This document shows positions 1 to 64,000 of a stretch of 64,000 nucleotides of DNA, piece after piece; positions within the stretch are counted from its first letter, which is position 1; each line of letters starts with the position of its first letter. Below the pieces are notes generated by a model. It saw nothing but the letters and a program-made list of their open reading frames with translations. It searched no databases and had not been told where the DNA came from. This stretch comes from Acidimicrobiaceae bacterium. Lineage in GTDB: Bacteria; Actinomycetota; Acidimicrobiia; Acidimicrobiales; Aldehydirespiratoraceae. The DNA lies in contig VXTM01000042.1 in NCBI GenBank assembly GCA_009837445.1, positions 10,155-74,154 of the forward strand, in the 5' to 3' direction. Made by a program: the position numbers and the translations under genes.

Positions 1-72
1 CAGCCATCGGCTCTTCCTCAGCCATCGGCTCTTCCTCAGCCATCGGCTCTTCCTCAGCCATCGGCTCTTCCT
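1..72 (-). repeat. 18-bp in-frame tandem repeat (4 copies, cut by window edge)
   Basis: Four perfect copies of an 18-bp unit run to the left edge of the window. Read on the minus strand they encode a Glu-Glu-Glu-Pro-Met-Ala hexapeptide repeat in the linker just after the lipobox of the binding lipoprotein. The copy number beyond the edge is unknown. The livK product at 23.6 kb carries the same hexapeptide repeat. Confidence 0.95.
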
Positions 73-199
73 CGACAGCCGGGGCCTCTTCCACAGCCGG
101 GGTCGTGGTCGTATCGGCCTCGTCGTCTCCGCATGCGGCCGCGAACAGCGCGAACACCGCCAGCACGGCGAGCCACAAGCTCGCTTGCTTCTTCTTCAT
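1..199 (-). CDS. Substrate-binding lipoprotein of a betaine-type ABC transporter (N-terminal part only)
   Basis: Only the first 66 codons lie inside the window. The start is the ATG at 199, preceded by AGGAGGG at a good distance. The product begins with a basic MKKK stretch, a hydrophobic helix and a lipobox (FAAAC, Cys at about residue 23). This is a lipoprotein signal, so the mature protein should be anchored on the outer face of the membrane. After the Cys comes CGDDEAD, then the Glu/Pro/Met/Ala hexapeptide repeat, and no folded domain is yet visible. The gene is the last of a co-directional run of ATPase, permease and permease, which is why I call it the solute-binding subunit of a glycine betaine/proline-type importer. 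The ligand cannot be read from this fragment. Confidence 0.8.
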   Translation of the reverse strand, partial: MKKKQASLWLAVLAVFALFAAACGDDEADTTTTPAVEEAPAVEEEPMAEEEPMAEEEPMAEEEPMA

Positions 200-360
200 C
201 AGTGCATTCCCTCCTGGGTTGGTTTCCTCAGCGCGACAGGGCCACTGGACCCGGCTCGCGGGCCGCAACCCTACATGGTCAAGACCGGCAAGTCTACCCA
301 CAATTCGATCATCAGCTCAGCTTATGATTACTCGGGTTCCGGGATGGGACCTGCCTCCCG

Positions 361-2427
361 CTACACCGGCGCCGGCTCGTCCTCCGCGTAGACCTTGGAC
401 CGGCGGAACTCCTTGAGCACGGAGGCCGCCGTGGCCGCCAGTACAACCCCCCCTAAGAGGGCGATGAAGGCGCCCACCCCCGTGAGGTAGCTGTCGTCGG
501 CGGACCGCACCTGCGTTGCTATCCACCCGATGGTGACGCAGACGACGCCCGCGCCGATCCCGGCCGTGACCGTGCTCCACCGCCATCTCAGGTGCTCGTC
601 GCGGCCGAACGCCCCTGCCGCCGGCAGCGCGGCGACCAGACCGGCAAGCCCGGCAGCCAGGGCCCAGATGCCGAGGCCGGGACCCGCGCCGCTGACCCCG
701 TCGGTGACGATCAGCTTCTCCTCGGACTGCGCGGCCAGCAAAGCGGAGATCTGAGCCGAGATCACACCCGATTGGGCCGGATTCGCCTCAGCCTCGGCGT
801 AGAGCTCTGCGATCTGTGCTTCCACCTCGGCGTCCCGGACGACGTCCTTGCGCTGGTCGAAGCTCCAGCCTGAGACGGCCGCCATCCCGAGGACCACGAC
901 GGCGACGCCCGCCAGCACCACCCTTCCCCACCCGACGCGAGCCGTCAGGGGATGCAACGGTGAATGAGGCGCCAACGAGACCCACCAGAACGACCCGACC
1001 GACGCCAGCAGGGCCCCGACCAGCGCAACGTACACGCCCGCGCCGGCGCTGTACGAGGCCGCGGCGTCCGCGGGCGCCGCCAACAGGTAGCAGGCCATCA
1101 TCACCAGCAGCGCCAATGAGCTGATCAGCGAGCCGTCGGCCGTCAACCAGCGCGGGCCCCGTCCGGGCGCGGCCAACGTCATGACGGCCGCGCCCACCAC
1201 CAGCACACCGAGCCCGAGGGCCAGGTAGCCGAACCACGAGCCCCCGGACGCATCGAGACCGCTGAATGACTGCTGGGCCAGGTCCTCGTCGGCTCGCCGG
1301 CCGTAGGCGCTGAACAGACCGGCGCCGCTGGTCCAGGTGAGGAAGACCGAGACGACCGCCAGCGCGCCACCAGCGGCCGCGATCGCCATGGGGAGGCGCT
1401 CCTTGGCCGTCACGCCGGCGAATCGGCCCTCTGACGCGTCCGCGCCGGCGCCCTCGCCGGTAGCCAGCAGCCTCTCGGGATCGCGGCGGTGGGCCCAGGC
1501 GAGGCGCACGCGGCGGATCAGGCCCGCACTGTCGGTGTCCTCGGGCTGGGAGATGCGGTCGAGCACGACCGCCACGAGGAAGAACGCGAGACCGCTCGCC
1601 ATCCCCTTGGGGACATCCTGGGTGGTAATGGCCTGCAACAGCACCCGACCCAGGCCGCCTGCGCCCATGATGGCGGCAACACCGAGCATCGAGACGGCAA
1701 GCAGCAGCGTCTGGTTGATTCCGGTGGCGATGGCAGGACGGGCGAGCGGCAACTGCACGTCGAGCAACACCCTCCATTCGGGCGCTCCGTAGGCCCGGCT
1801 CGCCTCAACCACGTCGCCCGGCACTTGCCGGACGCCCAGGTTGGTGAGGCGCACCAGCGGCGGGAGCGCGAACGTCATCGTCACCATGGTGGCCGGCACC
1901 ACGCCGATGCCGAAGAAGAAGATGAAGGGCAGCATGTACACGAAGGAGGGGATCACCTGCAGGCCGTCCAGCAGCGGTCGAACCACTCGCCAAACCGAGT
2001 CGGCTCGCCCGCAGGCGACGCCGAGAGGTATCCCGACGATCACGCACAGCAGCACGGCCACGCCCACATAACCGATGGTGCGGGCCGTCTGCTGCCAGTA
2101 GTTGTTGCCGAGAATCCCGCAAATGCTCAGTGCGACGGCCGCGAAGGCGCCGACCCTGACGTTGCGGGTGAGTGTGCCGATCACGAAGAAGGCGAGCACG
2201 ACCACCACCCAGGGGAGCGGCTCCAGGATGTCGTCGACCAGCAGCCCGATGAGTGCGTCGAACGGCCACTTGATGATCGAGAGCAGCCAGTCGAGCCTCA
2301 CCGCGATCCAGTCGACAGCCTGGTCCGCCCAGGCCCCTACCGGGACGAGGAACTGTTCGGTGACCTCGTTGTCGAAGAAGCCCGGGCGTAGGACCTCGTC
2401 GCTCTGCTGTTGTGCCAGCACTCTCAC
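361..2427 (-). CDS. ProW/OpuAB-type ABC permease with long C-terminal membrane extension (copy 1)
   Basis: This 688-residue protein is the inner-membrane channel subunit of a betaine/proline-type importer. Residues about 70-295 form the usual BPD permease unit, with the cytoplasmic coupling (EAA-type) loop at about 205-232 (VVEASRAYGAPEWR, then LPLARPAI). ProW/OpuAB proteins normally end soon after this unit. Here about 340 further residues follow, with several hydrophobic segments and two landmark motifs, SGAGLFSAYGR (about 367-377) and FSGLDASGGSWFG (about 388-400). The same extension occurs in the two other permeases of this window. The GTG start overlaps the stop of the upstream permease gene (GTGA), so translation is probably coupled. 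The 161 bp between this gene and the binding-protein gene hold no clear terminator. Confidence 0.88.
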   Translation of the reverse strand: MRVLAQQQSDEVLRPGFFDNEVTEQFLVPVGAWADQAVDWIAVRLDWLLSIIKWPFDALIGLLVDDILEPLPWVVVVLAFFVIGTLTRNVRVGAFAAVALSICGILGNNYWQQTARTIGYVGVAVLLCVIVGIPLGVACGRADSVWRVVRPLLDGLQVIPSFVYMLPFIFFFGIGVVPATMVTMTFALPPLVRLTNLGVRQVPGDVVEASRAYGAPEWRVLLDVQLPLARPAIATGINQTLLLAVSMLGVAAIMGAGGLGRVLLQAITTQDVPKGMASGLAFFLVAVVLDRISQPEDTDSAGLIRRVRLAWAHRRDPERLLATGEGAGADASEGRFAGVTAKERLPMAIAAAGGALAVVSVFLTWTSGAGLFSAYGRRADEDLAQQSFSGLDASGGSWFGYLALGLGVLVVGAAVMTLAAPGRGPRWLTADGSLISSLALLVMMACYLLAAPADAAASYSAGAGVYVALVGALLASVGSFWWVSLAPHSPLHPLTARVGWGRVVLAGVAVVVLGMAAVSGWSFDQRKDVVRDAEVEAQIAELYAEAEANPAQSGVISAQISALLAAQSEEKLIVTDGVSGAGPGLGIWALAAGLAGLVAALPAAGAFGRDEHLRWRWSTVTAGIGAGVVCVTIGWIATQVRSADDSYLTGVGAFIALLGGVVLAATAASVLKEFRRSKVYAEDEPAPV

Positions 2428-4571
2428 GTCACGACCTCATGCTCTCGCTGCCGATCGGCTTGCCCATGACTTCCTGCCGACGTCTCTGACTCCACATCGT
2501 CGGCGTACACCTTGGCCCGTCGGAACTCCTTGAGGACCCCGGCCGCGGTTGCTGCCAGCGTCAAGCCGCCCGCGAGGGCGAGGAAGGACCCCACCCCGCT
2601 CAAGTAGGTTCCCTCTGCGGTCGTTTCGCCCGAGCGGGCATGGGTGAAGATCCAGCCGAAGCCGACGCAGGCGGCGCCGACCCCGATGCCGGCCGTGATG
2701 GCGCTCCATCGCCACTGCCGGTGCTCGTGACGCCCGAACACACCGGCGGCGGGCAGTGCCGCGGCCGCGCCGACCAGACCGGCGACGAACACCCAGATGC
2801 CCAGTCCGGGACCATCGCGGTTCACGCCGTCGGTGATGATGCGAGGGTTGGGCTCGGCCGCGGCGAGGAGAGCCGACATCTGCGACTGGATCACGCCGGA
2901 CTGTTCGGGGTTCGCATCGGCTCTCGCGGCCATATCGTCGAGCTGGGCCTGAGTGTCGGTGGAGATGATCAACCTCGTCCGCTCGTCGAAGCTCCACACC
3001 GAGAAGGCACCGACCCCGAAGACGATCACCACGAATCCGGCCGCGGCGACCCGGCCCCAACCGATGCGAGCCCTGAGGGGACGGTCCGGCGCGTGGGGGG
3101 CCAACCGGATCCAGGCCACCGAACCCGCGGAGGCAACGAGCGCCCCGACCAGGGCCAGCCATGGGCCTATCCCGCGGCTGTATCCCTCGACTAGATCCGA
3201 AGGCGCAGCCAGCAGGTAGACGGCCATCATCACCAGCATGGCCAGCGAGGCGATGGTCGCCCCGTCGGCCGTGAACCACCGCGGGCCGCGGCCCGGCGTC
3301 ACCATCGTGGTTACCGCGGCCGCTACGACGACCACCGCAAGCGCCAGCAGGACGAACCCGAACCACGAACCTCCCGAGGCCGACAGACCGTTGAAGGACT
3401 CGCCAGGCCGGTACTCGTCGAGCGAACGGCCGTAGGCGCTGAGGAACCCGGCACCGCTGTTCCAGGTAAGGAACAACGACACGAAGGCGACGAGTCCGCC
3501 CGCACCGGCAACCATCATCGGTCGGCGCTCGGCCGCCGTCAGGGGGGCGATCTCGCCCTGAACCTGCGCCGACTCGTCATCGATCGCCGCGGCCCTGGCG
3601 TTGTCGGGCACCAGCACCTCGGGATCACGGCGATGGGCCCAGGCCTGCCGGACGCGGCGGAGCAGGCCGCCTTCAGTCCCCTCCGGTTGGGAGATCCGGT
3701 CGAAGACCACCGCCACCAGGTAGAACGCAAGGCCGGCCTGCGCTCCCAGGAACACTTCCTGGCGGCTCACGGCCTGGAAGAGCTCCGAGCCCAGGCCAGT
3801 CGCGCCCATGATCGCGGCGATGACCAGCATCGACATCGCCAGCAGGAGCGTCTGGTTGATTCCGGTCATGATGGCAGCCCGTGAGAGGGGCAGCTGCACA
3901 TCGACCAGCACCCTCCACTCGGGCGCGCCGTAGGCCCGGCTCGCTTCCACGACATCGGCGGGCACTTGACGGATGCCCAGGTTGGTGAGCCGCACCACCG
4001 GCGGCAGTGCGAAGAACATCGTGACGATGGTGGCCCCCACGTTGCCGAGACCGAAGAGAAAGATGAACGGGATCAGGTAGGCGAAGGCGTGGATCACCTG
4101 CATGGCATCGAGCACGGGCCTCACGCCGCTCCACACCGCGTCGAAGCGGCCGCAGGCAACGCCGATCGGCACTCCGATGAGCACGCAAAGGAAGACGGCC
4201 ACGCTCACGAAGCCGATTGTCTCGATCGTGGCCTGCCAGAAGCCGTCGCCCAGGAAGCCGCAGGCGCCGATGCCGAGGCCGGCGAATACTCCGACCTTGA
4301 TGTTGCGGGCCAGCAAGCCGATGACGAAGAAGGCCACTGCGATCCAGAACCATGAGACGTTCTCCATGATGTCCCGCACAAGGAACTCGTTGAGCGTCGA
4401 GAAGGGCCACTTGATGGCGCTCAGCAGCCAACCCAGCTCAGCGGCAACCCAGTCGAACGCCTGGTCCATCCAGTCGCCGAATGGGACGAGGTACTTGTCG
4501 AGAACCAGGTTGTCGGTGAACCCGGTGTCGGAGAGCGCTGTACTCCCGTCGGCCTGGGCGAGGAGGCTCAC
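2424..4571 (-). CDS. ProW/OpuAB-type ABC permease with long C-terminal membrane extension (copy 2)
   Basis: This 715-residue paralogue of the next gene is also a betaine/proline-type permease. It has the same layout: an N-terminal amphipathic region, a BPD permease core with VVEASRAYGAPEWR and a LPLSRAAI coupling loop, a linker rich in charged residues, then a membrane extension with SGAGFLSAYGR and FNGLSASGGSWFG. Two different permeases side by side suggest a heterodimeric channel, unlike the single permease gene of the second system at 32-34 kb. The GTG start overlaps the stop of the ATPase gene as GTGA, and its own stop overlaps the next start in the same way. The three genes therefore form one tightly coupled operon. 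Confidence 0.88.
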   Translation of the reverse strand: MSLLAQADGSTALSDTGFTDNLVLDKYLVPFGDWMDQAFDWVAAELGWLLSAIKWPFSTLNEFLVRDIMENVSWFWIAVAFFVIGLLARNIKVGVFAGLGIGACGFLGDGFWQATIETIGFVSVAVFLCVLIGVPIGVACGRFDAVWSGVRPVLDAMQVIHAFAYLIPFIFLFGLGNVGATIVTMFFALPPVVRLTNLGIRQVPADVVEASRAYGAPEWRVLVDVQLPLSRAAIMTGINQTLLLAMSMLVIAAIMGATGLGSELFQAVSRQEVFLGAQAGLAFYLVAVVFDRISQPEGTEGGLLRRVRQAWAHRRDPEVLVPDNARAAAIDDESAQVQGEIAPLTAAERRPMMVAGAGGLVAFVSLFLTWNSGAGFLSAYGRSLDEYRPGESFNGLSASGGSWFGFVLLALAVVVVAAAVTTMVTPGRGPRWFTADGATIASLAMLVMMAVYLLAAPSDLVEGYSRGIGPWLALVGALVASAGSVAWIRLAPHAPDRPLRARIGWGRVAAAGFVVIVFGVGAFSVWSFDERTRLIISTDTQAQLDDMAARADANPEQSGVIQSQMSALLAAAEPNPRIITDGVNRDGPGLGIWVFVAGLVGAAAALPAAGVFGRHEHRQWRWSAITAGIGVGAACVGFGWIFTHARSGETTAEGTYLSGVGSFLALAGGLTLAATAAGVLKEFRRAKVYADDVESETSAGSHGQADRQREHEVVT

Positions 4572-5791
4572 ATGAACACCTCTCGCTCGAAGTCGTCGAT
4601 GAGGTGCTCAACCCGTCCCATCTCCTCCATAATGTGGCGGGGATCGAGGTTGCCGATCAAGGCCCCCGACTCGTCGCAGACGGCGATGGGCAGGCCGCGG
4701 CCCGCATAGGCATAGACCGTGTTGAGACAGTCCTCGGGACCGCAGCGGTCGAAGTCGGTGCGAAGCGCCGGGGCCAACTCGGTGGTGCCCATGCTGGAGG
4801 CCCTGATCCCGTCATCGGCGGTAAGCAGGTGGGTGGGTCCGCCGGAGTCGTCGATCACGAAGGCGCCGGAGCGCTCCCCGACGCGGCTGAGTCCATCGGC
4901 CAGGGTGGAGTCGGCCGGGATCGGGCTCGGCTTCTGCATGACTTCGTGCACCTGGATGACCCGGCCCTGGTCGACATCCTGAACGAACTCGGCCACGTAA
5001 CCGGTTGCGGGCTGGGTGAGGATCTCTTCCGGTGTGCCGATCTGAACCACCGCGCCGTCCTTCATGATGCACACCCGGTCGCCGATGCGCAGCGCCTCGT
5101 TGAGGTCGTGGGTGATGAACAGGATCGTCTTGTGGAGGTCGCCCTGGATCTCCATCATCTCGTCCTGCATCTGGCGCCGGATCAACGGGTCGAGGGCGCT
5201 GAAGGCCTCGTCCATCAACAGGATGTCGGGGTCCGAGGCCAGAGCCCGGGCCAGGCCGACGCGCTGCTGCATACCGCCTGAGAGCTCCGACGGATAGCTC
5301 TGGGCGTAGGCGCCCAGACCCACCAGGGACAGCGCCCTCATGGCCGCTTCCTCCCGGGCCTTCTTGTCGACGCCCTGGACCTTGAGGCCGTAGCTCACGT
5401 TGTCGATCACCCTTCGGTGAGGGAACAGGGCGAAGTGCTGGAACACCATGCCCATGTACTGCCGGCGGAAGGCCTGAAGGTCCGAGCCCTCCAGCGCCTG
5501 GACATCGGTGCCGTCGACCAGCACGGAGCCGTAGGTGATGTCGTGAAGCTGGTTGACCGTGCGGATGGCGGTTGACTTGCCCGAACCGGACAGGCCCATC
5601 ACCACGAATATCTCACCCTTGTTCACCGAGAAGGACACGTTGTCGAGACCGACCACATGGCCCGTCTCCGCCTGCACCCTGTTCTTGTCCATCCCGGCGC
5701 GGGCCAAGTCGAAGGCCCGCCCCCGGGGCTGGGGTCCGAATATCTTGTAGACCTCGTCGAGGACGATGATCTCCTCGCCCATCTCTACCAT
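4568..5791 (-). CDS. ProV/OpuAA-type ABC transporter ATPase with C-terminal CBS-like region
   Basis: This 407-residue protein is the ATP-hydrolysing subunit of the betaine-type importer. Visible motifs are Walker A GLSGSGKST (about 66-74), Q-loop VFQHF, signature LSGGMQQRVGLARAL (from about 170), Walker B ILLMDEAFSALD and the ITHD switch histidine (about 229). An unusual ProV-like insertion precedes Walker A. Residues about 275-400 resemble the paired CBS domains that sense ionic strength in OpuA-type transporters. I chose the ATG at 5791 because GGGAGGAG lies 6 nt upstream. An in-frame extension to 5980 is open but has no such site and lacks homology. It is the first gene of the operon running to the left edge. 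Confidence 0.92.
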   Translation of the reverse strand: MVEMGEEIIVLDEVYKIFGPQPRGRAFDLARAGMDKNRVQAETGHVVGLDNVSFSVNKGEIFVVMGLSGSGKSTAIRTVNQLHDITYGSVLVDGTDVQALEGSDLQAFRRQYMGMVFQHFALFPHRRVIDNVSYGLKVQGVDKKAREEAAMRALSLVGLGAYAQSYPSELSGGMQQRVGLARALASDPDILLMDEAFSALDPLIRRQMQDEMMEIQGDLHKTILFITHDLNEALRIGDRVCIMKDGAVVQIGTPEEILTQPATGYVAEFVQDVDQGRVIQVHEVMQKPSPIPADSTLADGLSRVGERSGAFVIDDSGGPTHLLTADDGIRASSMGTTELAPALRTDFDRCGPEDCLNTVYAYAGRGLPIAVCDESGALIGNLDPRHIMEEMGRVEHLIDDFEREVFM

Positions 5792-5900
5792 GCAGCACTC
5801 CTCCCAAAAGGCCTCAGGGCGATACCGTAGTACGTACAGCAAGGACGGTGTGCCAACGCGGGCGCGCCGGCTCGAGATTTGATTGGCGTACCTGGACCAG

Positions 5901-6614
5901 ATGCCTGACAGTGTGACCAAGGCCCCGAAGCACCGGCCCCTCGACGACGAGACCGCGGCCGCCCTGACGTTGTTCAACACCTATCTGGTCGCCGACCGCG
6001 AGCAGCAAGCCCACGAACGAGCCCTCAGGAAGGCCGAACGGGCCAAGGACGACGCCGCCGCGGCCGTGCGCAGGCTCGACGAGACCAAGGCCTCGGCGGC
6101 CGAGACCGCCGCGGCCGAGACCGCCTACCGGGAGGCCGCTGAGGCACTGCGCCGGCTTCGCGACGGTGACCGGGACGCCCCACAGGACGCAAGCGAAGAG
6201 ACCGAAGAAGAGGCCGCCCCAGCCGCCGAGACCGACGACACCGAACAAGAGGCCCAAGCCGCCGACGGCGACACCGAGACCGACGACACCGAACAAGAGG
6301 CCCAAGCCGCCGACGGCGACACCGAGACCGACGACACCGAACAAGAGGCCCAAGCCGCCGACGGCGACACCGAGATCGACGACACCGAGAACGCCGAACA
6401 AGGCGCGGCAGCTACCGACGGCGAGAACACCGGCGACACCCCCGAGACCGAGGACGCCGAGGATGAGGCACCTGGCACGGAAGCTCAGGCCGAGGTCCCA
6501 GCCGGCGACGGCGGCGACGATGTCGAAGTCGAGGATCCCGAGTCAGTGGGGGTGGAGGCCTCCGTCGGCGACGATGACCTGGCCGGTGATGAACCGGCCG
6601 GCGTCACTGGCTAG
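5901..6614 (+). CDS. Acidic, repeat-containing protein with N-terminal helical segment
   Basis: I do not recognise this protein as a known family. The first 85 or so residues look like a long Ala/Glu/Arg-rich helix, possibly a coiled coil. Then comes a strongly acidic tail with three perfect 16-residue repeats (DDTEQEAQAADGDTET), encoded by a 48-bp DNA tandem repeat. There is no signal peptide or membrane segment. The ATG at 5901 is the first ATG, and an in-frame TTG at 5883 is also possible. Neither has a clear ribosome site. The last 24 codons overlap the 3' end of the convergent SDR gene by 72 bp. The opposite strand is also open over the repeat, so the coding strand is inferred from the helical N-terminus and the acidic composition. 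Confidence 0.5.
   Translation: MPDSVTKAPKHRPLDDETAAALTLFNTYLVADREQQAHERALRKAERAKDDAAAAVRRLDETKASAAETAAAETAYREAAEALRRLRDGDRDAPQDASEETEEEAAPAAETDDTEQEAQAADGDTETDDTEQEAQAADGDTETDDTEQEAQAADGDTEIDDTENAEQGAAATDGENTGDTPETEDAEDEAPGTEAQAEVPAGDGGDDVEVEDPESVGVEASVGDDDLAGDEPAGVTG
6234..6377 (+). repeat. 48-bp tandem repeat, three copies
   Basis: Three head-to-tail 48-bp units start at 6234, 6282 and 6330, with a degenerate fourth start after them. They are almost identical at DNA level (one late change turns Thr into Ile), so they are recent duplications. They encode an acidic 16-residue unit in frame. Confidence 0.95.
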
Positions 6615-7313
6615 CAGCAGCGCCGGTCCCACCATCTCGTCGGGATGGGCCAAGCGGCCCAGCAGCGTGCCCGCGCCCATCGACTCGGCCGCCTGGGGTC
6701 CCTGGTTGCGCACCATGTCGGTGTCCACGGGACCGGGCGCCAGGGCGTTCACCCTGATGCCGCGAGGCGCCAGCTCGCCGGCGGCAGCCCTGGTGTAGGA
6801 CAGCAGCGCCGCCTTCATGGCCCCGTAGATCGAGAAGCCCCGCGAGAACATGAAGGCCCCGACGCTGATCACGTTGATCACCGACGCGTGCGGGCTCGCC
6901 TCCAGCTGCGGGAGGCACGCCTGGGTCAGCAGGGCCGGACCGCGCAGGTTGACCTCGAAGGACTTCTGCCAAGCAACCGGAGTCTGGGCCCCGATCGGCT
7001 GAGCGAGAGCGTTGGCCGCATTGTTGACGATCACGTCGACGCCACCGAATCGTTCGACCGCGGCTGCAGCGAGTCCCTCGACTGCCTCGATGTCACCCAT
7101 GTGGGTGGGCACTGCCAGAGCCTCGAAGCCCGCGCCCGCCAGGCGCTCCTCTGCCGCGGCGCAGGACTCCGCGGAGCGCGACGCCACCACCACCCGGGCG
7201 CCTGCGCACCCGAATCCCTCTGCAATGGCCCGACCGATGCCCCGGGTGCCCCCAGTCACAATGGCGGTCCGGCCCGTCAGGTCGAAGAGGCTCCCATAGC
7301 CGTCACGATCCAT
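6543..7313 (-). CDS. SDR-family NAD(P)-dependent oxidoreductase
   Basis: This 256-residue short-chain dehydrogenase carries the cofactor motif TGGTRGIG (near residues 17-24), the NNAAN motif after strand 4, an active-site Ser and the YGAMKAA (YxxxK) catalytic pair. It ends in the usual FITGQVIVADGG. It should act as a cytosolic alcohol/ketone oxidoreductase, and its substrate is not indicated. I chose the ATG at 7313 because a TACGCT -10 element ends 8 nt upstream, which suggests a leaderless message. An in-frame GTG at 7346 is less likely. Its 3' end overlaps the convergent acidic-protein gene. Confidence 0.88.
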   Translation of the reverse strand: MDRDGYGSLFDLTGRTAIVTGGTRGIGRAIAEGFGCAGARVVVASRSAESCAAAEERLAGAGFEALAVPTHMGDIEAVEGLAAAAVERFGGVDVIVNNAANALAQPIGAQTPVAWQKSFEVNLRGPALLTQACLPQLEASPHASVINVISVGAFMFSRGFSIYGAMKAALLSYTRAAAGELAPRGIRVNALAPGPVDTDMVRNQGPQAAESMGAGTLLGRLAHPDEMVGPALLLASDAGRFITGQVIVADGGLHPH

Positions 7314-7321
7314 GCCCCAGC

Positions 7322-7327
7322 AGCGTA
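7322..7327 (-). promoter_or_regulatory. Probable -10 element of the SDR gene (leaderless)
   Basis: TACGCT on the minus strand ends 8 nt before the ATG at 7313. This matches the TAnnnT pattern seen in front of many other genes in this window. No ribosome-binding site lies between. Confidence 0.5.
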
Positions 7328-7400
7328 GACAGCTCGTCCAGGACACCCGCGCGACGAGCGACTGCTAGGTTGGAGGCTGAGCCCCAAGAGAGGACGCGTA

Positions 7401-7646
7401 ATGTTCCGCAGCGCTCTCAAGCGCATCGGCACTTGCTTGCGACTGCTGCGTCAGGCACGGCCCGAGCAACCACCTCTCGTGGCATCGCGCGAAACCGCAA
7501 GGCGTCTGCGGCACGCCATCGGCGTGTGCTGCAGCGGCGCTTACGGATCCGGCGGAAACCGCAACATCGACGACGTGGTCAGCAAGGAGTTCGCAGGCGG
7601 CCACGAGAAGGCCCGCAAGAACGCGCCTCCGCCGCGGGCCCGGTAG
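7401..7646 (+). CDS. Small basic protein of unknown function
   Basis: This 81-residue open frame starts at an ATG with AGAGAGG about 9 nt upstream and a TAGGTT -10-like hexamer about 30 nt further up. This start context is as good as that of the recognised genes. The product is Arg-rich with three Cys residues (one near residue 12 and a CC pair near 43-44) and no recognisable domain. It fills the gap between the SDR gene and the 3' end of ileS, and it stops 6 bp short of the ileS stop. It could be a real small protein or a chance frame in GC-rich DNA. Confidence 0.4.
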   Translation: MFRSALKRIGTCLRLLRQARPEQPPLVASRETARRLRHAIGVCCSGAYGSGGNRNIDDVVSKEFAGGHEKARKNAPPPRAR

Positions 7647-7652
7647 CCCGCT

Positions 7653-10600
7653 TCAGCGGCGGCGGGTGCTCTCGCCGGGCCGGCGGGGCCGGGCTGAACT
7701 GGGTGACAGGTGGCAGCGGGCCGGCTGGCCGTCGATGATGATGTCGTGGCCGGCAGCGCCGGCCAGCCAGCGGCCCGTGGTGTACGACTCCGAGACGGTG
7801 TCGGCGCCGCCGCCGGTGGCCTTGAAGGTGGTCACCCGCAGATCGGAGGCCAGCACCTGCTCGGCCACGTAGTCGCGCCACCGGCGCACGGCCGCGGCCT
7901 GCACGTCTGAGCCCAGCGCCAACGACACCTCGATGCGGTCGGTCACCACGTAGCCGTCGATGCGGCGGCAGTCCTGGATCACCCTCACCGCATCGCGGGC
8001 CCAGCCCTCGGCCTCCAGCTCCGGCGTTACGCCGGTGTCGAGAACGACCACCGCGTCGCCGGAGGCCAGACCGGCCGCGGCACCTCCCTCCGAGGTCTCC
8101 ACGGCCAGTTCGAAGCTCTCCGCCTCCAACCGGTGGCCGGCCGCGGTGACCGTGCCGTCGTCGTTGCGGGTCCAATCGCCGGCGCGGGCCGCTTTGAACA
8201 CCTCCTGCACGGATCCGCCCAGACGGGGGCCCAGCACCGAGCCGTTGGGGCGCAGCACCAGGGAGGCGTGGGCCTCGAGGTCGTCGGTGAGCACCACCGA
8301 CTTGGCGTTGATCTCGTCGGCCAGCAGATCGATGAGCGGTTCAAGGTCCTCGGCGCCGTTGCCGGCCACCGTGGCCTGGGCCAGGGGCAGCCGCACCCGC
8401 AGCCCGGCGTCCTCCCGCACCCGCAGCGCAGCCGATGCCGCGTCGCGCAGGCGCTCCATGCGTGCCACCAGCGCCTCGTCGTCGGGCAGGCCCTCGGCGT
8501 CGGGGTCGGGCCAGTCGGCCAGATGCACCGACGAACCGCGGGTCAAGACCCCGTGGATCTCCTCGGTGATCATGGGCAGGAACGGCGCGGCCACCCTGGT
8601 CAGGGTGGTCAGCACCACGTACAGGGTGTCGAAGGCGGCCCGGTCGGTGTCGGCGCCGCCCGCGTTCCAGAAGCGGTCCCGGGACCGGCGGATGTACCAG
8701 TTGTTGAGCGCGTCGATGAAGGCGGCGATCTCGGCCGCGCCGCCGGGCAGGTCGTAGGCGTCCATCCGCTCGGTGACCCGCTCCACCAGCGTCCGGGTCC
8801 GGGCCAGCACGTAACGGTCGAGTACGTCGTCGCTGTCGGGGCGCGGCTGGGCCGCATAGCCCTCGGCGTTGGCGTACATGGTGAAGAACGAATAGGCGTT
8901 CCAGACGGGCAGCAGGATCTGGCGGGTGACCTCGTCGATGCCGTCGTCGTTGATGCGCAGGTCGCCGCCCCGCACGATGTTGGCCGACATCAGGTACCAG
9001 CGCAGGGCGTCGGCCCCCTGGCGCTCGAAGATGTCGGTGGGCTCGGTGTAGTTGCGCAGCTTCTTGGAGAGCTTGGCGCCGTCGGCGGCCAGCAGGATGC
9101 CGTGGCAGATCACGTTGGAGAAGGCGGGCCGGTCGAACAGCGCCCCGGCCAGCACGTGCAGGGTGTAGAACCAGCCCCGGGTCTGGTTTATGTACTCCAC
9201 GATGAAGTCGGCCGGGAAGTGGCTCTCGAACCACTCGGCGTTCTCGAAGGGGTAGTGCACCTGCGCGAACGGCATCGAGCCCGACTCGAACCAGCAGTCG
9301 AGCACCTCGGGTACCCGCCGCATCACCGACCGGCCGGTGGGGTCGTCGGGGTTGGGGCGGGTGAGGTCGTCGATGAAGGGCCGGTGCAGGTCGTCGGGGC
9401 GCACCCCGAAGTCCCGCTCGAGCTCGTCGAGCGAGCCGTACACGTCAACGCGCGGATAGTCGGGATCGTCGCTGCGCCACACCGGGATGGGCGAGCCCCA
9501 GAACCGGTTGCGGCTGATCGACCAGTCGCGGGCTCCCTCCAGCCACATGCCGAAGCGGCCGTCCCGCACGTGGTCGGGCACCCAGTTGATCTGCTGGTTG
9601 AGTGCCATCAGCCGGTCCCGGATGGCGGTCACCTCCACGTACCAGCTGTTGATGGCCCGGTAGATGATGGGGGTGTCGGTTCGCCAGCAGTACGGGTAGT
9701 TGTGCTCGTAGCTGTCGTGGCGGACGATCCGGCCCTGCGCTTTGAGCTGGCGGATGATGCCGGGATTGGCCTCGAACACGTTGACCCCGGCCCAGTCCGA
9801 CACCGGCTCGGTGAACCGGCCCCGATCGTCCACCGGCACCGCGTCGGCGATGGCGATCCCGTTGGCCTCGCACACCTCCTGGTCCTCGGCCCCGAAGCCC
9901 GGCGCCATGTGGACGATCCCGGTGCCCTCGGCGGTGTCGATGAAGTCGGCGGCCAGCACCCGGAAGGCCTCGGTCCGGTGGGCGAAGAACTCGAACAGCG
10001 GGACGTAGCTCCGGCCGACGAGCTCGTCGCCGCGGACGGTGCCGACCCGGCGGGCGTCGGCGAGCTGGGCTTCGTAGGCGCCGACGGTGGCCTCGGCCAG
10101 CACGTAGTGGACGCCGCCCTCCTCCATCACGGCGTAGTCGATGGCCGGACCCACTGCGATGCCGAGATTCGACGGCAGCGTCCAGGGTGTGGTCGTCCAG
10201 GCGAGGAGCTTCATCGGTCCGGGGTCGCCGGGTTGGGCCACCAGGTCGAAGGCCACGGTGATGGCCGGGTCCTGGCGGGGCCGGGTGGCGTCGTCCAGGC
10301 GGATCTCGAAGTTCGACAGGGGCGTCTCCGCGCCCCACGAGTACGGCATCACCCGGTAGGCCTCGTACACCAGGCCCTTGCGGTAGAGCTGCGAGAAGGC
10401 CCACATGACCGACTCCATGTAGGGCAGGTCCATCGTCTTGTAGTCGTTGCCGAAGTCCACCCAGCGGGCCTGGCGGGTGACGGTGTCCTCCCACTCCCGG
10501 GTGTAGCGGACGACGGACTGGCGGCAGTGCTGGTTGAACTCGGCGATGCCGAAGGACTGGACGGCCGCGCGGCCCGAGACGCCCAGCTCGCGCTCGGTCT

Positions 10601-10901
10601 CCATCTCGGCGGGCAGGCCGTGGCAGTCCCATCCGAAGCGTCGCTCCACCCGGTTGCCCCGCATCGTCTGGTAGCGGGGCACGACATCCTTCACGAAGCC
10701 GGTCAGCAGGTGGCCGTGGTGGGGCAGTCCGTTGGCGAACGGCGGCCCGTCGTAGAACACCCAGTCCCGCTCCGCGGGCCGGGCCCTCACCGACTCCTCG
10801 AAGGTTCCCTCGGCCTTCCAGCGGGCCAGCACGCGCTGCTCGATGGCAGGAAAATCGGGGCTTCCGACGGACGGGTAGGGGCCGTCGCCGCCTTCAGTCA
10901 T
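7653..10901 (-). CDS. ileS: Isoleucyl-tRNA synthetase
   Basis: This 1082-residue class I aminoacyl-tRNA synthetase charges tRNA-Ile. The HIGH signature appears as PHHGH (residues 60-64) after DGPPFANGL, and the KMSKS loop appears as KLSKK (about 610-614) in the context of GAKLSKKLRN. The CP1 editing domain lies between them, and an anticodon-binding domain follows. The length and the LSKKLRNY form match the longer, eukaryote/archaea-like type of IleS found in many actinobacteria. This type is often naturally less sensitive to mupirocin, which is family knowledge and not tested here. The ATG at 10901 has no ribosome site but is preceded by TAGCCT 8 nt upstream, so the message is probably leaderless. 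Confidence 0.97.
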   Translation of the reverse strand: MTEGGDGPYPSVGSPDFPAIEQRVLARWKAEGTFEESVRARPAERDWVFYDGPPFANGLPHHGHLLTGFVKDVVPRYQTMRGNRVERRFGWDCHGLPAEMETERELGVSGRAAVQSFGIAEFNQHCRQSVVRYTREWEDTVTRQARWVDFGNDYKTMDLPYMESVMWAFSQLYRKGLVYEAYRVMPYSWGAETPLSNFEIRLDDATRPRQDPAITVAFDLVAQPGDPGPMKLLAWTTTPWTLPSNLGIAVGPAIDYAVMEEGGVHYVLAEATVGAYEAQLADARRVGTVRGDELVGRSYVPLFEFFAHRTEAFRVLAADFIDTAEGTGIVHMAPGFGAEDQEVCEANGIAIADAVPVDDRGRFTEPVSDWAGVNVFEANPGIIRQLKAQGRIVRHDSYEHNYPYCWRTDTPIIYRAINSWYVEVTAIRDRLMALNQQINWVPDHVRDGRFGMWLEGARDWSISRNRFWGSPIPVWRSDDPDYPRVDVYGSLDELERDFGVRPDDLHRPFIDDLTRPNPDDPTGRSVMRRVPEVLDCWFESGSMPFAQVHYPFENAEWFESHFPADFIVEYINQTRGWFYTLHVLAGALFDRPAFSNVICHGILLAADGAKLSKKLRNYTEPTDIFERQGADALRWYLMSANIVRGGDLRINDDGIDEVTRQILLPVWNAYSFFTMYANAEGYAAQPRPDSDDVLDRYVLARTRTLVERVTERMDAYDLPGGAAEIAAFIDALNNWYIRRSRDRFWNAGGADTDRAAFDTLYVVLTTLTRVAAPFLPMITEEIHGVLTRGSSVHLADWPDPDAEGLPDDEALVARMERLRDAASAALRVREDAGLRVRLPLAQATVAGNGAEDLEPLIDLLADEINAKSVVLTDDLEAHASLVLRPNGSVLGPRLGGSVQEVFKAARAGDWTRNDDGTVTAAGHRLEAESFELAVETSEGGAAAGLASGDAVVVLDTGVTPELEAEGWARDAVRVIQDCRRIDGYVVTDRIEVSLALGSDVQAAAVRRWRDYVAEQVLASDLRVTTFKATGGGADTVSESYTTGRWLAGAAGHDIIIDGQPARCHLSPSSARPRRPGESTRRR

Positions 10902-10909
10902 GGCCGATC

Positions 10910-10915
10910 AGGCTA
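10910..10915 (-). promoter_or_regulatory. Probable -10 element of ileS (leaderless)
   Basis: TAGCCT on the minus strand ends 8 nt before the ileS ATG. No Shine-Dalgarno sequence is visible in the gap. Confidence 0.5.
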
Positions 10916-10986
10916 CCGGCGAGCATTGGTCTGCCCGTCCTGGCCAGCAGCGAGCTGGAGCGGCCCAGGCTGGCCGGGCTGTTGAG

Positions 10987-11958
10987 CTAGCCGTCGTCGA
11001 GGCGGCGGCCGTCCTCTACCAGGTTGATCTCCCAGATCACCTTGTCGAGGGCGTCGGCCGAGGTGATGGTGGGGAACCTCAGCGGGTGCTCGTCGGTCAC
11101 GCAGGTGGGCAGCGGCGACAGGATCGTCCACGGCGTGGGGTGGGCGAACTGCACCACCGAGTAGCGGTCGCCGCTCTGGCCCTCGGCGGCCACCACCCGG
11201 TGGATGCCGGCGCCGATCACCCCGTTGGTGAGGTGCTCGAGCATCATGCCGGTGTTGATAATGGCGCTGCCGTCCGGCGGGACGGCGTCGACCCAGCCGC
11301 GGTCGGTGCGCACCTGCAGGCCGGGCGCGGAGGCCCTGGGAAGCATGGTGATGAGGTTGATGTCGCCGTGCTCGACAGCCCACATGAAGCCGTCGTCGGG
11401 GGCGGTGTCCATGGGCGGGTAGTGGAGGGCCCGGTTGAGGGTCGCCCCGTACTCGAGCATCGCGTCGAAGAACTCCTCGTGGATTCCCAGCCCCACCGCG
11501 ATCACCCGCAACACCCGGCGCTGGACGTCGATCACCCCGGCGTGGAACCGGAGCAGCAGATCGGTGACGCCGGGCAGGTCGTCCTCGGGAAGGACGGGCG
11601 GTCCGTAGCGGTGCGGGTAGCGCTGGCGCAGCGGATGGCCGGGTGGCGCGGGCTCACCCCAGTTGAGCATCTCCTTGAGGTCGGGGATGTCGGAGATCGC
11701 AGCCGTCTCGGTCATCATCGGCGTGTAGCCGGTCTGGCCGTGGGCGCCGGCCACGATATAGCGGTCCTTGCGCTCCTTGGGCAGGGTGAAGAACGCTTGG
11801 AGCTGGCCGTAGGCCTCGTCGATCAGGCCTTCGGCCAGGTCGTGGGCCACGTACACGAAGCCGGTGGCGAGGCTCTGCATCACACCGTCCACCACCGCGG
11901 CCCGCTCGGTCCTGCCGCCCCGCTCGAAGGCCACCAGATCGACGTCGAGAATGTCCAT
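10987..11958 (-). CDS. Isopenicillin N synthase-like 2-oxoglutarate/Fe(II) oxygenase
   Basis: This 323-residue protein belongs to the isopenicillin N synthase/DIOX fold group. The Fe(II)-binding triad is visible as H197-G-D199 (EHGDIN) and H253 (GIHRVV), followed by an RYS motif that binds the 2-oxoglutarate carboxylate. The N-terminal DIOX_N-like part contains the conserved GFVYVAHD region and the FFTLPKERK segment. It is therefore a cytosolic oxidoreductase that probably couples 2-oxoglutarate decarboxylation to hydroxylation or ring chemistry. The substrate cannot be told from the sequence. It lies behind ileS on the same strand but 85 bp upstream, with its own TAGCGT -10 element 6 nt before the ATG. 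Confidence 0.88.
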   Translation of the reverse strand: MDILDVDLVAFERGGRTERAAVVDGVMQSLATGFVYVAHDLAEGLIDEAYGQLQAFFTLPKERKDRYIVAGAHGQTGYTPMMTETAAISDIPDLKEMLNWGEPAPPGHPLRQRYPHRYGPPVLPEDDLPGVTDLLLRFHAGVIDVQRRVLRVIAVGLGIHEEFFDAMLEYGATLNRALHYPPMDTAPDDGFMWAVEHGDINLITMLPRASAPGLQVRTDRGWVDAVPPDGSAIINTGMMLEHLTNGVIGAGIHRVVAAEGQSGDRYSVVQFAHPTPWTILSPLPTCVTDEHPLRFPTITSADALDKVIWEINLVEDGRRLDDG

Positions 11959-11964
11959 ACGGCC

Positions 11965-11970
11965 ACGCTA
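11965..11970 (-). promoter_or_regulatory. Probable -10 element of the IPNS-like oxygenase gene
   Basis: TAGCGT on the minus strand ends 6 nt before the ATG at 11958, again without a ribosome site. A leaderless transcript is likely. Confidence 0.5.
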
Positions 11971-12023
11971 GCCGCCTGCCGCGATCAAGAAGTCCTGCTC
12001 AGAGGGGGTGCCGGGGGAGCGAT

Positions 12024-12053
12024 TTGACACGCGTGTAGTTACGGTGCTGTAAT
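12024..12053 (+). promoter_or_regulatory. Promoter of nrdAB with internal palindrome
   Basis: A consensus TTGACA (12024-12029) is followed after 18 bp by TGTAAT (12048-12053), a good housekeeping-sigma promoter. A perfect 10-bp palindrome, ACACGCGTGT (12027-12036), overlaps the -35 and spacer and is a candidate repressor site. It is shorter than a full NrdR box, so I do not name the regulator. The transcript would have a leader of about 75 nt with AGGAGG in front of nrdA. Confidence 0.65.
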
Positions 12054-12136
12054 TCATATTCCGAAGTTGTGACCGGTCTTGAGCGGGGTTCGCAACTGGC
12101 GGGGAACTTGACGACCGGCAAGAGGAGGGCACCGAC

Positions 12137-14587
12137 GTGACTATGACCCAGGACCGGCTGACCTCTGTCGCCGACGTGCCACCGGCTGTTTCCGCACCCA
12201 CGACGATGCAGGTGCGCAAGCGCAACGGCAACCTTGAGCCCGTTGACGTGAACAAGATCGTCAACGCGGTAGCCCGGGCCGCCGAGGGCCTGCTGGGCAT
12301 CGATCCCCTCACCGTCAGCACCCGCACCATCGCGGCCCTCGCCGACGGCGCCACCACCCGCGAGCTCGACGAACTCAGTATCCGCACCGCGGCCGGCCTC
12401 ATCGTGGAGGAGCCCAACTACTCGAAGCTCGCGGCCCGCATGCTGGCCACCTACATCGACAAGGAGGTCCGCAACCAGAACATCCCCTGGTTCTCCGAGG
12501 CGATCGAGACCGGCCACCGGCTTGGCCTGATCGGCGACGACACCGCAGAGTTCGTGCGGGCCCACTCCCCCGCCCTCAACGCGGCCATCGACTCAGGCAG
12601 GGACCGCAACTTCGAGTTCTTCGGCCTGCGGACCGTCTACGACCGCTACCTGCTGCGCCACCCCGACACCCGGCTGGTGATCGAGACGCCGCAGTACTTC
12701 ATGCTGCGGGTCGCCTGCGGGCTGAGCACCGACCCCGACGAGGCCATCGCGTTCTACGACCTGATCTCGTCGCTGGCGTACCTCCCGTCGAGTCCGACGC
12801 TGTTCAACTCGGGCACGATGCACCCGCAGATGTCGAGCTGCTACCTGCTCGACTCCCCCGTGGACTCCCTGGAGGGCATCTACCAGCGCTACACCGACAT
12901 CGCCCGGCTGTCGAAGTACGCGGGCGGGATAGGGGTGGGCTGGCACCGGGTCCGCTCCAAGGGTTCGCTGATCAAGGGCACAAACGGGCTGTCCAACGGC
13001 ATCGTCCCGTGGCTCAAGACCCTCGACTCCTCGGTAGCCGCGGTCAACCAGGGCGGTCGTCGCAAGGGCGCGGCCTGCGTGTACTTGGAGTCCTGGCACG
13101 CCGACATCGAGCAGTTCCTCGAACTGCGCGACAACACCGGCGACCACGCCCGGAGGACGCACAACATCAACCTGGCCAACTGGGTGCCCGACCTGTTCAT
13201 GGAGCGGGTGGAGAACGACTGGCAGTGGAGCCTGTTCGACCCCAAGAAGGTGCCCGAGCTCACCGACACCTACGGCGAGGAGTTCCGGGCCATCTACGAG
13301 CAGGCCGAGAACGACAAGCTGTACGAGCGCCAGATCCCCGCCCGCCAGCTCTACACCCGGATGATGCGGACCCTGGCCGAGACCGGCAACGGCTGGATGA
13401 CGTTCAAGGACGCCTCGAACGCCAAGTGCAACCAGACCGGACCCGGAGCGCCCGGAGCCGGCATGGACGGCGCCAACGCCAGGGACCGGGTGGTGCACCT
13501 GTCGAACCTGTGCACCGAGATCATCGAGATCACCAGCGAGCACGAGACCGCGGTCTGCAATCTCGGGTCGGTGAACCTGGGGGCGTTCGTTCAGAGGGCC
13601 GCGGCCTCCAACGGCAGCGCCCCGGCGGGCTTCGACTTCGAGCGGCTCGGCGAGGTGGTCAGGCTGGTCGTCGGCTTCCTCGACCGCGTGATCGACATCA
13701 ACTACTACCCGACCGACGAGTCCGAGGCCTCCAACCGGCGCTGGCGCCCGGTGGGCCTGGGCCTCATGGGCCTCCAGGACGTGTTCTTCAAGCTGGGGCT
13801 GGCCTTCGACTCGGCCGAGGCCCGGTCGCTCAGCCGCCGCATCTCCGAGGAGATCTACTTCAACGCCCTGTGGGCCTCCAGCGAGCTCGCCGAGGCCAAC
13901 GGCGCCCACCCCGGCTTCGCCGACACCCGGGCCGCGGCCGGCGACCTCCAGTTCGACCTGTGGAATACCGAGCCGTCCGACGCGGAGCGCTGGGCGCCGC
14001 TGCGGGAGCGGATCGCCACCCACGGGCTGCGCAACTCGCTGCTGATCGCCATCGCCCCGACGGCCACCATCGCCGCCATCGCCGGCTGCTACGAGTGCAT
14101 CGAGCCCCAGGTGTCGAACCTGTTCAAGCGCGAGACCCTCTCCGGCGAGTTCATGCAGGTGAACCGCTACCTGGTGGCCGAGCTGAAGGCCAGGGGCCTG
14201 TGGGACGACAAGATGATCGCCGAGGTCAAGAAGGCCGAGGGCTCGATCCAGGAGATCGAGCGCATCCCCGCCGACCTGCGGGCCGTCTACCGCACCGCGT
14301 GGGAGATCTCGCAGCGCTCGCTCATCGAGATGGCCGCCGATCGGGGGGCCTTCATCGATCAGAGCCAGTCGCTCAATCTGTTCATGGAGGCCCCGACGAT
14401 CGGGAAGCTGTCGTCGATGTACATGGCCGCGTGGAAGCTGGGCCTCAAGACCACCTACTACCTGCGGTCGCGCCCAGCGACCCGCATCAACCAGACCACC
14501 ACCGGCGGCAACGGCACCTCGCCCACCGACGCCGAGGCCGTGGCCTGCTCTTTGGAGAACCCTGAGACCTGCGAGGCGTGCGACTGA
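12137..14587 (+). CDS. nrdA: Ribonucleoside-diphosphate reductase large subunit (class Ia)
   Basis: This 816-residue catalytic subunit reduces ribonucleoside diphosphates to deoxy forms. An ATP-cone regulatory domain opens the protein (VRKRNGNLEPVD, about residues 30-110). The three active-site cysteines are C235 (SSCYLLD), C459 (NLCTEI) and C474 (AVCNLGS). The C-terminal tail ends CEACD, the swinging dithiol that relays electrons from thioredoxin. The GTG at 12137 has AGGAGG 8 nt upstream, and an ATG two codons later is the alternative. Its stop overlaps the nrdB start as TGATG, so the two subunits are made in a coupled way. Confidence 0.96.
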   Translation: MTMTQDRLTSVADVPPAVSAPTTMQVRKRNGNLEPVDVNKIVNAVARAAEGLLGIDPLTVSTRTIAALADGATTRELDELSIRTAAGLIVEEPNYSKLAARMLATYIDKEVRNQNIPWFSEAIETGHRLGLIGDDTAEFVRAHSPALNAAIDSGRDRNFEFFGLRTVYDRYLLRHPDTRLVIETPQYFMLRVACGLSTDPDEAIAFYDLISSLAYLPSSPTLFNSGTMHPQMSSCYLLDSPVDSLEGIYQRYTDIARLSKYAGGIGVGWHRVRSKGSLIKGTNGLSNGIVPWLKTLDSSVAAVNQGGRRKGAACVYLESWHADIEQFLELRDNTGDHARRTHNINLANWVPDLFMERVENDWQWSLFDPKKVPELTDTYGEEFRAIYEQAENDKLYERQIPARQLYTRMMRTLAETGNGWMTFKDASNAKCNQTGPGAPGAGMDGANARDRVVHLSNLCTEIIEITSEHETAVCNLGSVNLGAFVQRAAASNGSAPAGFDFERLGEVVRLVVGFLDRVIDINYYPTDESEASNRRWRPVGLGLMGLQDVFFKLGLAFDSAEARSLSRRISEEIYFNALWASSELAEANGAHPGFADTRAAAGDLQFDLWNTEPSDAERWAPLRERIATHGLRNSLLIAIAPTATIAAIAGCYECIEPQVSNLFKRETLSGEFMQVNRYLVAELKARGLWDDKMIAEVKKAEGSIQEIERIPADLRAVYRTAWEISQRSLIEMAADRGAFIDQSQSLNLFMEAPTIGKLSSMYMAAWKLGLKTTYYLRSRPATRINQTTTGGNGTSPTDAEAVACSLENPETCEACD

Positions 14588-15717
14588 TGGCCATAACCGA
14601 CTTCGATCCTCTTGATCTCCCGGGCCGGGACTCTGCCGTCCCCACCCCTCCCGCAGGCGTCCAGCCTGATTCGGAGGCCGAGGCCCGGCCCGGGCATCCC
14701 ACACCCATTCCTGCCCGATCCAACATCTTGGATCCTGGGTTCGACCTGACGCTGCGGCCGATGCGCTACCCGCAGTTCTTCGAGATGTTCCGCGACGCGA
14801 TCAAGAACACCTGGACCGTCGATGAGATCGACTTCTCCGACGACCTCGTCGACCTCGACCGTAAGCTCATGCCAGCCGAGAAGCACCTGATCCGCCGCCT
14901 GGTGGCCTTCTTCGCCACCGGCGACTCGATCGTGGCCAACAACCTGGTGCTGAACCTCTACGAGCACATCAACGCGCCCGAGGCCCGCCTGTACCTGTCG
15001 CGCCAGCTTTTCGAAGAGGCGTTGCACGTTCAGTTCTACCTGAACCTGCTCGACAACTACATTCCCGACCGCGACGAGCGGGCCGAGGCGTTCGCGGCCA
15101 TCGAGAACATCCCGTCGATCCGGGCCAAGGCCGAGTTCTGCTTCAAGTGGATGGACTCGGTGGGAGACAGGCCGCTGCGCACCGCCGCGGACCGGCGGCG
15201 GTTCCTGATGAACCTGATCTGCTTCGCGGCCTGCATCGAGGGCCTGTTCTTCTTCGCGGCCTTCGCCTACGTGTACTTCTTGCGGTCCAAGGGTCTGCTC
15301 AACGGGCTGGCCGCCGGCACCAACTGGGTGTTCCGGGACGAGTCGATGCACATGAACTTCGCCTTCGAAGTGATCCGCACGGTGCGGGGCGAGGAGCCCG
15401 ACCTGTTCGACGAGGACCTGGGCCGCGACATCAGCGACATGCTGGCCGAGGCGGTCGACGCCGAGCACCAGTTCGCCGCGGACCTGCTGGGCGAGGGCGT
15501 GCCGGGCATGTCGGTGTCCGACACCCGGTCGTACCTGGAGTACGTGGCCGACCAGCGGCTGATGCAGTTGGGCCTGCCCCGTCGCTTCGGCAGCCGCAAC
15601 CCGTTCTCGTTCATGGAACTCCAGGACGTGCAGGAACTCTCCAACTTCTTCGAGCGCACCGTCTCCGCGTACCAGGTGGGCGTGGAGGGCGAGGTCGCCT
15701 TCGACGAGGACTTCTGA
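14587..15717 (+). CDS. nrdB: Ribonucleoside-diphosphate reductase small subunit (class Ia, tyrosyl radical)
   Basis: This 376-residue radical-generating subunit holds the di-iron site. Counting from the ATG at 14587, the ligands fall at D113, E144, H147, E218, E252 and H255. The spacing is the same as in the Escherichia coli protein for the first three and for the last three. Y151 sits in EALHVQFY at the position of the radical tyrosine (seven residues after the second ligand), so this is a normal tyrosyl-radical enzyme and not a Tyr-less class Ic type. The N-terminus has a Pro-rich leader of about 45 residues before the ferritin-like fold. The start overlaps the nrdA stop by one base, and a GTG at 14578 is also in frame. 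Confidence 0.96.
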   Translation: MAITDFDPLDLPGRDSAVPTPPAGVQPDSEAEARPGHPTPIPARSNILDPGFDLTLRPMRYPQFFEMFRDAIKNTWTVDEIDFSDDLVDLDRKLMPAEKHLIRRLVAFFATGDSIVANNLVLNLYEHINAPEARLYLSRQLFEEALHVQFYLNLLDNYIPDRDERAEAFAAIENIPSIRAKAEFCFKWMDSVGDRPLRTAADRRRFLMNLICFAACIEGLFFFAAFAYVYFLRSKGLLNGLAAGTNWVFRDESMHMNFAFEVIRTVRGEEPDLFDEDLGRDISDMLAEAVDAEHQFAADLLGEGVPGMSVSDTRSYLEYVADQRLMQLGLPRRFGSRNPFSFMELQDVQELSNFFERTVSAYQVGVEGEVAFDEDF

Positions 15718-15767
15718 AAGCGGAGCGGCTGTTTCGTAACGGCTGCCGGTGTGATACACAGGGTCCC

Positions 15768-16421
15768 ATGCTGAGATTCGCAGAGGAAATCATCCTGCTG
15801 ATGCTGCACGACGACAACGGGAAGTTCGCGCCCGTGCCGTCGTGGTCGCTGGACCGGGCCCTGGCCGGGGCGGTGCTTATGGACCTGGCCTTGGAGAACC
15901 GGATCGACACCGACCCGGAGAACCTCATCCTCATCGACGACACCCCGGTCGGCGACAGCCTGCTCGATCCGACCCTGGCCGAGATCGCGGCCGGCGAGCA
16001 GCGCGACGCCCGCTACTGGGTGGAGCACACCGCCAAGAAGGGCGAGCAGATCCGCGAGGAGGCCCTGTCCCGCCTGGTGGACGCCGGCATCCTGGAACGG
16101 CAGGAGGACCGCTTCCTGTGGGTATTCCGGTCTCGGCGCTACCCGCTGGTGGACGGCAAGGCCGAGCGCGAGGTGAAGCTGCGCATCATGGAGGTGCTGC
16201 TCTCGGACCAGATCCCCGAGCCCCGCGATGTGGTGATCATCGCGCTGGCCGACGCCTGCGGGATCTTCCACGAGCTGCTGCCCAAGCGGGAGCTCCAGCG
16301 GGCCTCGTCCCGCATCGAGCAGGTGCGCAAGCTCGACCTGATCGGCCAAGCGATGGCGCAGACCATCCACGACATGCAGATGTGGCTGGCCGCCTCCCGC
16401 ATAGAGGGCCGCATGTTCTGA
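15768..16421 (+). CDS. GPP34 (GOLPH3/Vps74-like) family protein
   Basis: This 217-residue protein matches the GPP34 family, with MLRFAEEIILLMLHDDNG at the start, AGAVLMDLAL, and LVDAGILERQEDRFLWVF followed by a helical C-terminal half. In eukaryotes the family binds phosphatidylinositol 4-phosphate. The bacterial members are frequent in actinobacteria and mostly uncharacterised, so I give no function. There is no signal peptide or membrane segment. The gene follows nrdB by 50 bp and may be co-transcribed. A GATACA-like -10 hexamer close to the ATG suggests it can also have its own leaderless promoter. Confidence 0.85.
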   Translation: MLRFAEEIILLMLHDDNGKFAPVPSWSLDRALAGAVLMDLALENRIDTDPENLILIDDTPVGDSLLDPTLAEIAAGEQRDARYWVEHTAKKGEQIREEALSRLVDAGILERQEDRFLWVFRSRRYPLVDGKAEREVKLRIMEVLLSDQIPEPRDVVIIALADACGIFHELLPKRELQRASSRIEQVRKLDLIGQAMAQTIHDMQMWLAASRIEGRMF

Positions 16422-16434
16422 CCCTGGCCCCCGC

Positions 16435-17886
16435 CTAGTCGGCGTGGATCAGGGTCTTCAGGTCGCTGTGGAAGTCGAGGGCATGGTCGCCGCCCTCGCG
16501 GCCGATGCCGGAGAGGCCGCAGCCGCCGAAGGGGGCGGCTAGGTCGCGCACTAGGAAGGTGTTGGTCCACACGATCCCGGCCCGCACCTCCCGGCCCACC
16601 CGTTCGGCCCGATCGGCTGATCCGGTGTAGACGATGGCCGACAGGCCGTAGCGGGTGGAGTTGGCCAGCTCCACGGCCTCGGCCTCGCTGGCGAACGTCT
16701 GGAGGGTGAGCACGGGGCCGAAGACCTCGCTCTGGACGATCTCAGAGTCGTTGGAGGCGGGTTCGATAAGGGTGGGCTCGTAGTGGAGAGAATCTGGACG
16801 GCGGTGGCCGCCCCACACGATGGTGTCGCCCGCGGCCCGAGCCCGGTCGACGAAGGCCTCCACCCGGGCCAGGTGGTCCGGGTGGACGATGGGGGCGATG
16901 GTGGTGGCGTCGTCGCGGCTGTCGCCCAGCACGTGGGCCTCGGTGCGGGCCCTCAGCGCCGCTAGGAACTCGTCGCGCACCGAGCCCTCCACCAGCAGCC
17001 GGGTCCCGGCCAGGCACACCTGGCCCGAGTCCTCGTACTGAGCTGAGGCCTGCTTGGCAGCCGAGTCAAGGTCGCAGTCGGCGAACACGATGAGGGGACC
17101 CTTGCCGCCCAGTTCGGCGGTGAAGGGCACGATGTTGGCCGCGGCCGCCGTGCCGATGCGGCGGGCCGTCTCCGGTGAGCCGGTGAAGCTGATGCGCCGC
17201 ACCCTCGGGTCGGCCGTGAGGGCCGCGCCGACCTCGGAGCCGATGCCCTGCACGAGGTTGAACGCGCCGGCGGGCAGGCCGGCCTCCACTGTCAGGTCGG
17301 CCAGCATCGACGCCGACAGCGGCGACCACTCGGCCGGCTTGAGCACCACGCTGTTGCCCGCGGCCAGCGCCGGGGCCACCTTCCAGGTGGCCAGCATGAA
17401 CGGCGCGTTCCACGGGGTGATCACCACCGCGGGCCCGGCCGGCATGCGCTGGACGGTGTGGGTGGTGCCCCGCACCGGCCAGCGGGGGTCGGCGTGGGCT
17501 TCGGCCATGTCGGCGTAGAACCGGAAGTTCAGCGCGCCCCGGGCCACCAGGCGCTCCCGCATGGAGCGGTGCAGGAACCCCATGTCGAGCGTCTCCACCA
17601 GAGCGATGTCGTCATTGCCGGCCTCGATCAGGTCTGCCACCCGGCGCATGGCGGCAGCCCGCTCGCCCACGGGTAGCGCGCTCCACTCGCCGAAGCCGTC
17701 GACGGCCGCGCTCACGGCCCGCTCGGCGGTGGCCGCGTCACCGCGGGCCACGTCGGCAAGCTTGCGGTCCCAGTCCAGCGGTGAGCGGCACTCGAAGGTG
17801 TGCACCGCCGCGACTCGCTCGCCGCCGATCAGATGGTCGACGCTTATCTCTACACCGCCGACGGCGACCCGCGGCGAGGCGGTCAT
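16435..17886 (-). CDS. Aldehyde dehydrogenase (HpaE-like)
   Basis: This 483-residue NAD(P)-dependent aldehyde dehydrogenase should oxidise an aldehyde to an acid in the cytosol. The active-site Cys is C291 in GQVCLAG, the general base Glu is in AELGGKGP (near 258), and ITPWNAPF and FTGSPETARRIG mark the cofactor domain. Its stop-start overlap with the FAH-family gene (TGATG) means the two are translated together. That pairing is typical of meta-cleavage pathways for homoprotocatechuate-like compounds, where an HpaE-type enzyme oxidises the ring-cleavage semialdehyde and an HpaG-type enzyme acts later. The exact substrate is inference from context. It is the last gene of the liv operon. Confidence 0.88.
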   Translation of the reverse strand: MTASPRVAVGGVEISVDHLIGGERVAAVHTFECRSPLDWDRKLADVARGDAATAERAVSAAVDGFGEWSALPVGERAAAMRRVADLIEAGNDDIALVETLDMGFLHRSMRERLVARGALNFRFYADMAEAHADPRWPVRGTTHTVQRMPAGPAVVITPWNAPFMLATWKVAPALAAGNSVVLKPAEWSPLSASMLADLTVEAGLPAGAFNLVQGIGSEVGAALTADPRVRRISFTGSPETARRIGTAAAANIVPFTAELGGKGPLIVFADCDLDSAAKQASAQYEDSGQVCLAGTRLLVEGSVRDEFLAALRARTEAHVLGDSRDDATTIAPIVHPDHLARVEAFVDRARAAGDTIVWGGHRRPDSLHYEPTLIEPASNDSEIVQSEVFGPVLTLQTFASEAEAVELANSTRYGLSAIVYTGSADRAERVGREVRAGIVWTNTFLVRDLAAPFGGCGLSGIGREGGDHALDFHSDLKTLIHAD

Positions 17887-18773
17887 CAGCTGTCGTCCTC
17901 CAAGGCTGACTGGTAGTGGCGGGCGCCCGGTCCCCGGGGTGCCCGCTCGCCCCGGTGCTCCCAGTCGCCGCCCATGGCGGTGGAAACCACCTCCTCGCTG
18001 TCCGACGGCTGGGCGCCGACGTCGGAGCGCACCGGCTCGGGGCCGGCCACGATGGTGTTGGTCAGGGAGCCCAGACCCTCCACCTCCACGGTGACCACAT
18101 CGCCGGGCACCACCGGGCGCGAGTTGGCCGGCGTGCCCGACAGCACGAGGTCGCCGGGCACCAGCGTGATGGTGCGGGCCAGGTCGGCCACCAGGTAATG
18201 CATGTCCCATTCCATCTCGCCGGTGTTGCCGTCCTGGCGGACCTCGCCGTTCACCAGGGTGCGGATCTGCTTGCCGCGGAAGTCCCAGCCGGTCACCAGT
18301 GCCGGTCCCACCGGGCACAGCGTGTCGCTGCCCTTGACCCTGAGCATCGACCCGGCGTCGGTGTCGCGGAAGTCGTGCAGCCCGTAGTCGTTGGCCACCG
18401 TGTAGCCCGCGATGTAGTCGCCGGCCTCGCCGGCCGGCACGTTGCGGCAGGTCCGGCCGATGACGATGCCGATCTCGCCCTCGTAGTTGAGCCACCGGCA
18501 CGGCTCGGGCCTCACCACGTCGGCACCGTGGGCGTTGAGAGCGGTGATCGGCTTGTGGAAGTAGGTGGGGGCGGGCGGCAGCCGGGTCATGAACTCATCC
18601 ACCCGGCTGGAGTAGTTCAGGTGGACGCAGATGATCTTGGTCGGCTCGCACGGCGGTAGGTGCACCGCTTCGGCCGCCGGCATTCGCCGGCCGTCGCGGG
18701 CCACCAGTTCATCGTCCTGCCGCTCGACGGCGACGGCGTACCCGTCGAGCAGAATGCGGCGGTACTCGGTCAT
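17886..18773 (-). CDS. Fumarylacetoacetate hydrolase family enzyme (HpaG-like isomerase/decarboxylase)
   Basis: This 295-residue protein has the FAH fold. The metal-binding acidic residues are in NYEGEIGIVIG and VANDYGLHDFRD, with PVGPALVTGWDF, GDLVLSGTPAN and a TVEVEGLGSLTN tail. In meta-cleavage pathways such enzymes isomerise or decarboxylate 2-hydroxymuconate derivatives, and other family members hydrolyse acylpyruvates. Which applies here cannot be decided from sequence. A strong AGGAGG site precedes the ATG at 18773. It follows the livMG gene by 33 bp on the same strand and is coupled to the aldehyde dehydrogenase by a TGATG overlap. Confidence 0.87.
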   Translation of the reverse strand: MTEYRRILLDGYAVAVERQDDELVARDGRRMPAAEAVHLPPCEPTKIICVHLNYSSRVDEFMTRLPPAPTYFHKPITALNAHGADVVRPEPCRWLNYEGEIGIVIGRTCRNVPAGEAGDYIAGYTVANDYGLHDFRDTDAGSMLRVKGSDTLCPVGPALVTGWDFRGKQIRTLVNGEVRQDGNTGEMEWDMHYLVADLARTITLVPGDLVLSGTPANSRPVVPGDVVTVEVEGLGSLTNTIVAGPEPVRSDVGAQPSDSEEVVSTAMGGDWEHRGERAPRGPGARHYQSALEDDS

Positions 18774-18806
18774 GGTGAGACCTCCTGCAGTGCTGTCACG
18801 GCGATC

Positions 18807-20681
18807 TCAGCCGGTCTCCGTGATCGCGGTCGCGCCGAGATAGGCAGCCTGGACCTGCGGGTCGGCGTGGATCTCCTCGGGGGTTCCGGCTGCGATCACA
18901 CGGCCCTGGTCGAGGCAGTAGATGCGGTCGCACACCCCGGTGATGAAGGCCAGGTCGTGGTCGATCACCACCACCCCGGCACCCACCGCCGAGGCCAGGG
19001 CCCGCACCTCGTCGATCATGGCGACCGACTCGACATTGCTCATGCCGCTGGTGGGCTCGTCGAGCAGGATGTAGACGGGCGACAGCGCGGCGGCCCGCAC
19101 CAGTTCCAGGCGGCGGGCGTTGCCGTAGTCGAGCTCGCGGGCCCGGCGGTCTCGCAGCTCCCACAGCCCCGCATGGACGAGGAGTTGCTCAACGGTGGGG
19201 CGGTCGCCGCCGGGCCGGTGCCGGGATGCGACCAGCGCGGCGATGTTGACGTTCTCCCGCACGGTGAGCGCCGGGAACAGCCGCAGGTTCTGGAATGTGC
19301 GGGCCAGTCCGGCCCTGGCAACCTCGAAGGGCTCGGAGCCGGTGATGGTGCGAGCCTCGGGCCCTGCGGCGGACTGCTCGGTGAGGGTGGCCGAGCCCTC
19401 GGTGCCCTCCACCAGCCCGGTGACCACGTTGAGCAGGGTCGTCTTGCCCGCGCCGTTGGGTCCGATGAGGCCCACCACCTCGAGGTTGGACGCCTCCAGC
19501 CCGGCCCGCTCGAGGGCCCGGAAGCCGCCGAAGTCGACGGTGATGTCGACCGCGCTCAACTGGGCCGGTTCCGGGGCCGGCGCGTCCTGGAGCGGGGCCG
19601 GCATGGCCTCGGGCCGGCCGAGGCGCTTGCGCAGCCAGTGGTCGACCTCCCAGTCCTCGATGAGGCCCCTGGCCCTGAAGATCATGAAGCCCAGCATCGA
19701 CCCGCCCAGCACGATGTCGGTGAGCCCGGGCCGCAGCACGATGTCGAGAATGTCTGCCGGGCCGCCATCGATCTCGACGTCGGCGAGATGCCGGGTGGTC
19801 TCGTTGACGACGGTCATGAGGGCCACACCGAGCACCGAGCCGGCGATGCTGTTGCGCCCGCCGACGATCAGCATCACCAGGGTGAGCAGGGTGTAGTCGA
19901 AGAAGAAGGTCGACGGGGCCACCGACCCGAGCTGGAACACTCGCAGCGACGCCGCCACCGAGATGATCGCCACCGAGAGAAGGAGAGCCACCATCTGCCC
20001 CCGGGCCGGGTTGATGCCCATAGCCCGGGCGGCCAGGTCGTCCTCGCGGGCTGCCTGGGCCATGCGCCCTATACGGCTGCTCTTGAACAGCCGGGCCAGC
20101 ACGATGGCCCCGATCAGGGCCAGAAAGACCCACAGGCGGCTGTCGAGTCCCCGGCCGACCGAGAAGGAGATCCCGTTGCGGCCGCCGGTGAGGTCGGCGT
20201 AGGCCCCGCCGACCTCGTGGACCATGAACAGCAGGGCGAGCGTGATGACCGTCGCCGCCACGGCGCCCGACTTGGCTCCCGATCGGGCAAGGCCCAGCCC
20301 GACCACAAGCCCGACGACCACCGTGATGACGATGGCGGCGGCCGCGGCCACCACCGGATTGAGCGACACTCCGTCGAGGCCGAGGGGCACGTCCGGGACG
20401 ATCCGCGCCTTGCGCTCGACCGACGTGGCCAGCAGAGCGAAGGCGTACCCGCTGATGGCCGCGAACCCCATGTGTCCGAACGACAGCACGCCGGTGTTGC
20501 CGATGTAGATCTGCAGGCCGATCACCATGATGGCGTTGATGAGCATCTGCGTGACCAGGATGTCGCGGGTCGGCGCGCCGCCCGAGGCGTAGGCCAGTCC
20601 GCCCAGCACGAGCACCGCGAACAGCACAGCCGAGCCGGCCAGCTGCGAGCCGACCCGGTTCGACAGCAGTCCACGCATCAC
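18807..20681 (-). CDS. Fused branched-chain-type ABC permease and ATPase (LivM-LivG fusion)
   Basis: This 624-residue protein joins two transporter subunits that are usually separate. Residues 1 to about 345 are a LivM permease (MQIYIGNTGVLSFGH-like segment near residue 55, EDDLAARAMGIN coupling region). Residues about 375-624 are a LivG-type ATPase with Walker A GPNGAGKTT (about 407-415), a signature-like LDYGNARRLELVRA and Walker B VYILLDEPTSGMSN. It should sit in the membrane with the ATPase on the cytosolic face and pair with LivH and LivF. It starts 31 bp after the livH stop. No frameshift is needed to read through the junction, so the fusion is real and not an assembly break. Confidence 0.9.
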   Translation of the reverse strand: MMRGLLSNRVGSQLAGSAVLFAVLVLGGLAYASGGAPTRDILVTQMLINAIMVIGLQIYIGNTGVLSFGHMGFAAISGYAFALLATSVERKARIVPDVPLGLDGVSLNPVVAAAAAIVITVVVGLVVGLGLARSGAKSGAVAATVITLALLFMVHEVGGAYADLTGGRNGISFSVGRGLDSRLWVFLALIGAIVLARLFKSSRIGRMAQAAREDDLAARAMGINPARGQMVALLLSVAIISVAASLRVFQLGSVAPSTFFFDYTLLTLVMLIVGGRNSIAGSVLGVALMTVVNETTRHLADVEIDGGPADILDIVLRPGLTDIVLGGSMLGFMIFRARGLIEDWEVDHWLRKRLGRPEAMPAPLQDAPAPEPAQLSAVDITVDFGGFRALERAGLEASNLEVVGLIGPNGAGKTTLLNVVTGLVEGTEGSATLTEQSAAGPEARTITGSEPFEVARAGLARTFQNLRLFPALTVRENVNIAALVASRHRPGGDRPTVEQLLVHAGLWELRDRRARELDYGNARRLELVRAAALSPVYILLDEPTSGMSNVESVAMIDEVRALASAVGAGVVVIDHDLAFITGVCDRIYCLDQGRVIAAGTPEEIHADPQVQAAYLGATAITETG

Positions 20682-20712
20682 ACCGGCCTCGCGGTGGTGG
20701 AGCTGCGGCGCA

Positions 20713-21603
20713 TCACACCCGCTCCGCCGATCTGACGTACAGCAGTCCCTGGGGCCGGAAGATGAAGAAGAGCGCGATGAGGGCGAACACCACCCCGTCG
20801 GTGATGCCGACCAGGTCCTCGGGCAGCCAGGACCTCAGCAGCACCTCCGACACCCCCAGCAGCAGCCCCCCGTACACGGCGCCCTGCATGTTGCCGAGGC
20901 CGCCGATGATGGCAGCCAGGATGCCCTTGAGCAGCGGGCTGAGGCCGGTAGTGGGGCGGGCCTGGCCGGTGCGCATCAGGAAGAAGATCGCGGCGATCCC
21001 GGCCAGGGCGCCGGCCAGGATGAACGCCTGGCGGATCACCTTGTTGCTGCGCACGCCCATGAGCCGGGCGGCGTCGAAGTCCTCGGCCGCGGCCCGCAGC
21101 GAGATGCCGAACATTGTGCGCTGCAGCAGGTACACCGTCACCGCCATCGTGGCCGCGGTGGCGCCGATCACCACGACATCGATGATCTGGATGTTGAGAT
21201 CGCCCACCGACCAGACCCGGTCGGCCCAGTCCGGGCGGGGAAAGCTGCGCACGCTGGCGCCCATGGTCATCACGAAGATGGCCTGCACCAGGAAGTGCAC
21301 CGCGAACGAGGTCAGCAGCATGGTGAAGTCCGAGGATCCCCGCACCCATCGGAAAGCGACGAACTCGATAGCGACCGAGGTCCCCACTGCGGCCAAGAAG
21401 ATCAGCGGCGCCGCCGCCCACCACGCCCACCCGGCGGTGACGACCACCCCGAAGGCCACGTAGGCGCTCACGGTGATGAGTTCGCCGTGGGCGAAGTTGA
21501 CCATGTGCATCACGCCGAAGATCACCGCGATCCCCAGCGCCAGCAGGGCGTAGATGGAGCCCCGGCCCAGCCCGTCGATCAGGCTCTGGAGAAGATCGAT
21601 CAT
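20713..21603 (-). CDS. livH: Branched-chain-type ABC transporter permease (LivH)
   Basis: This 296-residue membrane protein is the second permease subunit of the liv-type importer. The N-terminal IYALLALGIAVIFGVMHMVN and FAHGELI segments are typical LivH landmarks, and RAAAEDFDAARLMGV marks the coupling loop. The ATG at 21603 overlaps the livF stop as ATGA, which fixes the start. The open frame continues upstream, but only out of frame with livF. Together with LivF, the LivM-LivG fusion and LivK it makes a complete importer. Such importers take up branched-chain amino acids but also amides, urea or aromatic acids. Confidence 0.92.
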   Translation of the reverse strand: MIDLLQSLIDGLGRGSIYALLALGIAVIFGVMHMVNFAHGELITVSAYVAFGVVVTAGWAWWAAAPLIFLAAVGTSVAIEFVAFRWVRGSSDFTMLLTSFAVHFLVQAIFVMTMGASVRSFPRPDWADRVWSVGDLNIQIIDVVVIGATAATMAVTVYLLQRTMFGISLRAAAEDFDAARLMGVRSNKVIRQAFILAGALAGIAAIFFLMRTGQARPTTGLSPLLKGILAAIIGGLGNMQGAVYGGLLLGVSEVLLRSWLPEDLVGITDGVVFALIALFFIFRPQGLLYVRSAERV

Positions 21604-22337
21604 GTCCGCTCGCTGCTGGACGGATCCGGGTTCCCGGAGACGCCCACGAAGGTGTCGAAGAGGTCCTCGCGGGCCAGCAGCTCCGACGCCGGGCCCTCGG
21701 CCGCGATCTCTCCGGTGCGCAGCACGTAGGCCCGGTCGGCCACCTCCAGCAGCCGGGTGGCGTTCTGCTCGACCACCAGCATGGTGCGCCCCTCGGTGCG
21801 CAGGCGACCGATGAGGTCGAACACGAAGTCGACCAGCACCGGGGCCAGGCCCAGCGACGGCTCGTCCATCAACACGATGCGGGGACTGCTCATCAGCGCC
21901 CGGGCGATGGCGAGCTGCTGGGCCTCGCCCCCGGACAGGTAGCCGGCCGCGGTGGCCCACTTGTCCTTGAGCACCGGGAACAGCTCCACCACCTCGTCCA
22001 GGCGCTCCGATCGCTCATCGGCGGCGGAGGTCACCCCTCCGATGCGCAGGTTCTCGACCACCGTCATCTGGGCGAACAGCCGGCGGTGCTCGGGCACCAG
22101 GGCCAGGCCGGCCCTGAGCATCCGGTCGGGGCTATAGCCGGTGACCGGCCGCCCGTCGAGGGACACTTCGCCCTCAGCGGGGCGCAGCAGCCCGGCGACG
22201 GTGTTGAGCAGTGTGGTCTTCCCCGCTCCGTTGGGGCCGATGAGGCCGACCACCTCGTTGGCCCCGACGGCGAGACTCACCCGGCGCAGCGCCGAAATGG
22301 CCCCGTAGCGGGTGGTGAGCCCGGATACGTCGAGCAT
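21600..22337 (-). CDS. livF: Branched-chain-type ABC transporter ATPase (LivF)
   Basis: This 245-residue ATPase has Walker A GPNGAGKTT (about 34-42), Q-loop region, signature YLSGGEAQQLAIARAL and Walker B RIVLMDEPSLGLAP, all of the LivF type. It energises uptake with the ATPase half of the LivM-LivG fusion. The ATG at 22337 is preceded by TAGGGT 6 nt upstream, so an internal leaderless promoter is possible. It also lies only 52 bp after livK, so it can be read from the livK promoter. Confidence 0.93.
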   Translation of the reverse strand: MLDVSGLTTRYGAISALRRVSLAVGANEVVGLIGPNGAGKTTLLNTVAGLLRPAEGEVSLDGRPVTGYSPDRMLRAGLALVPEHRRLFAQMTVVENLRIGGVTSAADERSERLDEVVELFPVLKDKWATAAGYLSGGEAQQLAIARALMSSPRIVLMDEPSLGLAPVLVDFVFDLIGRLRTEGRTMLVVEQNATRLLEVADRAYVLRTGEIAAEGPASELLAREDLFDTFVGVSGNPDPSSSERT

Positions 22338-22343
22338 CGCGGC

Positions 22344-22349
22344 ACCCTA
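22344..22349 (-). promoter_or_regulatory. Possible internal -10 element before livF
   Basis: TAGGGT on the minus strand ends 6 nt before the livF ATG and would give a leaderless message separate from livK. Confidence 0.4.
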
Positions 22350-22389
22350 CTCCAGGGCGTGTGATGCCCCGCGGCGCAGCAGGTGGTGG

Positions 22390-23736
22390 CTACATCCTGG
22401 CGGCGAGGGTGGTCTCGCCGTTGACGATCTGCAGGATGTACACCGGCGTGTCGGGCGTGCCGTCGGTTCCGGCGTAGCCGATGGTGTCGGTGACCGCCTC
22501 TACCCCGGTTAGCTGCGAGATCGCCTCGGCGATGGCGAGCGGGTCGGTCGATCCGGCGTCGATGAAGCCCTGGATGGCCACGGTGATGGCGTCACCGGCG
22601 AGGGCCGCAAAGCCGGGCGCCTCACTGGGCATGCCCATGGCCGCCAGCCCGTCGTTGAGGCGCTCGTAGCGGTTGCCGTCGGTGCCGAAGCCGTGGTCGG
22701 TCCAGTAGACGCCCTCGTTGTTGTCGATGACGGTGATGCCGCTCACCCCGAAGGCGTCGGCGCCGAAGTAGGTGATGGAGTCGATGCCCCGCTCCTCGAT
22801 GGCGCCGCGCAGCGCGTCGAGCTGCGGGGCGATCATCGCCGTGTAGAGGATCTCGGTGCCGTCGGCCACCCCGGCCACCTCGTTGGCGTGCGACGCGAAG
22901 TCGAAGTCCTCAAACGGCACGTAGCTCACGTCGAGCACCAGCTCGCCGCCCAGCTCCTCGAACTTGGCCGCGAACGTCTCGGGGTTGTACCCGAAGTACG
23001 GACCCTCCGACGAGAACGTGATGGCCCGGGTGATGCCGTTGTCGATGGCGAACTGGGCCGCGGCCTCAGCCTGCTGGGTGTCGCTGAAGGTGGTCATGAA
23101 CGAGTAGATCGACGGGTCCGGCAGCACCGGCTCGGTCGACGCCACGAAAATCACCGCCCGGCTGGCGTTGACGGTCTGCAGCACCGCGTCACCGGTGTCG
23201 GCGAACGGCGGGCCCAGGATCACATGGGCCCCGGCATCGAGCAGGTCCGCGGTGGCCCGCTGGGACACCTCGGGATCGCCCTGGACGTCCTCGATGATGA
23301 ACGCCACGGGGTGCCCGCCCACGCCGCCGGCGCAGTTGATCAACGACACGTAGTACCCGCCGGCCTCCGAGATCGGGATGTCGGCGAAGCCGCCCACCTC
23401 GGACAGGTCCGCCGCGAATCCGATGATGAACGGATCCCCAGTCGGCGGCGCCGCGCAGTTGTCGAGATCGGCGTCAAGGGCGGCGTCCACATCGAAGCTC
23501 ATCTCCATGGCCATGTCCTCTTCGGCCATGGGCTCCTCTTCGGCCATGGGCTCCTCTTCAGCCATCGGCTCCTCTTCAGCCATCGGCTCCTCTTCAGCCA
23601 TGGGCTCCTCTTCGACTGCGGGAGCGGCCGTGGTAGCAGCGGGGGCCTCGGCGGCGTCGTCCTCGTCGTCGCCGCAAGCGGCAGCCACCAGCGCCAACAC
23701 GGCGAGCGAAGCGACAAGCAGCTTGGTGATTCTCAT
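22390..23736 (-). CDS. livK: Liv-type substrate-binding lipoprotein with acidic repeat linker
   Basis: This 448-residue receptor has a short signal peptide with lipobox (VAAAC, Cys near residue 20). An acidic linker with five EEEPMA hexapeptides follows, then a type I periplasmic-binding fold (FIIGFAADLSEVGGFA, GHPVAFIIEDVQGDP, VILGPPFADTGDAV). It should bind the imported compound outside the cell. The ATG at 23736 has GGAGGA 6 nt upstream. An upstream in-frame extension to 23943 would run through the marR promoter and is rejected. The gene heads the livK-livF-livH-livMG-FAH-aldehyde dehydrogenase run. Its -10 element directly abuts the palindrome shared with the divergent marR gene. The ligand is unknown. 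Confidence 0.92.
   Translation of the reverse strand: MRITKLLVASLAVLALVAAACGDDEDDAAEAPAATTAAPAVEEEPMAEEEPMAEEEPMAEEEPMAEEEPMAEEDMAMEMSFDVDAALDADLDNCAAPPTGDPFIIGFAADLSEVGGFADIPISEAGGYYVSLINCAGGVGGHPVAFIIEDVQGDPEVSQRATADLLDAGAHVILGPPFADTGDAVLQTVNASRAVIFVASTEPVLPDPSIYSFMTTFSDTQQAEAAAQFAIDNGITRAITFSSEGPYFGYNPETFAAKFEELGGELVLDVSYVPFEDFDFASHANEVAGVADGTEILYTAMIAPQLDALRGAIEERGIDSITYFGADAFGVSGITVIDNNEGVYWTDHGFGTDGNRYERLNDGLAAMGMPSEAPGFAALAGDAITVAIQGFIDAGSTDPLAIAEAISQLTGVEAVTDTIGYAGTDGTPDTPVYILQIVNGETTLAARM
23521..23610 (-). repeat. 18-bp tandem repeat, five copies, in livK
   Basis: Five 18-bp units encode the EEEPMA linker of the LivK lipoprotein. Copies fall into sub-types that differ at one or two bases (for example gggctc against cggctc), so the array is older or more diverged than the one at the left edge. 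Confidence 0.95.
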
Positions 23737-23796
23737 TGGATCCTCCAGAGATCTTTGCGGACCTTCTTCCGCGTTTCCGTCTTGTGGACTTCTAGC

Positions 23797-23802
23797 ATAA
23801 TA
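23797..23802 (-). promoter_or_regulatory. -10 element of the livK operon
   Basis: TATTAT on the minus strand directly abuts the 20-bp palindrome at 23803-23822. A repressor bound there would cover the -10/-35 spacer. Confidence 0.6.
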
Positions 23803-23822
23803 TCCGTTTGGTAGCAAACGAA
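23803..23822. promoter_or_regulatory. Candidate MarR operator between livK and marR
   Basis: The core CGTTTGGTAGCAAACG (23805-23820) is an inverted repeat of CGTTTG with a 4-bp centre. The same core occurs at 27512-27527 and, slightly degenerate, at 39629-39644. Its position between divergent marR and livK suggests that MarR controls both itself and the transporter operon. Confidence 0.65.
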
Positions 23823-23836
23823 ATCGGTGATACGTA

Positions 23837-24340
23837 GTGCAGAATCGAGCCGACCCGCGCCTGCTCGACGCCGAGCGCCTCATCCAGGAGCGCCTCGGCG
23901 GCCGGCGCCTGGACTTCGACTCGATGTTGGCGGTGTCGAACATCTACCGGGCCGCCACCGCGGTCCGCCGCCGGGCCGAGAAGGGGGTGCTGTCGGAGTT
24001 CGGTCTCTCCTGGGGCGGGTTCACGACACTCTGGGTGCTGTGGGTCTGGGGCGAGATGCAGTCCGCCGACCTTGCCGACGAGTGCGACCTCTCGAAGGGG
24101 ACGCTGACCGGCGTGGTGAAAACGCTGGAGAAGCAGGGCTTCGTCAAGCGGACACCGGTCGCGGCCGACCGCCGGAAGGTGACCGTCTCTCTCACCGGAG
24201 CCGGGCTCGAGACGATCGAGCAGCTGTTCCCGCGATTCAACCTCTACGAGGGCGAGATGGTGGGCAACCTCTCGGCGAGCGAGAAGCGGGAGCTGGCCGA
24301 GCTCCTCCGCCGGGTCATCGTCACCGCCGGCTCGAGCTGA
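23837..24340 (+). CDS. MarR-family transcriptional regulator
   Basis: This 167-residue protein has a MarR winged-helix domain with helices at the ends for dimerisation. MQSADLADECDLSKGTLTGV is the helix-turn-helix (about residues 75-94) and RTPVAADRRKVTVSLT is the wing (about 112-127). MarR proteins usually bind a palindrome overlapping their own promoter and release it on binding a small, often aromatic, ligand. Here the GTG start at 23837 lies 14 bp after the 20-bp palindrome. Because copies of this palindrome control several nearby operons, this protein is the best candidate regulator for the whole catabolic region. It converges on the amino-acid-decarboxylase gene. Confidence 0.9.
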   Translation: MQNRADPRLLDAERLIQERLGGRRLDFDSMLAVSNIYRAATAVRRRAEKGVLSEFGLSWGGFTTLWVLWVWGEMQSADLADECDLSKGTLTGVVKTLEKQGFVKRTPVAADRRKVTVSLTGAGLETIEQLFPRFNLYEGEMVGNLSASEKRELAELLRRVIVTAGSS

Positions 24341-24359
24341 GCCGGTCGGGCCAGCCCCG

Positions 24360-25760
24360 TCAGGCGCTGGCGTCGATCAGATCCCAGAGCGCTTCGACAT
24401 GGGATCGGGCCGTCCACGTGGAGCCCACCGAGATGCGGGCGTAGCGCCTTCCGTCGGCGTCCGAGGCGGTGATGTAGAACCGCCCGTCGTCGTTGATGCG
24501 ATCGACCAGTTCATCGGTCGCCGCGTTGCCGTCGACATGTGCGAATGACACCAGCGCGAACGGCGTGGGCGCGATGGTGGCGAGCTTGCTGTGGGCGTCG
24601 ATGCGGTCGGCCAGTTCCCGGGCCCAGGCGACGTGGATGCGGATCATCCTGCGGAGGCCCGCCGCGCCGAAGCAGCGCAGCACGAACCACAGCTTCAGCG
24701 CCCGGAACGGCCGGCCGAGCGGGCCGTGCCAGTCGCGGTAGTCGATCACCCGGCCCGACTCGGACGCCTCGTTGCGCAGGTAGGGCGGCAGCACGCTTAG
24801 AGCCTCGATGAGCGGCCGGCGGTCGGCCACCCACATCACCGAGCAGTCGAGGTTGGTGGCCAGCCACTTGTGGGGGTTGAACGTGTAGCTGTCCACCACC
24901 TCCAGGCCGTCCTGGTGATGGCGGAACTCCTCACAGATCATGGCCGAGCCCGCGTAGGCCGCGTCGACATGGTGCCACATCTGCTCGGCCCGGGCGATCT
25001 CGCCGAAGCGCCGCACCGGATCGACGCCGGTGGTGCCGGTGGTGCCGACCGCCGAGCACACGAAGGCCGGGACGAGACCGGCCCGGCGGTCCTCGGCAAC
25101 CGTCGCGGCGAGCACGTCGGGTCTGGCCGCGAACTCGTGGTCGGTTGCCAGCAGCCTGATGTGCCCGAAGCCGGCCATGCGGGCGCCCTTCTCGATCGAG
25201 GAGTGGGCGTGACTCGACGTGTAGGCGACCATGTCCTTCGGGCCTGCTCCGCTACGCAGCAGGCACTGCTCGCGGGCCACCACCAGCGCGGTGTGCGTCG
25301 AGGCTGACGCGCCCGACTGCAGCACCCCTCCGCCCGCGCCGGTCGTCTTCCATTCCTGGGGCGCGCCGAGGAGGTCGACGAGCCAGTCGAGCACGTGGGA
25401 CTCGATCTCCGTCGCGGCCGGCGAGGTGGACCACAACATCCCCTGCACTCCCATGCCGGCCGCGGCCAGCTCGCCCAGGATCGCGGGCGGTGACGACTGG
25501 GCCGGGAAGTAGGCGAACCATCCCGGGTGCTGCCAGTGGGTCAGCCCCGGGGCTACCACCCGGTCGAGGTCGGCGAGGACGGCGTCGAAGGCCTCGGGGT
25601 CCTCCGGGGCGCGGCCGGGGAGCTTGGCCCGCACCTCGCCCGGCTGCACGGGCTCGCGCACCGGGCGGTCCTCCAGGCCGCCGAGGTAGTCGACGACCCA
25701 GTCGACGAGGGCGTAGGCGTTGCGCCTGAACGCCTCGAGGTCGAGCGGGTCCGGCTCCAA
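24360..25760 (-). CDS. PLP-dependent aromatic-L-amino-acid decarboxylase family protein
   Basis: This 466-residue group II decarboxylase should remove CO2 from an amino acid, most likely an aromatic one, to give an amine. The PLP lysine is K298 in NPHKW, and HVDAAYAGS holds the Asp that contacts the pyridine nitrogen. HWQHPGWFAYFP near residue 75 is the substrate-pocket signature of the aromatic decarboxylase group. I accept the TTG start at 25760 because AGGAGG lies 7 nt upstream and no better start fits the family N-terminus. It is the third gene of an SDR-LLM-decarboxylase operon. Exact substrate (DOPA, Phe, Tyr, Trp or other) is not determined. Confidence 0.88.
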   Translation of the reverse strand: MEPDPLDLEAFRRNAYALVDWVVDYLGGLEDRPVREPVQPGEVRAKLPGRAPEDPEAFDAVLADLDRVVAPGLTHWQHPGWFAYFPAQSSPPAILGELAAAGMGVQGMLWSTSPAATEIESHVLDWLVDLLGAPQEWKTTGAGGGVLQSGASASTHTALVVAREQCLLRSGAGPKDMVAYTSSHAHSSIEKGARMAGFGHIRLLATDHEFAARPDVLAATVAEDRRAGLVPAFVCSAVGTTGTTGVDPVRRFGEIARAEQMWHHVDAAYAGSAMICEEFRHHQDGLEVVDSYTFNPHKWLATNLDCSVMWVADRRPLIEALSVLPPYLRNEASESGRVIDYRDWHGPLGRPFRALKLWFVLRCFGAAGLRRMIRIHVAWARELADRIDAHSKLATIAPTPFALVSFAHVDGNAATDELVDRINDDGRFYITASDADGRRYARISVGSTWTARSHVEALWDLIDASA

Positions 25761-25780
25761 GACGCGACCTCCTAGTCGCC

Positions 25781-26716
25781 CTAGTCGCCCAGACGGGCGC
25801 AGTAGTCGACCATCCGCCGGCAGACGGCGGGCACCTCCCGGAGGTCGTCGGTGTATTGCGACGGCTTCATGCAGAACAGCGTGTAGCCCGCGGCCACCTG
25901 GTCGTCGATGGCGGCCATCGCCTCGTCGACGTCGGCCACGGCGTCGGGGGAGGCGAAGGTGGCCCGTGTGCCGCCCACCAGCTCGATCTCGGAGATGTCC
26001 CGCCCGACCTGGGCCAACCCTTCGGCCAGCTGGGCCAGATCGTCGGCAGTGGGCGCACCGAAGGGATGGAACCCGCTACCGAAGCGGGCCATCCTGCGGA
26101 TCAGAGCCGGGTGCATCCACTCGCCGCCGAACCACATGCGGGGCCCCTCCGGTCGCCAGGCCTTGGGCTCGCAGTACGCGTCGGCGAAGCTGAAGTACTG
26201 CCCCTCGAAGCTGGCGGGTGAGCCGGCCCAGAGCCGCGACATGGCCTCCAGGTGCTCGTCGAGGATGCGGCCCCGCTCCGCGAAGGGCACCCCGTGAGCC
26301 TCGTACTCGGCCCGCTGCCACGAGACGGTGGGCTGCACCACCAGCCGGCCCTCGCACAGCAGGTCGATGGTGGCGAGGTCCTTGGCGAGCAGGATCGGGT
26401 GCCGCAACACCGGGATGATGGCGCCGGCCACCACCCGGACCCGGCTGGTGGCCGCGGCCACCGCGGCCAGGGTGGCCACCGAGCTGGGCCACGGTGTCAT
26501 CGGGTCCTGGTTGCCGATGGCGGCGTACATCCGGGGATTGCTCATCAGCCCACCGGAGGCGGCGTCGGGGCCGAGCATGGTCTGCTCGCTGATCATCACC
26601 GCGTCGAAGCCGCTGTCCTCGGCCATGCGAGCCAGCTCGACCAGCCCCCGCATGTCGCGGGGGTCGAGCATCGTGTGGTTCTCGGTGAGGATCATCAACA
26701 TCCGTGGCGGCGCCAC
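25781..26716 (-). CDS. LLM-class flavin- or F420-dependent oxidoreductase (paralogue 1)
   Basis: This 311-residue luciferase-like (alpha/beta barrel) protein starts with MLMILTENHT and has QGRLVVQPTVSW-like and WFGGEWMHPALIRR segments typical of the family. LLM enzymes act as two-component monooxygenases with FMNH2 or as F420-dependent dehydrogenases, and sequence alone does not tell which. The GTG at 26716 lies one base after the SDR stop (TGACGTG), so it is translationally coupled. A close paralogue lies at 31.2-32.2 kb on the other side of the divergent operon. Confidence 0.85.
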   Translation of the reverse strand: MAPPRMLMILTENHTMLDPRDMRGLVELARMAEDSGFDAVMISEQTMLGPDAASGGLMSNPRMYAAIGNQDPMTPWPSSVATLAAVAAATSRVRVVAGAIIPVLRHPILLAKDLATIDLLCEGRLVVQPTVSWQRAEYEAHGVPFAERGRILDEHLEAMSRLWAGSPASFEGQYFSFADAYCEPKAWRPEGPRMWFGGEWMHPALIRRMARFGSGFHPFGAPTADDLAQLAEGLAQVGRDISEIELVGGTRATFASPDAVADVDEAMAAIDDQVAAGYTLFCMKPSQYTDDLREVPAVCRRMVDYCARLGD

Positions 26717-26717
26717 G

Positions 26718-27476
26718 TCAGCGCTCCAGCATGTCGAAGGGGCCCAGCGCAACCGCGCCGCCGTCGAGCCGGAACGACACTCCGGTCGCGAAGCGTCCCG
26801 CCGGGGCCACCAGGTAGTGCACGAGGGCCGCGATCTCGTCGGGCTTCCCGGCCCGGCCCGCGATGTTCACGGAGACGCCGGCCGCGTCGAGCTCGCGGAT
26901 GGCATCGGCGGCCATCGGCGTGTCGACGATGCCCGGATCGACCTGCGTGACCCTGATGCCGTCGGCCCGCCACTCCTTGGCCAGCGCCACCGTGACCGCG
27001 GCCAGCCCGGCCTTGGTCGCCCCGTACACGGCGGCTCCCGCGGAGGGCCGCACCGCGTCGACGGAGCCGATCATCACGACGGCCGAGTCGTCGCCGGCGG
27101 CTAGGTGGGGGTGGGCCAGCTGGCAGAGCCGCAGCGGCGCCCACAGGTTGAGCCCGACCAGCCCGTCGAAGTACCGGCGGTCCATCTCACCGAGGGGGAG
27201 CCAGTCGCCCCGGCCGGCGTTGTTGACCAGGATGTCGAGCCCGCCCAGCTCAGCGACCGCGCCGTCGATCACCCCGTCGACGGCCCCGGCGTCGCTGAGA
27301 TCGGCCGCGAGGGGGCGCACCGAGCCGCCCGCCTCGGGAACCCGTCCCGACCTAGACACCGCCACCACGCTGGCGCCGGCACCGGCGAGGCGGGATGCGA
27401 TTGCGGCCCCGATGCCGGCCGACGCACCGGTGACCACTGCACGCCTGCCGGTCAGGTCGAAAGCCGCATCAGGCAC
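26718..27476 (-). CDS. SDR-family oxidoreductase in the decarboxylase operon
   Basis: This 252-residue short-chain dehydrogenase has GASAGIG cofactor binding, NNAGRGD, an active-site Ser and YGATKAG as the YxxxK pair, and ends with a GVSFRLDGG motif. It is the first gene of the SDR-LLM-decarboxylase operon. I chose the GTG at 27476 because a TATCGT -10 element ends 6 nt upstream, giving a leaderless start. An in-frame TTG at 27524 would lie inside the shared operator and is less likely. A role in oxidising or reducing a pathway intermediate is inference. Confidence 0.87.
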   Translation of the reverse strand: MPDAAFDLTGRRAVVTGASAGIGAAIASRLAGAGASVVAVSRSGRVPEAGGSVRPLAADLSDAGAVDGVIDGAVAELGGLDILVNNAGRGDWLPLGEMDRRYFDGLVGLNLWAPLRLCQLAHPHLAAGDDSAVVMIGSVDAVRPSAGAAVYGATKAGLAAVTVALAKEWRADGIRVTQVDPGIVDTPMAADAIRELDAAGVSVNIAGRAGKPDEIAALVHYLVAPAGRFATGVSFRLDGGAVALGPFDMLER

Positions 27477-27482
27477 CTCGAC

Positions 27483-27488
27483 ACGATA
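27483..27488 (-). promoter_or_regulatory. -10 element of the SDR-LLM-decarboxylase operon
   Basis: TATCGT on the minus strand ends 6 nt before the GTG at 27476. It lies 21 bp downstream of the palindrome at 27510-27529, so the palindrome would overlap the -35 region of this promoter. Confidence 0.5.
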
Positions 27489-27509
27489 ATCACCCGGGCG
27501 GAGGTCTTG

Positions 27510-27529
27510 ATCGTTCGGTCCCAAACGAT
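27510..27529. promoter_or_regulatory. Candidate MarR operator between two divergent catabolic operons
   Basis: ATCGTTCGGTCCCAAACGAT is an imperfect 20-bp palindrome with the same core as the marR/livK site. It directly abuts the -10 of the rightward operon and sits near the -35 of the leftward operon, so one bound dimer could control both. Confidence 0.65.
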
Positions 27530-27535
27530 TAGGCT
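27530..27535 (+). promoter_or_regulatory. -10 element of the rightward catabolic operon
   Basis: TAGGCT directly follows the operator and ends 6 nt before the GTG at 27542, which suggests a leaderless message. Confidence 0.55.
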
Positions 27536-27541
27536 CGTGGG

Positions 27542-28357
27542 GTGGCCGAGCTCCAGGGCTTCATGTATCCGCGGACGCCGTCCGGGGTCGCCGGGATCGT
27601 GCCCGCTCCCCCCTGGCACTACTCGGGCGACATGCTCACCGTTGAGTTCCGCACCGATCCGGACCGGGTGGCCGAACTCCTTCCCGACCCCCTGGAGCCG
27701 GCCCCAGACGATCCCGGCGCGGTGGCCCTGGTCTGGGCCGAGTGGCAGAGCTGCAGCGACACCTTCGACGAGCTGCTCGACCCGGTGAGGGCCCAGTACC
27801 GGGAGGTCTTCGCGGTGGTGCGTTGCCGGTTCCGGGGCGAGACCTACAGCCGGGCGGCCTACATCTGGGTGGACAAGGACTTCGCCATGGCCCGGGGACA
27901 CTTCCAGGGCTACCCCAAGAAGATGAGCGAGATAGCCATGACCCGACCGGTGACGGTGGGCCGGGCCGGACCCCGGCTGGAGCCGGGTGGCCGCTTCGGG
28001 GCCACGCTGAGCACTTGGGGCCGGCGCATTGCCGAGGCCCGCTTCACCATCACCGGCACCGCCGACGCGCCCGGCTTCGTGAACGGCCATCCGATGCTGC
28101 ACAGCCGCCAGATGCCCGCCATGGAGGCCGACGGGAGCGACTCGCTCGACGAGCTGGTCACCATGAGGGGCTACGACGCCGACCTCGGCCCGGTGTACTC
28201 GGGCGACGCCGAGCTGGTGCTGCCTGCCTGTCCCACCGAGGAGCTGCACCAGTTGCAGCCGGTCGAGATGATCGGCGGCTACTACCGCCAGGTCGGCATG
28301 TCCATGGCCTCGGGCACCACTCTGTGGGCTGCCCCCAACCCCAAGGCCGACCCGTGA
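27542..28357 (+). CDS. Acetoacetate decarboxylase-like protein
   Basis: This 271-residue protein belongs to the acetoacetate decarboxylase-like superfamily. GHFQGYPKKMSEI (about residues 120-132) contains the Lys pair in which one Lys forms the Schiff base and its neighbour lowers its pKa in the true decarboxylase. Members also act as cyclases, aldolases or hydratases on other keto acids, so the reaction here is open. It is the first gene of an operon with a P450, an extradiol dioxygenase and a class I amidotransferase, all with overlapping stops and starts. The GTG at 27542 is probably the first base of the message. Confidence 0.82.
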   Translation: MAELQGFMYPRTPSGVAGIVPAPPWHYSGDMLTVEFRTDPDRVAELLPDPLEPAPDDPGAVALVWAEWQSCSDTFDELLDPVRAQYREVFAVVRCRFRGETYSRAAYIWVDKDFAMARGHFQGYPKKMSEIAMTRPVTVGRAGPRLEPGGRFGATLSTWGRRIAEARFTITGTADAPGFVNGHPMLHSRQMPAMEADGSDSLDELVTMRGYDADLGPVYSGDAELVLPACPTEELHQLQPVEMIGGYYRQVGMSMASGTTLWAAPNPKADP

Positions 28358-29634
28358 GCACGCTCACAGCCAGGTACGTAGACGGATACCTCGACGACCA
28401 CGGCGACGACGACGCCGACCTAGCGTCGCACGACTCGTTCACGTCGGGCGTGCCCCACGCCACCTTCACCCGCCTGCGCCTCCAGGACCCGGTGCACTGG
28501 ACCCCCGAGAGCGAGGGCTCCGGCTTCTGGTCGATCACCCGCTACCGCGACGCACTGGCCGTCAGCCGCGACGTGGAGACCTTCACCTCCTCCCGGGGCA
28601 TCCGCCTCGAGGAGATGGACGACGACGAGCTCGAGGCCCGCCGCACCATGATGGAGCTCGACCCGCCCGAGCACACCCGGCTGCGCCGGCTCGTCAACCG
28701 GGGGTTCACCCGCCGCACCGTCGAGTCCTATGAGGACGCCATCCGGGCGCTGGCAGCCGAGGTGCTCGACGAGGCGCTGACCTCGGACGCCTTCGACTTC
28801 GTCACCAAGGTGGCCGCCAGGCTGCCGATGCGGATGCTGGGGCGCCTGCTGGGCACCAGTGACGAGGACGGCCACCAGCTGGTGGAGTGGGGCGACGCCT
28901 TCCTGGGCAACAGCGACCCCGAGTTCACCACCCACGTCGTGGACACGGCCGACACCGAGGAGTTCCGGCTGATGCCGTTCCGCAGCCCGGCCGCGGCCGA
29001 GGTGTTCGAGTACGCCGAGCACCAGGCGGCCGAGCGCCGGGCCTGCCCCCGCGACGACGTGATCACCCAGCTGCTGGCCCCCACCCGCGACGGTGAGCCG
29101 CTGACCGACCTGGAGTTCAAGAACTTCTTCCTGCTCCTGATCGCGGCCGGCAACGACACCACCCGCTACACCATGACCCACGGGCTGCGCACGATGATGC
29201 ACCATCCCGAGCTGTGGCGGGCCTGGCGGGCCGACCCGTCACTCACCGCGACCGCGGTGGAGGAGGTGCTGCGCACCAGCGCGGTGACCATGCACTTCCG
29301 CCGCACCGCCACCCGGGCCGTCAACGTGGGCGGAAAGGAAATCGCACCCGGGGACAAGGTGGTGATGTGGTTCTGCTCGGCCAATCACGACGGCGACGGC
29401 TTCCCTAACCCCTGGCGCTTCGACTTGGCCCGGGAGCCCAACGACCACATGGCTTTCGGGCGCAACGGCCCCCATCTTTGCCTGGGCGCCTGGCTGGCCC
29501 GCATGGAGGCCCGGCTGGTGTACGAGGAGCTGATGAAACGGGTGGACCGCCTCGAGCCCGACGGCGAGCCCGAGTACCTGCGCTCCAACTTCATCGCCGG
29601 CATCAAGCACCTTCCCGTGCGGGTCGTGGCCTGA
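28354..29634 (+). CDS. Cytochrome P450 (operon member)
   Basis: This 426-residue soluble bacterial P450 has the I-helix AAGNDTTR, the EEVLR (ExxR) motif and the heme-binding FGRNGPHLCLG with the axial ligand C376. It should use electrons from a ferredoxin or reductase, and none is encoded nearby. The reaction is probably a hydroxylation or dealkylation of the pathway substrate. The GTG at 28354 overlaps the preceding stop as GTGA, and its own stop overlaps the next start as TGATG. It resembles the P450 at 50.2-51.6 kb in overall layout, including the ending YLRSNFI then KHLPV. Confidence 0.93.
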   Translation: MSTLTARYVDGYLDDHGDDDADLASHDSFTSGVPHATFTRLRLQDPVHWTPESEGSGFWSITRYRDALAVSRDVETFTSSRGIRLEEMDDDELEARRTMMELDPPEHTRLRRLVNRGFTRRTVESYEDAIRALAAEVLDEALTSDAFDFVTKVAARLPMRMLGRLLGTSDEDGHQLVEWGDAFLGNSDPEFTTHVVDTADTEEFRLMPFRSPAAAEVFEYAEHQAAERRACPRDDVITQLLAPTRDGEPLTDLEFKNFFLLLIAAGNDTTRYTMTHGLRTMMHHPELWRAWRADPSLTATAVEEVLRTSAVTMHFRRTATRAVNVGGKEIAPGDKVVMWFCSANHDGDGFPNPWRFDLAREPNDHMAFGRNGPHLCLGAWLARMEARLVYEELMKRVDRLEPDGEPEYLRSNFIAGIKHLPVRVVA

Positions 29635-30494
29635 TGGGGTCGATGGTGGGCGCCGCGCTGGTGTCGCACGTGCCGCCGCTGGTGATGCCCGAGCACGAGC
29701 GCCGGGCCCTGAACGGCGGCGAGGACACCTCCCTGTTCGCGGGTCTGCACGCGCTGCGGGCCGAGCGGCTCGCCCCGGTGGCGGCCGACACCGTGGTGGT
29801 GGTCGACACCCACTGGTTCACCACCATCGAGCATGTCGTCTCCGCCCACGAGCGTCGCAAGGGCCTGTACACCTCCGATGAGCTGCCCCGGGGCATGAGT
29901 GCCATGCCCTACGACATGCCGGGCGACCCGGAGCTGGCCCATGCCTTCGCGGCTGCGGCGGAAGGCCGCGACGACACCTGGGTGACCGCCATCGACGACC
30001 CCCACCTGCCGGTGCACTACCCCACCGTCAACCTGCTCGGCTTCCTGCAGGGCGCCGAGCGCTGGATCTCAATGGGCGTGTGCCAGACCGCCGAGGCCGC
30101 CGACTTCCTGCTGGCCGGCGAGCTGCTGGCCGCCGCCGTGGCCGGACTGGACCGCCGGGTGGTGATCCTGGCCAGCGGCGGGCTCAGCCACCGGTTCTGG
30201 CCGCTGCGCCAGTTCCGCGACCACGAGGGCGCCGACCCCGACCTCCACGTCCGCACCCCGGAGGCCGCCGCCGCCGACCGCAAGGTGCTGGCCTGGATGG
30301 CTGAAGGCAACCACGCGGCAATCATCGACTTCCTGCCCGAGTACTCCGGCCACGCCCCCGAGGGCTACTTCGGGCACTACCTGATCATGGTGGGTGCGCT
30401 GGGGGGAGCGGCCTGCACCGCCAAGGGCACCCAGTTCGGCCAGTACGAGTCGGTGTCGGGAACCGGCCAGGCCCACGTATGGTTCGACCTGTGA
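29634..30494 (+). CDS. Class III extradiol ring-cleavage dioxygenase-like protein (LigB/HpaD fold)
   Basis: This 286-residue protein has the LigB-type fold. The N-terminal ALVSHVPP histidine and the VVVDTHWF histidine are the expected Fe(II) ligands, and ASGGLSHRFWP and the EGYFGHYLIMVGAL segment complete the family pattern. Such enzymes open catechol-type rings next to the hydroxyls (for example homoprotocatechuate 2,3-dioxygenase). With the HpaG/HpaE-like genes at 16-18 kb this suggests a meta-cleavage route. The ATG at 29634 overlaps the P450 stop by one base. The ring substrate is inferred only as a catechol derivative. Confidence 0.85.
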   Translation: MGSMVGAALVSHVPPLVMPEHERRALNGGEDTSLFAGLHALRAERLAPVAADTVVVVDTHWFTTIEHVVSAHERRKGLYTSDELPRGMSAMPYDMPGDPELAHAFAAAAEGRDDTWVTAIDDPHLPVHYPTVNLLGFLQGAERWISMGVCQTAEAADFLLAGELLAAAVAGLDRRVVILASGGLSHRFWPLRQFRDHEGADPDLHVRTPEAAAADRKVLAWMAEGNHAAIIDFLPEYSGHAPEGYFGHYLIMVGALGGAACTAKGTQFGQYESVSGTGQAHVWFDL

Positions 30495-31219
30495 ATCGAT
30501 CCCGGCAGGCGCTAGTGCTCGCACACGAGCCGCTGGGCACCAGCGGGCTGGTGGGCGAGCGGCTGGCGCAGCGCGGCTACGACGTGCACGAGCACGTGGT
30601 GACCGCCGACCTGGACCGTCCCAACGACGCCGCGCCCTTCCCCGACCTCGCCGACTACGACATGTTGGTGCCGATGGGCTCGGTCCGCTCGCTCACCAAC
30701 ACCGGAGAGATCGACACATGGATCTTCGAGGAGCTCAACATGGTGCGAGCCGCCCACGCCCGGGGTACGCCGATGCTCGGCGTGTGCTTCGGGGGGCAGC
30801 TGCTGGCGGCAGCCCTCGGCGGTTCTGTCGAGCAGGCGCCGGAGCCGGAGATCGGCTGGTACGAGATCCATGAGCCCGACGGCTCGCTCAACGGGGCGCA
30901 CAACCCGCTCGGACCCGGACCGTGGTTCCAGTGGCACCACGACCGGTTCACCCCGCCGCCGGAAGCCGAGGTGCTGGCGGTCAACGAGAACGCCGTGCAG
31001 CTGTTCCGGTTGGGCCGCTGCGTCGGCACCCAGTTCCACCCCGAGGTGACCTACGACCACGTCAAGAGCTTCCTGACGGGAGCCGACGACGAGTACCTGG
31101 CCGCGCACGGGCTGAACCGGCAGACACTCCTCGAGGGCATCCGCCATCACGAGGACCGCAACTCCCGCCAGTGCACGGCCTTGGTCGACTGGTTCCTCGA
31201 CGAGGTGGCTACGTCTTGA
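30491..31219 (+). CDS. Class I glutamine amidotransferase-like protein
   Basis: This 242-residue protein has the class I GATase triad: C99 in GVCFGGQ and H183/E185 in GTQFHPEV. In GMP-synthase-like or gamma-glutamyl hydrolase-like members this domain either supplies ammonia from glutamine or cleaves gamma-glutamyl bonds. It stands alone, without a fused synthetase. In aniline-type pathways a stand-alone class I GATase accompanies a glutamine-synthetase-like enzyme, and such an enzyme is encoded at 37-38.3 kb. The GTG at 30491 overlaps the dioxygenase stop as GTGA. It is the last gene of the operon and converges on the next LLM gene. Confidence 0.82.
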   Translation: MNRSRQALVLAHEPLGTSGLVGERLAQRGYDVHEHVVTADLDRPNDAAPFPDLADYDMLVPMGSVRSLTNTGEIDTWIFEELNMVRAAHARGTPMLGVCFGGQLLAAALGGSVEQAPEPEIGWYEIHEPDGSLNGAHNPLGPGPWFQWHHDRFTPPPEAEVLAVNENAVQLFRLGRCVGTQFHPEVTYDHVKSFLTGADDEYLAAHGLNRQTLLEGIRHHEDRNSRQCTALVDWFLDEVATS

Positions 31220-31232
31220 GACGGAGGGTCGG

Positions 31233-32192
31233 CTAGCGGGCTGCCGGCACTTCTAAGCGGCGGGCCTGGGACACGATGTGCTCGCATAGGGCCCGGACCT
31301 CGGCCGGGTCGTCGGTGTGCTGTGACGGCTTGACGCAGAACGTGGTGAAGCCGGCCTCGATCTGGTCGCCGAAGCCGGCCATGGCGGCGTCGATGTCGGC
31401 GGTGTCGTCAGAGCCGGCGAAGACGGCCCGGGTGCCGCCCACCATCTCGATCCCGTCCGGGTCCCGGCCCGCAGCGGCCAGCCCGGCCCGCAGCGTGGCG
31501 AGGTCGGTGCCGCTGGCCGCGCCGAACGGGTGGAAGCCGTCGCCGTAGCGGACGAGCCGGCGCAGCAGCGCCGGGTGCATGGACTGGCCGCCGAACCACA
31601 TCCGGGGCCGGGCCGGATCGGTTCGCCACGGCTTGGGCACGCAATACACGTCCTCGAAGGCAAAGCGCGGTCCGGGGTGCGATGCCGGGGTGTGCTCCCA
31701 CAGCGCCGACATGGCCTCGAGCTGCTCGTCGAGGATGGCGCCCCGCTCGGCGAAGGGCACGCCGAGGGCGTCGTACTCGTCGCGGTGCCACGACACGGTC
31801 GGCTGCACCACCAGCCGACCCTGGCTGAGCCGGTCGAGGGTGGCCAGCTCCTTGGCCAGCAGCACCGGATGGCGCAACGGCGCGATCACCGCGCCCATCA
31901 CCAGCCGCACCCGCCGGGTGGCCGCGGCCACCGCGGCCAGCAGCACGTTGGAGCTCGGCCAGCAGGTGGCCGGATCCTGGTTGCCGGGGGCCGCGTATTC
32001 CCTGAGGTTGCGGGGCCGGCCGAGCGCGCCGGCGGCCGGACCGAGGACGATGTGCTCGCTGGCCATCACGGCGTCGAAGCCGGCCTCCTCGGCGTCGGTG
32101 GCCAGGCGGACCAGCCCGACCAGGTCGTCGGGATCGACCAGCGTGTGGTTCTCGGTGAGGATCAGCAGCAGCCGGGGCCGCACCTCGATCAT
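31233..32192 (-). CDS. LLM-class flavin- or F420-dependent oxidoreductase (paralogue 2)
   Basis: This 319-residue luciferase-like protein is a clear paralogue of the enzyme at 25.8 kb. Both share LILTENHT near the start, GFDAVM, RHPxLLAK, GRLVVQPTVSW and the MWFGG segment. The ATG at 32192 has AGAGAGG 6 nt upstream. It lies just beyond the 3' end of the P450 operon, on the opposite strand, and has its own promoter region in the 158 bp up to the next gene. The cofactor (FMNH2 or F420) and substrate are not shown by the sequence. Confidence 0.86.
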   Translation of the reverse strand: MIEVRPRLLLILTENHTLVDPDDLVGLVRLATDAEEAGFDAVMASEHIVLGPAAGALGRPRNLREYAAPGNQDPATCWPSSNVLLAAVAAATRRVRLVMGAVIAPLRHPVLLAKELATLDRLSQGRLVVQPTVSWHRDEYDALGVPFAERGAILDEQLEAMSALWEHTPASHPGPRFAFEDVYCVPKPWRTDPARPRMWFGGQSMHPALLRRLVRYGDGFHPFGAASGTDLATLRAGLAAAGRDPDGIEMVGGTRAVFAGSDDTADIDAAMAGFGDQIEAGFTTFCVKPSQHTDDPAEVRALCEHIVSQARRLEVPAAR

Positions 32193-32350
32193 TGGTCGCC
32201 TCTCTGGTCGTAGCGGAACGAAGCGCCTTCGACTCCAGAAGTTACCGCGAGCAAGGACTCCAGCCGCACCGGGCCGGCGTCGCCCTGGCCGGCGGCGCGA
32301 TGCTGGCCGCACACGTCTCCTCCGGGTATGCCGGGGCGGCTCAGGAGCCG

Positions 32351-34321
32351 CTAGGCCGGGTGGCTGGCGCGCCAGCCGCGAGCGGCAACGATCAGGCCAC
32401 CGATGACCGCGAGGAAGGCGCTTGCGCCCGGAGAGAACGCCGGGACGGCCAAGCGGACGTAACTGGCGATCCAAGCTGCACTGACCGCGGCAATGGCACA
32501 TCCCAGCCCGAACACCACGACACCCAGGTAGCGCTGGACCGTCGGGCCGCGCGCCAGCCGACCCAGGGTTGCCGCCATGGCTGCCAGCGTGAGAGCCAGG
32601 ATGATGTAGCCGATCCCCGGTCCTTCGGAGGCCAGGCCGCGAATAACCACGCGACGGGTCTCGGCCAGGGCCTCGGCCAGCACCTCGGCCGCCAGGCCGC
32701 CCTGGTCGGCGCCCTCCGCCTCGGCTGCCAACTCAGCGGCTATCTGGGCGGCGTCGCTGCGCTGGTCCAGGAGCCAGGATCCTGACGCGCCCGCGAGGCC
32801 GAGGAACAGGGTCAGCCCGATCATCCCCGCCAACTCGCGGGGGCCCGCACGGGCCGGCTCGTCGACGGATCTGGCCCGCAGGGCGGCGCCGACGCCTCCG
32901 CCGAGGACGGTCAGCGCACCGAGAAGACCCAGCCACACACCGGTGCCGTGACTGTAGGTGTCCGCCCGGGGTGAGACCGTCAGGTAGGCGGCCGCTAGCG
33001 ATGCGAGTACTAGACCGGACGCGAGGTGGGCATCAGCGCCGCAGAGGAGCTTGCCGCGACTGCGGGGGTGCCAGAGCGCCGATGCCCCGCCGAACGCCAC
33101 AACCAGGGCGAGGAGGCCGAACACGATTCCGAACCATGAGCCGCCGGTGGCATCCAGACCGCTGTGGCCGCCGGGAAGGTCGATGTCGTCGAATCGGGCA
33201 TATGCCGACAGCAACCCAGCGTCGTTCCCCCAGGTCAGCAGAACCGAGAATGCGGCAATCAGGCCGCCAGTGAGCGCCGCCGCAGCGCCGATCCGCTGCG
33301 AGGTGGTGAGTTGCGGCGCAGCCGGCGCCGCGGTCTCGGCGAGGGTCTCCGACTCGGCCTGCATGCCGGGCAGGGCGGGGACGGCGGGGTCGGTCCGGGT
33401 GGACCAGGCACTGCGTATCCGCGCGAACAGGCTGCGCCGGTCGTCGGTGTCCTCAGGTTGCGAGATCCGGTCAAGGAGCACTCCCACGAAGTAGAGGCCC
33501 GCCCCGGCCGAGGCTCCGACGGGGATGTCGGCTGTGTTGAGCGCAGTCAGGATGGGTTTCCCGAGACCCCCGCCGGCGATGATCGCCACGATCCCCACCA
33601 TGGACAGCGACAACAGCAGGGTCTGGTTGAGACCGGCCATGATGGCGGGGCGGGCCAATGGCATCTGAACCTCGCGCAGGATCCGCGTCTCGGTCGCTCC
33701 GAACGCCCGGGCCGCCTCGACCACGTCGGAAGGGACCTGGCGGATCCCAAGGTTGGTTAGCCGAACGATCGGGGGGAGCGCGAAGACGAGCGTGGCCAGC
33801 ACGCCGGGGGTCCGGCGCACACCGAACAGGAAGATGATGGGCAGCAGGTACACGAAGGGGTGGATCACCTGCATGCCATCGAGGACGGGACGCAGCCGGT
33901 TCCAGAATGCGTCGATCCGGGCCGCCAGGATTCCCAGAGGGATGCCGATCACCGTGCAGATCAACACTGCGACGATGATCATCCCGAGCGTCTCCATCGT
34001 GAGATCCCAGTACTCGTTTCCGAGCAGCCCGCAGATCAGGAGGCCGGCCGCGCTGCCCAGCCCCACCAGGATGTTCCTGGTGGCCACCCCCAGCAGGAAG
34101 AAGAGCAGCAGCACCACCGGCCACGGGAGCCAGTCCTGGAGAAGGTTGTCGATGATGAGTGCCAACAGCTGGTCGACCGGCCACTTGACCGCGTCCAGGA
34201 ATCCCTTGATGTGGGTGGTCAGCCAGAAGACGATCTCCTCGATCCACAGACCGAAGGGGATCTCCCAGGCATCGAGATTGGCGTTGTCCCAGAATTCTGC
34301 GGCGAGCATCCGCTGACTCAT
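32351..34321 (-). CDS. ProW/OpuAB-type ABC permease with long C-terminal membrane extension (copy 3)
   Basis: This 656-residue protein is the channel subunit of the second betaine-type importer. It has the same layout as the two permeases at 0.4-4.6 kb. The BPD permease core contains a VVEAARAFGATETR coupling loop, and the following membrane domain carries DAGLLSAYAR and HSGLDATGGSWFG. Since only one permease gene is present in this system, the channel may be a homodimer. The ATG overlaps the ATPase stop as ATGA. The extension is more diverged than that of copies 1 and 2, but the landmark motifs are kept, so it is probably functional and not a random fusion. Confidence 0.88.
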   Translation of the reverse strand: MSQRMLAAEFWDNANLDAWEIPFGLWIEEIVFWLTTHIKGFLDAVKWPVDQLLALIIDNLLQDWLPWPVVLLLFFLLGVATRNILVGLGSAAGLLICGLLGNEYWDLTMETLGMIIVAVLICTVIGIPLGILAARIDAFWNRLRPVLDGMQVIHPFVYLLPIIFLFGVRRTPGVLATLVFALPPIVRLTNLGIRQVPSDVVEAARAFGATETRILREVQMPLARPAIMAGLNQTLLLSLSMVGIVAIIAGGGLGKPILTALNTADIPVGASAGAGLYFVGVLLDRISQPEDTDDRRSLFARIRSAWSTRTDPAVPALPGMQAESETLAETAAPAAPQLTTSQRIGAAAALTGGLIAAFSVLLTWGNDAGLLSAYARFDDIDLPGGHSGLDATGGSWFGIVFGLLALVVAFGGASALWHPRSRGKLLCGADAHLASGLVLASLAAAYLTVSPRADTYSHGTGVWLGLLGALTVLGGGVGAALRARSVDEPARAGPRELAGMIGLTLFLGLAGASGSWLLDQRSDAAQIAAELAAEAEGADQGGLAAEVLAEALAETRRVVIRGLASEGPGIGYIILALTLAAMAATLGRLARGPTVQRYLGVVVFGLGCAIAAVSAAWIASYVRLAVPAFSPGASAFLAVIGGLIVAARGWRASHPA

Positions 34322-35553
34322 TCTCGGGCCTCTTGGGCCTCTTGGGCCTTGGCTTTCTGCAACTGCTCGGAGACACCTTCGACCCGACCCAGCTCCGCCA
34401 GGACCTCGAGAGGGCGAACCTCCCCGATCAGCCTGCCGTCGGTGTCGACAACGGCCAGAGGAAGGCCCGATCCGAAGAGCTGGTAGACCTTGGCCAGGAT
34501 GGTGTCGTCGGTGACGACCGGCACCGCTTCGATGAGAGGCCCCAACTGCTGATCGCGGCGCGCTCGGGCCCGCTCAGCGGACTCGCGGGTGACCACGCCG
34601 AGGGGTCGCCCACCGGAGTCCACCACATGGGCCGCATCCGACCCGCGGTTGTCGATGATGTCGAGGACGTCGGCGACGGTGGCGCCGGCCGGGACCGCGG
34701 CAGCCTCCTCTCGCACCGTCTCGACGGCCAGCACCCGGCCCTGATCGACATCCTGGACGAACTCGGCCACATACTCGGTCTCGGGGCGCATGAGGATGTC
34801 TTCGGGCGTACCGATCTGATGGATGGCGCCGTCCTTCATGATGCACACCCGGGTACCGACCCGGAGCGCCTCGTTGAGGTCGTGGGTGATGAAGAGGATC
34901 GTCTTGTGGAGCTTGTTTTGGATCTCCATCAGCTCGTCCTGCATCTGACGGCGGATCAGAGGATCGAGGGCACTGAAGGCCTCGTCCATGAGCAGGATGT
35001 CCGGATCGGTAGCGAGGGCGCGGGCCAGCCCCACCCTCTGCTGCATGCCTCCGCTGAGCTGGCGCGGGTAGCTGCTCTCGTAGCCGCTGAGCCCAACGAG
35101 CGCGAGCGCCCTCTCGGCCGCCTCGTCACGGGCCTCGGGGTCGACGCCCTTCACCCTGAGTCCGAAGGAGACGTTAGAGCGGATGTCCTGGTGGGGAAAC
35201 AGCGCGAAGTGCTGGAACACCATGCCGGTGCTCTCACGGCGAAAGGCCTGGAGTTCCTTGGGGTTGAGGGCCGTGACGTCCGTGCCGTCAACGAGGATGC
35301 TCCCAGCCGTCGGCTCATAGAGCCGGTTCACGCAGCGGATGAGAGTGGACTTGCCCGAGCCGGACAGACCCATCACCACAAAGATCTCACCCTCGGCCAC
35401 ATCGATGTTGGCGTCGTTCACGCCGACGATATGGCCGGTGCTCTCCCGGATGGTCTCCTTGGAGTGGCCGGCTCGCAGCAACTCGAGCGCCTGGCCGTCG
35501 GGCTCGTCGCCGAAGATCTTGACGACATTCGCGATCTTGACCTTGGTCGGCAT
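34318..35553 (-). CDS. ProV/OpuAA-type ABC transporter ATPase (second system)
   Basis: This 411-residue ATPase is a paralogue of the one at 4.6-5.8 kb. It carries GLSGSGKST (Walker A), VFQHF, LSGGMQQRVGLARAL, ILLMDEAFSALD and ITHD. A C-terminal paired CBS-like region ends in a short run of Lys/Glu/Gln. The gene is the first of an ATPase-permease pair, with the matching binding protein encoded divergently at 35.8 kb. The ATG at 35553 is preceded by a weak G-rich site only. Confidence 0.92.
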   Translation of the reverse strand: MPTKVKIANVVKIFGDEPDGQALELLRAGHSKETIRESTGHIVGVNDANIDVAEGEIFVVMGLSGSGKSTLIRCVNRLYEPTAGSILVDGTDVTALNPKELQAFRRESTGMVFQHFALFPHQDIRSNVSFGLRVKGVDPEARDEAAERALALVGLSGYESSYPRQLSGGMQQRVGLARALATDPDILLMDEAFSALDPLIRRQMQDELMEIQNKLHKTILFITHDLNEALRVGTRVCIMKDGAIHQIGTPEDILMRPETEYVAEFVQDVDQGRVLAVETVREEAAAVPAGATVADVLDIIDNRGSDAAHVVDSGGRPLGVVTRESAERARARRDQQLGPLIEAVPVVTDDTILAKVYQLFGSGLPLAVVDTDGRLIGEVRPLEVLAELGRVEGVSEQLQKAKAQEAQEARE

Positions 35554-35617
35554 GCCCCCAATTTCCAGACCTAGACCTACGTCTCGCGACCCTAGTGGGG
35601 CAAGCCGGTCGGTGCGT

Positions 35618-35647
35618 TTTACAAAGGAGATATCGCTATTGCATTAT
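35618..35647 (+). promoter_or_regulatory. Possible promoter of the second binding-protein gene
   Basis: TTTACA (35618-35623) and CATTAT (35642-35647) are separated by 18 bp. If used, the message would have a leader of about 170 nt, with a CTCGG-GTA-CCGAG hairpin part way along it. I do not recognise a known riboswitch in it. Confidence 0.35.
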
Positions 35648-35826
35648 TGCTCCATCCCGGCTAAGAAGAAGCCCGTGCCCGCTGACAGTCGGGCCTGCCG
35701 TGCTGGTGCGACTCTCTGGAGGGATGACCCAGCGCTCGGGTACCGAGTGCCATCGCGGCCGGACCACCGCACAACAACGCTCCGGGGTTCGACGCTCCAG
35801 GGCCCGATCAACAAGGAGACCCGCAA

Positions 35827-36954
35827 ATGAGGACAACCCGCGGGCGCGCGTTAGTCGCCGTCCTTCTCACGTTCGGGCTGCTGGCTGCGGCCTGCGGTGA
35901 CGACTCAGAGCCGGCGACCACGGCGCCCGACGACGCCGATGCCGCCGCGGCGTCGGCCGCAGCCGAGGCCGAGCCGGAGCCCGAATCCGAGATGGCGCTG
36001 CCCGGTGAGGGCGTGTCCGTGACCATGGGCAGAGGCAACTGGCCGGAGGCCAACTTCCACCACTACGTTCTCCAACAGCTGCTGCAAGAACTCGGCTATG
36101 ACGTCACCGATCCGGAGGAGATCGCCCCGGCGACGTTCTACCCCGCCCTCGCTCAGGGCGACTACGACCTGTGGGCGTCGGGGTGGACCATCAATCACAC
36201 ACCCCTCCTAGAGGGCGAGAGTCCGGACGGCGGCACGTTCGCCGACAAGGCCAGGTTCATCGGCACGATGATGGCCGCCGGGGCCCTGCAAGGCCTCCTG
36301 GTCGACATTCCCAGCGTGGAGCAGTACGGCTTCAGCACCCTGGGGGAGCTGCTCGACAACCCCGACGCGGTCGCCCACTTCGACAGCGACGGCGACGGCA
36401 AGGCCGACATCAACGGCTGCGACGACGGCTGGGGCTGCCAGAAGGTGATAAACGACACCCTCGCCAAGAATGGCTGGGACGACCGCGCCGCGCAGGTGTC
36501 GGCCACCCACTCGGCCCTGTTCGTGGAGTCCCAGGCCAGCTACGCAGAGGGCGGCCCAGTGCTTCAGTACGTGTGGACACCAGCCGCCTTCATCGGCAAG
36601 CTCGTTCCGGGCAGGGATGTGCTGTGGCTCGCCATCGAGCCGGAGCAGACTCTGGAAGGTCAGGACGGCGTCTCCAGCGTCGGCGACGCCTGCACCAAGG
36701 ATCCCTGCACGACGATGTTCACGCCGTCGCCCATCACGGCTGCGGCCAACAAGGATTTCCTTGCAGCCAATCCGGCGGCTGCCAGCCTGCTCGAGGACTT
36801 CGAGATGGATCCCCTGGCCGTAGCTGTTCAGGCTGTCGCCATCGACGCGGGCGCCGATCCCAACGACGACATGGCCGCTGCGGCCACCGAATGGATCGCC
36901 AACAACCGCGACACGATCGATCCGTGGATCGAGGCCGCTCTCGCCGCAGGCTGA
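35827..36954 (+). CDS. ProX-like substrate-binding lipoprotein of the second betaine-type importer
   Basis: This 375-residue protein has a signal peptide with lipobox (LLAAAC), an Ala/Glu/Pro-rich linker, and a type II binding fold of the glycine betaine/proline group. MGRGNWPEANFHHY, QGDYDLWASGWTINH and PVLQYVWTPAAF supply the aromatic residues that usually cage a quaternary ammonium group. An unusual insert at about residues 178-198 reads DSDGDGKADINGCDDGWGC, which resembles a calcium-binding loop with a possible disulfide. AAGGAG precedes the ATG at 35827. It is divergent from the ATPase-permease pair. Ligand class is inferred from family, not measured. Confidence 0.9.
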   Translation: MRTTRGRALVAVLLTFGLLAAACGDDSEPATTAPDDADAAAASAAAEAEPEPESEMALPGEGVSVTMGRGNWPEANFHHYVLQQLLQELGYDVTDPEEIAPATFYPALAQGDYDLWASGWTINHTPLLEGESPDGGTFADKARFIGTMMAAGALQGLLVDIPSVEQYGFSTLGELLDNPDAVAHFDSDGDGKADINGCDDGWGCQKVINDTLAKNGWDDRAAQVSATHSALFVESQASYAEGGPVLQYVWTPAAFIGKLVPGRDVLWLAIEPEQTLEGQDGVSSVGDACTKDPCTTMFTPSPITAAANKDFLAANPAAASLLEDFEMDPLAVAVQAVAIDAGADPNDDMAAAATEWIANNRDTIDPWIEAALAAG

Positions 36955-36963
36955 CCTCCGGCC

Positions 36964-36984
36964 GGACGCCCTCGCGGGTCGTCC
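36964..36984. terminator. Possible bidirectional hairpin terminator
   Basis: GGACG pairs with CGTCC around an inner CCC-TCGC-GGG stem with a bulge. It lies between the convergent ends of the binding-protein gene and the glutamine-synthetase-like gene. There is no strong U run, so the call is weak. Confidence 0.4.
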
Positions 36985-36988
36985 GTCC

Positions 36989-38347
36989 TTAGTGGTAAGG
37001 CAGGTACTGCTTCAGCTCCCACTCGGATAGGGGCTCGGTGCCACCGATGGCGTCCCAGTCATCGACGGCCTCATCGCCGGCCCCGGCGGTGTAGCGGTCC
37101 CACTCGGCCCGCTTGTTGAACACGAAGTTGTCGCACAGCTCCTTGCCGACCGCCTCGCACAGGGCCTCGTCGGCCTCCATGTCGTCGAGGGCCGCGCTCA
37201 GGCTGTGTGCGCAGTGGACGTCGGTGTTCACCTCGTCGAAGCCGTCGGTGGTCATGGGCTCGGGGCAGTCCAGCCCGCCGACGACTCCGAGACGGGCGGC
37301 CTGCAGCACGGTGGCTATCAGCGTGTGGACGTTGGCCGCGCCGTCGCCGATGCGGCTCTCGATGCGCATGTGGGGGCCGGCGCCCCGGGGCACGCGGTTG
37401 CCGGCGCAGCGGTGCTCGACGCCCCAGTTGGCCCAGTATCCGTTGAGCTCGCCGGGGCGCAGGCGCCGGTAGGCGTTGACGGTCGGTGCGGCCAGCGCGG
37501 TCATGCCCAAGTGGTGGTGGATGAGGCCCGCCATGCAGCCTCTGGCCAAGTCGGACATGCCGTGGACGCCCCCAGCGTCCGACATGGCGTTGTTGCCCTG
37601 CGCGTCGACCAGCGAGAAGTTCACGTGGACGCCGGTGCCGGAGATGCCGGGGAACGGCTTGCCCAGGAAGGTCAGGTCGAGGTCCAGGGGCTGGCCCGTG
37701 GCGTCGGTTGCGGTCAGCACCGTCTCGCGGGCCAGCAGCCGGAACAGGAAGGCGTTGTCGGCGGCCCACATGGCGTCGCCGTACTCGAGGGTCAGCTCGA
37801 ACTGGCCCTCGTCATACTCGGCGTTGACGGACTCCATGGCGATGCCGGAGACCTCCGCCCGGCGCACCAGCTTGGTGATGACACCGCTGGGATCGGACCC
37901 GACCCCGGTCCCGTAGACCATGGAGCGCGGCGTCTCGTAGGGCCGGGGGCTCTCCAGTCCTCCGCTGAACACGTAGGCCTCGAGCTCGATGCCGACCTTG
38001 GGGGTGTAGCCCATGGCCTCCCACTCGGCCACCGCCCGGCGCAGCGCCTCGCGGGGCGACTCCGGCAGGGCCTCGCCGTGCATTGACAGGTCGCCGATGA
38101 CGACCCCGGTGGCGTCGTCGTCCCAGCCTTGGCGGATGTGGGTGGTGTCGAAGCTGATCTGGGTGTCGGGCAGGCCGTCTAGGAGGTAGGCGCCCGGTGC
38201 GGGCGCCATGCTGCGGTCATAGCCGAGCCCGAACACAGTCACGCAGTGGCTGGTGCCCTTGTGGGCCAGCCGGGCCGGCAGGTACTTGCCCCGGGCTAGC
38301 CCGAGGTGGTCGGGCCAGAGCGCCCGGATGCGGTCCCAGTCGGTCAT
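36989..38347 (-). CDS. Glutamine synthetase-family protein (gamma-glutamyl amine ligase-like)
   Basis: This 452-residue protein has the glutamine synthetase fold. GIELEAYVF, NAEYDEGQFEL, SGTGVHVNFSL, AAPTVNAYRRL and RIESRIGDGAANVH mark the metal, ATP and glutamate sites. It is shorter and more diverged than assimilatory GlnA. Family members of this kind join glutamate to other amines (polyamines, ethanolamine, isopropylamine, aniline) in the first step of their breakdown. A PuuD-like gamma-glutamyl hydrolase gene two genes away fits that role. The ATG at 38347 has AGGGGAG upstream. A weaker copy of the MarR-type palindrome lies 28-47 bp upstream. The amine is not known. Confidence 0.85.
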   Translation of the reverse strand: MTDWDRIRALWPDHLGLARGKYLPARLAHKGTSHCVTVFGLGYDRSMAPAPGAYLLDGLPDTQISFDTTHIRQGWDDDATGVVIGDLSMHGEALPESPREALRRAVAEWEAMGYTPKVGIELEAYVFSGGLESPRPYETPRSMVYGTGVGSDPSGVITKLVRRAEVSGIAMESVNAEYDEGQFELTLEYGDAMWAADNAFLFRLLARETVLTATDATGQPLDLDLTFLGKPFPGISGTGVHVNFSLVDAQGNNAMSDAGGVHGMSDLARGCMAGLIHHHLGMTALAAPTVNAYRRLRPGELNGYWANWGVEHRCAGNRVPRGAGPHMRIESRIGDGAANVHTLIATVLQAARLGVVGGLDCPEPMTTDGFDEVNTDVHCAHSLSAALDDMEADEALCEAVGKELCDNFVFNKRAEWDRYTAGAGDEAVDDWDAIGGTEPLSEWELKQYLPYH

Positions 38348-38374
38348 GGAGGCTCCCCTGGTGGTGGGACGGTG

Positions 38375-38394
38375 AACGTTCGGCTCCGAAAGCT
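38375..38394. promoter_or_regulatory. Weak copy of the MarR-type palindrome upstream of the glutamine-synthetase-like gene
   Basis: The core TTCGGCTCCGAA is a perfect short palindrome and fits the shared consensus loosely. It overlaps a TAGCTT -10-like hexamer and does not abut one, so the geometry differs from the other sites. Confidence 0.3.
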
Positions 38395-38414
38395 AGCCCG
38401 CACCGGTCCGGCGG

Positions 38415-39614
38415 TCACACCGGCGCTTCGTCGTGTTCGGGGTAGAGGCCTGTGCGGCCAAGACGGTCCAGACACACCTCCACACTCCAGGGCAGCATGG
38501 CGGCCCCGCAGCGGGCGTCGCGATAGGCCTGCTCCAAGTAGGAGGGCCGCAGCATGCTGCGGCCGCCGCAGACCTGCAGGGCCCGCGACGCCATCGCGGG
38601 CGCGCCCTCCATGACGGCGACAACCGCGGACCACGCCCGCCGCACCCGCTCGGCGCTGGGATCGATCCCGCACTCGCCCAGCACCCTGTAGGTGAGCGAC
38701 TGGGCCCGGTCGTAGGTCAGGTTCATCTGGGCCCACCCCTGCTGCTTGATGGGATGGTCCCGCCGGGCCGGGCCCCCGCCGCCGTCACCCCGCAGGTAGG
38801 CGCCGGTGGCGTCCAGGATGCCCCGCATGAGGCCCAGGTAGGCGAACGACAGCGTCATGTAGAAGTAGGGCCAGCGGGTGGCGGCCTGGTCGAAGGCGCC
38901 GGGCGGGAGCCACTCGTTGCCGGCGGGCACTTCTGCTTCGACGAGGACGAGGGTGCGGGAGTCGGTGCCCCGCATGCCCAGCGGGTCCCACTCCCCCTCG
39001 ATGGTTGCCCCAGGCGCGCCGGCGGGGACGCCCATGAAGCGGATCCGGTCGTCGCCGGGCACCAGGCAGACAACGTTGTGGATGTCGGCCGCGCCCGAGA
39101 GCGAGGCGAAGATCTTGCGTCCCGTCACCCGGTAGCCGCCGCCGGAACCCTCGACGGGCACCGCCCGGGTGGAGTAGCCCGCGGTGGCGCCCGCGGCCGC
39201 GCCCTCCGAGAAGGGCTGGCTGTGGATCGTGCCGTCCTCGGTGATGCCGCGCCGCAACTCGGCCCGCCGCTCGACCAGCAGCGACCGCTCCGCGGTAGTC
39301 AGGTCCAGGTCGTCGGCGATCTGGCCCACCAGGATGGTGGTGGCGGTGTGCATGTTGAACGTAAGGGCAGTGGTCGCGCAGTGTCGGCCCAGCTCCTCGG
39401 CGACCAGGGCGTAGGCCACGAAGTCTCCGCCGAGCCCGCCCTCGGCGACAGGGATGCACAGACCGAGCAGCCCGGCGTCCCGCAGATCGGCCCAGTTCTG
39501 AGTGGGGAAGGTAGCGTCGCGGTCGTGGGCCCCGGACCGTTCGGCGAAGCGCGGCCCCAGTGCGGCCATGCGCTCCACGAGTTCAGCCCGCTCGGGCGTG
39601 AGTATGTCGGCCAC
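38415..39614 (-). CDS. Acyl-CoA dehydrogenase family protein
   Basis: This 399-residue flavoprotein has the acyl-CoA dehydrogenase fold. The N-terminal helical part contains GLLGLCIPVAEGGLGGDF, the middle beta domain GYRVTGRKIFASLSG, and the C-terminal helices QVCGGRSMLRPSYLEQAYRDAR. It should oxidise an acyl-CoA or, as in several related enzymes, act as a flavin monooxygenase. I chose the GTG at 39614 because TACGCT ends 6 nt upstream and the shared palindrome abuts that -10. An in-frame ATG at 39641 would lie within the operator. The operator links it to the catabolic region at 16-32 kb. Confidence 0.88.
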   Translation of the reverse strand: MADILTPERAELVERMAALGPRFAERSGAHDRDATFPTQNWADLRDAGLLGLCIPVAEGGLGGDFVAYALVAEELGRHCATTALTFNMHTATTILVGQIADDLDLTTAERSLLVERRAELRRGITEDGTIHSQPFSEGAAAGATAGYSTRAVPVEGSGGGYRVTGRKIFASLSGAADIHNVVCLVPGDDRIRFMGVPAGAPGATIEGEWDPLGMRGTDSRTLVLVEAEVPAGNEWLPPGAFDQAATRWPYFYMTLSFAYLGLMRGILDATGAYLRGDGGGGPARRDHPIKQQGWAQMNLTYDRAQSLTYRVLGECGIDPSAERVRRAWSAVVAVMEGAPAMASRALQVCGGRSMLRPSYLEQAYRDARCGAAMLPWSVEVCLDRLGRTGLYPEHDEAPV

Positions 39615-39620
39615 GCTCCG

Positions 39621-39626
39621 AGCGTA
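39621..39626 (-). promoter_or_regulatory. -10 element of the acyl-CoA dehydrogenase gene
   Basis: TACGCT on the minus strand ends 6 nt before the GTG at 39614 and abuts the palindrome at 39627-39646. Confidence 0.55.
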
Positions 39627-39646
39627 ATTATTTGGCACCAAACGAT
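39627..39646. promoter_or_regulatory. Candidate MarR operator upstream of the acyl-CoA dehydrogenase gene
   Basis: ATTATTTGGCACCAAACGAT matches the other two sites, with one half (CCAAACGAT) perfect and the other degenerate. It is in the same position relative to the -10 as at livK and the rightward catabolic operon. Confidence 0.6.
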
Positions 39647-39683
39647 CAAGCCCTGCCGACGGGATCGAGGCAGGGCGGACGGC

Positions 39684-40532
39684 CTATATCGCCCACCTGG
39701 GGCCTGAGGGTCCCAGCCCTTGACCGCGGCCGAGGAAGTCTCGCACCAGGCGGTTGAAGGTCCGCGGAACCTCCGAGACCGCCAGATGTCCGACACCTTC
39801 CAGCACGATCAACTCGGCGTTCTGCAGCCCATCGGCGAGGATGCGGGAGTAGCCGACCGGCGTCTCGGCGTCGAGTTCCCCAGCCACCACCAGCGCGGGC
39901 GAGGCAATCGCGCCCAGCCGCTCGCGCACGTCGTGGGCGGGCAGGCACTCGACGGCCGCTCGCAGCCCGGCTGCCGGGATGCGAGCGAAGCCCGCCACCC
40001 GCATGGCGAGGGCACCGTCGCTGAGAGCGGGGCCCGCGATGGAGGTCAGGACATCTTCCGCGATGTCGGCGGGCGTGACTCCTGTGTCCAGAGGAGCGAG
40101 GCGGGCGGCCCGCCAAGTGCCGGGGTCGGTGCCGTCGATGCCGAACGCGGGGCTGGTGTTGGCCAGCACGAGGCGGGCGACCCGGTCGGGATGGCGCAGA
40201 GCGGTGTGCAGAGCGTGCATGCCACCGAAGGACTCCCCCACCAGATGAGCCCGCTGCACCCCGGCCGCGTCGAGCAGCCGGGCCACCGAGTCGGCGATGG
40301 CAGCGAAGGTCAGGGGCTCCGAAGGGGCCGAGGCGCCGTAGCCCGGCATGTCCCAGGCGATGCAGCGGAACGCGTCGGCCAGGCCGTCCAGTTGCGGCTC
40401 CCACGAGGTGCGCGAGCCTCCCAGACCGTGCAGGAACAGCACGGGGTCACCGGCACCCCGCTCGCGCCACGCCAGTGCTCCGTCCACATCAGTGGCACTT
40501 GCGACCGCGTTTGCGGTTGACGGCTCAGGCAC
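39684..40532 (-). CDS. Alpha/beta-hydrolase fold protein
   Basis: This protein of about 282 residues has the alpha/beta-hydrolase fold. FLHGLGGS forms the oxyanion region, GESFGG holds the nucleophile Ser, AGELDAETP the acid and GVGHLAVSE the catalytic His. Such enzymes in ring-cleavage pathways often split C-C bonds of meta-cleavage products, but esterases and lactonases look the same at this level. Several GTG starts are possible (40547, 40532), and I chose 40532 because the domain begins about 20 residues later. It lies 70 bp upstream of the acyl-CoA dehydrogenase gene on the same strand and diverges from the PuuD-like gene. Confidence 0.82.
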   Translation of the reverse strand: MPEPSTANAVASATDVDGALAWRERGAGDPVLFLHGLGGSRTSWEPQLDGLADAFRCIAWDMPGYGASAPSEPLTFAAIADSVARLLDAAGVQRAHLVGESFGGMHALHTALRHPDRVARLVLANTSPAFGIDGTDPGTWRAARLAPLDTGVTPADIAEDVLTSIAGPALSDGALAMRVAGFARIPAAGLRAAVECLPAHDVRERLGAIASPALVVAGELDAETPVGYSRILADGLQNAELIVLEGVGHLAVSEVPRTFNRLVRDFLGRGQGLGPSGPRWAI

Positions 40533-40542
40533 GCCCGGAACG

Positions 40543-40548
40543 TACACT
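40543..40548 (+). promoter_or_regulatory. Probable -10 element of the PuuD-like gene (leaderless)
   Basis: TACACT ends 7 nt before the GTG at 40556, and no ribosome site lies between. Confidence 0.5.
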
Positions 40549-40555
40549 CTCCGCC

Positions 40556-41263
40556 GTGGCGAACCGACCGTTGATCGGCATCTCGGGCCGGACCAAGACC
40601 GCGGGCGAGCTCAACATGAAGCCCGACACGTTCCGGGACCTGCACCTGGACGTGTACTACTGCGACTACGCCCTCGGGGTGATCGCAGCCGGGGGCCTGC
40701 CGGTCTTTCTGCCCCTCAGCGCGGACCCTGCCCAGTACGGGGACCGTCTCGACGGGCTGTTGCTGAGCGGCGGAACCGACATCGAGCCGGAGCGCTACGG
40801 CCAGGCGCCCTGCCCGGAGCTGTACACCCGCGAGCCCGACCGCGACGCCTTCGAGATGGCCCTACTCGACAGTGCGGCCGACGCCGGAAGGCCTGTTCTC
40901 GGCATCTGCCGGGGCATCCAGGTGCTGAACGTCCACGGCGGGGGCACGCTGCACCAGCACGTCGCCCCCCACGCCCGCCACGACCAGCCCACCAACTCCA
41001 TCGCCCACCGGGTCGACCTGACCGAGGGCTCGCTGGCCGCCTCGCTCTACGGCCCGTCGATGGAGGTCAACTCGCTGCACCACCAGACCATTGACGAGAT
41101 GGCCGACGGCTACGAGGCCACCGGCTACAGCGACGACGGCGCCATCGAGGTGATCGAGTCGCGCCGCCGGCCGTGGCTAGGCGTCCAGTGGCACCCCGAA
41201 CTGATGGACTCGCGGGACCGCGACCCCGTCTTCGACTGGCTGGTGCAGGCCGCCTCAGGCTGA
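40556..41263 (+). CDS. Gamma-glutamyl-gamma-aminobutyrate hydrolase-like protein (PuuD, peptidase C26)
   Basis: This 235-residue protein belongs to the class I amidotransferase-like hydrolases. The nucleophile is C118 in GICRGIQ, and the His-Glu pair is in GVQWHPEL. GGTDIEPERYG and NSLHHQTI are typical of PuuD. These enzymes cut gamma-glutamyl bonds and release glutamate, the last step when an amine has been carried as its gamma-glutamyl derivative. The glutamine-synthetase-like gene 2.2 kb away could supply the first step. The GTG start at 40556 is placed by the TACACT -10 and the family N-terminus (PLIGISGR). Confidence 0.88.
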   Translation: MANRPLIGISGRTKTAGELNMKPDTFRDLHLDVYYCDYALGVIAAGGLPVFLPLSADPAQYGDRLDGLLLSGGTDIEPERYGQAPCPELYTREPDRDAFEMALLDSAADAGRPVLGICRGIQVLNVHGGGTLHQHVAPHARHDQPTNSIAHRVDLTEGSLAASLYGPSMEVNSLHHQTIDEMADGYEATGYSDDGAIEVIESRRRPWLGVQWHPELMDSRDRDPVFDWLVQAASG

Positions 41264-41324
41264 GCGAGTCGGCTGAGCCCTAGGCGGTGCGCTCCACGGT
41301 CCTCGGGTCGCGGTTGGTGGGTCG

Positions 41325-42086
41325 CTAATCACTGTCCTCAAGGGCTCGACGTAGCAGTTTCTCGGCTTCCGGAGACTTCTTCCAGTCCCGCGCCGTCGAA
41401 CGCCAGTAGCGATAGAACTCTTCCGCGTTCTCAAACTCACCATCGCCCGCTGTCAACTGGCCGATGTCTTGTACGGAGCCGATGTACTCGCGAGTTGCTG
41501 ACGCACGCTTATGTGAAGCAATGCGCCAAGTCTCATGTGTAATCACTTCGAGGTTTGTAATCCGCTCGGGGAGATCCGGTCGGAAGTCGTAGACGGCAAC
41601 GATCGAGAGCAACTCCTCGTATTCGCTGAAGGGTCGCAGGATCCCCGAGAACTTGAGTTGGGGCCACAGGAAGTAGGTGTTCCCGGTGTAGAGGGCGATC
41701 CGACTCTGTAGCGCCTTTCCTGACTTCCGGCGCCTAGCGCACTTGATGTCTGCGGCCCTTACCCCATTGCCGAACGCTGGCCCGCTGAACTCCAAGTCCG
41801 GGAAGGACCGCTGCGTGCCGATCCGCATTTCCGCTCCGTCGGTTCGTAGGGCCGCTGCCTCAAGATGGGTTCTGAGTTCGATCTCAAGGAGGTTGGCGAG
41901 TGCAGCTGGCTCAGTCGGAAGGGGGAGTAGATGGCCGCGGTCGGTGAGGGTCTTACGGAGTCCGGCGGGGCTGTCGGCGTGAAGCGGCCAACTCTCATTG
42001 CGGCCCGACATCTGGAACACGCCTACGGCCGATGGTGCCCAACCAGCCGTCTGCTCCCGGATCCACTTCAGCAGCGGTGACGCCAC
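41325..42086 (-). CDS. PD-(D/E)xK nuclease, probable type II restriction endonuclease
   Basis: I do not recognise the specific restriction family of this 253-residue protein. A PD-(D/E)xK active site is visible as P96-D97 with E99 nearby, then D113-I-K115 in AADIKCARR, with the usual 15-residue spacing. It lies just downstream of a cytosine-5 methyltransferase gene on the same strand, which is the standard layout of a type II restriction-modification pair. The recognition sequence cannot be read from the protein. The start is probably the GTG at 42086 (VASPLLKW), and a TTG at 42137 is possible. Base composition is lower in GC than the flanking metabolic genes, a sign of transfer. Confidence 0.72.
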   Translation of the reverse strand: MASPLLKWIREQTAGWAPSAVGVFQMSGRNESWPLHADSPAGLRKTLTDRGHLLPLPTEPAALANLLEIELRTHLEAAALRTDGAEMRIGTQRSFPDLEFSGPAFGNGVRAADIKCARRRKSGKALQSRIALYTGNTYFLWPQLKFSGILRPFSEYEELLSIVAVYDFRPDLPERITNLEVITHETWRIASHKRASATREYIGSVQDIGQLTAGDGEFENAEEFYRYWRSTARDWKKSPEAEKLLRRALEDSD

Positions 42087-42190
42087 GTAGCCAGTCTGCC
42101 CGGTCGAACTCCGTCCGCGTCCGGTCGGCGTCAACAACCGCGGCTACTCCGCTAGAGGGATCCTCGGTGCTGTGCCGTCTTCGCTGGTCG

Positions 42191-43279
42191 TCAAGCGGCA
42201 GCGGCAATTCGCTCGGCTACTACCTGAGCTAGGAGAGGGGGTACGGAGTTGCCGATCTGAGATTGCACGGACGACCGCTTACCGACGAAGTCGTAGTCGT
42301 CGGGGAAGGTGAATAGACGGCGGAGTTCTGCCACCCGCAATCGGCGGTTGTCCCAGTGGAACGGGCCCACATTCGGTCCAGGCTGGGCTTGGATCGTAGG
42401 TGACGGCCGATTGGGGTCCAGCTTGAGCAGGAACGACCAGTACCTGGAGCGCCACTCGAAAGCAGGCTCCGGGTGTCCTCGCTCGGCGGTGTAGTACAGG
42501 TAGTTGTCGCCTGGTGGAATCTCGGGGAGAAGGTGTCCCCATCGGCCTCGCACGATTTCCTCAGGCTCAGGATCGGTGACGAGTCCGTCCAGTGCTTCAC
42601 CAGTGGTGACGTGCGGCAACGGCCCACAGCCGGTCTTGCGTCGTTCCCAGTGTCCGTGATGTGTTGCTTCGGGCAGTTCTGGTACCGGCTCGCCTCTTCG
42701 GGAGCCCACCATGAACAGACGCGGCCGGGCCTGCGGAACGCCGTAGTCCGCAGCGTTGAGCACGCTCCAGCGGAAGCTGTACCCCGCTGCGGAGATCTCA
42801 GCCTGGAGACGCTCGAAAGCGGGCCGGCTTGCCTTGTTGTCGAAGGTGAGCGCATAGACGTTCTCCAGTATGAAGAACCTTGGCCGTGCCTGGGCGAGCA
42901 GTGTCGTGTACGCCTGCAGCAGGCTTGCTGCAGGATCGACACCGTCGCGCTTCCACTCCAGCCAGAAGCCCGACTTGGAGAAGGCCGTGCATGGTGGACC
43001 GCCGACCAGCAAATCCGGGGCCTCGCCTGCCGAGAAGCCACCCGCGCGCAAGATGTCAGCGGTCGTGATGCCGTCGCCACGGCCTGTTGCCAGCGGGTAC
43101 AGATCCGCCCTAAGGACTTCCCGAAGCCAAGGGAAGTACACGCCAGCGTTCTTCTCGGCGGTGTCCGCAGCGTCATGGTCCCACTCCACCGCCACAGCCG
43201 TACGGAAGCCGGCGGCCTCCGTGCCTAGATCCAAGCCGCCAGCTCCGGTGAACAGCGAAATCGCCGAACCCACATCCAT
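42191..43279 (-). CDS. DNA (cytosine-5-)-methyltransferase
   Basis: This 362-residue enzyme transfers a methyl group from SAM to C5 of cytosine in DNA. The ordered motifs are FTGAGGLDLG (I), GGPPCTAFS with the catalytic Cys (IV), ENVYAL (VI), QARPRLFMVG (VIII) and QIGNSVPP (X). The region between VIII and X is the target-recognition domain and decides the site. I chose the ATG at 43279 (MDVGSAISLF) because motif I follows directly, and an upstream in-frame extension looks non-coding. The gene is followed by the nuclease gene after about 100 bp. A GCGCGC-CA-GCGCGC inverted repeat lies about 22 bp upstream of the start. Confidence 0.94.
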   Translation of the reverse strand: MDVGSAISLFTGAGGLDLGTEAAGFRTAVAVEWDHDAADTAEKNAGVYFPWLREVLRADLYPLATGRGDGITTADILRAGGFSAGEAPDLLVGGPPCTAFSKSGFWLEWKRDGVDPAASLLQAYTTLLAQARPRFFILENVYALTFDNKASRPAFERLQAEISAAGYSFRWSVLNAADYGVPQARPRLFMVGSRRGEPVPELPEATHHGHWERRKTGCGPLPHVTTGEALDGLVTDPEPEEIVRGRWGHLLPEIPPGDNYLYYTAERGHPEPAFEWRSRYWSFLLKLDPNRPSPTIQAQPGPNVGPFHWDNRRLRVAELRRLFTFPDDYDFVGKRSSVQSQIGNSVPPLLAQVVAERIAAAA

Positions 43280-43523
43280 GCCCTCAGTCTGACGCGCCTC
43301 GCGCGCCAGCGCGCGCACCCCAACACAATCTAGCCTGAGCTGCAGACCCGGACTCGAGCGACTTGGCCGCTGTCCTTCCATGGGGCGAATCTTACGAAGG
43401 CCCTATGACATCCACAGCCCCTTTGGCAACCTTCAGTGAACGATGCTGCTATTTCAAGCCTTCTAGCCAAGGCCAAGTTGCACGGTATCTTGCGAGGCAA
43501 GCATCCGTTTCACCAACTTGAGG
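43280..43523. other. Intergenic gap between the methyltransferase and the three-gene cassette
   Basis: This gap of 244 bp holds the GCGCGC-CA-GCGCGC inverted repeat (43301-43314). I see no other gene, terminator or strong promoter in it. It could contain the promoter of the restriction-modification pair. Confidence 0.4.
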
Positions 43524-44291
43524 TTAGAGGTCGTCCGCTAGCCGCTCCTGCTCCACACGACGTTCCCCCACACGAGTAATCCGGATAGTTCCATTGGCCA
43601 TGTGGGCGTAGTTCAGATCATCGAGCCTCTGGAGTGTGCGGTTGAGGTTTCCTCGCATCGTGGGCCTCACAACTGCCCGAAGATCGTCAACAGGCATTGG
43701 TTTGGAGCCATGCTGGTAGAGGAGCAGCAAACATGTGTCGCCTGCCGGAAGATCACGAAGCACACGTGGGACACCGTCGAAGTCCTGGATGACCGGAACG
43801 GCTCGCTCTACAAGTTGGTCGATGAGAGCAGCAGCTTCATCGGCGTCAACATCATGATGCAACCGAACAAGTTCCGCCATCACCCAGTTGAGGCATGCAA
43901 TGACCAAACTCGAGTCCTGGGTGTTCGGATCAATTCCGTCGCCCAAATGCGCGGCATCGCGACTGTTACGGATGTCGTAGATCACGCGCAGCACTCGAGG
44001 TAGGTGGATACGTACTGAATCGCTAACCGATCCGACAGGCTGGTTGGCAAGGTGTCGAGTGAGCTTGCCAACATCAAGCCATGAACCTAGAGGCGTGTAG
44101 GAACCATCGACGATGTGTTCAAGTATTCGATAAGCGGCCTCGCAAAGACGGCCACCTTCTACTTCTGCGAGCCTGTGACCGCCCAGATAGTGATTGTGCC
44201 TAGCTTCGGCGAAGGCACCGGTCAGGCGGTCGACCAGCTCTTGCGGGATCCCGCCGGAGATGAGTTGGGACTTGACCGCATCAGTGGCCAT
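43524..44291 (-). CDS. Putative HEPN-domain protein with C-terminal winged helix (cassette gene 3)
   Basis: I do not recognise this 255-residue protein as a named family. The helical N-terminal two thirds contains IYDIRNSRDAAHLGDG. Here R108-N109 and H115 give the Rx4-6H motif with a polar residue after the Arg, as in HEPN RNases and abortive-infection C-terminal domains. Residues about 185-250 look like a winged helix (PVDDLRAVVRPTMRGNLNRT and a GTIRITRVGERR wing). The gene overlaps the previous one by 11 bp. A role as the toxic RNase of a defence or toxin-antitoxin module is inference from this motif and the neighbourhood. The AT content is higher than in most of the window. Confidence 0.6.
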   Translation of the reverse strand: MATDAVKSQLISGGIPQELVDRLTGAFAEARHNHYLGGHRLAEVEGGRLCEAAYRILEHIVDGSYTPLGSWLDVGKLTRHLANQPVGSVSDSVRIHLPRVLRVIYDIRNSRDAAHLGDGIDPNTQDSSLVIACLNWVMAELVRLHHDVDADEAAALIDQLVERAVPVIQDFDGVPRVLRDLPAGDTCLLLLYQHGSKPMPVDDLRAVVRPTMRGNLNRTLQRLDDLNYAHMANGTIRITRVGERRVEQERLADDL

Positions 44292-44859
44292 CGTTACTTA
44301 GTAAGTCGCTTAGCAATTGCCGGAAAGCCTCTCGACCTTTGGGTTTTAGTCCTACGCGTTTCGACTTATTGGAACCTGTGATGTTCAGCCAGTCCTTCAT
44401 GCTATTTAAGGTCTTTCCAAAGTTGTTGGTGTCGAAGACTCCTAAGCGTTTGCATTCGTCCCGAAGAACGTGTGATGAGGTCCCGGACTCAGACATTCCC
44501 ATCTGACGCACACCTGCTGTCAGGAGAATTGCATGACGAGTAGGTACCGCTGCGCCTGTGCCCAGTCTGGCCGGGTCGATGCCAATGAGCGGAGTGCCAT
44601 CCTCACCAGTGAAGAACACCTCCTCGAGTTCCTCACGAGTCCTCCGAGTGGCTGACTCCAGTGCAGCCATCCAATCAGCTGAGGCCGTGGCTGGTCCCTG
44701 AGGTGATCGCACGACGGTAGGGGCCGAGGGATCGGCTCGGTCCACGGCCAGCAGGTCGACAGCCTTCGAGAAGGCTGCTACACGAAGATCGTCGGGCAGG
44801 GTCGCGCTCTCGACGATGAGAACTGCTTCTTCGAGAAGTGTCTTGATGGCGTCGGTCAT
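44281..44859 (-). CDS. Unknown protein with C-terminal winged-helix-like domain (cassette gene 2)
   Basis: This 192-residue protein has no named domain that I recognise. A helical N-terminus (about 1-55) is followed by a Ser/Pro/Ala linker and a region with EELEEVFFTGEDGTPLIGID. The last 80 or so residues (AILLTAGVRQMGM, then NNFGKTLNSMKDWLNIT and KRVGLKPKGREAFRQLL) look like a winged helix and align in outline with the C-terminus of the product of cassette gene 1. It starts at an ATGA overlap with gene 1 and ends 11 bp inside gene 3. It may be a regulatory or adaptor subunit of the same complex. Confidence 0.6.
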   Translation of the reverse strand: MTDAIKTLLEEAVLIVESATLPDDLRVAAFSKAVDLLAVDRADPSAPTVVRSPQGPATASADWMAALESATRRTREELEEVFFTGEDGTPLIGIDPARLGTGAAVPTRHAILLTAGVRQMGMSESGTSSHVLRDECKRLGVFDTNNFGKTLNSMKDWLNITGSNKSKRVGLKPKGREAFRQLLSDLLSNDGH

Positions 44860-45338
44860 GGGGATTGATCTCCATCCCCCTGCAGCAGTGATGCGAGGTG
44901 GTCCTCTCCCGTCTTCGATATGCGGAACTCTCTCCCGATCTTAAAGACACGCTTACTCGTGAGATTGCGCTTCATTGCCGTGGATGGGTTCGCTAGCTTG
45001 ACACCTTGATCAATCAACATCTGGCTGGCTTCGCCCGTGCCAAAGGTCCGGTCCTCGGTTGCATCTTGCACGAACTTGCCGGCTAGAAGAATCCGATCTG
45101 TTCCCGACGTGCTTCCAAGTAGGTGAAGTGCTTCTCCGAACTCCAAGTCACCGGGGCCCGGCTTGTGGCCGCGCGTGGATTTGGGCGCCTGCGGCGATGG
45201 CGCGGCAACATCATTCGCGTTATCGCCCGCGAGTCGATCTAGCATCCGCTGGAGCGGTTCCTCGTACCGAGCGATGAACTGTTCCGATCCCTCAACGTCG
45301 AGCTGGCAGTTATCGATCGACACGCTTACTCGCGGCAT
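44856..45338 (-). CDS. Unknown protein with N-terminal strand and C-terminal winged helix (cassette gene 1)
   Basis: This 160-residue protein opens with a beta-rich segment (VSVSIDNCQLDVEGSEQFI) and an amphipathic helix, then a Pro/Gly/Lys linker. The last 80 residues (RILLAGKFVQDA, NPSTAMKRNLTSKRVFKIG and EFRISKTGEDHLASLL) look like a winged helix. I do not know the family. The ATG at 45338 has GGGAGGT 6 nt upstream, so it is the first gene of the cassette, transcribed from the AT-rich region to its right. It is translationally coupled to gene 2 by ATGA. Confidence 0.62.
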   Translation of the reverse strand: MPRVSVSIDNCQLDVEGSEQFIARYEEPLQRMLDRLAGDNANDVAAPSPQAPKSTRGHKPGPGDLEFGEALHLLGSTSGTDRILLAGKFVQDATEDRTFGTGEASQMLIDQGVKLANPSTAMKRNLTSKRVFKIGREFRISKTGEDHLASLLQGDGDQSP

Positions 45339-45595
45339 AGTCTACCTCCCGTACTCATGGATCCTTGATGGTAGCGGTGCTGTCAGCATTATGCAACCAT
45401 CCATACGCATAGATTAGGAGAATTTTCCCTTATATATTGTGATATTTCATGTCGATATAGTTTTATGCCTGTGTCAGCTAAGTATACGGCTGATAGGCAA
45501 CTAGCTCCGAACACTCGTTCATTTAGTGGCTTTCTAAGTGGCTATTTGTAGCTCAAAGTAGCGATTGTTCATAGATGCTACCTAGCTTCCTATGT
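45339..45595. promoter_or_regulatory. AT-rich intergenic region, probable promoter of the defence-like cassette
   Basis: This region of about 257 bp is by far the most AT-rich part of the window, with runs such as ttatatattgtgatattt around 45430. It holds no open frame of note and no tRNA or recombinase site that I can see. On the minus strand it can carry the promoter of the three-gene cassette. Its composition marks the right border of the island. Confidence 0.5.
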
Positions 45596-46600
45596 TCACC
45601 CGCTGCGGCGGCGGGTGCGGCGGCGGGCCAGGCGGTCCTCGGTTGCCGGCGCGGCCGGGGGCGCGGCCTCGATGTCGGGCGGGGGTTCGTCACCACGCAG
45701 CACCGCGGCGATCTTGGCGGTGTGGGCCGGGGTGCTGCCGCAGCAGCTGCCGATGACGGTCACGCCCGCGGTCCGGGCCCGGTGGGCGTGGGCGGCCAGC
45801 ACCTCGGGGGTGCCGTCATAGACCAGCGCCTCGCCGCTCCACACCGGCACGCCCGCGTTGGGCTTGGAGATCACCGGCGTGCCCGCGGAGGCAGCCGCGA
45901 TGGCAGCAACCGCGGCTTCGGTGTCGGCGATGTTGTTGCCGCAGTTGGCGCCCATCGCGGCCAGGCCCAGCCCGCCGAGCCGTTCGGCCAACTCGGTGCC
46001 GGTGACACCCATCATCGTGCGTCCGGCGGTGTCGAAGCTCATGGTCGCGGCGACGGGCAGGTCGCACGCCGACCGGGCTCCCCGCACCGCTGCCCCCACC
46101 TCGTCGAGGTCGCTCATGGTCTCGATCCACAGCACATCCGCGCCGCCCGCGGCCAGGCCCTCAGCCTGCTCGGCGAAGGCGGCCTCGCACGCAGCCGCCG
46201 ACATGTTCCCCAACGGCTCCAGCAGCTCGCCGGTCGGACCCATCGAGCCGGCCACCAGCGTCGACCGACCCGTCCGCTCGGACTCGGCGTCAGCCTCGAT
46301 CCGGGCGTTGCGGGCCGCAGCCTCGTTCAACTCCTGCACCCGGTCCTGGAAGCCGTGCAGGGCCAGGCGGAAGCTCGTCCCGCCGAAGCTGTTGGTCACC
46401 ACCAGGTCGGCTCCGGCCTGCAGGTAGGCCCGGTGGATAGCCCGGACCTCGTCGGCGTGGTGAACGTTCCACGCCTCGGGGGGATCACCGGCGCTGAGCC
46501 CGACGGCGAAGAGCTGGGTCCCCATTGCCCCGTCGGCCACTGCGTAGCCGTTGGTCTCTAGCAGATCGCTGATCGAGGCGGTCATGGACTCCGATCCCAT
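45596..46600 (-). CDS. Homocysteine S-methyltransferase family protein
   Basis: This 334-residue barrel enzyme transfers a methyl group to homocysteine to make methionine, from betaine, S-methylmethionine or another donor. GAMGTQLF, TNSFGGTSFRL, the first zinc Cys in GANCGNN and the paired Cys in IGSCCGST are all present. The C-terminus has an extra Pro/Ala then Arg-rich tail of about 30 residues. The ATG at 46600 has GGAG at a rather long distance, and an ATG at 46585 is an alternative. A short remnant of a second gene of this family lies at 51.84-51.98 kb. The two betaine-type importers nearby make betaine a reasonable but untested donor. Confidence 0.88.
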   Translation of the reverse strand: MGSESMTASISDLLETNGYAVADGAMGTQLFAVGLSAGDPPEAWNVHHADEVRAIHRAYLQAGADLVVTNSFGGTSFRLALHGFQDRVQELNEAAARNARIEADAESERTGRSTLVAGSMGPTGELLEPLGNMSAAACEAAFAEQAEGLAAGGADVLWIETMSDLDEVGAAVRGARSACDLPVAATMSFDTAGRTMMGVTGTELAERLGGLGLAAMGANCGNNIADTEAAVAAIAAASAGTPVISKPNAGVPVWSGEALVYDGTPEVLAAHAHRARTAGVTVIGSCCGSTPAHTAKIAAVLRGDEPPPDIEAAPPAAPATEDRLARRRTRRRSG

Positions 46601-46692
46601 ATATCGCGGGTCTCCTCGTCGCGCGGCCCGCACTCGTTCGCCGCCTGCCACGGTAGCGCCCTCTCCCGTCGGCTCGGGCGCAGCACCAGCGG

Positions 46693-46698
46693 TACCCT
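46693..46698 (+). promoter_or_regulatory. Probable -10 element of the TauD-like gene (leaderless)
   Basis: TACCCT ends 7 nt before the ATG at 46706, without a ribosome site between. Confidence 0.5.
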
Positions 46699-46705
46699 GG
46701 CAGCC

Positions 46706-47605
46706 ATGACCCTTGCCCCAGCCCGGTCAGCCGGCCTCCATCCCTCCGTGGACCTCGATGTCACCCCGGTGGCCGGGGCGCTGGGCGCCGAGGTCCGGGG
46801 ACTCGACCCCGACAGCCTTAACGAGCAGGCCGCGGCCGCGCTCCGCGAGGCCCTCGACACCCATCTCGTGCTGTTCCTCCCGCGTCTGAACCCCAGCGTG
46901 CAGCAACTGCGCGACATCGGCGCGCTCTTCGGCGAGCTGGAGGTCCACCCCTACATCGAGAAGGTCGACGACGACACCCCCGAAGTGTGCGTGCTCGACA
47001 CCTCGGCCACCCCCAAGGCCGACATCTGGCACACCGACGTCACCTACAGCGAGCATCCGCCCATCGCCGCGCTGCTCCACATGGTGCAGTGCCCGACCGC
47101 GGGCGGCGACACCATGTGGATCAACTGCTACGACGTGCACGACTCGCTGTCGGCGCCGCTTCAGGCCTTCCTGGCCGGGCTGACCTGCATCCACGACGAC
47201 GGCAAGCAGGGCTCGCTGAGGGCCGAGCACCCGGTGGTGCGGGTCCATCCGGGCACCGGCCGGCGCAGCCTGTACGTCAACAAGCAGCACGGCCGGCGCA
47301 TCCCCCAGCTGTCCCGGCCCGAGAGCCAGGCCCTGCTGACCTTCCTGTACCGCTGGCAGGAGCAGGTCAAGTTCAGCTGCCGCTGGCGCTGGTCGCCCGG
47401 CGATGTGGCCCTCTGGGACGAGCGGGTGACGCTGCACTCCATCGTGGACGACATCGGCGAAGACGACGACACCCGGATCCTGCACCGGGTGACGGTGCTG
47501 GGCGACGACCCCCAGCCCCCCGCCGACGCCCCATCGTGGGACCGACACCGCAGCGACAAGACCGCGGCCAGCGGCTACTTCGGCATGGCTGGCTTCGAGT
47601 TCTGA
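46706..47605 (+). CDS. TauD/TfdA-family 2-oxoglutarate dioxygenase
   Basis: This 299-residue Fe(II)/2-oxoglutarate dioxygenase has H109-T-D111 in IWHTDVTY and the distal His in TLHSIVDD (H244), with the 2-oxoglutarate-binding Arg in ILHRVTVLG. The N-terminus (GALGAEVRGLD) is typical of taurine and alpha-ketoglutarate-dependent sulfonate or phenoxyacetate dioxygenases. The substrate is unknown. Taurine is one option, but no sulfonate transporter is encoded in the window. It is divergent from the homocysteine methyltransferase gene and may be read with the following LLM gene. Confidence 0.9.
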   Translation: MTLAPARSAGLHPSVDLDVTPVAGALGAEVRGLDPDSLNEQAAAALREALDTHLVLFLPRLNPSVQQLRDIGALFGELEVHPYIEKVDDDTPEVCVLDTSATPKADIWHTDVTYSEHPPIAALLHMVQCPTAGGDTMWINCYDVHDSLSAPLQAFLAGLTCIHDDGKQGSLRAEHPVVRVHPGTGRRSLYVNKQHGRRIPQLSRPESQALLTFLYRWQEQVKFSCRWRWSPGDVALWDERVTLHSIVDDIGEDDDTRILHRVTVLGDDPQPPADAPSWDRHRSDKTAASGYFGMAGFEF

Positions 47606-47637
47606 CACGCGACCTCCACCATCGATCCGGCCGCCGG

Positions 47638-47643
47638 TAGGTT
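47638..47643 (+). promoter_or_regulatory. Probable -10 element of the 47.6-kb LLM gene
   Basis: TAGGTT ends 8 nt before the GTG at 47652, again with no ribosome site. Confidence 0.45.
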
Positions 47644-47651
47644 GAATCGCC

Positions 47652-48899
47652 GTGCGGTTCGGCGTCTTCTACGAACTCCAGATGCCCCGCCCCTGGAGCG
47701 CGGACTCCGAGGAACGGCTCCTGGCCGAGGCCATCGAGCAGGTCGAGGTGGCCGACGAGGTCGGCATCGACGTGGCCTGGGCGGTTGAGCACCACTTCCT
47801 TGAGGAGTACTCGCACTGCTCCGCGCCCGAGGTCTTCCTGTCGGCCTGCGCGGCCCGCACCAAGCGCATCCGCCTCGGCCACGGCATCCGCCAAGCGCCG
47901 CCCGCCTACAACCATCCGGCCCGCACCGCCGAGTGCGTCGCCACCCTGGACCTGATCTCCGGCGGAAGGGTCGAGTTCGGCATCGGCGAGGGCGCCACCC
48001 GCCTGGAGCTCGGCGGCTTCGGCATCCCGGCCAAGCAGAAGCGGGCCATGAGCCTCGAGGCGGGTGAGCAGATCGCCAACATGATGGCAATGTCGCCCTA
48101 CCCCGGCTTCGAGGGCGAGTACTTCTCGATGCCATGCCGCGACGTGATCCCCAAGCCGGTGCAGAAGCCCCACCCGCCCATGTGGATCGCCTGCACTAAC
48201 CGCACCACCATCGAGCTGGCCGCCCGCCGGGGCCTCGGCGCCCTGGCCTTCGCCTTCGTGGACCCGGCCGAGGCCCGGCACTGGGCCGACGTGTACTACG
48301 ACATCATCCGCAGCGACGAGTGCGTGCCCCTCGGCCACAGCGTCAACGCCAACATCGCGGTCGTCACCGGCTTCTCACTGCACGAGGACCGGGCCGAGGC
48401 CATCCGGAGGGGCTTCGACGGGTTCCATTTCTTCGCCTACGCGCTGCGCCAGCTGGTGGTGCACCACACCATCCCCGGCCACTCCGACATCTGGGACCGC
48501 TACGAGGCCCAGCGGGGCTCGGCCCTCGAGGACGCGGTGGCCGCCGCCCTCGATGCCGGCGACGACTACGCCGACACCATCGGCACGCCTGCCGACGCAG
48601 TCCGCTGGCTCAAGGAGGCCGAGGGTTCCGGCATCGACCACGTCATCTTCCTCCAGCAGGGCGGCAAGAACCGCCACACCGACATCTGCGACAGCCTGCG
48701 GCTGTTCGGATCGGACGTGCTGGGCGAGTTCACGGCCGGACGTGAAGAGCGCGACGCGGCCAAGGCCGACGAGTTGGCCCCCTATATCGAGAAGGCTCTG
48801 GCCCGCAAGGAGTGGATGCGCCCGCTGGAGCGCGACGAGGTGCCGGTGGTGGAGGCCTCCGTGGTGCACGCCGTCGTCCCCTCCAGCCCCATCAGCTGA
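47652..48899 (+). CDS. LLM-class flavin-dependent oxidoreductase (long form)
   Basis: This 415-residue luciferase-like protein is longer than, and clearly different from, the two LLM paralogues at 25.8 and 31.2 kb. It has VRFGVFYELQMPRPW at the start, AWAVEHHFLEEYSHC, GRVEFGIGEGATRLELGGFG and HPPMWIACTNRTTIE. This pattern fits alkanal monooxygenase-like, FMN-dependent members. The tail after about residue 350 is helical and charged. The GTG at 47652 is 46 bp after the dioxygenase stop and has its own -10-like hexamer. The substrate is unknown. Confidence 0.86.
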   Translation: MRFGVFYELQMPRPWSADSEERLLAEAIEQVEVADEVGIDVAWAVEHHFLEEYSHCSAPEVFLSACAARTKRIRLGHGIRQAPPAYNHPARTAECVATLDLISGGRVEFGIGEGATRLELGGFGIPAKQKRAMSLEAGEQIANMMAMSPYPGFEGEYFSMPCRDVIPKPVQKPHPPMWIACTNRTTIELAARRGLGALAFAFVDPAEARHWADVYYDIIRSDECVPLGHSVNANIAVVTGFSLHEDRAEAIRRGFDGFHFFAYALRQLVVHHTIPGHSDIWDRYEAQRGSALEDAVAAALDAGDDYADTIGTPADAVRWLKEAEGSGIDHVIFLQQGGKNRHTDICDSLRLFGSDVLGEFTAGREERDAAKADELAPYIEKALARKEWMRPLERDEVPVVEASVVHAVVPSSPIS

Positions 48900-49029
48900 T
48901 CCCGCGAATTCAGCGGGAACTTTGGGGAATCGCAAGAACGCAGGATCTTGCCGGGGCGTGCAGCTCCGGTGCGAGGGCGGTTCCGGCCACCCTGACGTTC
49001 ATTGTCGCCATGAGGGAGCAGAAGCCGTT

Positions 49030-50136
49030 GTGCAGGTAGCACCGCCGGGACTGAAGGGCCTAGCCGTCGCGGACACCGTGCTCGGCGCAGTCAAGGGCAC
49101 CGAGGGCTTCTACCACTACCGCCAGCACGACGCGGCCGAGTTGGCCCGCAGCCGCACGCTGGAGGACGTCTGGACCCTGCAGATCGACGGGGCGCTGCCG
49201 CCTGATGTGAGCGCCATCGATGCCGGTCCTCTGCGGGCACTGCCGCCGGAGGCCGCGGCGGTGGTGGACGCAGCCTCCGCGAGGCTCGACGATCCCATGG
49301 CCGTGCTGCGGATCGGCCTGCTCGCGGTGGGCGCGCAGGAAGACCGGGGACCGCTGCTGGACCGCACCACCGCCCAGCGCCGCGATGACGCCCTGCGATT
49401 GGCCGCGATCGTGCCGACCGTGCTGGCCCGCCATCACCGTCGCCGTCAAGGGCTGGACCCGATCGAGCCCGATCAGGCGCTCCCGCACACGCAGGACTAC
49501 CTGCGCATGACCACCGGCGCCGGACCCGATCAGGCGGCTGCCCGGGCCGTTGAGCAGTACCTGGTGGCCACCCTCGACCATGGCTTCAACGCGTCCACGT
49601 TCACCAGCCGGGTGGTGGCCAGCACGGGCGCCGACATGGCCGGCTCGCTCGTGGCTGCCGTCGGCGCGCTCAGTGGTCCGCTGCACGGCGGCGCTCCCAG
49701 CCGGGCCATGGAGATGGTCACAGAGATCGGCTCGCCCGCCCGGGCCGGGCCCTGGACGCGGTCCCGCCTGGAGGACGGCCACAAGATCATGGGCTTCGGG
49801 CACGCCGTGTACCGGGCCGCCGACCCGAGGGGAGTGGTACTGCGGGCCGCGGCCGAGAGCCTGGGCGGGGACCTTGTCTCGTCGGCGGCCGCCATAGAGG
49901 AGGAGATACTGCGGGTCCTGGCCGAATGGCGGCCGGGCAACCGCATTGTCACCAACGTCGAGTACTGGGCTGGGGTGGTGCTGGAACTGGCGGGACTGCC
50001 CCGCGACATGTTCACGCCTACGTTCGCGGTGAGCAGAACGATCGGCTGGAGCGCCCATGTTCTCGAGCAGGCCGAAGCGGGCAAGATCCTGCGGCCCAGC
50101 GCGCGCTACGTCGGCCCGGAACCGGCTCGAGCCTGA
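49030..50136 (+). CDS. Citrate synthase (CitA-like actinobacterial form)
   Basis: This 368-residue enzyme condenses oxaloacetate with acetyl-CoA (or propionyl-CoA in the methylcitrate forms). Catalytic His residues are H219 in SGPLHGGAP and H258 in GFGHAVYR. The third catalytic position, Asp in the usual NVDxxSG motif, is Glu here (NVEYWAG). I recall a Glu at this place in other actinobacterial CitA-like enzymes, so this may be lineage-typical. The GTG at 49030 has GGGAG 11 nt upstream and is the first start that keeps the family N-terminus (GLKGLAVADT). It is followed by the P450 gene on the same strand after 100 bp. Confidence 0.9.
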   Translation: MQVAPPGLKGLAVADTVLGAVKGTEGFYHYRQHDAAELARSRTLEDVWTLQIDGALPPDVSAIDAGPLRALPPEAAAVVDAASARLDDPMAVLRIGLLAVGAQEDRGPLLDRTTAQRRDDALRLAAIVPTVLARHHRRRQGLDPIEPDQALPHTQDYLRMTTGAGPDQAAARAVEQYLVATLDHGFNASTFTSRVVASTGADMAGSLVAAVGALSGPLHGGAPSRAMEMVTEIGSPARAGPWTRSRLEDGHKIMGFGHAVYRAADPRGVVLRAAAESLGGDLVSSAAAIEEEILRVLAEWRPGNRIVTNVEYWAGVVLELAGLPRDMFTPTFAVSRTIGWSAHVLEQAEAGKILRPSARYVGPEPARA

Positions 50137-50164
50137 GGAGTTGCATGGGGTGGCTCCGAGAGGT

Positions 50165-50196
50165 ATCTTCCTGGGAAGTAATCTTCCTGGGAAGGT
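50165..50196 (+). repeat. Tandem pair of palindromes upstream of the P450 gene
   Basis: Two direct 16-bp copies start with atcttcctgggaag. Each contains the palindrome CTTCC-TG-GGAAG (50167-50178 and 50183-50194), so the two sites are spaced by 16 bp. They lie 40-70 bp before the P450 start and look like a double operator. Confidence 0.6.
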
Positions 50197-50236
50197 AAAT
50201 CCGGGGAGTCCGCGACCACGGATGGGAGGTGTGGAG

Positions 50237-51616
50237 GTGACGATCGTCGACAAGGAATCGACTGCCTGTCCGGTGGACCACGGTCAGCAGTCCTGTCCAG
50301 CTGCGGACGCTGACCTCTGGGACTTCGACATGTTCCAGCGCCAGGACCACCACGCGGTTCTGGAGCGGCTGCGGGAGACCGACCCGGGCATCCACTGGGT
50401 GGACGAGGGAGACAAGGGCTCGGGCTACTGGGCCATCACCCGCCAGGCCCACCTCAAGGAGGTCAACCGCCGGGCCGACGTGTTCTCGTCCAGCCACAGC
50501 GGCACACAGATGCGCGATCCCGATCAGCGGGAGTGGGCGTCGGGCATCATGAACGACCTGACGCTGATCGACATGGACGCGCCCCGCCACACCCGCTACC
50601 GCAAGCTCGTCAACCGGGGCTTCACGCCGCGGATGATCAACCTGCTCGAGGACTACCTCCAGAACCGCACCGACATCATCCTGGACCGGGTGGTTGAGGC
50701 AGGCAGCTGCGACTTCGTGCGGGACATCTCGGCCGAGCTGCCCCTTCAGGCCATTGCCGAGATGATGGGCATTCCCGTCGAGGACCGCTCCAAGGTGTTC
50801 GACTGGACCAACGCCATGGTCGGCGGCGAGGACCCCGACTTCATCAAGAGCCGCGACGACATCCTCCAGAACGCGGCCGAGCTCTTCGGCTACTCCCACC
50901 AGCTCCAGATGGAGCGCCGCGGCACGCCCTCCGACGACATCGTCACCACGCTGCTGTCGGCCGACATCGACGGCGAGGCCCTTTCCGAGATCGAGTTCGA
51001 CATGTTCTTCCTGATCCTGTGCGTGGCCGGCAACGAGACCACCCGCAACTCGATTACCCGCGGGATGATGGCCTTCTTCGAGTTCGGTGACCAGTGGGAG
51101 AAGTTCGTGGCCGATCCCGACCGCCACATGGAGACCGCGGTGGAGGAGATCGTCCGCTGGGCCACCCCGGTCATGTACTTCCGCCGCCAGGCCCTCGCCG
51201 ACTACGAGATCGGTGGCGTGAGGATCGCCGCGGGCGACAAGGTGCTCATGTGGCACGTTGCCGCCAACCGCGACCCGCGGGCGTTCGAGGACCCGTGGCG
51301 GTTCGACATCGAGCGCACCCCCAACGACCATGTCGGCTTCGGTGGTGGCGGCCCGCACTACTGCCTGGGCGCCAGCCTGGCCCGCATGGAGATCCGCCTG
51401 ATGTTCCGCGAGATCGCCCGGCGCATGCCCGACATCCGTCTGGACGGCGAGCCCGACTACCTGCGTTCCAACTTCATCGGCGGGGTCAAGCGGCTGCCGG
51501 TGGCCTACACGCCGTCGCCGTCGCACAACACCGCGCCGCTGCACCGGCTCGGCTCCGCGGCCGGCGTTTCCGGAACCGTCGGGTACGGCGGCAACGTGGA
51601 GCGCACCGCCTCCTGA
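50237..51616 (+). CDS. Cytochrome P450 (stand-alone)
   Basis: This 459-residue P450 has the I-helix VAGNETTR, the ExxR motif in EEIVRW, and heme-binding FGGGGPHYCLG with the axial Cys at C376. An N-terminal stretch with VDKESTACPVDH precedes the first helix, and a Gly/Ser-rich tail of about 30 residues follows the usual end (KRLPVAYTP). Close relatives include the CYP125/CYP142-like group that attack steroid or alkyl chains, but I do not assign a substrate. I chose the GTG at 50237 because GGGAGG lies 7 nt upstream. Two in-frame starts occur a few codons earlier. A tandem palindrome upstream suggests specific control. Confidence 0.93.
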   Translation: MTIVDKESTACPVDHGQQSCPAADADLWDFDMFQRQDHHAVLERLRETDPGIHWVDEGDKGSGYWAITRQAHLKEVNRRADVFSSSHSGTQMRDPDQREWASGIMNDLTLIDMDAPRHTRYRKLVNRGFTPRMINLLEDYLQNRTDIILDRVVEAGSCDFVRDISAELPLQAIAEMMGIPVEDRSKVFDWTNAMVGGEDPDFIKSRDDILQNAAELFGYSHQLQMERRGTPSDDIVTTLLSADIDGEALSEIEFDMFFLILCVAGNETTRNSITRGMMAFFEFGDQWEKFVADPDRHMETAVEEIVRWATPVMYFRRQALADYEIGGVRIAAGDKVLMWHVAANRDPRAFEDPWRFDIERTPNDHVGFGGGGPHYCLGASLARMEIRLMFREIARRMPDIRLDGEPDYLRSNFIGGVKRLPVAYTPSPSHNTAPLHRLGSAAGVSGTVGYGGNVERTAS

Positions 51617-51837
51617 CGGAGCACGGCGTGCGGTAGCCGCGATCGCGAGGGCTCGCCGGAGTGCTCAGCGAGGCCGCGGCCCGAGCGACCCGTGAGCGCA
51701 GCGAACACGAGCGGAATACATCCGTCCTCGACGCGACTAGTTCGCACCAATTGGCGCGCCCTCTAAGGTGGCCAGGAGCCGGCCAACCGCAGGCTCCACA
51801 GCTACCAGGGACTTGCGACGTGTCGGAGTTGAGTCCA
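51617..51837. other. Intergenic stretch without a recognisable gene
   Basis: I see no gene, RNA or convincing regulatory site here. It leads directly into the homocysteine methyltransferase remnant and may hold decayed sequence from its upstream region. Confidence 0.5.
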
Positions 51838-51975
51838 TGACGGCCCCATCGGTGCGCTCCTGGATACCAAGGGATACGTCGTGGCCGACGGGGCTATGGG
51901 CACCCAACTCTTCTCGGTCAGCCTCAGCGCGGGCAATCCTCCCGAGGCGTGGAACGTTCACCACGCCGTTGAGCA
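51838..51975 (+). pseudogene. N-terminal remnant of a second homocysteine S-methyltransferase gene
   Basis: After an ATGACGGCC start the correct reading needs a one-base shift. The frame then reads VADGAMGTQLFSVSLSAGNP and PEAWNVHHAVE, which closely matches residues about 20-50 of the intact enzyme encoded at 45.6-46.6 kb (VADGAMGTQLFAVGLSAGDP and PEAWNVHHADE). Homology stops where the 3' end of the sugar permease gene begins. About 45 codons remain of a protein of more than 300 residues, and no other piece is in the window. This is a broken gene copy, probably cut when the sugar-transport cassette arrived or rearranged. Confidence 0.8.
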
Positions 51976-51976
51976 C

Positions 51977-52894
51977 TCAGCCCTTGACGGCGGCCGCCGC
52001 GAGCCCCTCGCGGAAGTACCGCTGGAAGGTGAAGAACACGATCGCCATCGGGATCGTCGTCAGCAGGCTGGCTGCCATGAGGGTGTTCCAAGGGTTGTTC
52101 TCACCGAAGGCCCCTCGCAGCAGCGCCAACCCGACCGGCAGGGTGCGGATGTCGGCATTGGACGGCGCGGCCAGCAGCGAGTGAAGGAACTCGTTCCAAG
52201 TCCCTTGCACGCTCAGCACAGTGAGGGCGATGAGGCCCGGGCTCACCAGCGGCAGGAGGATGCGGCTGTAGGTCTGCCAGAGCGTCGCGCCGTCGATGGC
52301 GGCGGCCTCCTCGATCTCGTGCGGAACCTGGTCGAAGAAGCCCTTCATGATGAAGATGGCGAAGGCGTCGAACATCAGCGGCAGGATCAGGCCCCAGTAG
52401 GTGTTGAGGATCCCGAGTTGCTTCATCACCAGGAACTTCGGGATGACGAGGACGATGCCCGGTATCGCCTGCACCGCGATGATCGCGCCGAAGATGAACC
52501 ACCTTCCCCTGAAGCGCAGCCGGGACAGCGCGAAACCGGCCATGGTGGCCAGCACCAGCCGGCCCAGCGTCACCGACACGGTCTGGATCGTCGAGTTGAG
52601 CGCCCACCGAGGGATGCGGATCCGCTCCCTGTTGAGCCTCTCCACGCCGTCGAGGGTCGGACTGCCGAGTCCACCGTCGAAGCCGAGCCCGGTCGGGTTC
52701 TGGGCTATGTCGGGCAGCGTCTTGAACGATGAGATAGCGGCGAGGACGAAGGGCATGATGAACATCAGCGCGAAGAACACCAGCAGTGCGTAGGACACCG
52801 TCAGCCTGATGCGCCGGATCCACAGGCGGACGGCATCGCGCTCCAGCAGCGGCACCGGCCTGACAGCCTCAGACGTCGTGCCGGAGCGGGCCAT
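51977..52894 (-). CDS. Carbohydrate ABC transporter permease (MalG type)
   Basis: This 305-residue membrane protein is the second permease of a CUT1-type sugar importer. It has an N-terminal helix, a MalG-like IMKGFFDQVPHEIEEAAAID coupling loop (EAA motif) and a C-terminal QRYFREGLAAAAVKG end that is typical of the family. The ATG at 52894 overlaps the MalF stop (TGATG). The longer open frame upstream is out of frame with MalF and is not coding. No ATPase gene is present in the cassette. CUT1 systems often share one ATPase encoded elsewhere. Confidence 0.92.
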   Translation of the reverse strand: MARSGTTSEAVRPVPLLERDAVRLWIRRIRLTVSYALLVFFALMFIMPFVLAAISSFKTLPDIAQNPTGLGFDGGLGSPTLDGVERLNRERIRIPRWALNSTIQTVSVTLGRLVLATMAGFALSRLRFRGRWFIFGAIIAVQAIPGIVLVIPKFLVMKQLGILNTYWGLILPLMFDAFAIFIMKGFFDQVPHEIEEAAAIDGATLWQTYSRILLPLVSPGLIALTVLSVQGTWNEFLHSLLAAPSNADIRTLPVGLALLRGAFGENNPWNTLMAASLLTTIPMAIVFFTFQRYFREGLAAAAVKG

Positions 52895-53988
52895 CAGGAC
52901 CAGTCCCGGTTCCGCATCAGCCGGCGCTGGAGCACCGTGAAGGCCATGATGATCACGAACAGGACGACCGCGACGGCGGCCCCCAGGCTGGCCTCGCCGT
53001 TCTGGAAGGTCTGGAAATAGGTGAGAAAGGCCGGGGTGAGCGTTGTCTTCTCCGGGCCCCCAAAGCTGATCACGAAGATCTGGTCGAACACCTGCCACGT
53101 GCCGATGAGGCCGAGGGTCACGACGAACGTGATGGTGGGCTTGAGCAGCGGCACGGTTATGAGGCGGAACCGCTGCCACCACGTGGCTCCGTCGATCTCG
53201 GCGGCCTCCTGCACCGAGGGCGAGATGTTCTGGAGGGCGGCCAGGAATATCAGCATCAGGATCCCGGTGGTGGTCCAGGTGACCAGGATCATGATGGACA
53301 GCATCGCCACCGACGGTCCGCTGATCCATTCCCACAGCGGCAGGCTCAGGATCTCGGTGTCGTCCATCCATCCCGGAGCGGAGTCCACTCCGGCCACGCC
53401 GAGGATGTTGTGGATCACCCCGTTGGGGTTGGCCAGCCAGTTGATGTCCTGGAACGGCAGCACCGCGTTGACCGCGCCCCTGGTCTGGAACAGGAACAGG
53501 AAGATGAGCGACACCGCGATCGAGCTGGTGATGGTGGGGAAGTAGTAGGCGGTCCGGAAGAAGCCCTTGCCCTTGAGGCGTCTCTGGTTGAGGATGACCG
53601 CCAGGAACAGCGCGATGGCGGTCTGGGTCGGTACGACGCCGGCCACGTAATAGAAGTTGTTGCGGATCGAGAGCGCGAAGTCCCTGCGCCTGACGCCGTC
53701 GTCGGTGATCAGCTGCCGGTACTGGTCGAACCCGACGAACTCGCTGTCGAACGGTGCGGTTATGCCGCTCCAGTCCCGCAGGCTGACCAGCAGCGACATG
53801 ATGATCGGGGCACCCAGGAAGATGCACAGCCCGATGATGGCGGGCGACACGAAGATCCAGCCCCAGACGCCCTCGCCCTTGAAGATCTGGGCCCGCTGGG
53901 GGGTGTTCGCAGCGCGGAGGCGACGGAGCCAGCCACGGCGATCTCGACCGCCTGCTGCCAGGGTTGTCGTCGCAACAGCCAGATCCAA
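52894..53988 (-). CDS. Carbohydrate ABC transporter permease (MalF type)
   Basis: This protein of about 364 residues has a MalF-like fold, with VSPAIIGLCIFLGAPIIMS as an early membrane helix and VQEAAEIDGATWWQRF (EAA motif) as the coupling loop. A periplasmic insert of about 60 residues (INWLANPNGVIHN, then DDTEILSLPLWEW) follows the third helix. The start is uncertain. A TTG at 53988 opens the frame but sits directly behind a G-rich run without normal spacing. It pairs with the MalG-type permease and the binding protein encoded 135 bp upstream. Confidence 0.88.
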   Translation of the reverse strand: MDLAVATTTLAAGGRDRRGWLRRLRAANTPQRAQIFKGEGVWGWIFVSPAIIGLCIFLGAPIIMSLLVSLRDWSGITAPFDSEFVGFDQYRQLITDDGVRRRDFALSIRNNFYYVAGVVPTQTAIALFLAVILNQRRLKGKGFFRTAYYFPTITSSIAVSLIFLFLFQTRGAVNAVLPFQDINWLANPNGVIHNILGVAGVDSAPGWMDDTEILSLPLWEWISGPSVAMLSIMILVTWTTTGILMLIFLAALQNISPSVQEAAEIDGATWWQRFRLITVPLLKPTITFVVTLGLIGTWQVFDQIFVISFGGPEKTTLTPAFLTYFQTFQNGEASLGAAVAVVLFVIIMAFTVLQRRLMRNRDWS

Positions 53989-54123
53989 CCCCCTCAGTCG
54001 ACGGGCCTACGACAGAAGCTAGACACACCCGCCGGGCCGGGGATGGCACTCCATGGCGCCATCCCCGAACCGGCGGACTGCGCCGGCAGCGGAGGAAGGC
54101 TGCCAGCGCGGCGGTCTAGGCGA

Positions 54124-55545
54124 TCAGAGGAGGTCCTCACCGGCCGAGACGACCTCGGCGATCAACTCGTCGACGGTGGTCTCGCCCCTGATCAGCCTCT
54201 GGAAGTTGTCGTTGAAGACGCCCTGGATCTCGCCCACGCCGGTCGGGAACTGGAACCGGGAGGCGTACTCGGCGCCGGCCACGAACGCCTGCAGCTTCGG
54301 GTTGTCGGCCACCCATGAGTCCCGCACCGAGGCTCGGGCGGGCATGACCTGGAATCCCGAGGTCCATGCGGCTGCACCCTCGGCGTTGGTCAGGTAGTCG
54401 ACCATCGCCCAGGACAGGTCGGGGTCGCTGGCGCTAGCGGGAACGCCGTAGCACACGGTGAAGGCGAAGGTGCCCGGACCCTGCGGGCCGGTCGGCAACT
54501 CGGCCACGGCCCACTCGCGATCGGGGAAGTTGTTGTTGAGGTACCCGACGATCCAGTTGCCCTCGATGGTCATGGCGGCCGCGCCGGAGGCATAGGCCTC
54601 GCCGCCCCAGCCGGTGTCGATGGCCTGCGGTGACGCCGCGTGGCCCGAGGCGAAGAGGTCGGCCAGGTACTGCAGGGCCGTGCGGCCCCCGTCGGAGTCG
54701 AGGGCGACCGCGGTGCCATCGGCGGTGAGGATGTCGGTGCCGGCTTGGAACAGGAACGCGCCGGCGCGCGAGTACTCGGCGCCGAAGCTGAGCCCGATCC
54801 GGTCATCGGTCGTGAGGGCCTCGGCCGCGGCTGCGAGCTCGGCCCAGGTGGTCGGCACGCCGATGCCAGCCTCCTCGAAGGCGGCCGGGTCATAGACAAG
54901 GCCCAGGGTCGAGAAGTCCTTGGGCGGGCAGTACCACGTGCCGTCGATGGTGAAGACGTCGCGCAGCGCGCCGTAGATGTCGTCGGGATCGCTGATCACA
55001 CCGTCGGGCACGGGGGCCAGGGCGTCCGAGGCCACCAGGTCCGGCAGCCTGCCCGAGTCGACGTAGAACAGGTCGGGCGGATCCCCGGCGACCAGCGCCG
55101 CCTGCAACGCGGCGTCGTACTCGGGCTGCGGCTCGAATCTGGCGTTCGCGCCGGTGTCGGCATTGAACTGGTCGACCAAAGCGGTGAGCTGGATGTCCTC
55201 AGCTTCCGATGAGGCCCAGCCCCATAGCTGCAGCTCCGCGCCGGTGAGATCGGGGCCGGCCGCCGCGTCGTCCATCGCACCGTCGTCGGCGTCGTCCATG
55301 GCCACGTCATCCGCGTCGTCCATGGCAGCGTCGTCCGCGTCATCCATGGCCGCATCATCGGAATCGTCCATGGTCGCATCGTCCGCGTCATCCATGGCCG
55401 CATCGTCGGTAGCCGACGTGCCGGTGTCCGCTGCCGGTTGCGAGGCGGGAGTTTCGCCGCCGTCGTCATCGTCATCACCGCAGGCCGCGGCAATGACCGT
55501 GAATGCGAGCAGCACGGCCAGCATCCTCAGCCACATGTTTCTCAT
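54124..55545 (-). CDS. Carbohydrate ABC transporter substrate-binding lipoprotein with Asp-rich repeat linker
   Basis: This 473-residue lipoprotein has a signal peptide with lipobox (IAAAC), an Asp-rich linker made of 8-residue MDDADDAA repeats (about residues 45-100), and a sugar-binding fold of the extracellular family 1 type (ELQLWGWASSEAED, then DPPDLFYVDSGRLPDLV, TWYCPPKDFSTLGLVYD and GAAAMTIEGNWIVGYL). It should capture an oligosaccharide outside the cell. The ATG at 55545 has GGGAGGG upstream. The LacI-type regulator gene next to it and the debranching-type glycosidase gene suggest an alpha-glucan as ligand, which is inference. Confidence 0.92.
   Translation of the reverse strand: MRNMWLRMLAVLLAFTVIAAACGDDDDDGGETPASQPAADTGTSATDDAAMDDADDATMDDSDDAAMDDADDAAMDDADDVAMDDADDGAMDDAAAGPDLTGAELQLWGWASSEAEDIQLTALVDQFNADTGANARFEPQPEYDAALQAALVAGDPPDLFYVDSGRLPDLVASDALAPVPDGVISDPDDIYGALRDVFTIDGTWYCPPKDFSTLGLVYDPAAFEEAGIGVPTTWAELAAAAEALTTDDRIGLSFGAEYSRAGAFLFQAGTDILTADGTAVALDSDGGRTALQYLADLFASGHAASPQAIDTGWGGEAYASGAAAMTIEGNWIVGYLNNNFPDREWAVAELPTGPQGPGTFAFTVCYGVPASASDPDLSWAMVDYLTNAEGAAAWTSGFQVMPARASVRDSWVADNPKLQAFVAGAEYASRFQFPTGVGEIQGVFNDNFQRLIRGETTVDELIAEVVSAGEDLL
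55273..55392 (-). repeat. 24-bp tandem repeat, five copies, in the sugar-binding lipoprotein gene
   Basis: Five 24-bp units start at 55273, 55297, 55321, 55345 and 55369, with a partial sixth. They encode MDDADDAA-type octapeptides. The units differ at several third positions, so this array is moderately diverged. Confidence 0.93.
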
Positions 55546-55639
55546 TGGTTTCCCTCCCGGGTAGGTGGAGCCGCGGCGCCGATCGTGGCGGCGCGGCCTG
55601 GTTGGTTGATCCGTCTTCTCGGGAACCGTCGGCATTGCC

Positions 55640-56665
55640 CTAGTCCCCTCGCGCCGGGGACCGGGCCGTTCCGGCGGTCGAGTCGCGAACAATCAGGTCG
55701 GGCTGCACCAGCATCGAGATCGGCGCGTCCTCGCCGGTCAGGCGGGCTACGAGATGCTCGACGAGCAGCGCTCCGACCTGCTCCATGGGCTGACGCAACG
55801 ACGTCAGGCTCGGCGCGGCCAGCGAAGCAGCCGGGATGTCATCGAACCCTGTCACCGCCACATCGCGACCGGGCTCGAGGCCCTCGTCCCGAAGGCCGGC
55901 CATGACGCCCAGGGCCAGGGTGTCCGACACCGACACGACCGCGGTCGGATCGTGGTCTCTCAACAACGCCGGCACGAGCTTGCGACCCAGGTCGAAGTCG
56001 TCAATCGAACGGACCACCCGACCGGGGTCGAGGCCGAGGGCGCCGGCGCGTCCGACGAACCCAGCGAGGCGGTCGTCGCCGGTCGCCGAGCCCTCGGGCC
56101 AGCCGACAAAGGCGATCCGCTCATGACCCAGAGAGTGGAGGTGATTCACCGCGGCCGCGATTCCCGAAGCGCCGTCGACGTCCACCGAGGCGACCGATTC
56201 GTCGTCTACGCGACCGAAGCAGGCGAAGGGGATGGCCCGCTCCTGGAGGAACGCCACCCGGGGATCCCGGTAGTCGATCCCCGACAGCACGAACCCGTCC
56301 GCGCCGCCGCGGCGAATCAACTCGGCGTAGGGCCGCACCCGATCCCCACCCTTCTGGGCGAACAGCAGCACCTCGAGGTCTTCCTCTGCGGCCCTCGACA
56401 CCACGTGGTGCAGGAACACATCGAGCGCGAAGTTGCGGGCCGCGTCGGCAGGCAGGCAGTAAGCCAGCAGGAAGGTCCGTCCCGCAGGCAGGCTCTTGGC
56501 GGCTCGGCTGGCGCGGTAGCCCAGCTTCTCGATGGCCTCGAGCACCTTTGCCCGCGTCTTGCCGCGAACGTGAGGGTGGCCGTTGACGACATTCGACACC
56601 GTCGCAGTCGAGACGCCGGCCGCTTCGGCGACGTCGCGTATGGTCGGGCGCTTCACCGGATCCAT
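55640..56665 (-). CDS. LacI-family transcriptional regulator
   Basis: This 341-residue repressor has the LacI helix-turn-helix at the N-terminus (TIRDVAEAAGVSTATVSNVV, about residues 8-27), the hinge helix (ASRAAKSLPAGRT) and a sugar-binding type I periplasmic fold (LGHERIAFVGW, then VVSVSDTLALGVMAGLRD and VAVTGFDDIPAA). It should release its operator when a sugar binds. Two LacI-type half-sites lie just upstream, between it and the divergent glycosidase gene. The binding-protein gene follows on the same strand after about 95 bp, so the regulator and transporter may form one operon. Confidence 0.94.
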   Translation of the reverse strand: MDPVKRPTIRDVAEAAGVSTATVSNVVNGHPHVRGKTRAKVLEAIEKLGYRASRAAKSLPAGRTFLLAYCLPADAARNFALDVFLHHVVSRAAEEDLEVLLFAQKGGDRVRPYAELIRRGGADGFVLSGIDYRDPRVAFLQERAIPFACFGRVDDESVASVDVDGASGIAAAVNHLHSLGHERIAFVGWPEGSATGDDRLAGFVGRAGALGLDPGRVVRSIDDFDLGRKLVPALLRDHDPTAVVSVSDTLALGVMAGLRDEGLEPGRDVAVTGFDDIPAASLAAPSLTSLRQPMEQVGALLVEHLVARLTGEDAPISMLVQPDLIVRDSTAGTARSPARGD

Positions 56666-56688
56666 CGGCGCCTACCATACACAGTTTC

Positions 56689-56716
56689 TTGAAGCGTTTC
56701 AATAAACGTTTCAAAA
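56689..56716. promoter_or_regulatory. Double LacI-type operator
   Basis: TTGAAGCGTTTCAA (56689-56702) is a perfect LacI-class palindrome except at the centre. It is followed directly by ATAAACGTTTCAAAA (56702-56716), a second site with the AACGTT core. The pair lies between the divergent lacI-type gene and the glycosidase gene. Confidence 0.75.
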
Positions 56717-56828
56717 AATGTCTGGAGCCTGCCATACTTCGGGTCCGGCAAAGTGGCGCCGGCCCGCACCCGGACCCGCCGCTTGCCCCCAACGGTTGCC
56801 AAGACTCAGGGTCACGACTCAACACAGC

Positions 56829-58763
56829 ATGCCCGCACCCTTTCCCGAACACGGCCTGAGCCTGACCCGGGCCGGCCTCGCGCTCGTCACTAGCAGCGAC
56901 GGGACTATCACCGGCCAGGACGCGGGCGGGCTCTACCGCCGTGACCGGCGGATCGTGTCGGAGATGCGCTTGCTCGTTGACGGATCGCCCCCGGCGCAGC
57001 TGAGCGGCACCCGGACCGCGGCCAGCGCCGATCGACTCACCTACAGCTACTGGAACGAGGCACCCGATCCGCAGGCCATCATCGTGCGGGAGCGCTCATT
57101 GGACACCGGTTACCGCGAGGCCATCGTCGTGCAGGGCTTCCGGGAGCCGGTGTCGCTTCAGATCGAGATCCGGCTGGTACCGGGCAACGCGACCGTCTAT
57201 CACCTCGACGACGAGGACCGGACACAACCCGGCGACACCCTTGCGGAGGCGAGCTTGTGGGCCGAAGGCGCGGAGGTGACCGCCACCACCGTGACCGCCG
57301 AACTGGTTGTGGATCCGGGAGAGAGAGCGGCGTTCACATGGGGTATCGACCTCGGCGCGACCATGCCCGATCCTCGGGCCGTCACCTCGGTTCGGGGGTC
57401 TGACCCGCGGCTTCAACCAGCACTGGAGCACGCCGCCTGGGACCTCGAGGCCCTGACCGTAATCGACCCCAACACCGCCAGGCCCTTCGTGGCCGCCGGT
57501 GCGCCCCATTTCCTGGCGGTCTTCGGGCGCGACACTCTCAACGCATCGCGCCTCGCGATGATCGCCAACCCGGAGCGGAGCCTCGACACGCTGGATCTCC
57601 TGGCCGCGTACCAGGGCCGCACGCGCCACGACCTCACGCTGGAGGCTCCGGGCGGGATCCTGCACGAACTGCGCATCGGCGACATGGGGGTGTTCGGCCT
57701 GGAGCCGGGCACCTCGTACTACGGCAGCATCGATTCCACACCGCTGTTCGTGGTGACGCTGGCGGAGGCTCTCCACTGGGGTGCGCCCCTCGACCGGATC
57801 CGGCGCCTGCTGCCGGCAGCCAGGACCGCCATGGTCTGGTGCCGGAACCATACCGACGAGCTCGGATTCCTTCAGTCCGTGCCGCACCAGACCGGGCTCG
57901 GAAACCAGGCCTGGAAGGACTCCGGAGACTCGATCGTCCGGCCCGACGGGACCGTGGTCGTGGGCGCCAACAGTCCCGTCGAGGTGCAGGGCTACGTGCA
58001 CCAGGCTCTGCTCGGGTTGGCCGAGGTGGAGGCGGCTACCGGCGACCTCGGTGCCGAGGCCTCACTTCGCCGGGAAGCCGCCGCATTCGCTGAGCGCTTC
58101 CAGCAGCACTTCGTCCTCGCCGACAACCCGGCCCTCATCGCGATGGCCCTCGACTCCGAAGGGGCGCCCATCGGGGTACGAGCCTCCAACGCTGGTCGCC
58201 TCCTGGCCACCGAGCTGATCGACGACGACCTAGCCGAACGGCTGGCCGATCGCCTAATGAGCGGTGACGAGTTCTCGGGGTGGGGCATACGGACCTTGGC
58301 TGAATCCGAAACCGCCTACAACCCCCTCGGATACCACATCGGCTCCGTCTGGCCCCACGACAACGCCATGATTCTGCAGGGGCTCGCGCACCGCGGCCTC
58401 GACCACCACGCCCGGCGATTGGCAGCTGCCCTCATCGACCTCGCCGCCGCCGAGCACTACCAGCTTCCGGAGCTGCTCGGCGGGTTCGGCCGCGACCACT
58501 TCCCGGAACCGGTCCCGTATCCGGCTTCAGGGCGCCCCCAGGCGTGGGCTGCGGCCGTCCCCTACCAGATCGTGACCTCTCTGCTGGGCCTGCAACCCGC
58601 CCTGCACCGGGACGAGTTGCGGTTGCGACCCATTCTCGAAGCGGACCAGCGCATAGTCGTCGCCGACCTGCAGGTCGGCGGGCGCAGCCTCACGATCGAA
58701 GCCCGCGGTGCCGACGCGACCGTCACCGGCGACACCGACGGACTGGCCATCACCATCGGCTGA
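56829..58763 (+). CDS. Glycogen-debranching-type glycosidase (amylo-alpha-1,6-glucosidase family)
   Basis: This 644-residue protein has an N-terminal beta-sandwich domain of the bacterial GDE type ([20 protein letters not shown], then [13 protein letters not shown] and [10 protein letters not shown]). A six-hairpin toroid follows, with [37 protein letters not shown] and [19 protein letters not shown]. Such enzymes hydrolyse glucosidic bonds in glucans or oligosaccharides. There is no signal peptide, so it acts inside the cell on what the neighbouring importer brings in. The ATG at 56829 fits the family N-terminus but has no ribosome site, and an in-frame ATG at 56718 is possible. It is controlled from the double LacI-type operator. 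Confidence 0.87.
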
Positions 58764-58794
58764 CTGATCGGCTGACAGCTGCCAGTCACCCGAC

Positions 58795-60333
58795 TCAGTG
58801 GCGGAACTGGCGTTCTCCGGTTAGGAGCATGGCGATGTTGCGCTCGTCGGCCGCGGCGATGACCGCAGTGTCGTTGATCGAGCCGCCGGGCTGCACGACT
58901 ACCGCGGCTCCGGCGTCGGCCGCGGCACCGACGCCGTCGGCGAACGGGTAGAAGCCGTCGCTGGCGCAGGCGCCGCCCGCGGCCCGGCCCGCGGCCTTGG
59001 CCGCGGCGATCTCGCCGGCCTGCACCCGGTTCTGCTGGCCGGCGCCAATGCCCCAAGCGGTCCGGTCCCGGGCCAGCACCACCGCGTTGGAGCTCGTGTG
59101 GGCGCACACCCGCCAGGCGAACACGGCGTCGGCAAGTTCGGCGCCGGTGGGTTGCCGGGCGGTGACCACCTGCCAACCGGCCGGGTCGGCCTCCAGCCGG
59201 CGGGTCGTCTGCACCAGGAAGTCGTCTCCCGAGCCGCCGAGGGTTCGCAGTTCCCAGCTCGCCTTGCCGGGTTCGCCTCGGGGTGCTTCCAGCAGGCGGG
59301 TGTTGGCTCGGCGGGCGACTAGGCGCTCGATCACTCCGTCGGCGTAGCCGGGGGCGATCACCACATCGGCCTGGGCCGCCGCCGCCATGGCCTCGGCCGT
59401 CGCCTCGTCGATCACCGCATTGACGGCCACCACCCCGCCGAAGGCGCTGCGGGGGTCGCAGTCGAAGGCCCGCGAGTAGGCCGTCGTCAAGCTGTCCGCC
59501 ACGGCCGCCCCGCACGGGTTGGCGTGCTTCACGATCACAACGGCCGGCCCGTCGCCCAGGTTGTGGGCCAGCCGCCAGGCCGCCTCGGCGTCCATCAGGT
59601 TGAGGTAGCTCAATGCGGGACCACCATGCTGGACGACGCCGTCGAAGAACCCGGATGTTCCCCGGGCTCGGTAGCGGGCGCCATCCTGGTGCGGGTTCTC
59701 GCCGTAGCGCAGCGTCTCGGCCCGCTCGAGTTCCAAGCGGATTGCCGACGGCAGGCCAAACTCGTCCGACTCGTCCCCGGCATCGAACCAGCCGGTGATC
59801 GCAGCCTCGTACGCCGCTGTGCGGGCGAAGGCCTTGCGGGCCAGACGACCGCGCGTCGCCGCCGACAGCCGCCCGGCTGAGCGGAGTTCGTCAAGGACCG
59901 GCTCGTAGTCGGCGGGATCGACCACCACGCCGACATGAGCATGGTTCTTCGCCGCGGCCCGCACCATGGTCGGGCCGCCGATGTCGATCGTCTCGATGCC
60001 CGGCGATTCCTCGAACGGGTAGAGGTTCACCACCACCAGGTCGATCGGGTCGATGCCGTTGGCCTCCAGGTCGGCCCGGTGGGCGGGGTCGTCGCGGTCG
60101 GCCAGGATCCCGCCGTGGATGCGGGGATGGAGGGTCACCACCCGATGCCCCAGCATGGTCGGCGAGCCGGTGTAGTCGGCGGTGTCGGCTACGGGCAGGC
60201 CAGCAGCCTCGATCGCATGGGCTGTGCCCCCGCTGGCGATCAGATCCCAGCCCAGCTCCACCAATCCCGCGGCCAACTCGACCACGCCCGCCTTGTCGTA
60301 GACGGAGATCAGCGCCCGCGGCGGTGCATCCAT
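58795..60333 (-). CDS. purH: Bifunctional AICAR transformylase/IMP cyclohydrolase
   Basis: This 512-residue enzyme carries out the last two steps of purine synthesis. The N-terminal MGS-like cyclohydrolase domain ([42 protein letters not shown]) is followed by the transformylase domain ([27 protein letters not shown]-type GGVVAVN and the final [17 protein letters not shown]). The length is normal. The ATG at 60333 keeps the family start. It is convergent with the glycosidase gene and follows sucD on the same strand. Confidence 0.97.
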
Positions 60334-60345
60334 CTCAGCCAGTGT

Positions 60346-61230
60346 CTACAGGCCAGCGACGATCTCCACCATCAGGTCGCCGGCCTCGGTGGGGTTCTGG
60401 CCCACCCGGGCCCCGGCGGCGGCCAGAGCCTCCATCTTGGCCGCGGCGGTGCCCTTGCCGCCCGACACGATGGCACCGGCATGGCCCATCTTCTTTCCCG
60501 GCGGGGCGGTGACCCCGGCGATGTACGCGGCCACCGGCTTGGTCATGTGCTCGGCGATGAACTCCGCCGCCTCCTCCTCAGCCGATCCGCCGATCTCACC
60601 GATCATCATCACCGCCCGGGTCTCCGGATCGGCCTCGAAGGCGGCCAGGCAGTCGATGAAGCTGGTGCCCGGCACCGGGTCGCCACCGATGCCCACGCAG
60701 GTGGTGACCCCGATCCCCTGCTGCTGGAGCTCGTACAGGGCCTGGTATGTGAGCGTGCCCGAGCGGCTCACGATGCCCACCGGACCTCCCGGCTTGGCGA
60801 TGTGCCCCGCGGTGATGCCGATGTTGCACTGGCCCGGTGTGATGATGCCCGGGCAGTTGGGGCCCAGCAGCCGGACGGTGGGATGGTCTCGCCGCAGCTT
60901 GTTGAACAGGAACGCCTCGTCGTGGGCGGGCACTCCCTCGGTAATGACGACCACCAGCTCCATCTGGGCCTCGGCCGCCTCGAGCACCGCTCCCCGCACT
61001 CCCGGCGCGGGGATGAACACGCAGCTGGCGGTGGCGCCGGTGGCGGCCGCGGCCTCCGCGACGGTGGCGAATATCGGCACACCGTCCACGTCGGTGCCCG
61101 CCTTGCGGGGGTTGGTGCCCGCCACCACCTTGGTGCCGTAGTCCCGGTTGAGCAGGCCGTAGTAGCGGCCCTGGGAGCCGGTGAGCCCCTGGTACACCAC
61201 CCGGGTGTTCTCGTCCACGAAGATGCTCAT
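60346..61230 (-). CDS. sucD: Succinyl-CoA ligase alpha subunit
   Basis: This 294-residue subunit carries the phosphohistidine of succinyl-CoA synthetase: H250 in MGHAGAIVSGG. GLTGSQGRYYG near the start and LGPNCPGIITPGQ are the CoA- and phosphate-binding regions. With SucC it makes succinate and ATP (or GTP) in the TCA cycle. The start overlaps the sucC stop by 4 bp (ATGA), so the subunits are co-translated. It ends 12 bp before the purH start. Confidence 0.97.
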   Translation of the reverse strand: MSIFVDENTRVVYQGLTGSQGRYYGLLNRDYGTKVVAGTNPRKAGTDVDGVPIFATVAEAAAATGATASCVFIPAPGVRGAVLEAAEAQMELVVVITEGVPAHDEAFLFNKLRRDHPTVRLLGPNCPGIITPGQCNIGITAGHIAKPGGPVGIVSRSGTLTYQALYELQQQGIGVTTCVGIGGDPVPGTSFIDCLAAFEADPETRAVMMIGEIGGSAEEEAAEFIAEHMTKPVAAYIAGVTAPPGKKMGHAGAIVSGGKGTAAAKMEALAAAGARVGQNPTEAGDLMVEIVAGL

Positions 61231-62390
61231 GGCAGGTCCTGCCCCGGCCCGGCTCCGGCCAGTTCCACCGCCCGGCGGGCGGCGTCGAGCATGGTGGGCT
61301 CCATCCTCAGGGCGTCGCTCAGGTGGGGCTCCAGCAGTTCCCTGCCCTCGGCTGCGTTGGTGCCGTCGAGACGGATGACGATGGGCGAGTCGATTTCCAC
61401 CCGCCCGGTGGCCTCGATGATGCCGTTGGCGATCTCCTCGCCCCGGGTGATGCCGCCGAAGATGTTGATCAGGATGGACCGCACCGCGGGATCGTTGTTG
61501 ATCACCTCCAGCGCATTCGACATGACCTCGGCGTTGGCCCCGCCGCCGATGTCGAGGAAGTTGGCCGGCCGGCCCCCCACCTGGTTGACCACGTCCACCG
61601 TGCTCATGGCCAGGCCCGCGCCGTTGGCGATCACCCCCACCGACCCGTCCAGGCCCACGTACTGCAACCCCTTGGCGTGGGCGGCCTGCTCCCGCTCGTC
61701 GCGGGTCTGGGTGGCGTCGTAGGAGGCGTAGTCGTCGTGGCGGAAGGTGCTGTTGCCGTCCAGAGTGATCTTGGAGTCGAGCAGGACGACCTCGTCGGCG
61801 GAGGTGACGATCAGCGGGTTGACCTCCACCAGATCGGCGTCGGCGTCCACGTAGGCCCGGTACAGGGTCTCGAGGACACCGGCGACCGCCTCCGCAACGG
61901 CTTCAGGGATGCGGGCGGCCTGAACCCACTGGCGGCACGCCTGGCGCGACAGGCCGTCCACCGGGTCGATGTGGATGCGGGCGATGGCTTCGGGATCTCT
62001 GGCGGCCACCGTCTCGATCTCGACCCCTCCCTCGACCGACAGCATCCCCAGGTGCTTGCGGGCGGATCGGTCCAGCGTGAAGCTGGCGTAGTACTCCTCG
62101 GCGATGTCCGACGCCTGCTCGATCCACAGGCGCCGCACGATGTGGCCCGAGATGTCGAGGCTCAGGATGTCGGAGGCGTGGCCGCGCACCGCGTCGAGGT
62201 CGCCGGCCAGCTTCACGCCCCCGGCCTTGCCCCGACCGCCGGTGTGGACCTGGGCCTTGACCACCACCGGCAACCCGAGCCTGGTGGCCGCCGCGACGGC
62301 CTCGGAGGGCGACAAGGCCACCTCACCCGAGGGCACAGGGAGCCCGTACCGGGCGAACAACTCCTTGCCCTGGTGTTCGAACAAATCCAC
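61227..62390 (-). CDS. sucC: Succinyl-CoA ligase beta subunit
   Basis: This 387-residue subunit has the ATP-grasp nucleotide-binding domain (DLFEHQGKELFARYGLPVP, then KAQVHTGGRGKAGGVKL) and the C-terminal CoA-ligase part (DIGGGANAE, INIFGGITRGEEIANGI). I chose the GTG at 62390. It gives the family start VDLFEHQ, and a TAGTAT -10 element ends 8 nt upstream, which makes a leaderless message likely. The promoter overlaps that of the divergent membrane-protein gene. Confidence 0.96.
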   Translation of the reverse strand: MDLFEHQGKELFARYGLPVPSGEVALSPSEAVAAATRLGLPVVVKAQVHTGGRGKAGGVKLAGDLDAVRGHASDILSLDISGHIVRRLWIEQASDIAEEYYASFTLDRSARKHLGMLSVEGGVEIETVAARDPEAIARIHIDPVDGLSRQACRQWVQAARIPEAVAEAVAGVLETLYRAYVDADADLVEVNPLIVTSADEVVLLDSKITLDGNSTFRHDDYASYDATQTRDEREQAAHAKGLQYVGLDGSVGVIANGAGLAMSTVDVVNQVGGRPANFLDIGGGANAEVMSNALEVINNDPAVRSILINIFGGITRGEEIANGIIEATGRVEIDSPIVIRLDGTNAAEGRELLEPHLSDALRMEPTMLDAARRAVELAGAGPGQDLP

Positions 62391-62397
62391 GGGAGGC

Positions 62398-62404
62398 GAT
62401 ACTA
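62398..62404. promoter_or_regulatory. Overlapping divergent -10 elements (sucC and membrane protein)
   Basis: GATACTA contains GATACT for the rightward gene and TAGTAT for sucC. Each ends 8 nt before its start codon, so both messages should be leaderless and the two promoters compete for the same DNA. Confidence 0.5.
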
Positions 62405-62411
62405 GGCCGCG

Positions 62412-62879
62412 ATGCCTGTTTCCAGCGGACCCCGGCCGAGCCTGCGGGCCGCCATCGTGGTCGGCTTGGCCGGCGTGGTGGTGGCGCTGGGCCTGGTGGG
62501 GGCGGTGCTGCTGCTGACCCGCACCGGAACCGACGTCGAGATCCGCCTGGGCGACCGCGACTTCCGGGATATGGAGATCGGGCGGATCAGCGCCGAGATA
62601 AAGGACCGGGGCCCGATCCTGTTCGGCGATGTGGCCGCCGGCAGCCTCGACATCATCCTGCAGCACATCGGCGACGATCCGGAGACGGGATGGTTCGCCT
62701 TCGAGGCCCGGCGCACGGGCCAGAGCCGCGACTGCTTCTTCCGGTGGCGGCCCGAGGAGTCCGACTTCGTCAACACCTGCGACCCCGACGACGTCGTCGA
62801 CGCGGCCGGAACCGGCTTGCGCCAGTTCGGCGTGACTGTGGTGGACGGCGACGTCCGGGTAGACATCAACCCATCCTGA
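62412..62879 (+). CDS. Small membrane-anchored protein of unknown function
   Basis: This 155-residue protein has one clear membrane helix near the N-terminus (about residues 13-35, Val/Ala/Leu/Gly-rich, before a TRTGTD segment), so most of the chain should lie outside the cell. The rest is a mixed alpha/beta domain with DVEIRLGDRDFRDMEIG, GPILFGDVAAGSLDIILQHI and two Cys (CFFRW, FVNTC) that may form a disulfide. I do not recognise the family. It is followed at 62902 by the AlaX-type gene, and the pair may be co-transcribed. It shares a promoter region with sucC. Confidence 0.7.
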   Translation: MPVSSGPRPSLRAAIVVGLAGVVVALGLVGAVLLLTRTGTDVEIRLGDRDFRDMEIGRISAEIKDRGPILFGDVAAGSLDIILQHIGDDPETGWFAFEARRTGQSRDCFFRWRPEESDFVNTCDPDDVVDAAGTGLRQFGVTVVDGDVRVDINPS

Positions 62880-62901
62880 CTAGCCGCACGGGAGGCCCCC
62901 C

Positions 62902-63630
62902 ATGGCTGACGTGAACCCCACTGACCGCATCTTCCTGCGAGACGCCCAGTGCCAGTCCTTCGACGCGACGGTCGTCGCGGTCGACAGCGACGGCCGGGTG
63001 GCCCTCGACGCCAGCGCCTTCTACGCCACCAGCGGGGGCCAGCCCCACGACACGGGCACGCTGAGCTGGGACGGCGGCTCGGCCGCGGTGACCGACGTGC
63101 GGGGCCACGATGTGGTGTGGCACACCCTCGACGGCGACGCCCCGGCGGTGGGCACAGCCGTGCACGGGGAGCTCGACTGGGGGCGTCGCCACGCCCTGAT
63201 GCGCACCCACACGGCGCTGCACATCCTGTGCGGCGTGATCTACAACACCTGGGGAGTGTCGGTGACCGGCGGCAACATGGCGCCGCTGTCGGCCCGCATG
63301 GACTTCGAGTTCGATCCCCTGCCCGAGGGGTTCGCGGCTCAGGTCACCGAGCTCGTCAACGCTGAGATCGCGGCCGACCGACCCATCGAGATCTCGTTCC
63401 TGCCCCGGGCCGAGGCCCTCGCCGACGAGGACCTGATCCGCACCAAGGTCAACCTGATTCCCGAGTCGGTGCAGGAGATCCGGGTGGTCGACATCGTCGG
63501 GCTCGACAAGCAGGCCGACGGGGGTACCCACCTGCCCTCCACCGGCGAGGTGGGCCGCTTCGAGGTGGTCAAGACCGAGTCGAAGGGCAAGGCCAACAAG
63601 CGCCTCCGCATAGCCGTCCACGACGCCTAG
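62902..63630 (+). CDS. Alanyl-tRNA editing protein (AlaX type)
   Basis: This 242-residue protein has the alanyl-tRNA synthetase editing-domain fold (tRNA_SAD). It should hydrolyse Ser- or Gly-tRNA-Ala made by mistake. GGQPHDTGTL lies in the N-terminal barrel, the zinc-site histidines are H103 and H107 (RTHTALHIL) and H210 (DGGTHL), and the usual Cys four residues before that last His is Asp here (D206). GGGAGG lies just upstream of the ATG at 62902. Asp at this position occurs in some stand-alone AlaX proteins as I recall, so loss of activity is not implied. Confidence 0.88.
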   Translation: MADVNPTDRIFLRDAQCQSFDATVVAVDSDGRVALDASAFYATSGGQPHDTGTLSWDGGSAAVTDVRGHDVVWHTLDGDAPAVGTAVHGELDWGRRHALMRTHTALHILCGVIYNTWGVSVTGGNMAPLSARMDFEFDPLPEGFAAQVTELVNAEIAADRPIEISFLPRAEALADEDLIRTKVNLIPESVQEIRVVDIVGLDKQADGGTHLPSTGEVGRFEVVKTESKGKANKRLRIAVHDA

Positions 63631-63669
63631 GGCCGGCTGCGGCGTCGACGCCTGGCACCCGCCGATGGC

Positions 63670-64000
63670 TCAGATCTTCTCCAAGGGGGCCCACAATAGG
63701 AGCAGGCGCTTCTCGCCGACGCTGCCGAACCGCACCGAGGCCTCCGCCTCGTCGCCAGCACCGGCGATGTCGATGATGACCCCGTCACCCCACTGGGAGT
63801 GGCGGACATCGTCGCCCACCTTGAGGTCCATGCGGTCGGCGCCCGAGGGCGCCGGCCTCACCCGCCGACCGGCCTCCAGGGCCCGGTCCACGATCTCATC
63901 GCGGTTGACCGACGCCCGGTCGAGGCTGCGCTCACGCCGGCTGCGGCGGTAGTAGCGGCTGCGCGCCACCCGGGAGCCGTCCACCGTCTGCACCAACTCG
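63670..64000 (-). CDS. pcrA: UvrD/PcrA-type DNA helicase, C-terminal end only
   Basis: Only about 110 C-terminal residues are in the window; the gene continues past the right edge. A basic linker (RSRYYRRSRRERSLDR) is followed by the Tudor-like PcrA tail: LKVGDDVRHSQWGDGVIID, then SVRFGSVGEKRLLLLWAPLEKI at the very end. This tail binds RNA polymerase in known PcrA/UvrD proteins, so the gene is probably pcrA, a superfamily 1 helicase of repair and replication. The motor motifs lie outside the window and could not be checked. Confidence 0.8.
   Translation of the reverse strand, partial: ELVQTVDGSRVARSRYYRRSRRERSLDRASVNRDEIVDRALEAGRRVRPAPSGADRMDLKVGDDVRHSQWGDGVIIDIAGAGDEAEASVRFGSVGEKRLLLLWAPLEKI

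Follow-up and report, generated by a model that had tools for sequence, protein, structure and literature searches.

A MarR-type regulator and a palindromic operator predicted to control nearby uptake and ring-cleavage genes in an Acidimicrobiaceae bacterium

Results

We found that a 16-bp palindrome with the consensus CGTTYGGTACCRAACG stands at several promoters in a 64,000-nucleotide stretch of DNA (the window). The palindrome is probably (about 88%, as judged from sequence comparisons) the operator of a repressor of the MarR family whose gene adjoins one of the copies. The repressor would control its own promoter and nearby genes for uptake and ring cleavage.

Operator sites in the window and in the genome

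The initial annotation of this DNA had placed three 20-bp palindromes in the window, at 23803-23822, 27510-27529 and 39627-39646, and all three are there; their 16-bp cores (S1, S2 and S3) are given in Table 1. As it had proposed, S1 lies between the divergent marR and livK genes, and S2 lies between two divergent operons that begin with an SDR gene and with a gene for an acetoacetate-decarboxylase-family (ADC) protein. The core proposed as common to the three, CGTTYGGTNNCAAACG, is matched exactly by S1 and S2 but not by S3, which has two mismatches on its better (minus) strand. Relatives of the source genome carry the site before a glutamine-synthetase-like gene, and this pointed to a further copy in the window (S4) that is degenerate, weaker than S1-S3, and had been missed at first. 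Versions of S4 with one or two mismatches are found at the matching position in L123, L136 and L125.

We scanned the window and the 3.9-Mb genome for the pattern, allowing up to two or, in loose scans, up to three mismatches, with the reversed pattern as control. Allowing three mismatches, there were 8 matches in the window compared to 6.8 expected, which is at chance level, and 71 in the genome compared to 78 for the reversed pattern. Because the loose scans did no better than chance, they cannot support a genome-wide regulon. With at most two mismatches, there were only four places in the genome: S1-S3 and one on contig C4. The latter was rejected as a site, as it is inside a NuoL-like coding frame.

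A more discriminating result was obtained with a matrix, a sequence-only profile made from 28 operator and promoter sequences of relatives, none of them from the window (one of the 28 is common to the near-identical genome G198 and to G199/G200). Over the 3.9 Mb, the matrix found S1-S3 on both strands with E values of 4.6e-5 to 0.48, and no other place in the whole genome up to E = 10. S4 was not recovered and its matrix score is negligible, so the case for it is its conserved position. That the matrix returned only three places, all in the window, indicates that the regulon in the source genome is small and local, and the three palindromes are real and very probably function as operators.

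Table 1. Predicted operators, promoter elements and genes of the cluster (window coordinates)
Feature	Position	Strand	Sequence or remark
Operator S1	23805..23820		CGTTTGGTAGCAAACG; common to divergent marR and livK
Operator S2	27512..27527		CGTTCGGTCCCAAACG; between divergent SDR and ADC operons, in ADC -35/-10 spacer
Operator S3	39629..39644		CGTTTGGTGCCAAATA on minus strand; in acyl-CoA dehydrogenase promoter spacer
Operator S4, degenerate	38377..38392		CTTTCGGAGCCGAACG; at -45 of glutamine-synthetase-like gene
ADC operon -10	27530..27535	+	TAGGCT; -35 TTGATC 27507-27512; leaderless GTG 27542
Acyl-CoA dehydrogenase -10	39621..39626	-	TACGCT; -35 TTGATC 39644-39649; leaderless GTG 39614
marR candidate -10	23798..23803	+	TAATAT; predicted, one base before S1
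livK candidate -10	23794..23799	-	TATGCT; predicted
SDR operon candidate -10	27483..27488	-	TATCGT; predicted, leaderless GTG 27476
marR, presumed regulator	23837..24340	+	PF01047, 167 aa, GTG start
livK, branched-chain-type substrate-binding lipoprotein	22390..23736	-	
livF, ABC ATPase	21600..22337	-	gene order kept in relatives
livH, permease	20713..21603	-	
livM-livG fusion	18807..20681	-	
FAA hydrolase family	17886..18773	-	predicted HpaG-like role
Aldehyde dehydrogenase	16435..17841	-	best NCBIfam model HpaE; start approximate
PLP-dependent decarboxylase	24360..25760	-	
LLM-class oxidoreductase	25781..26752	-	
SDR oxidoreductase	26718..27476	-	protein scanned as 26718-27473
ADC-family protein, MppR-like	27542..28357	+	
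Cytochrome P450	28357..29634	+	
LigB-type extradiol dioxygenase, HpaD-like	29631..30494	+	
Class I glutamine amidotransferase	30479..31219	+	
Glutamine-synthetase-like, gamma-glutamylamine synthetase type	36989..38347	-	under S4
Acyl-CoA dehydrogenase	38415..39614	-	

Behind its signal peptide, the LivK lipoprotein carries a low-complexity, acidic linker in which the unit EEEPMA is repeated (window 23490-23610). Of a 688-aa open frame at 16435-18501, the first 200 codons or so merely shadow the FAH gene, and the remainder is the aldehyde dehydrogenase. A ProV/W/X-like uptake system is found inside the catabolic cluster (window 32351-36954), and no operator copy was detectable at it.

Position of the sites relative to promoter elements

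The promoters of the ADC operon and the acyl-CoA dehydrogenase gene have the layout TTGATC-N17-TAnnnT-N6-GTG, with the operator filling the spacer. In both, 2 bp separate the core from TAnnnT, exactly 6 bp separate TAnnnT from the GTG, and TTGATC is 17 bp upstream. These are predicted to be leaderless promoters with an operator in the spacer, an arrangement that is conserved at ADC. Taking the ADC start codon (GTG or ATG) as +1, TAnnnT is at -12 to -7 and the core at -30 to -15. The window's -35 element, TTGATC, spans -35 to -30; several relatives have TTGAAT instead, shifted upstream by one base.

The initial annotation had described the same geometry a third time, at livK, with TATTAT as the -10 hexamer. 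This is certain only for ADC and acyl-CoA dehydrogenase; at livK, TATTAT is also 2 bp off but is broken in one close relative (L135). The stretch TAGCATAATATC at S1 contains the livK candidate TATGCT and, on the opposite strand, the marR candidate TAATAT. Each has the form TAnnnT in 8 of 8 sequences with this promoter (the window and seven relatives), and TATGCT itself is retained in all eight. TATGCT, 3 bp further from the site than the adjacent TATTAT, is the more likely -10 element of livK. With the candidate -10 element of marR, transcription of that gene would start inside S1. On the SDR side of S2, TATCGT-N6-GTG is found downstream and S2 is just upstream of the -35 region, which makes control of the SDR operon less certain.

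Conservation of the site in relatives

The site is conserved where its surroundings are not. At the ADC promoter of ten genomes, identity was 87% for the site, 84% for the -35 element and 100% for TA..T, compared to 25% (chance) for the upstream flank. Of the 20 other ADC genomes of the order, 12 had the site, with up to two mismatches, at position -29, -30 or -38 relative to the ADC start; in G170 there was none at the usual position and a palindrome at -95 instead. Close relatives, all of which are metagenome-assembled genomes, keep the palindrome before marR, and an equivalent of S1 is upstream of marR in relatives with a MarR 77-98% identical. This includes L035, L036 and L038-L040, in which livK is gone and the remaining intergenic region is unrelated. 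Distant genomes with a MarR 55-65% identical (G118, G034, G139, G024, G077, G107 and G171) have the site at marR as well. S3 is retained, among close relatives, only in the near-identical L121.

In relatives, the site also precedes liv transporters and the ADC-P450-LigB-amidotransferase operon, lies between marR and the FAH and aldehyde dehydrogenase genes (directly before that pair) and, in some, stands before PuuD. The PLP decarboxylase, LLM2 and alpha/beta-hydrolase promoters have no site of their own in relatives. Together with the matrix, this conservation supports the proposal that uptake, SDR-LLM-decarboxylase, P450-ring cleavage and acyl-CoA dehydrogenase genes form one regulon, to which the LLM, PLP decarboxylase, P450, ring-cleavage and aldehyde dehydrogenase genes would belong by virtue of operon structure.

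Gene content around the sites varies. Eight relatives (L127, L130, L132, L134, L137, L138, L155 and L158) have, elsewhere in the genome, a second liv operon with an identical CGTTCGGTAGCGAACG before livK, a site that is absent from the source genome. In G205 (L126:5979-13358), an inserted module separates the SDR promoter from the ADC promoter. The module comprises a third liv system, an amidohydrolase-like gene and a gene for a LuxR-type regulator, the last behind its own operator copy. In the near-identical genome G198 (L120:8430-14590), an insert of approximately 6 kb separates SDR from ADC, and SDR is without its site.

The MarR protein as probable reader of the operator

The presumed regulator has a MarR winged-helix domain (PF01047, 52.7 bits compared to a cut-off of 24.6), and the palindrome is in its own and neighboring promoters, as is typical of the MarR family. 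Its orthologues are in metagenome-assembled genomes of Acidimicrobiia and in 22 other genomes of the order. Seven of ten order-wide orthologues of 55-69% identity have a site (up to two mismatches) within 200 bp upstream of marR, compared to 2.9% of random control stretches. MarR was found in 17 of the 20 other ADC genomes and in 5 of the 177 without ADC (17 both, 3 ADC only, 5 MarR only, 172 neither). The Fisher p of about 2e-17, from a test that used 178 non-ADC genomes, overstates the association because shared ancestry is ignored.

In G118, G034 and G150/G176, the regulator and the targets lie on different contigs or at least 15 kb of DNA stands between them, and there the site is still common to both or kept at the targets. 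In G176/G150, with a MarR 69% identical, the liv and ADC promoters carry the site and marR does not. Read by eye, the recognition-helix stretch AKGTLTGM shows good conservation across the orthologues that carry a site, and it is altered in paralogues with different upstream palindromes, e.g., ACTTTGGGCCCAAACT (second copy in G171). The initial annotation had proposed a single MarR protein as the likely regulator; site and co-occurrence now strongly support, on comparative grounds, that the MarR encoded beside the palindrome would be the protein that reads it.

Discussion

Proposed mechanism and alternatives

We infer binding by MarR, repression rather than activation, the ligand and the extents of the operons. 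Without inducer, MarR would occupy CGTTYGGTACCRAACG both at the marR promoter and at nearby uptake and ring-cleavage promoters: between -35 and -10 at ADC and acyl-CoA dehydrogenase, beside or over the -10 element and start at livK, marR and the glutamine-synthetase-like gene, and just upstream of -35 at SDR. Bound there, it would exclude RNA polymerase. Release would probably be caused by an aromatic substrate or a ring-cleavage intermediate.

A different regulator might read this palindrome, which would still be the true operator of the gene set, with marR merely one of the targets. We consider this improbable. In G205, a LuxR-type gene is also behind such a site, and G070 has a site at ADC with no MarR match. 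However, G070 is fragmentary (80% complete), and its ADC gene is at the edge of a contig. The scanned proteins (a subset of the ORFs) of the window's cluster included no LuxR, and in two ADC genomes with no MarR match, G180 and G060, there is no site within three mismatches at ADC. In addition, the site is at the marR promoter across several families, and marR and ADC co-occur. That the sites are chance matches or a background repeat, as the three-mismatch counts in window and genome would allow, is hardly credible given a relatives' matrix that fits only three places in the genome and a site that is conserved while its flanks are not.

Activation by MarR from these sites seems slightly less probable still than a different reader. 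The operators of ADC and acyl-CoA dehydrogenase overlap the -35/-10 spacer, which is where steric repressors usually bind. Activators that act from a spacer are mainly known as MerR-type proteins that distort DNA with an over-long spacer, and the spacer here is the normal 17 bp. On the other side, Yersinia HpaR acts as an activator at one promoter, where its site is at -241 (PMC7180172). Repression by the MarR protein is the reading that we retain.

Possible function of the regulated genes

A meta-cleavage route similar to that for homoprotocatechuate is suggested by three products of the cluster: an HpaD-like ring-cleavage enzyme, an aldehyde dehydrogenase that most resembles HpaE, and the FAH protein encoded beside it. 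The P450, the ADC-like protein, the glutamine-synthetase-like enzyme, the amidotransferase and PuuD are outside the classical hpa route, and the idea that an amine substrate is gamma-glutamylated is a guess. On a tentative and rather doubtful view, many families of the order (Acidimicrobiia) share a dedicated MarR regulon for a so far undescribed route. The cell would import an aromatic amine, gamma-glutamylate it (glutamine-synthetase-like gene, amidotransferase and PuuD), hydroxylate it with the P450 and open it with the LigB-type dioxygenase.

For a catabolic module of a largely uncultured lineage, the analysis defines an operator, a regulator and a list of genes. The regulon unites uptake, P450, ring-cleavage and gamma-glutamyl genes that have no obvious connection, so the substrate should be easier to pin down. 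The operator could also become a biosensor part.

Comparison with known systems

A literature search for the exact palindrome string found no paper containing it among those searched, and the terms used returned no paper on Acidimicrobiia. The best NCBIfam match of the window's MarR is the family of Saro_0803 (NF053777), a MarR-like protein that controls an aromatic-cleaving gene, nov1 of stilbene cleavage, in Novosphingobium (PMC10046596). At 47.7 bits compared to a cut-off of 200, identity with Saro_0803 was rejected.

The closer parallel is HpaR, the MarR-family repressor of the hpa-meta operon in E. coli W and Yersinia: here too, a MarR gene is beside HpaD-, HpaE- and FAH-like genes and has a site at its own promoter. 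The regulator is not HpaR itself, with 45.6 bits compared to the 121.2 cut-off of the HpaR equivalog (TIGR02337) and a different operator, CGTTYGGTACCRAACG rather than the TTAA-N4-TTAA of the HpaR footprint (PMC7180172). The HpaD and HpaE models are likewise below cut-off (474.6 bits compared to 638 for HpaE), and P450, ADC-like, gamma-glutamyl and ABC-uptake genes are added. Because the neighbors resemble HpaD, HpaE and HpaG, the regulator may work like HpaR. Similar evidence (a palindrome, a regulator beside its targets and conservation) underlies comparative-genomic reconstructions of local catabolic regulons, e.g., of the IclR family (PMC8222616). In substance, the initial proposal is correct, and its support is now stronger than when it was made: the type of switch is ordinary, this palindrome and gene set appear to be undescribed, and the regulon is of a familiar kind and itself new.
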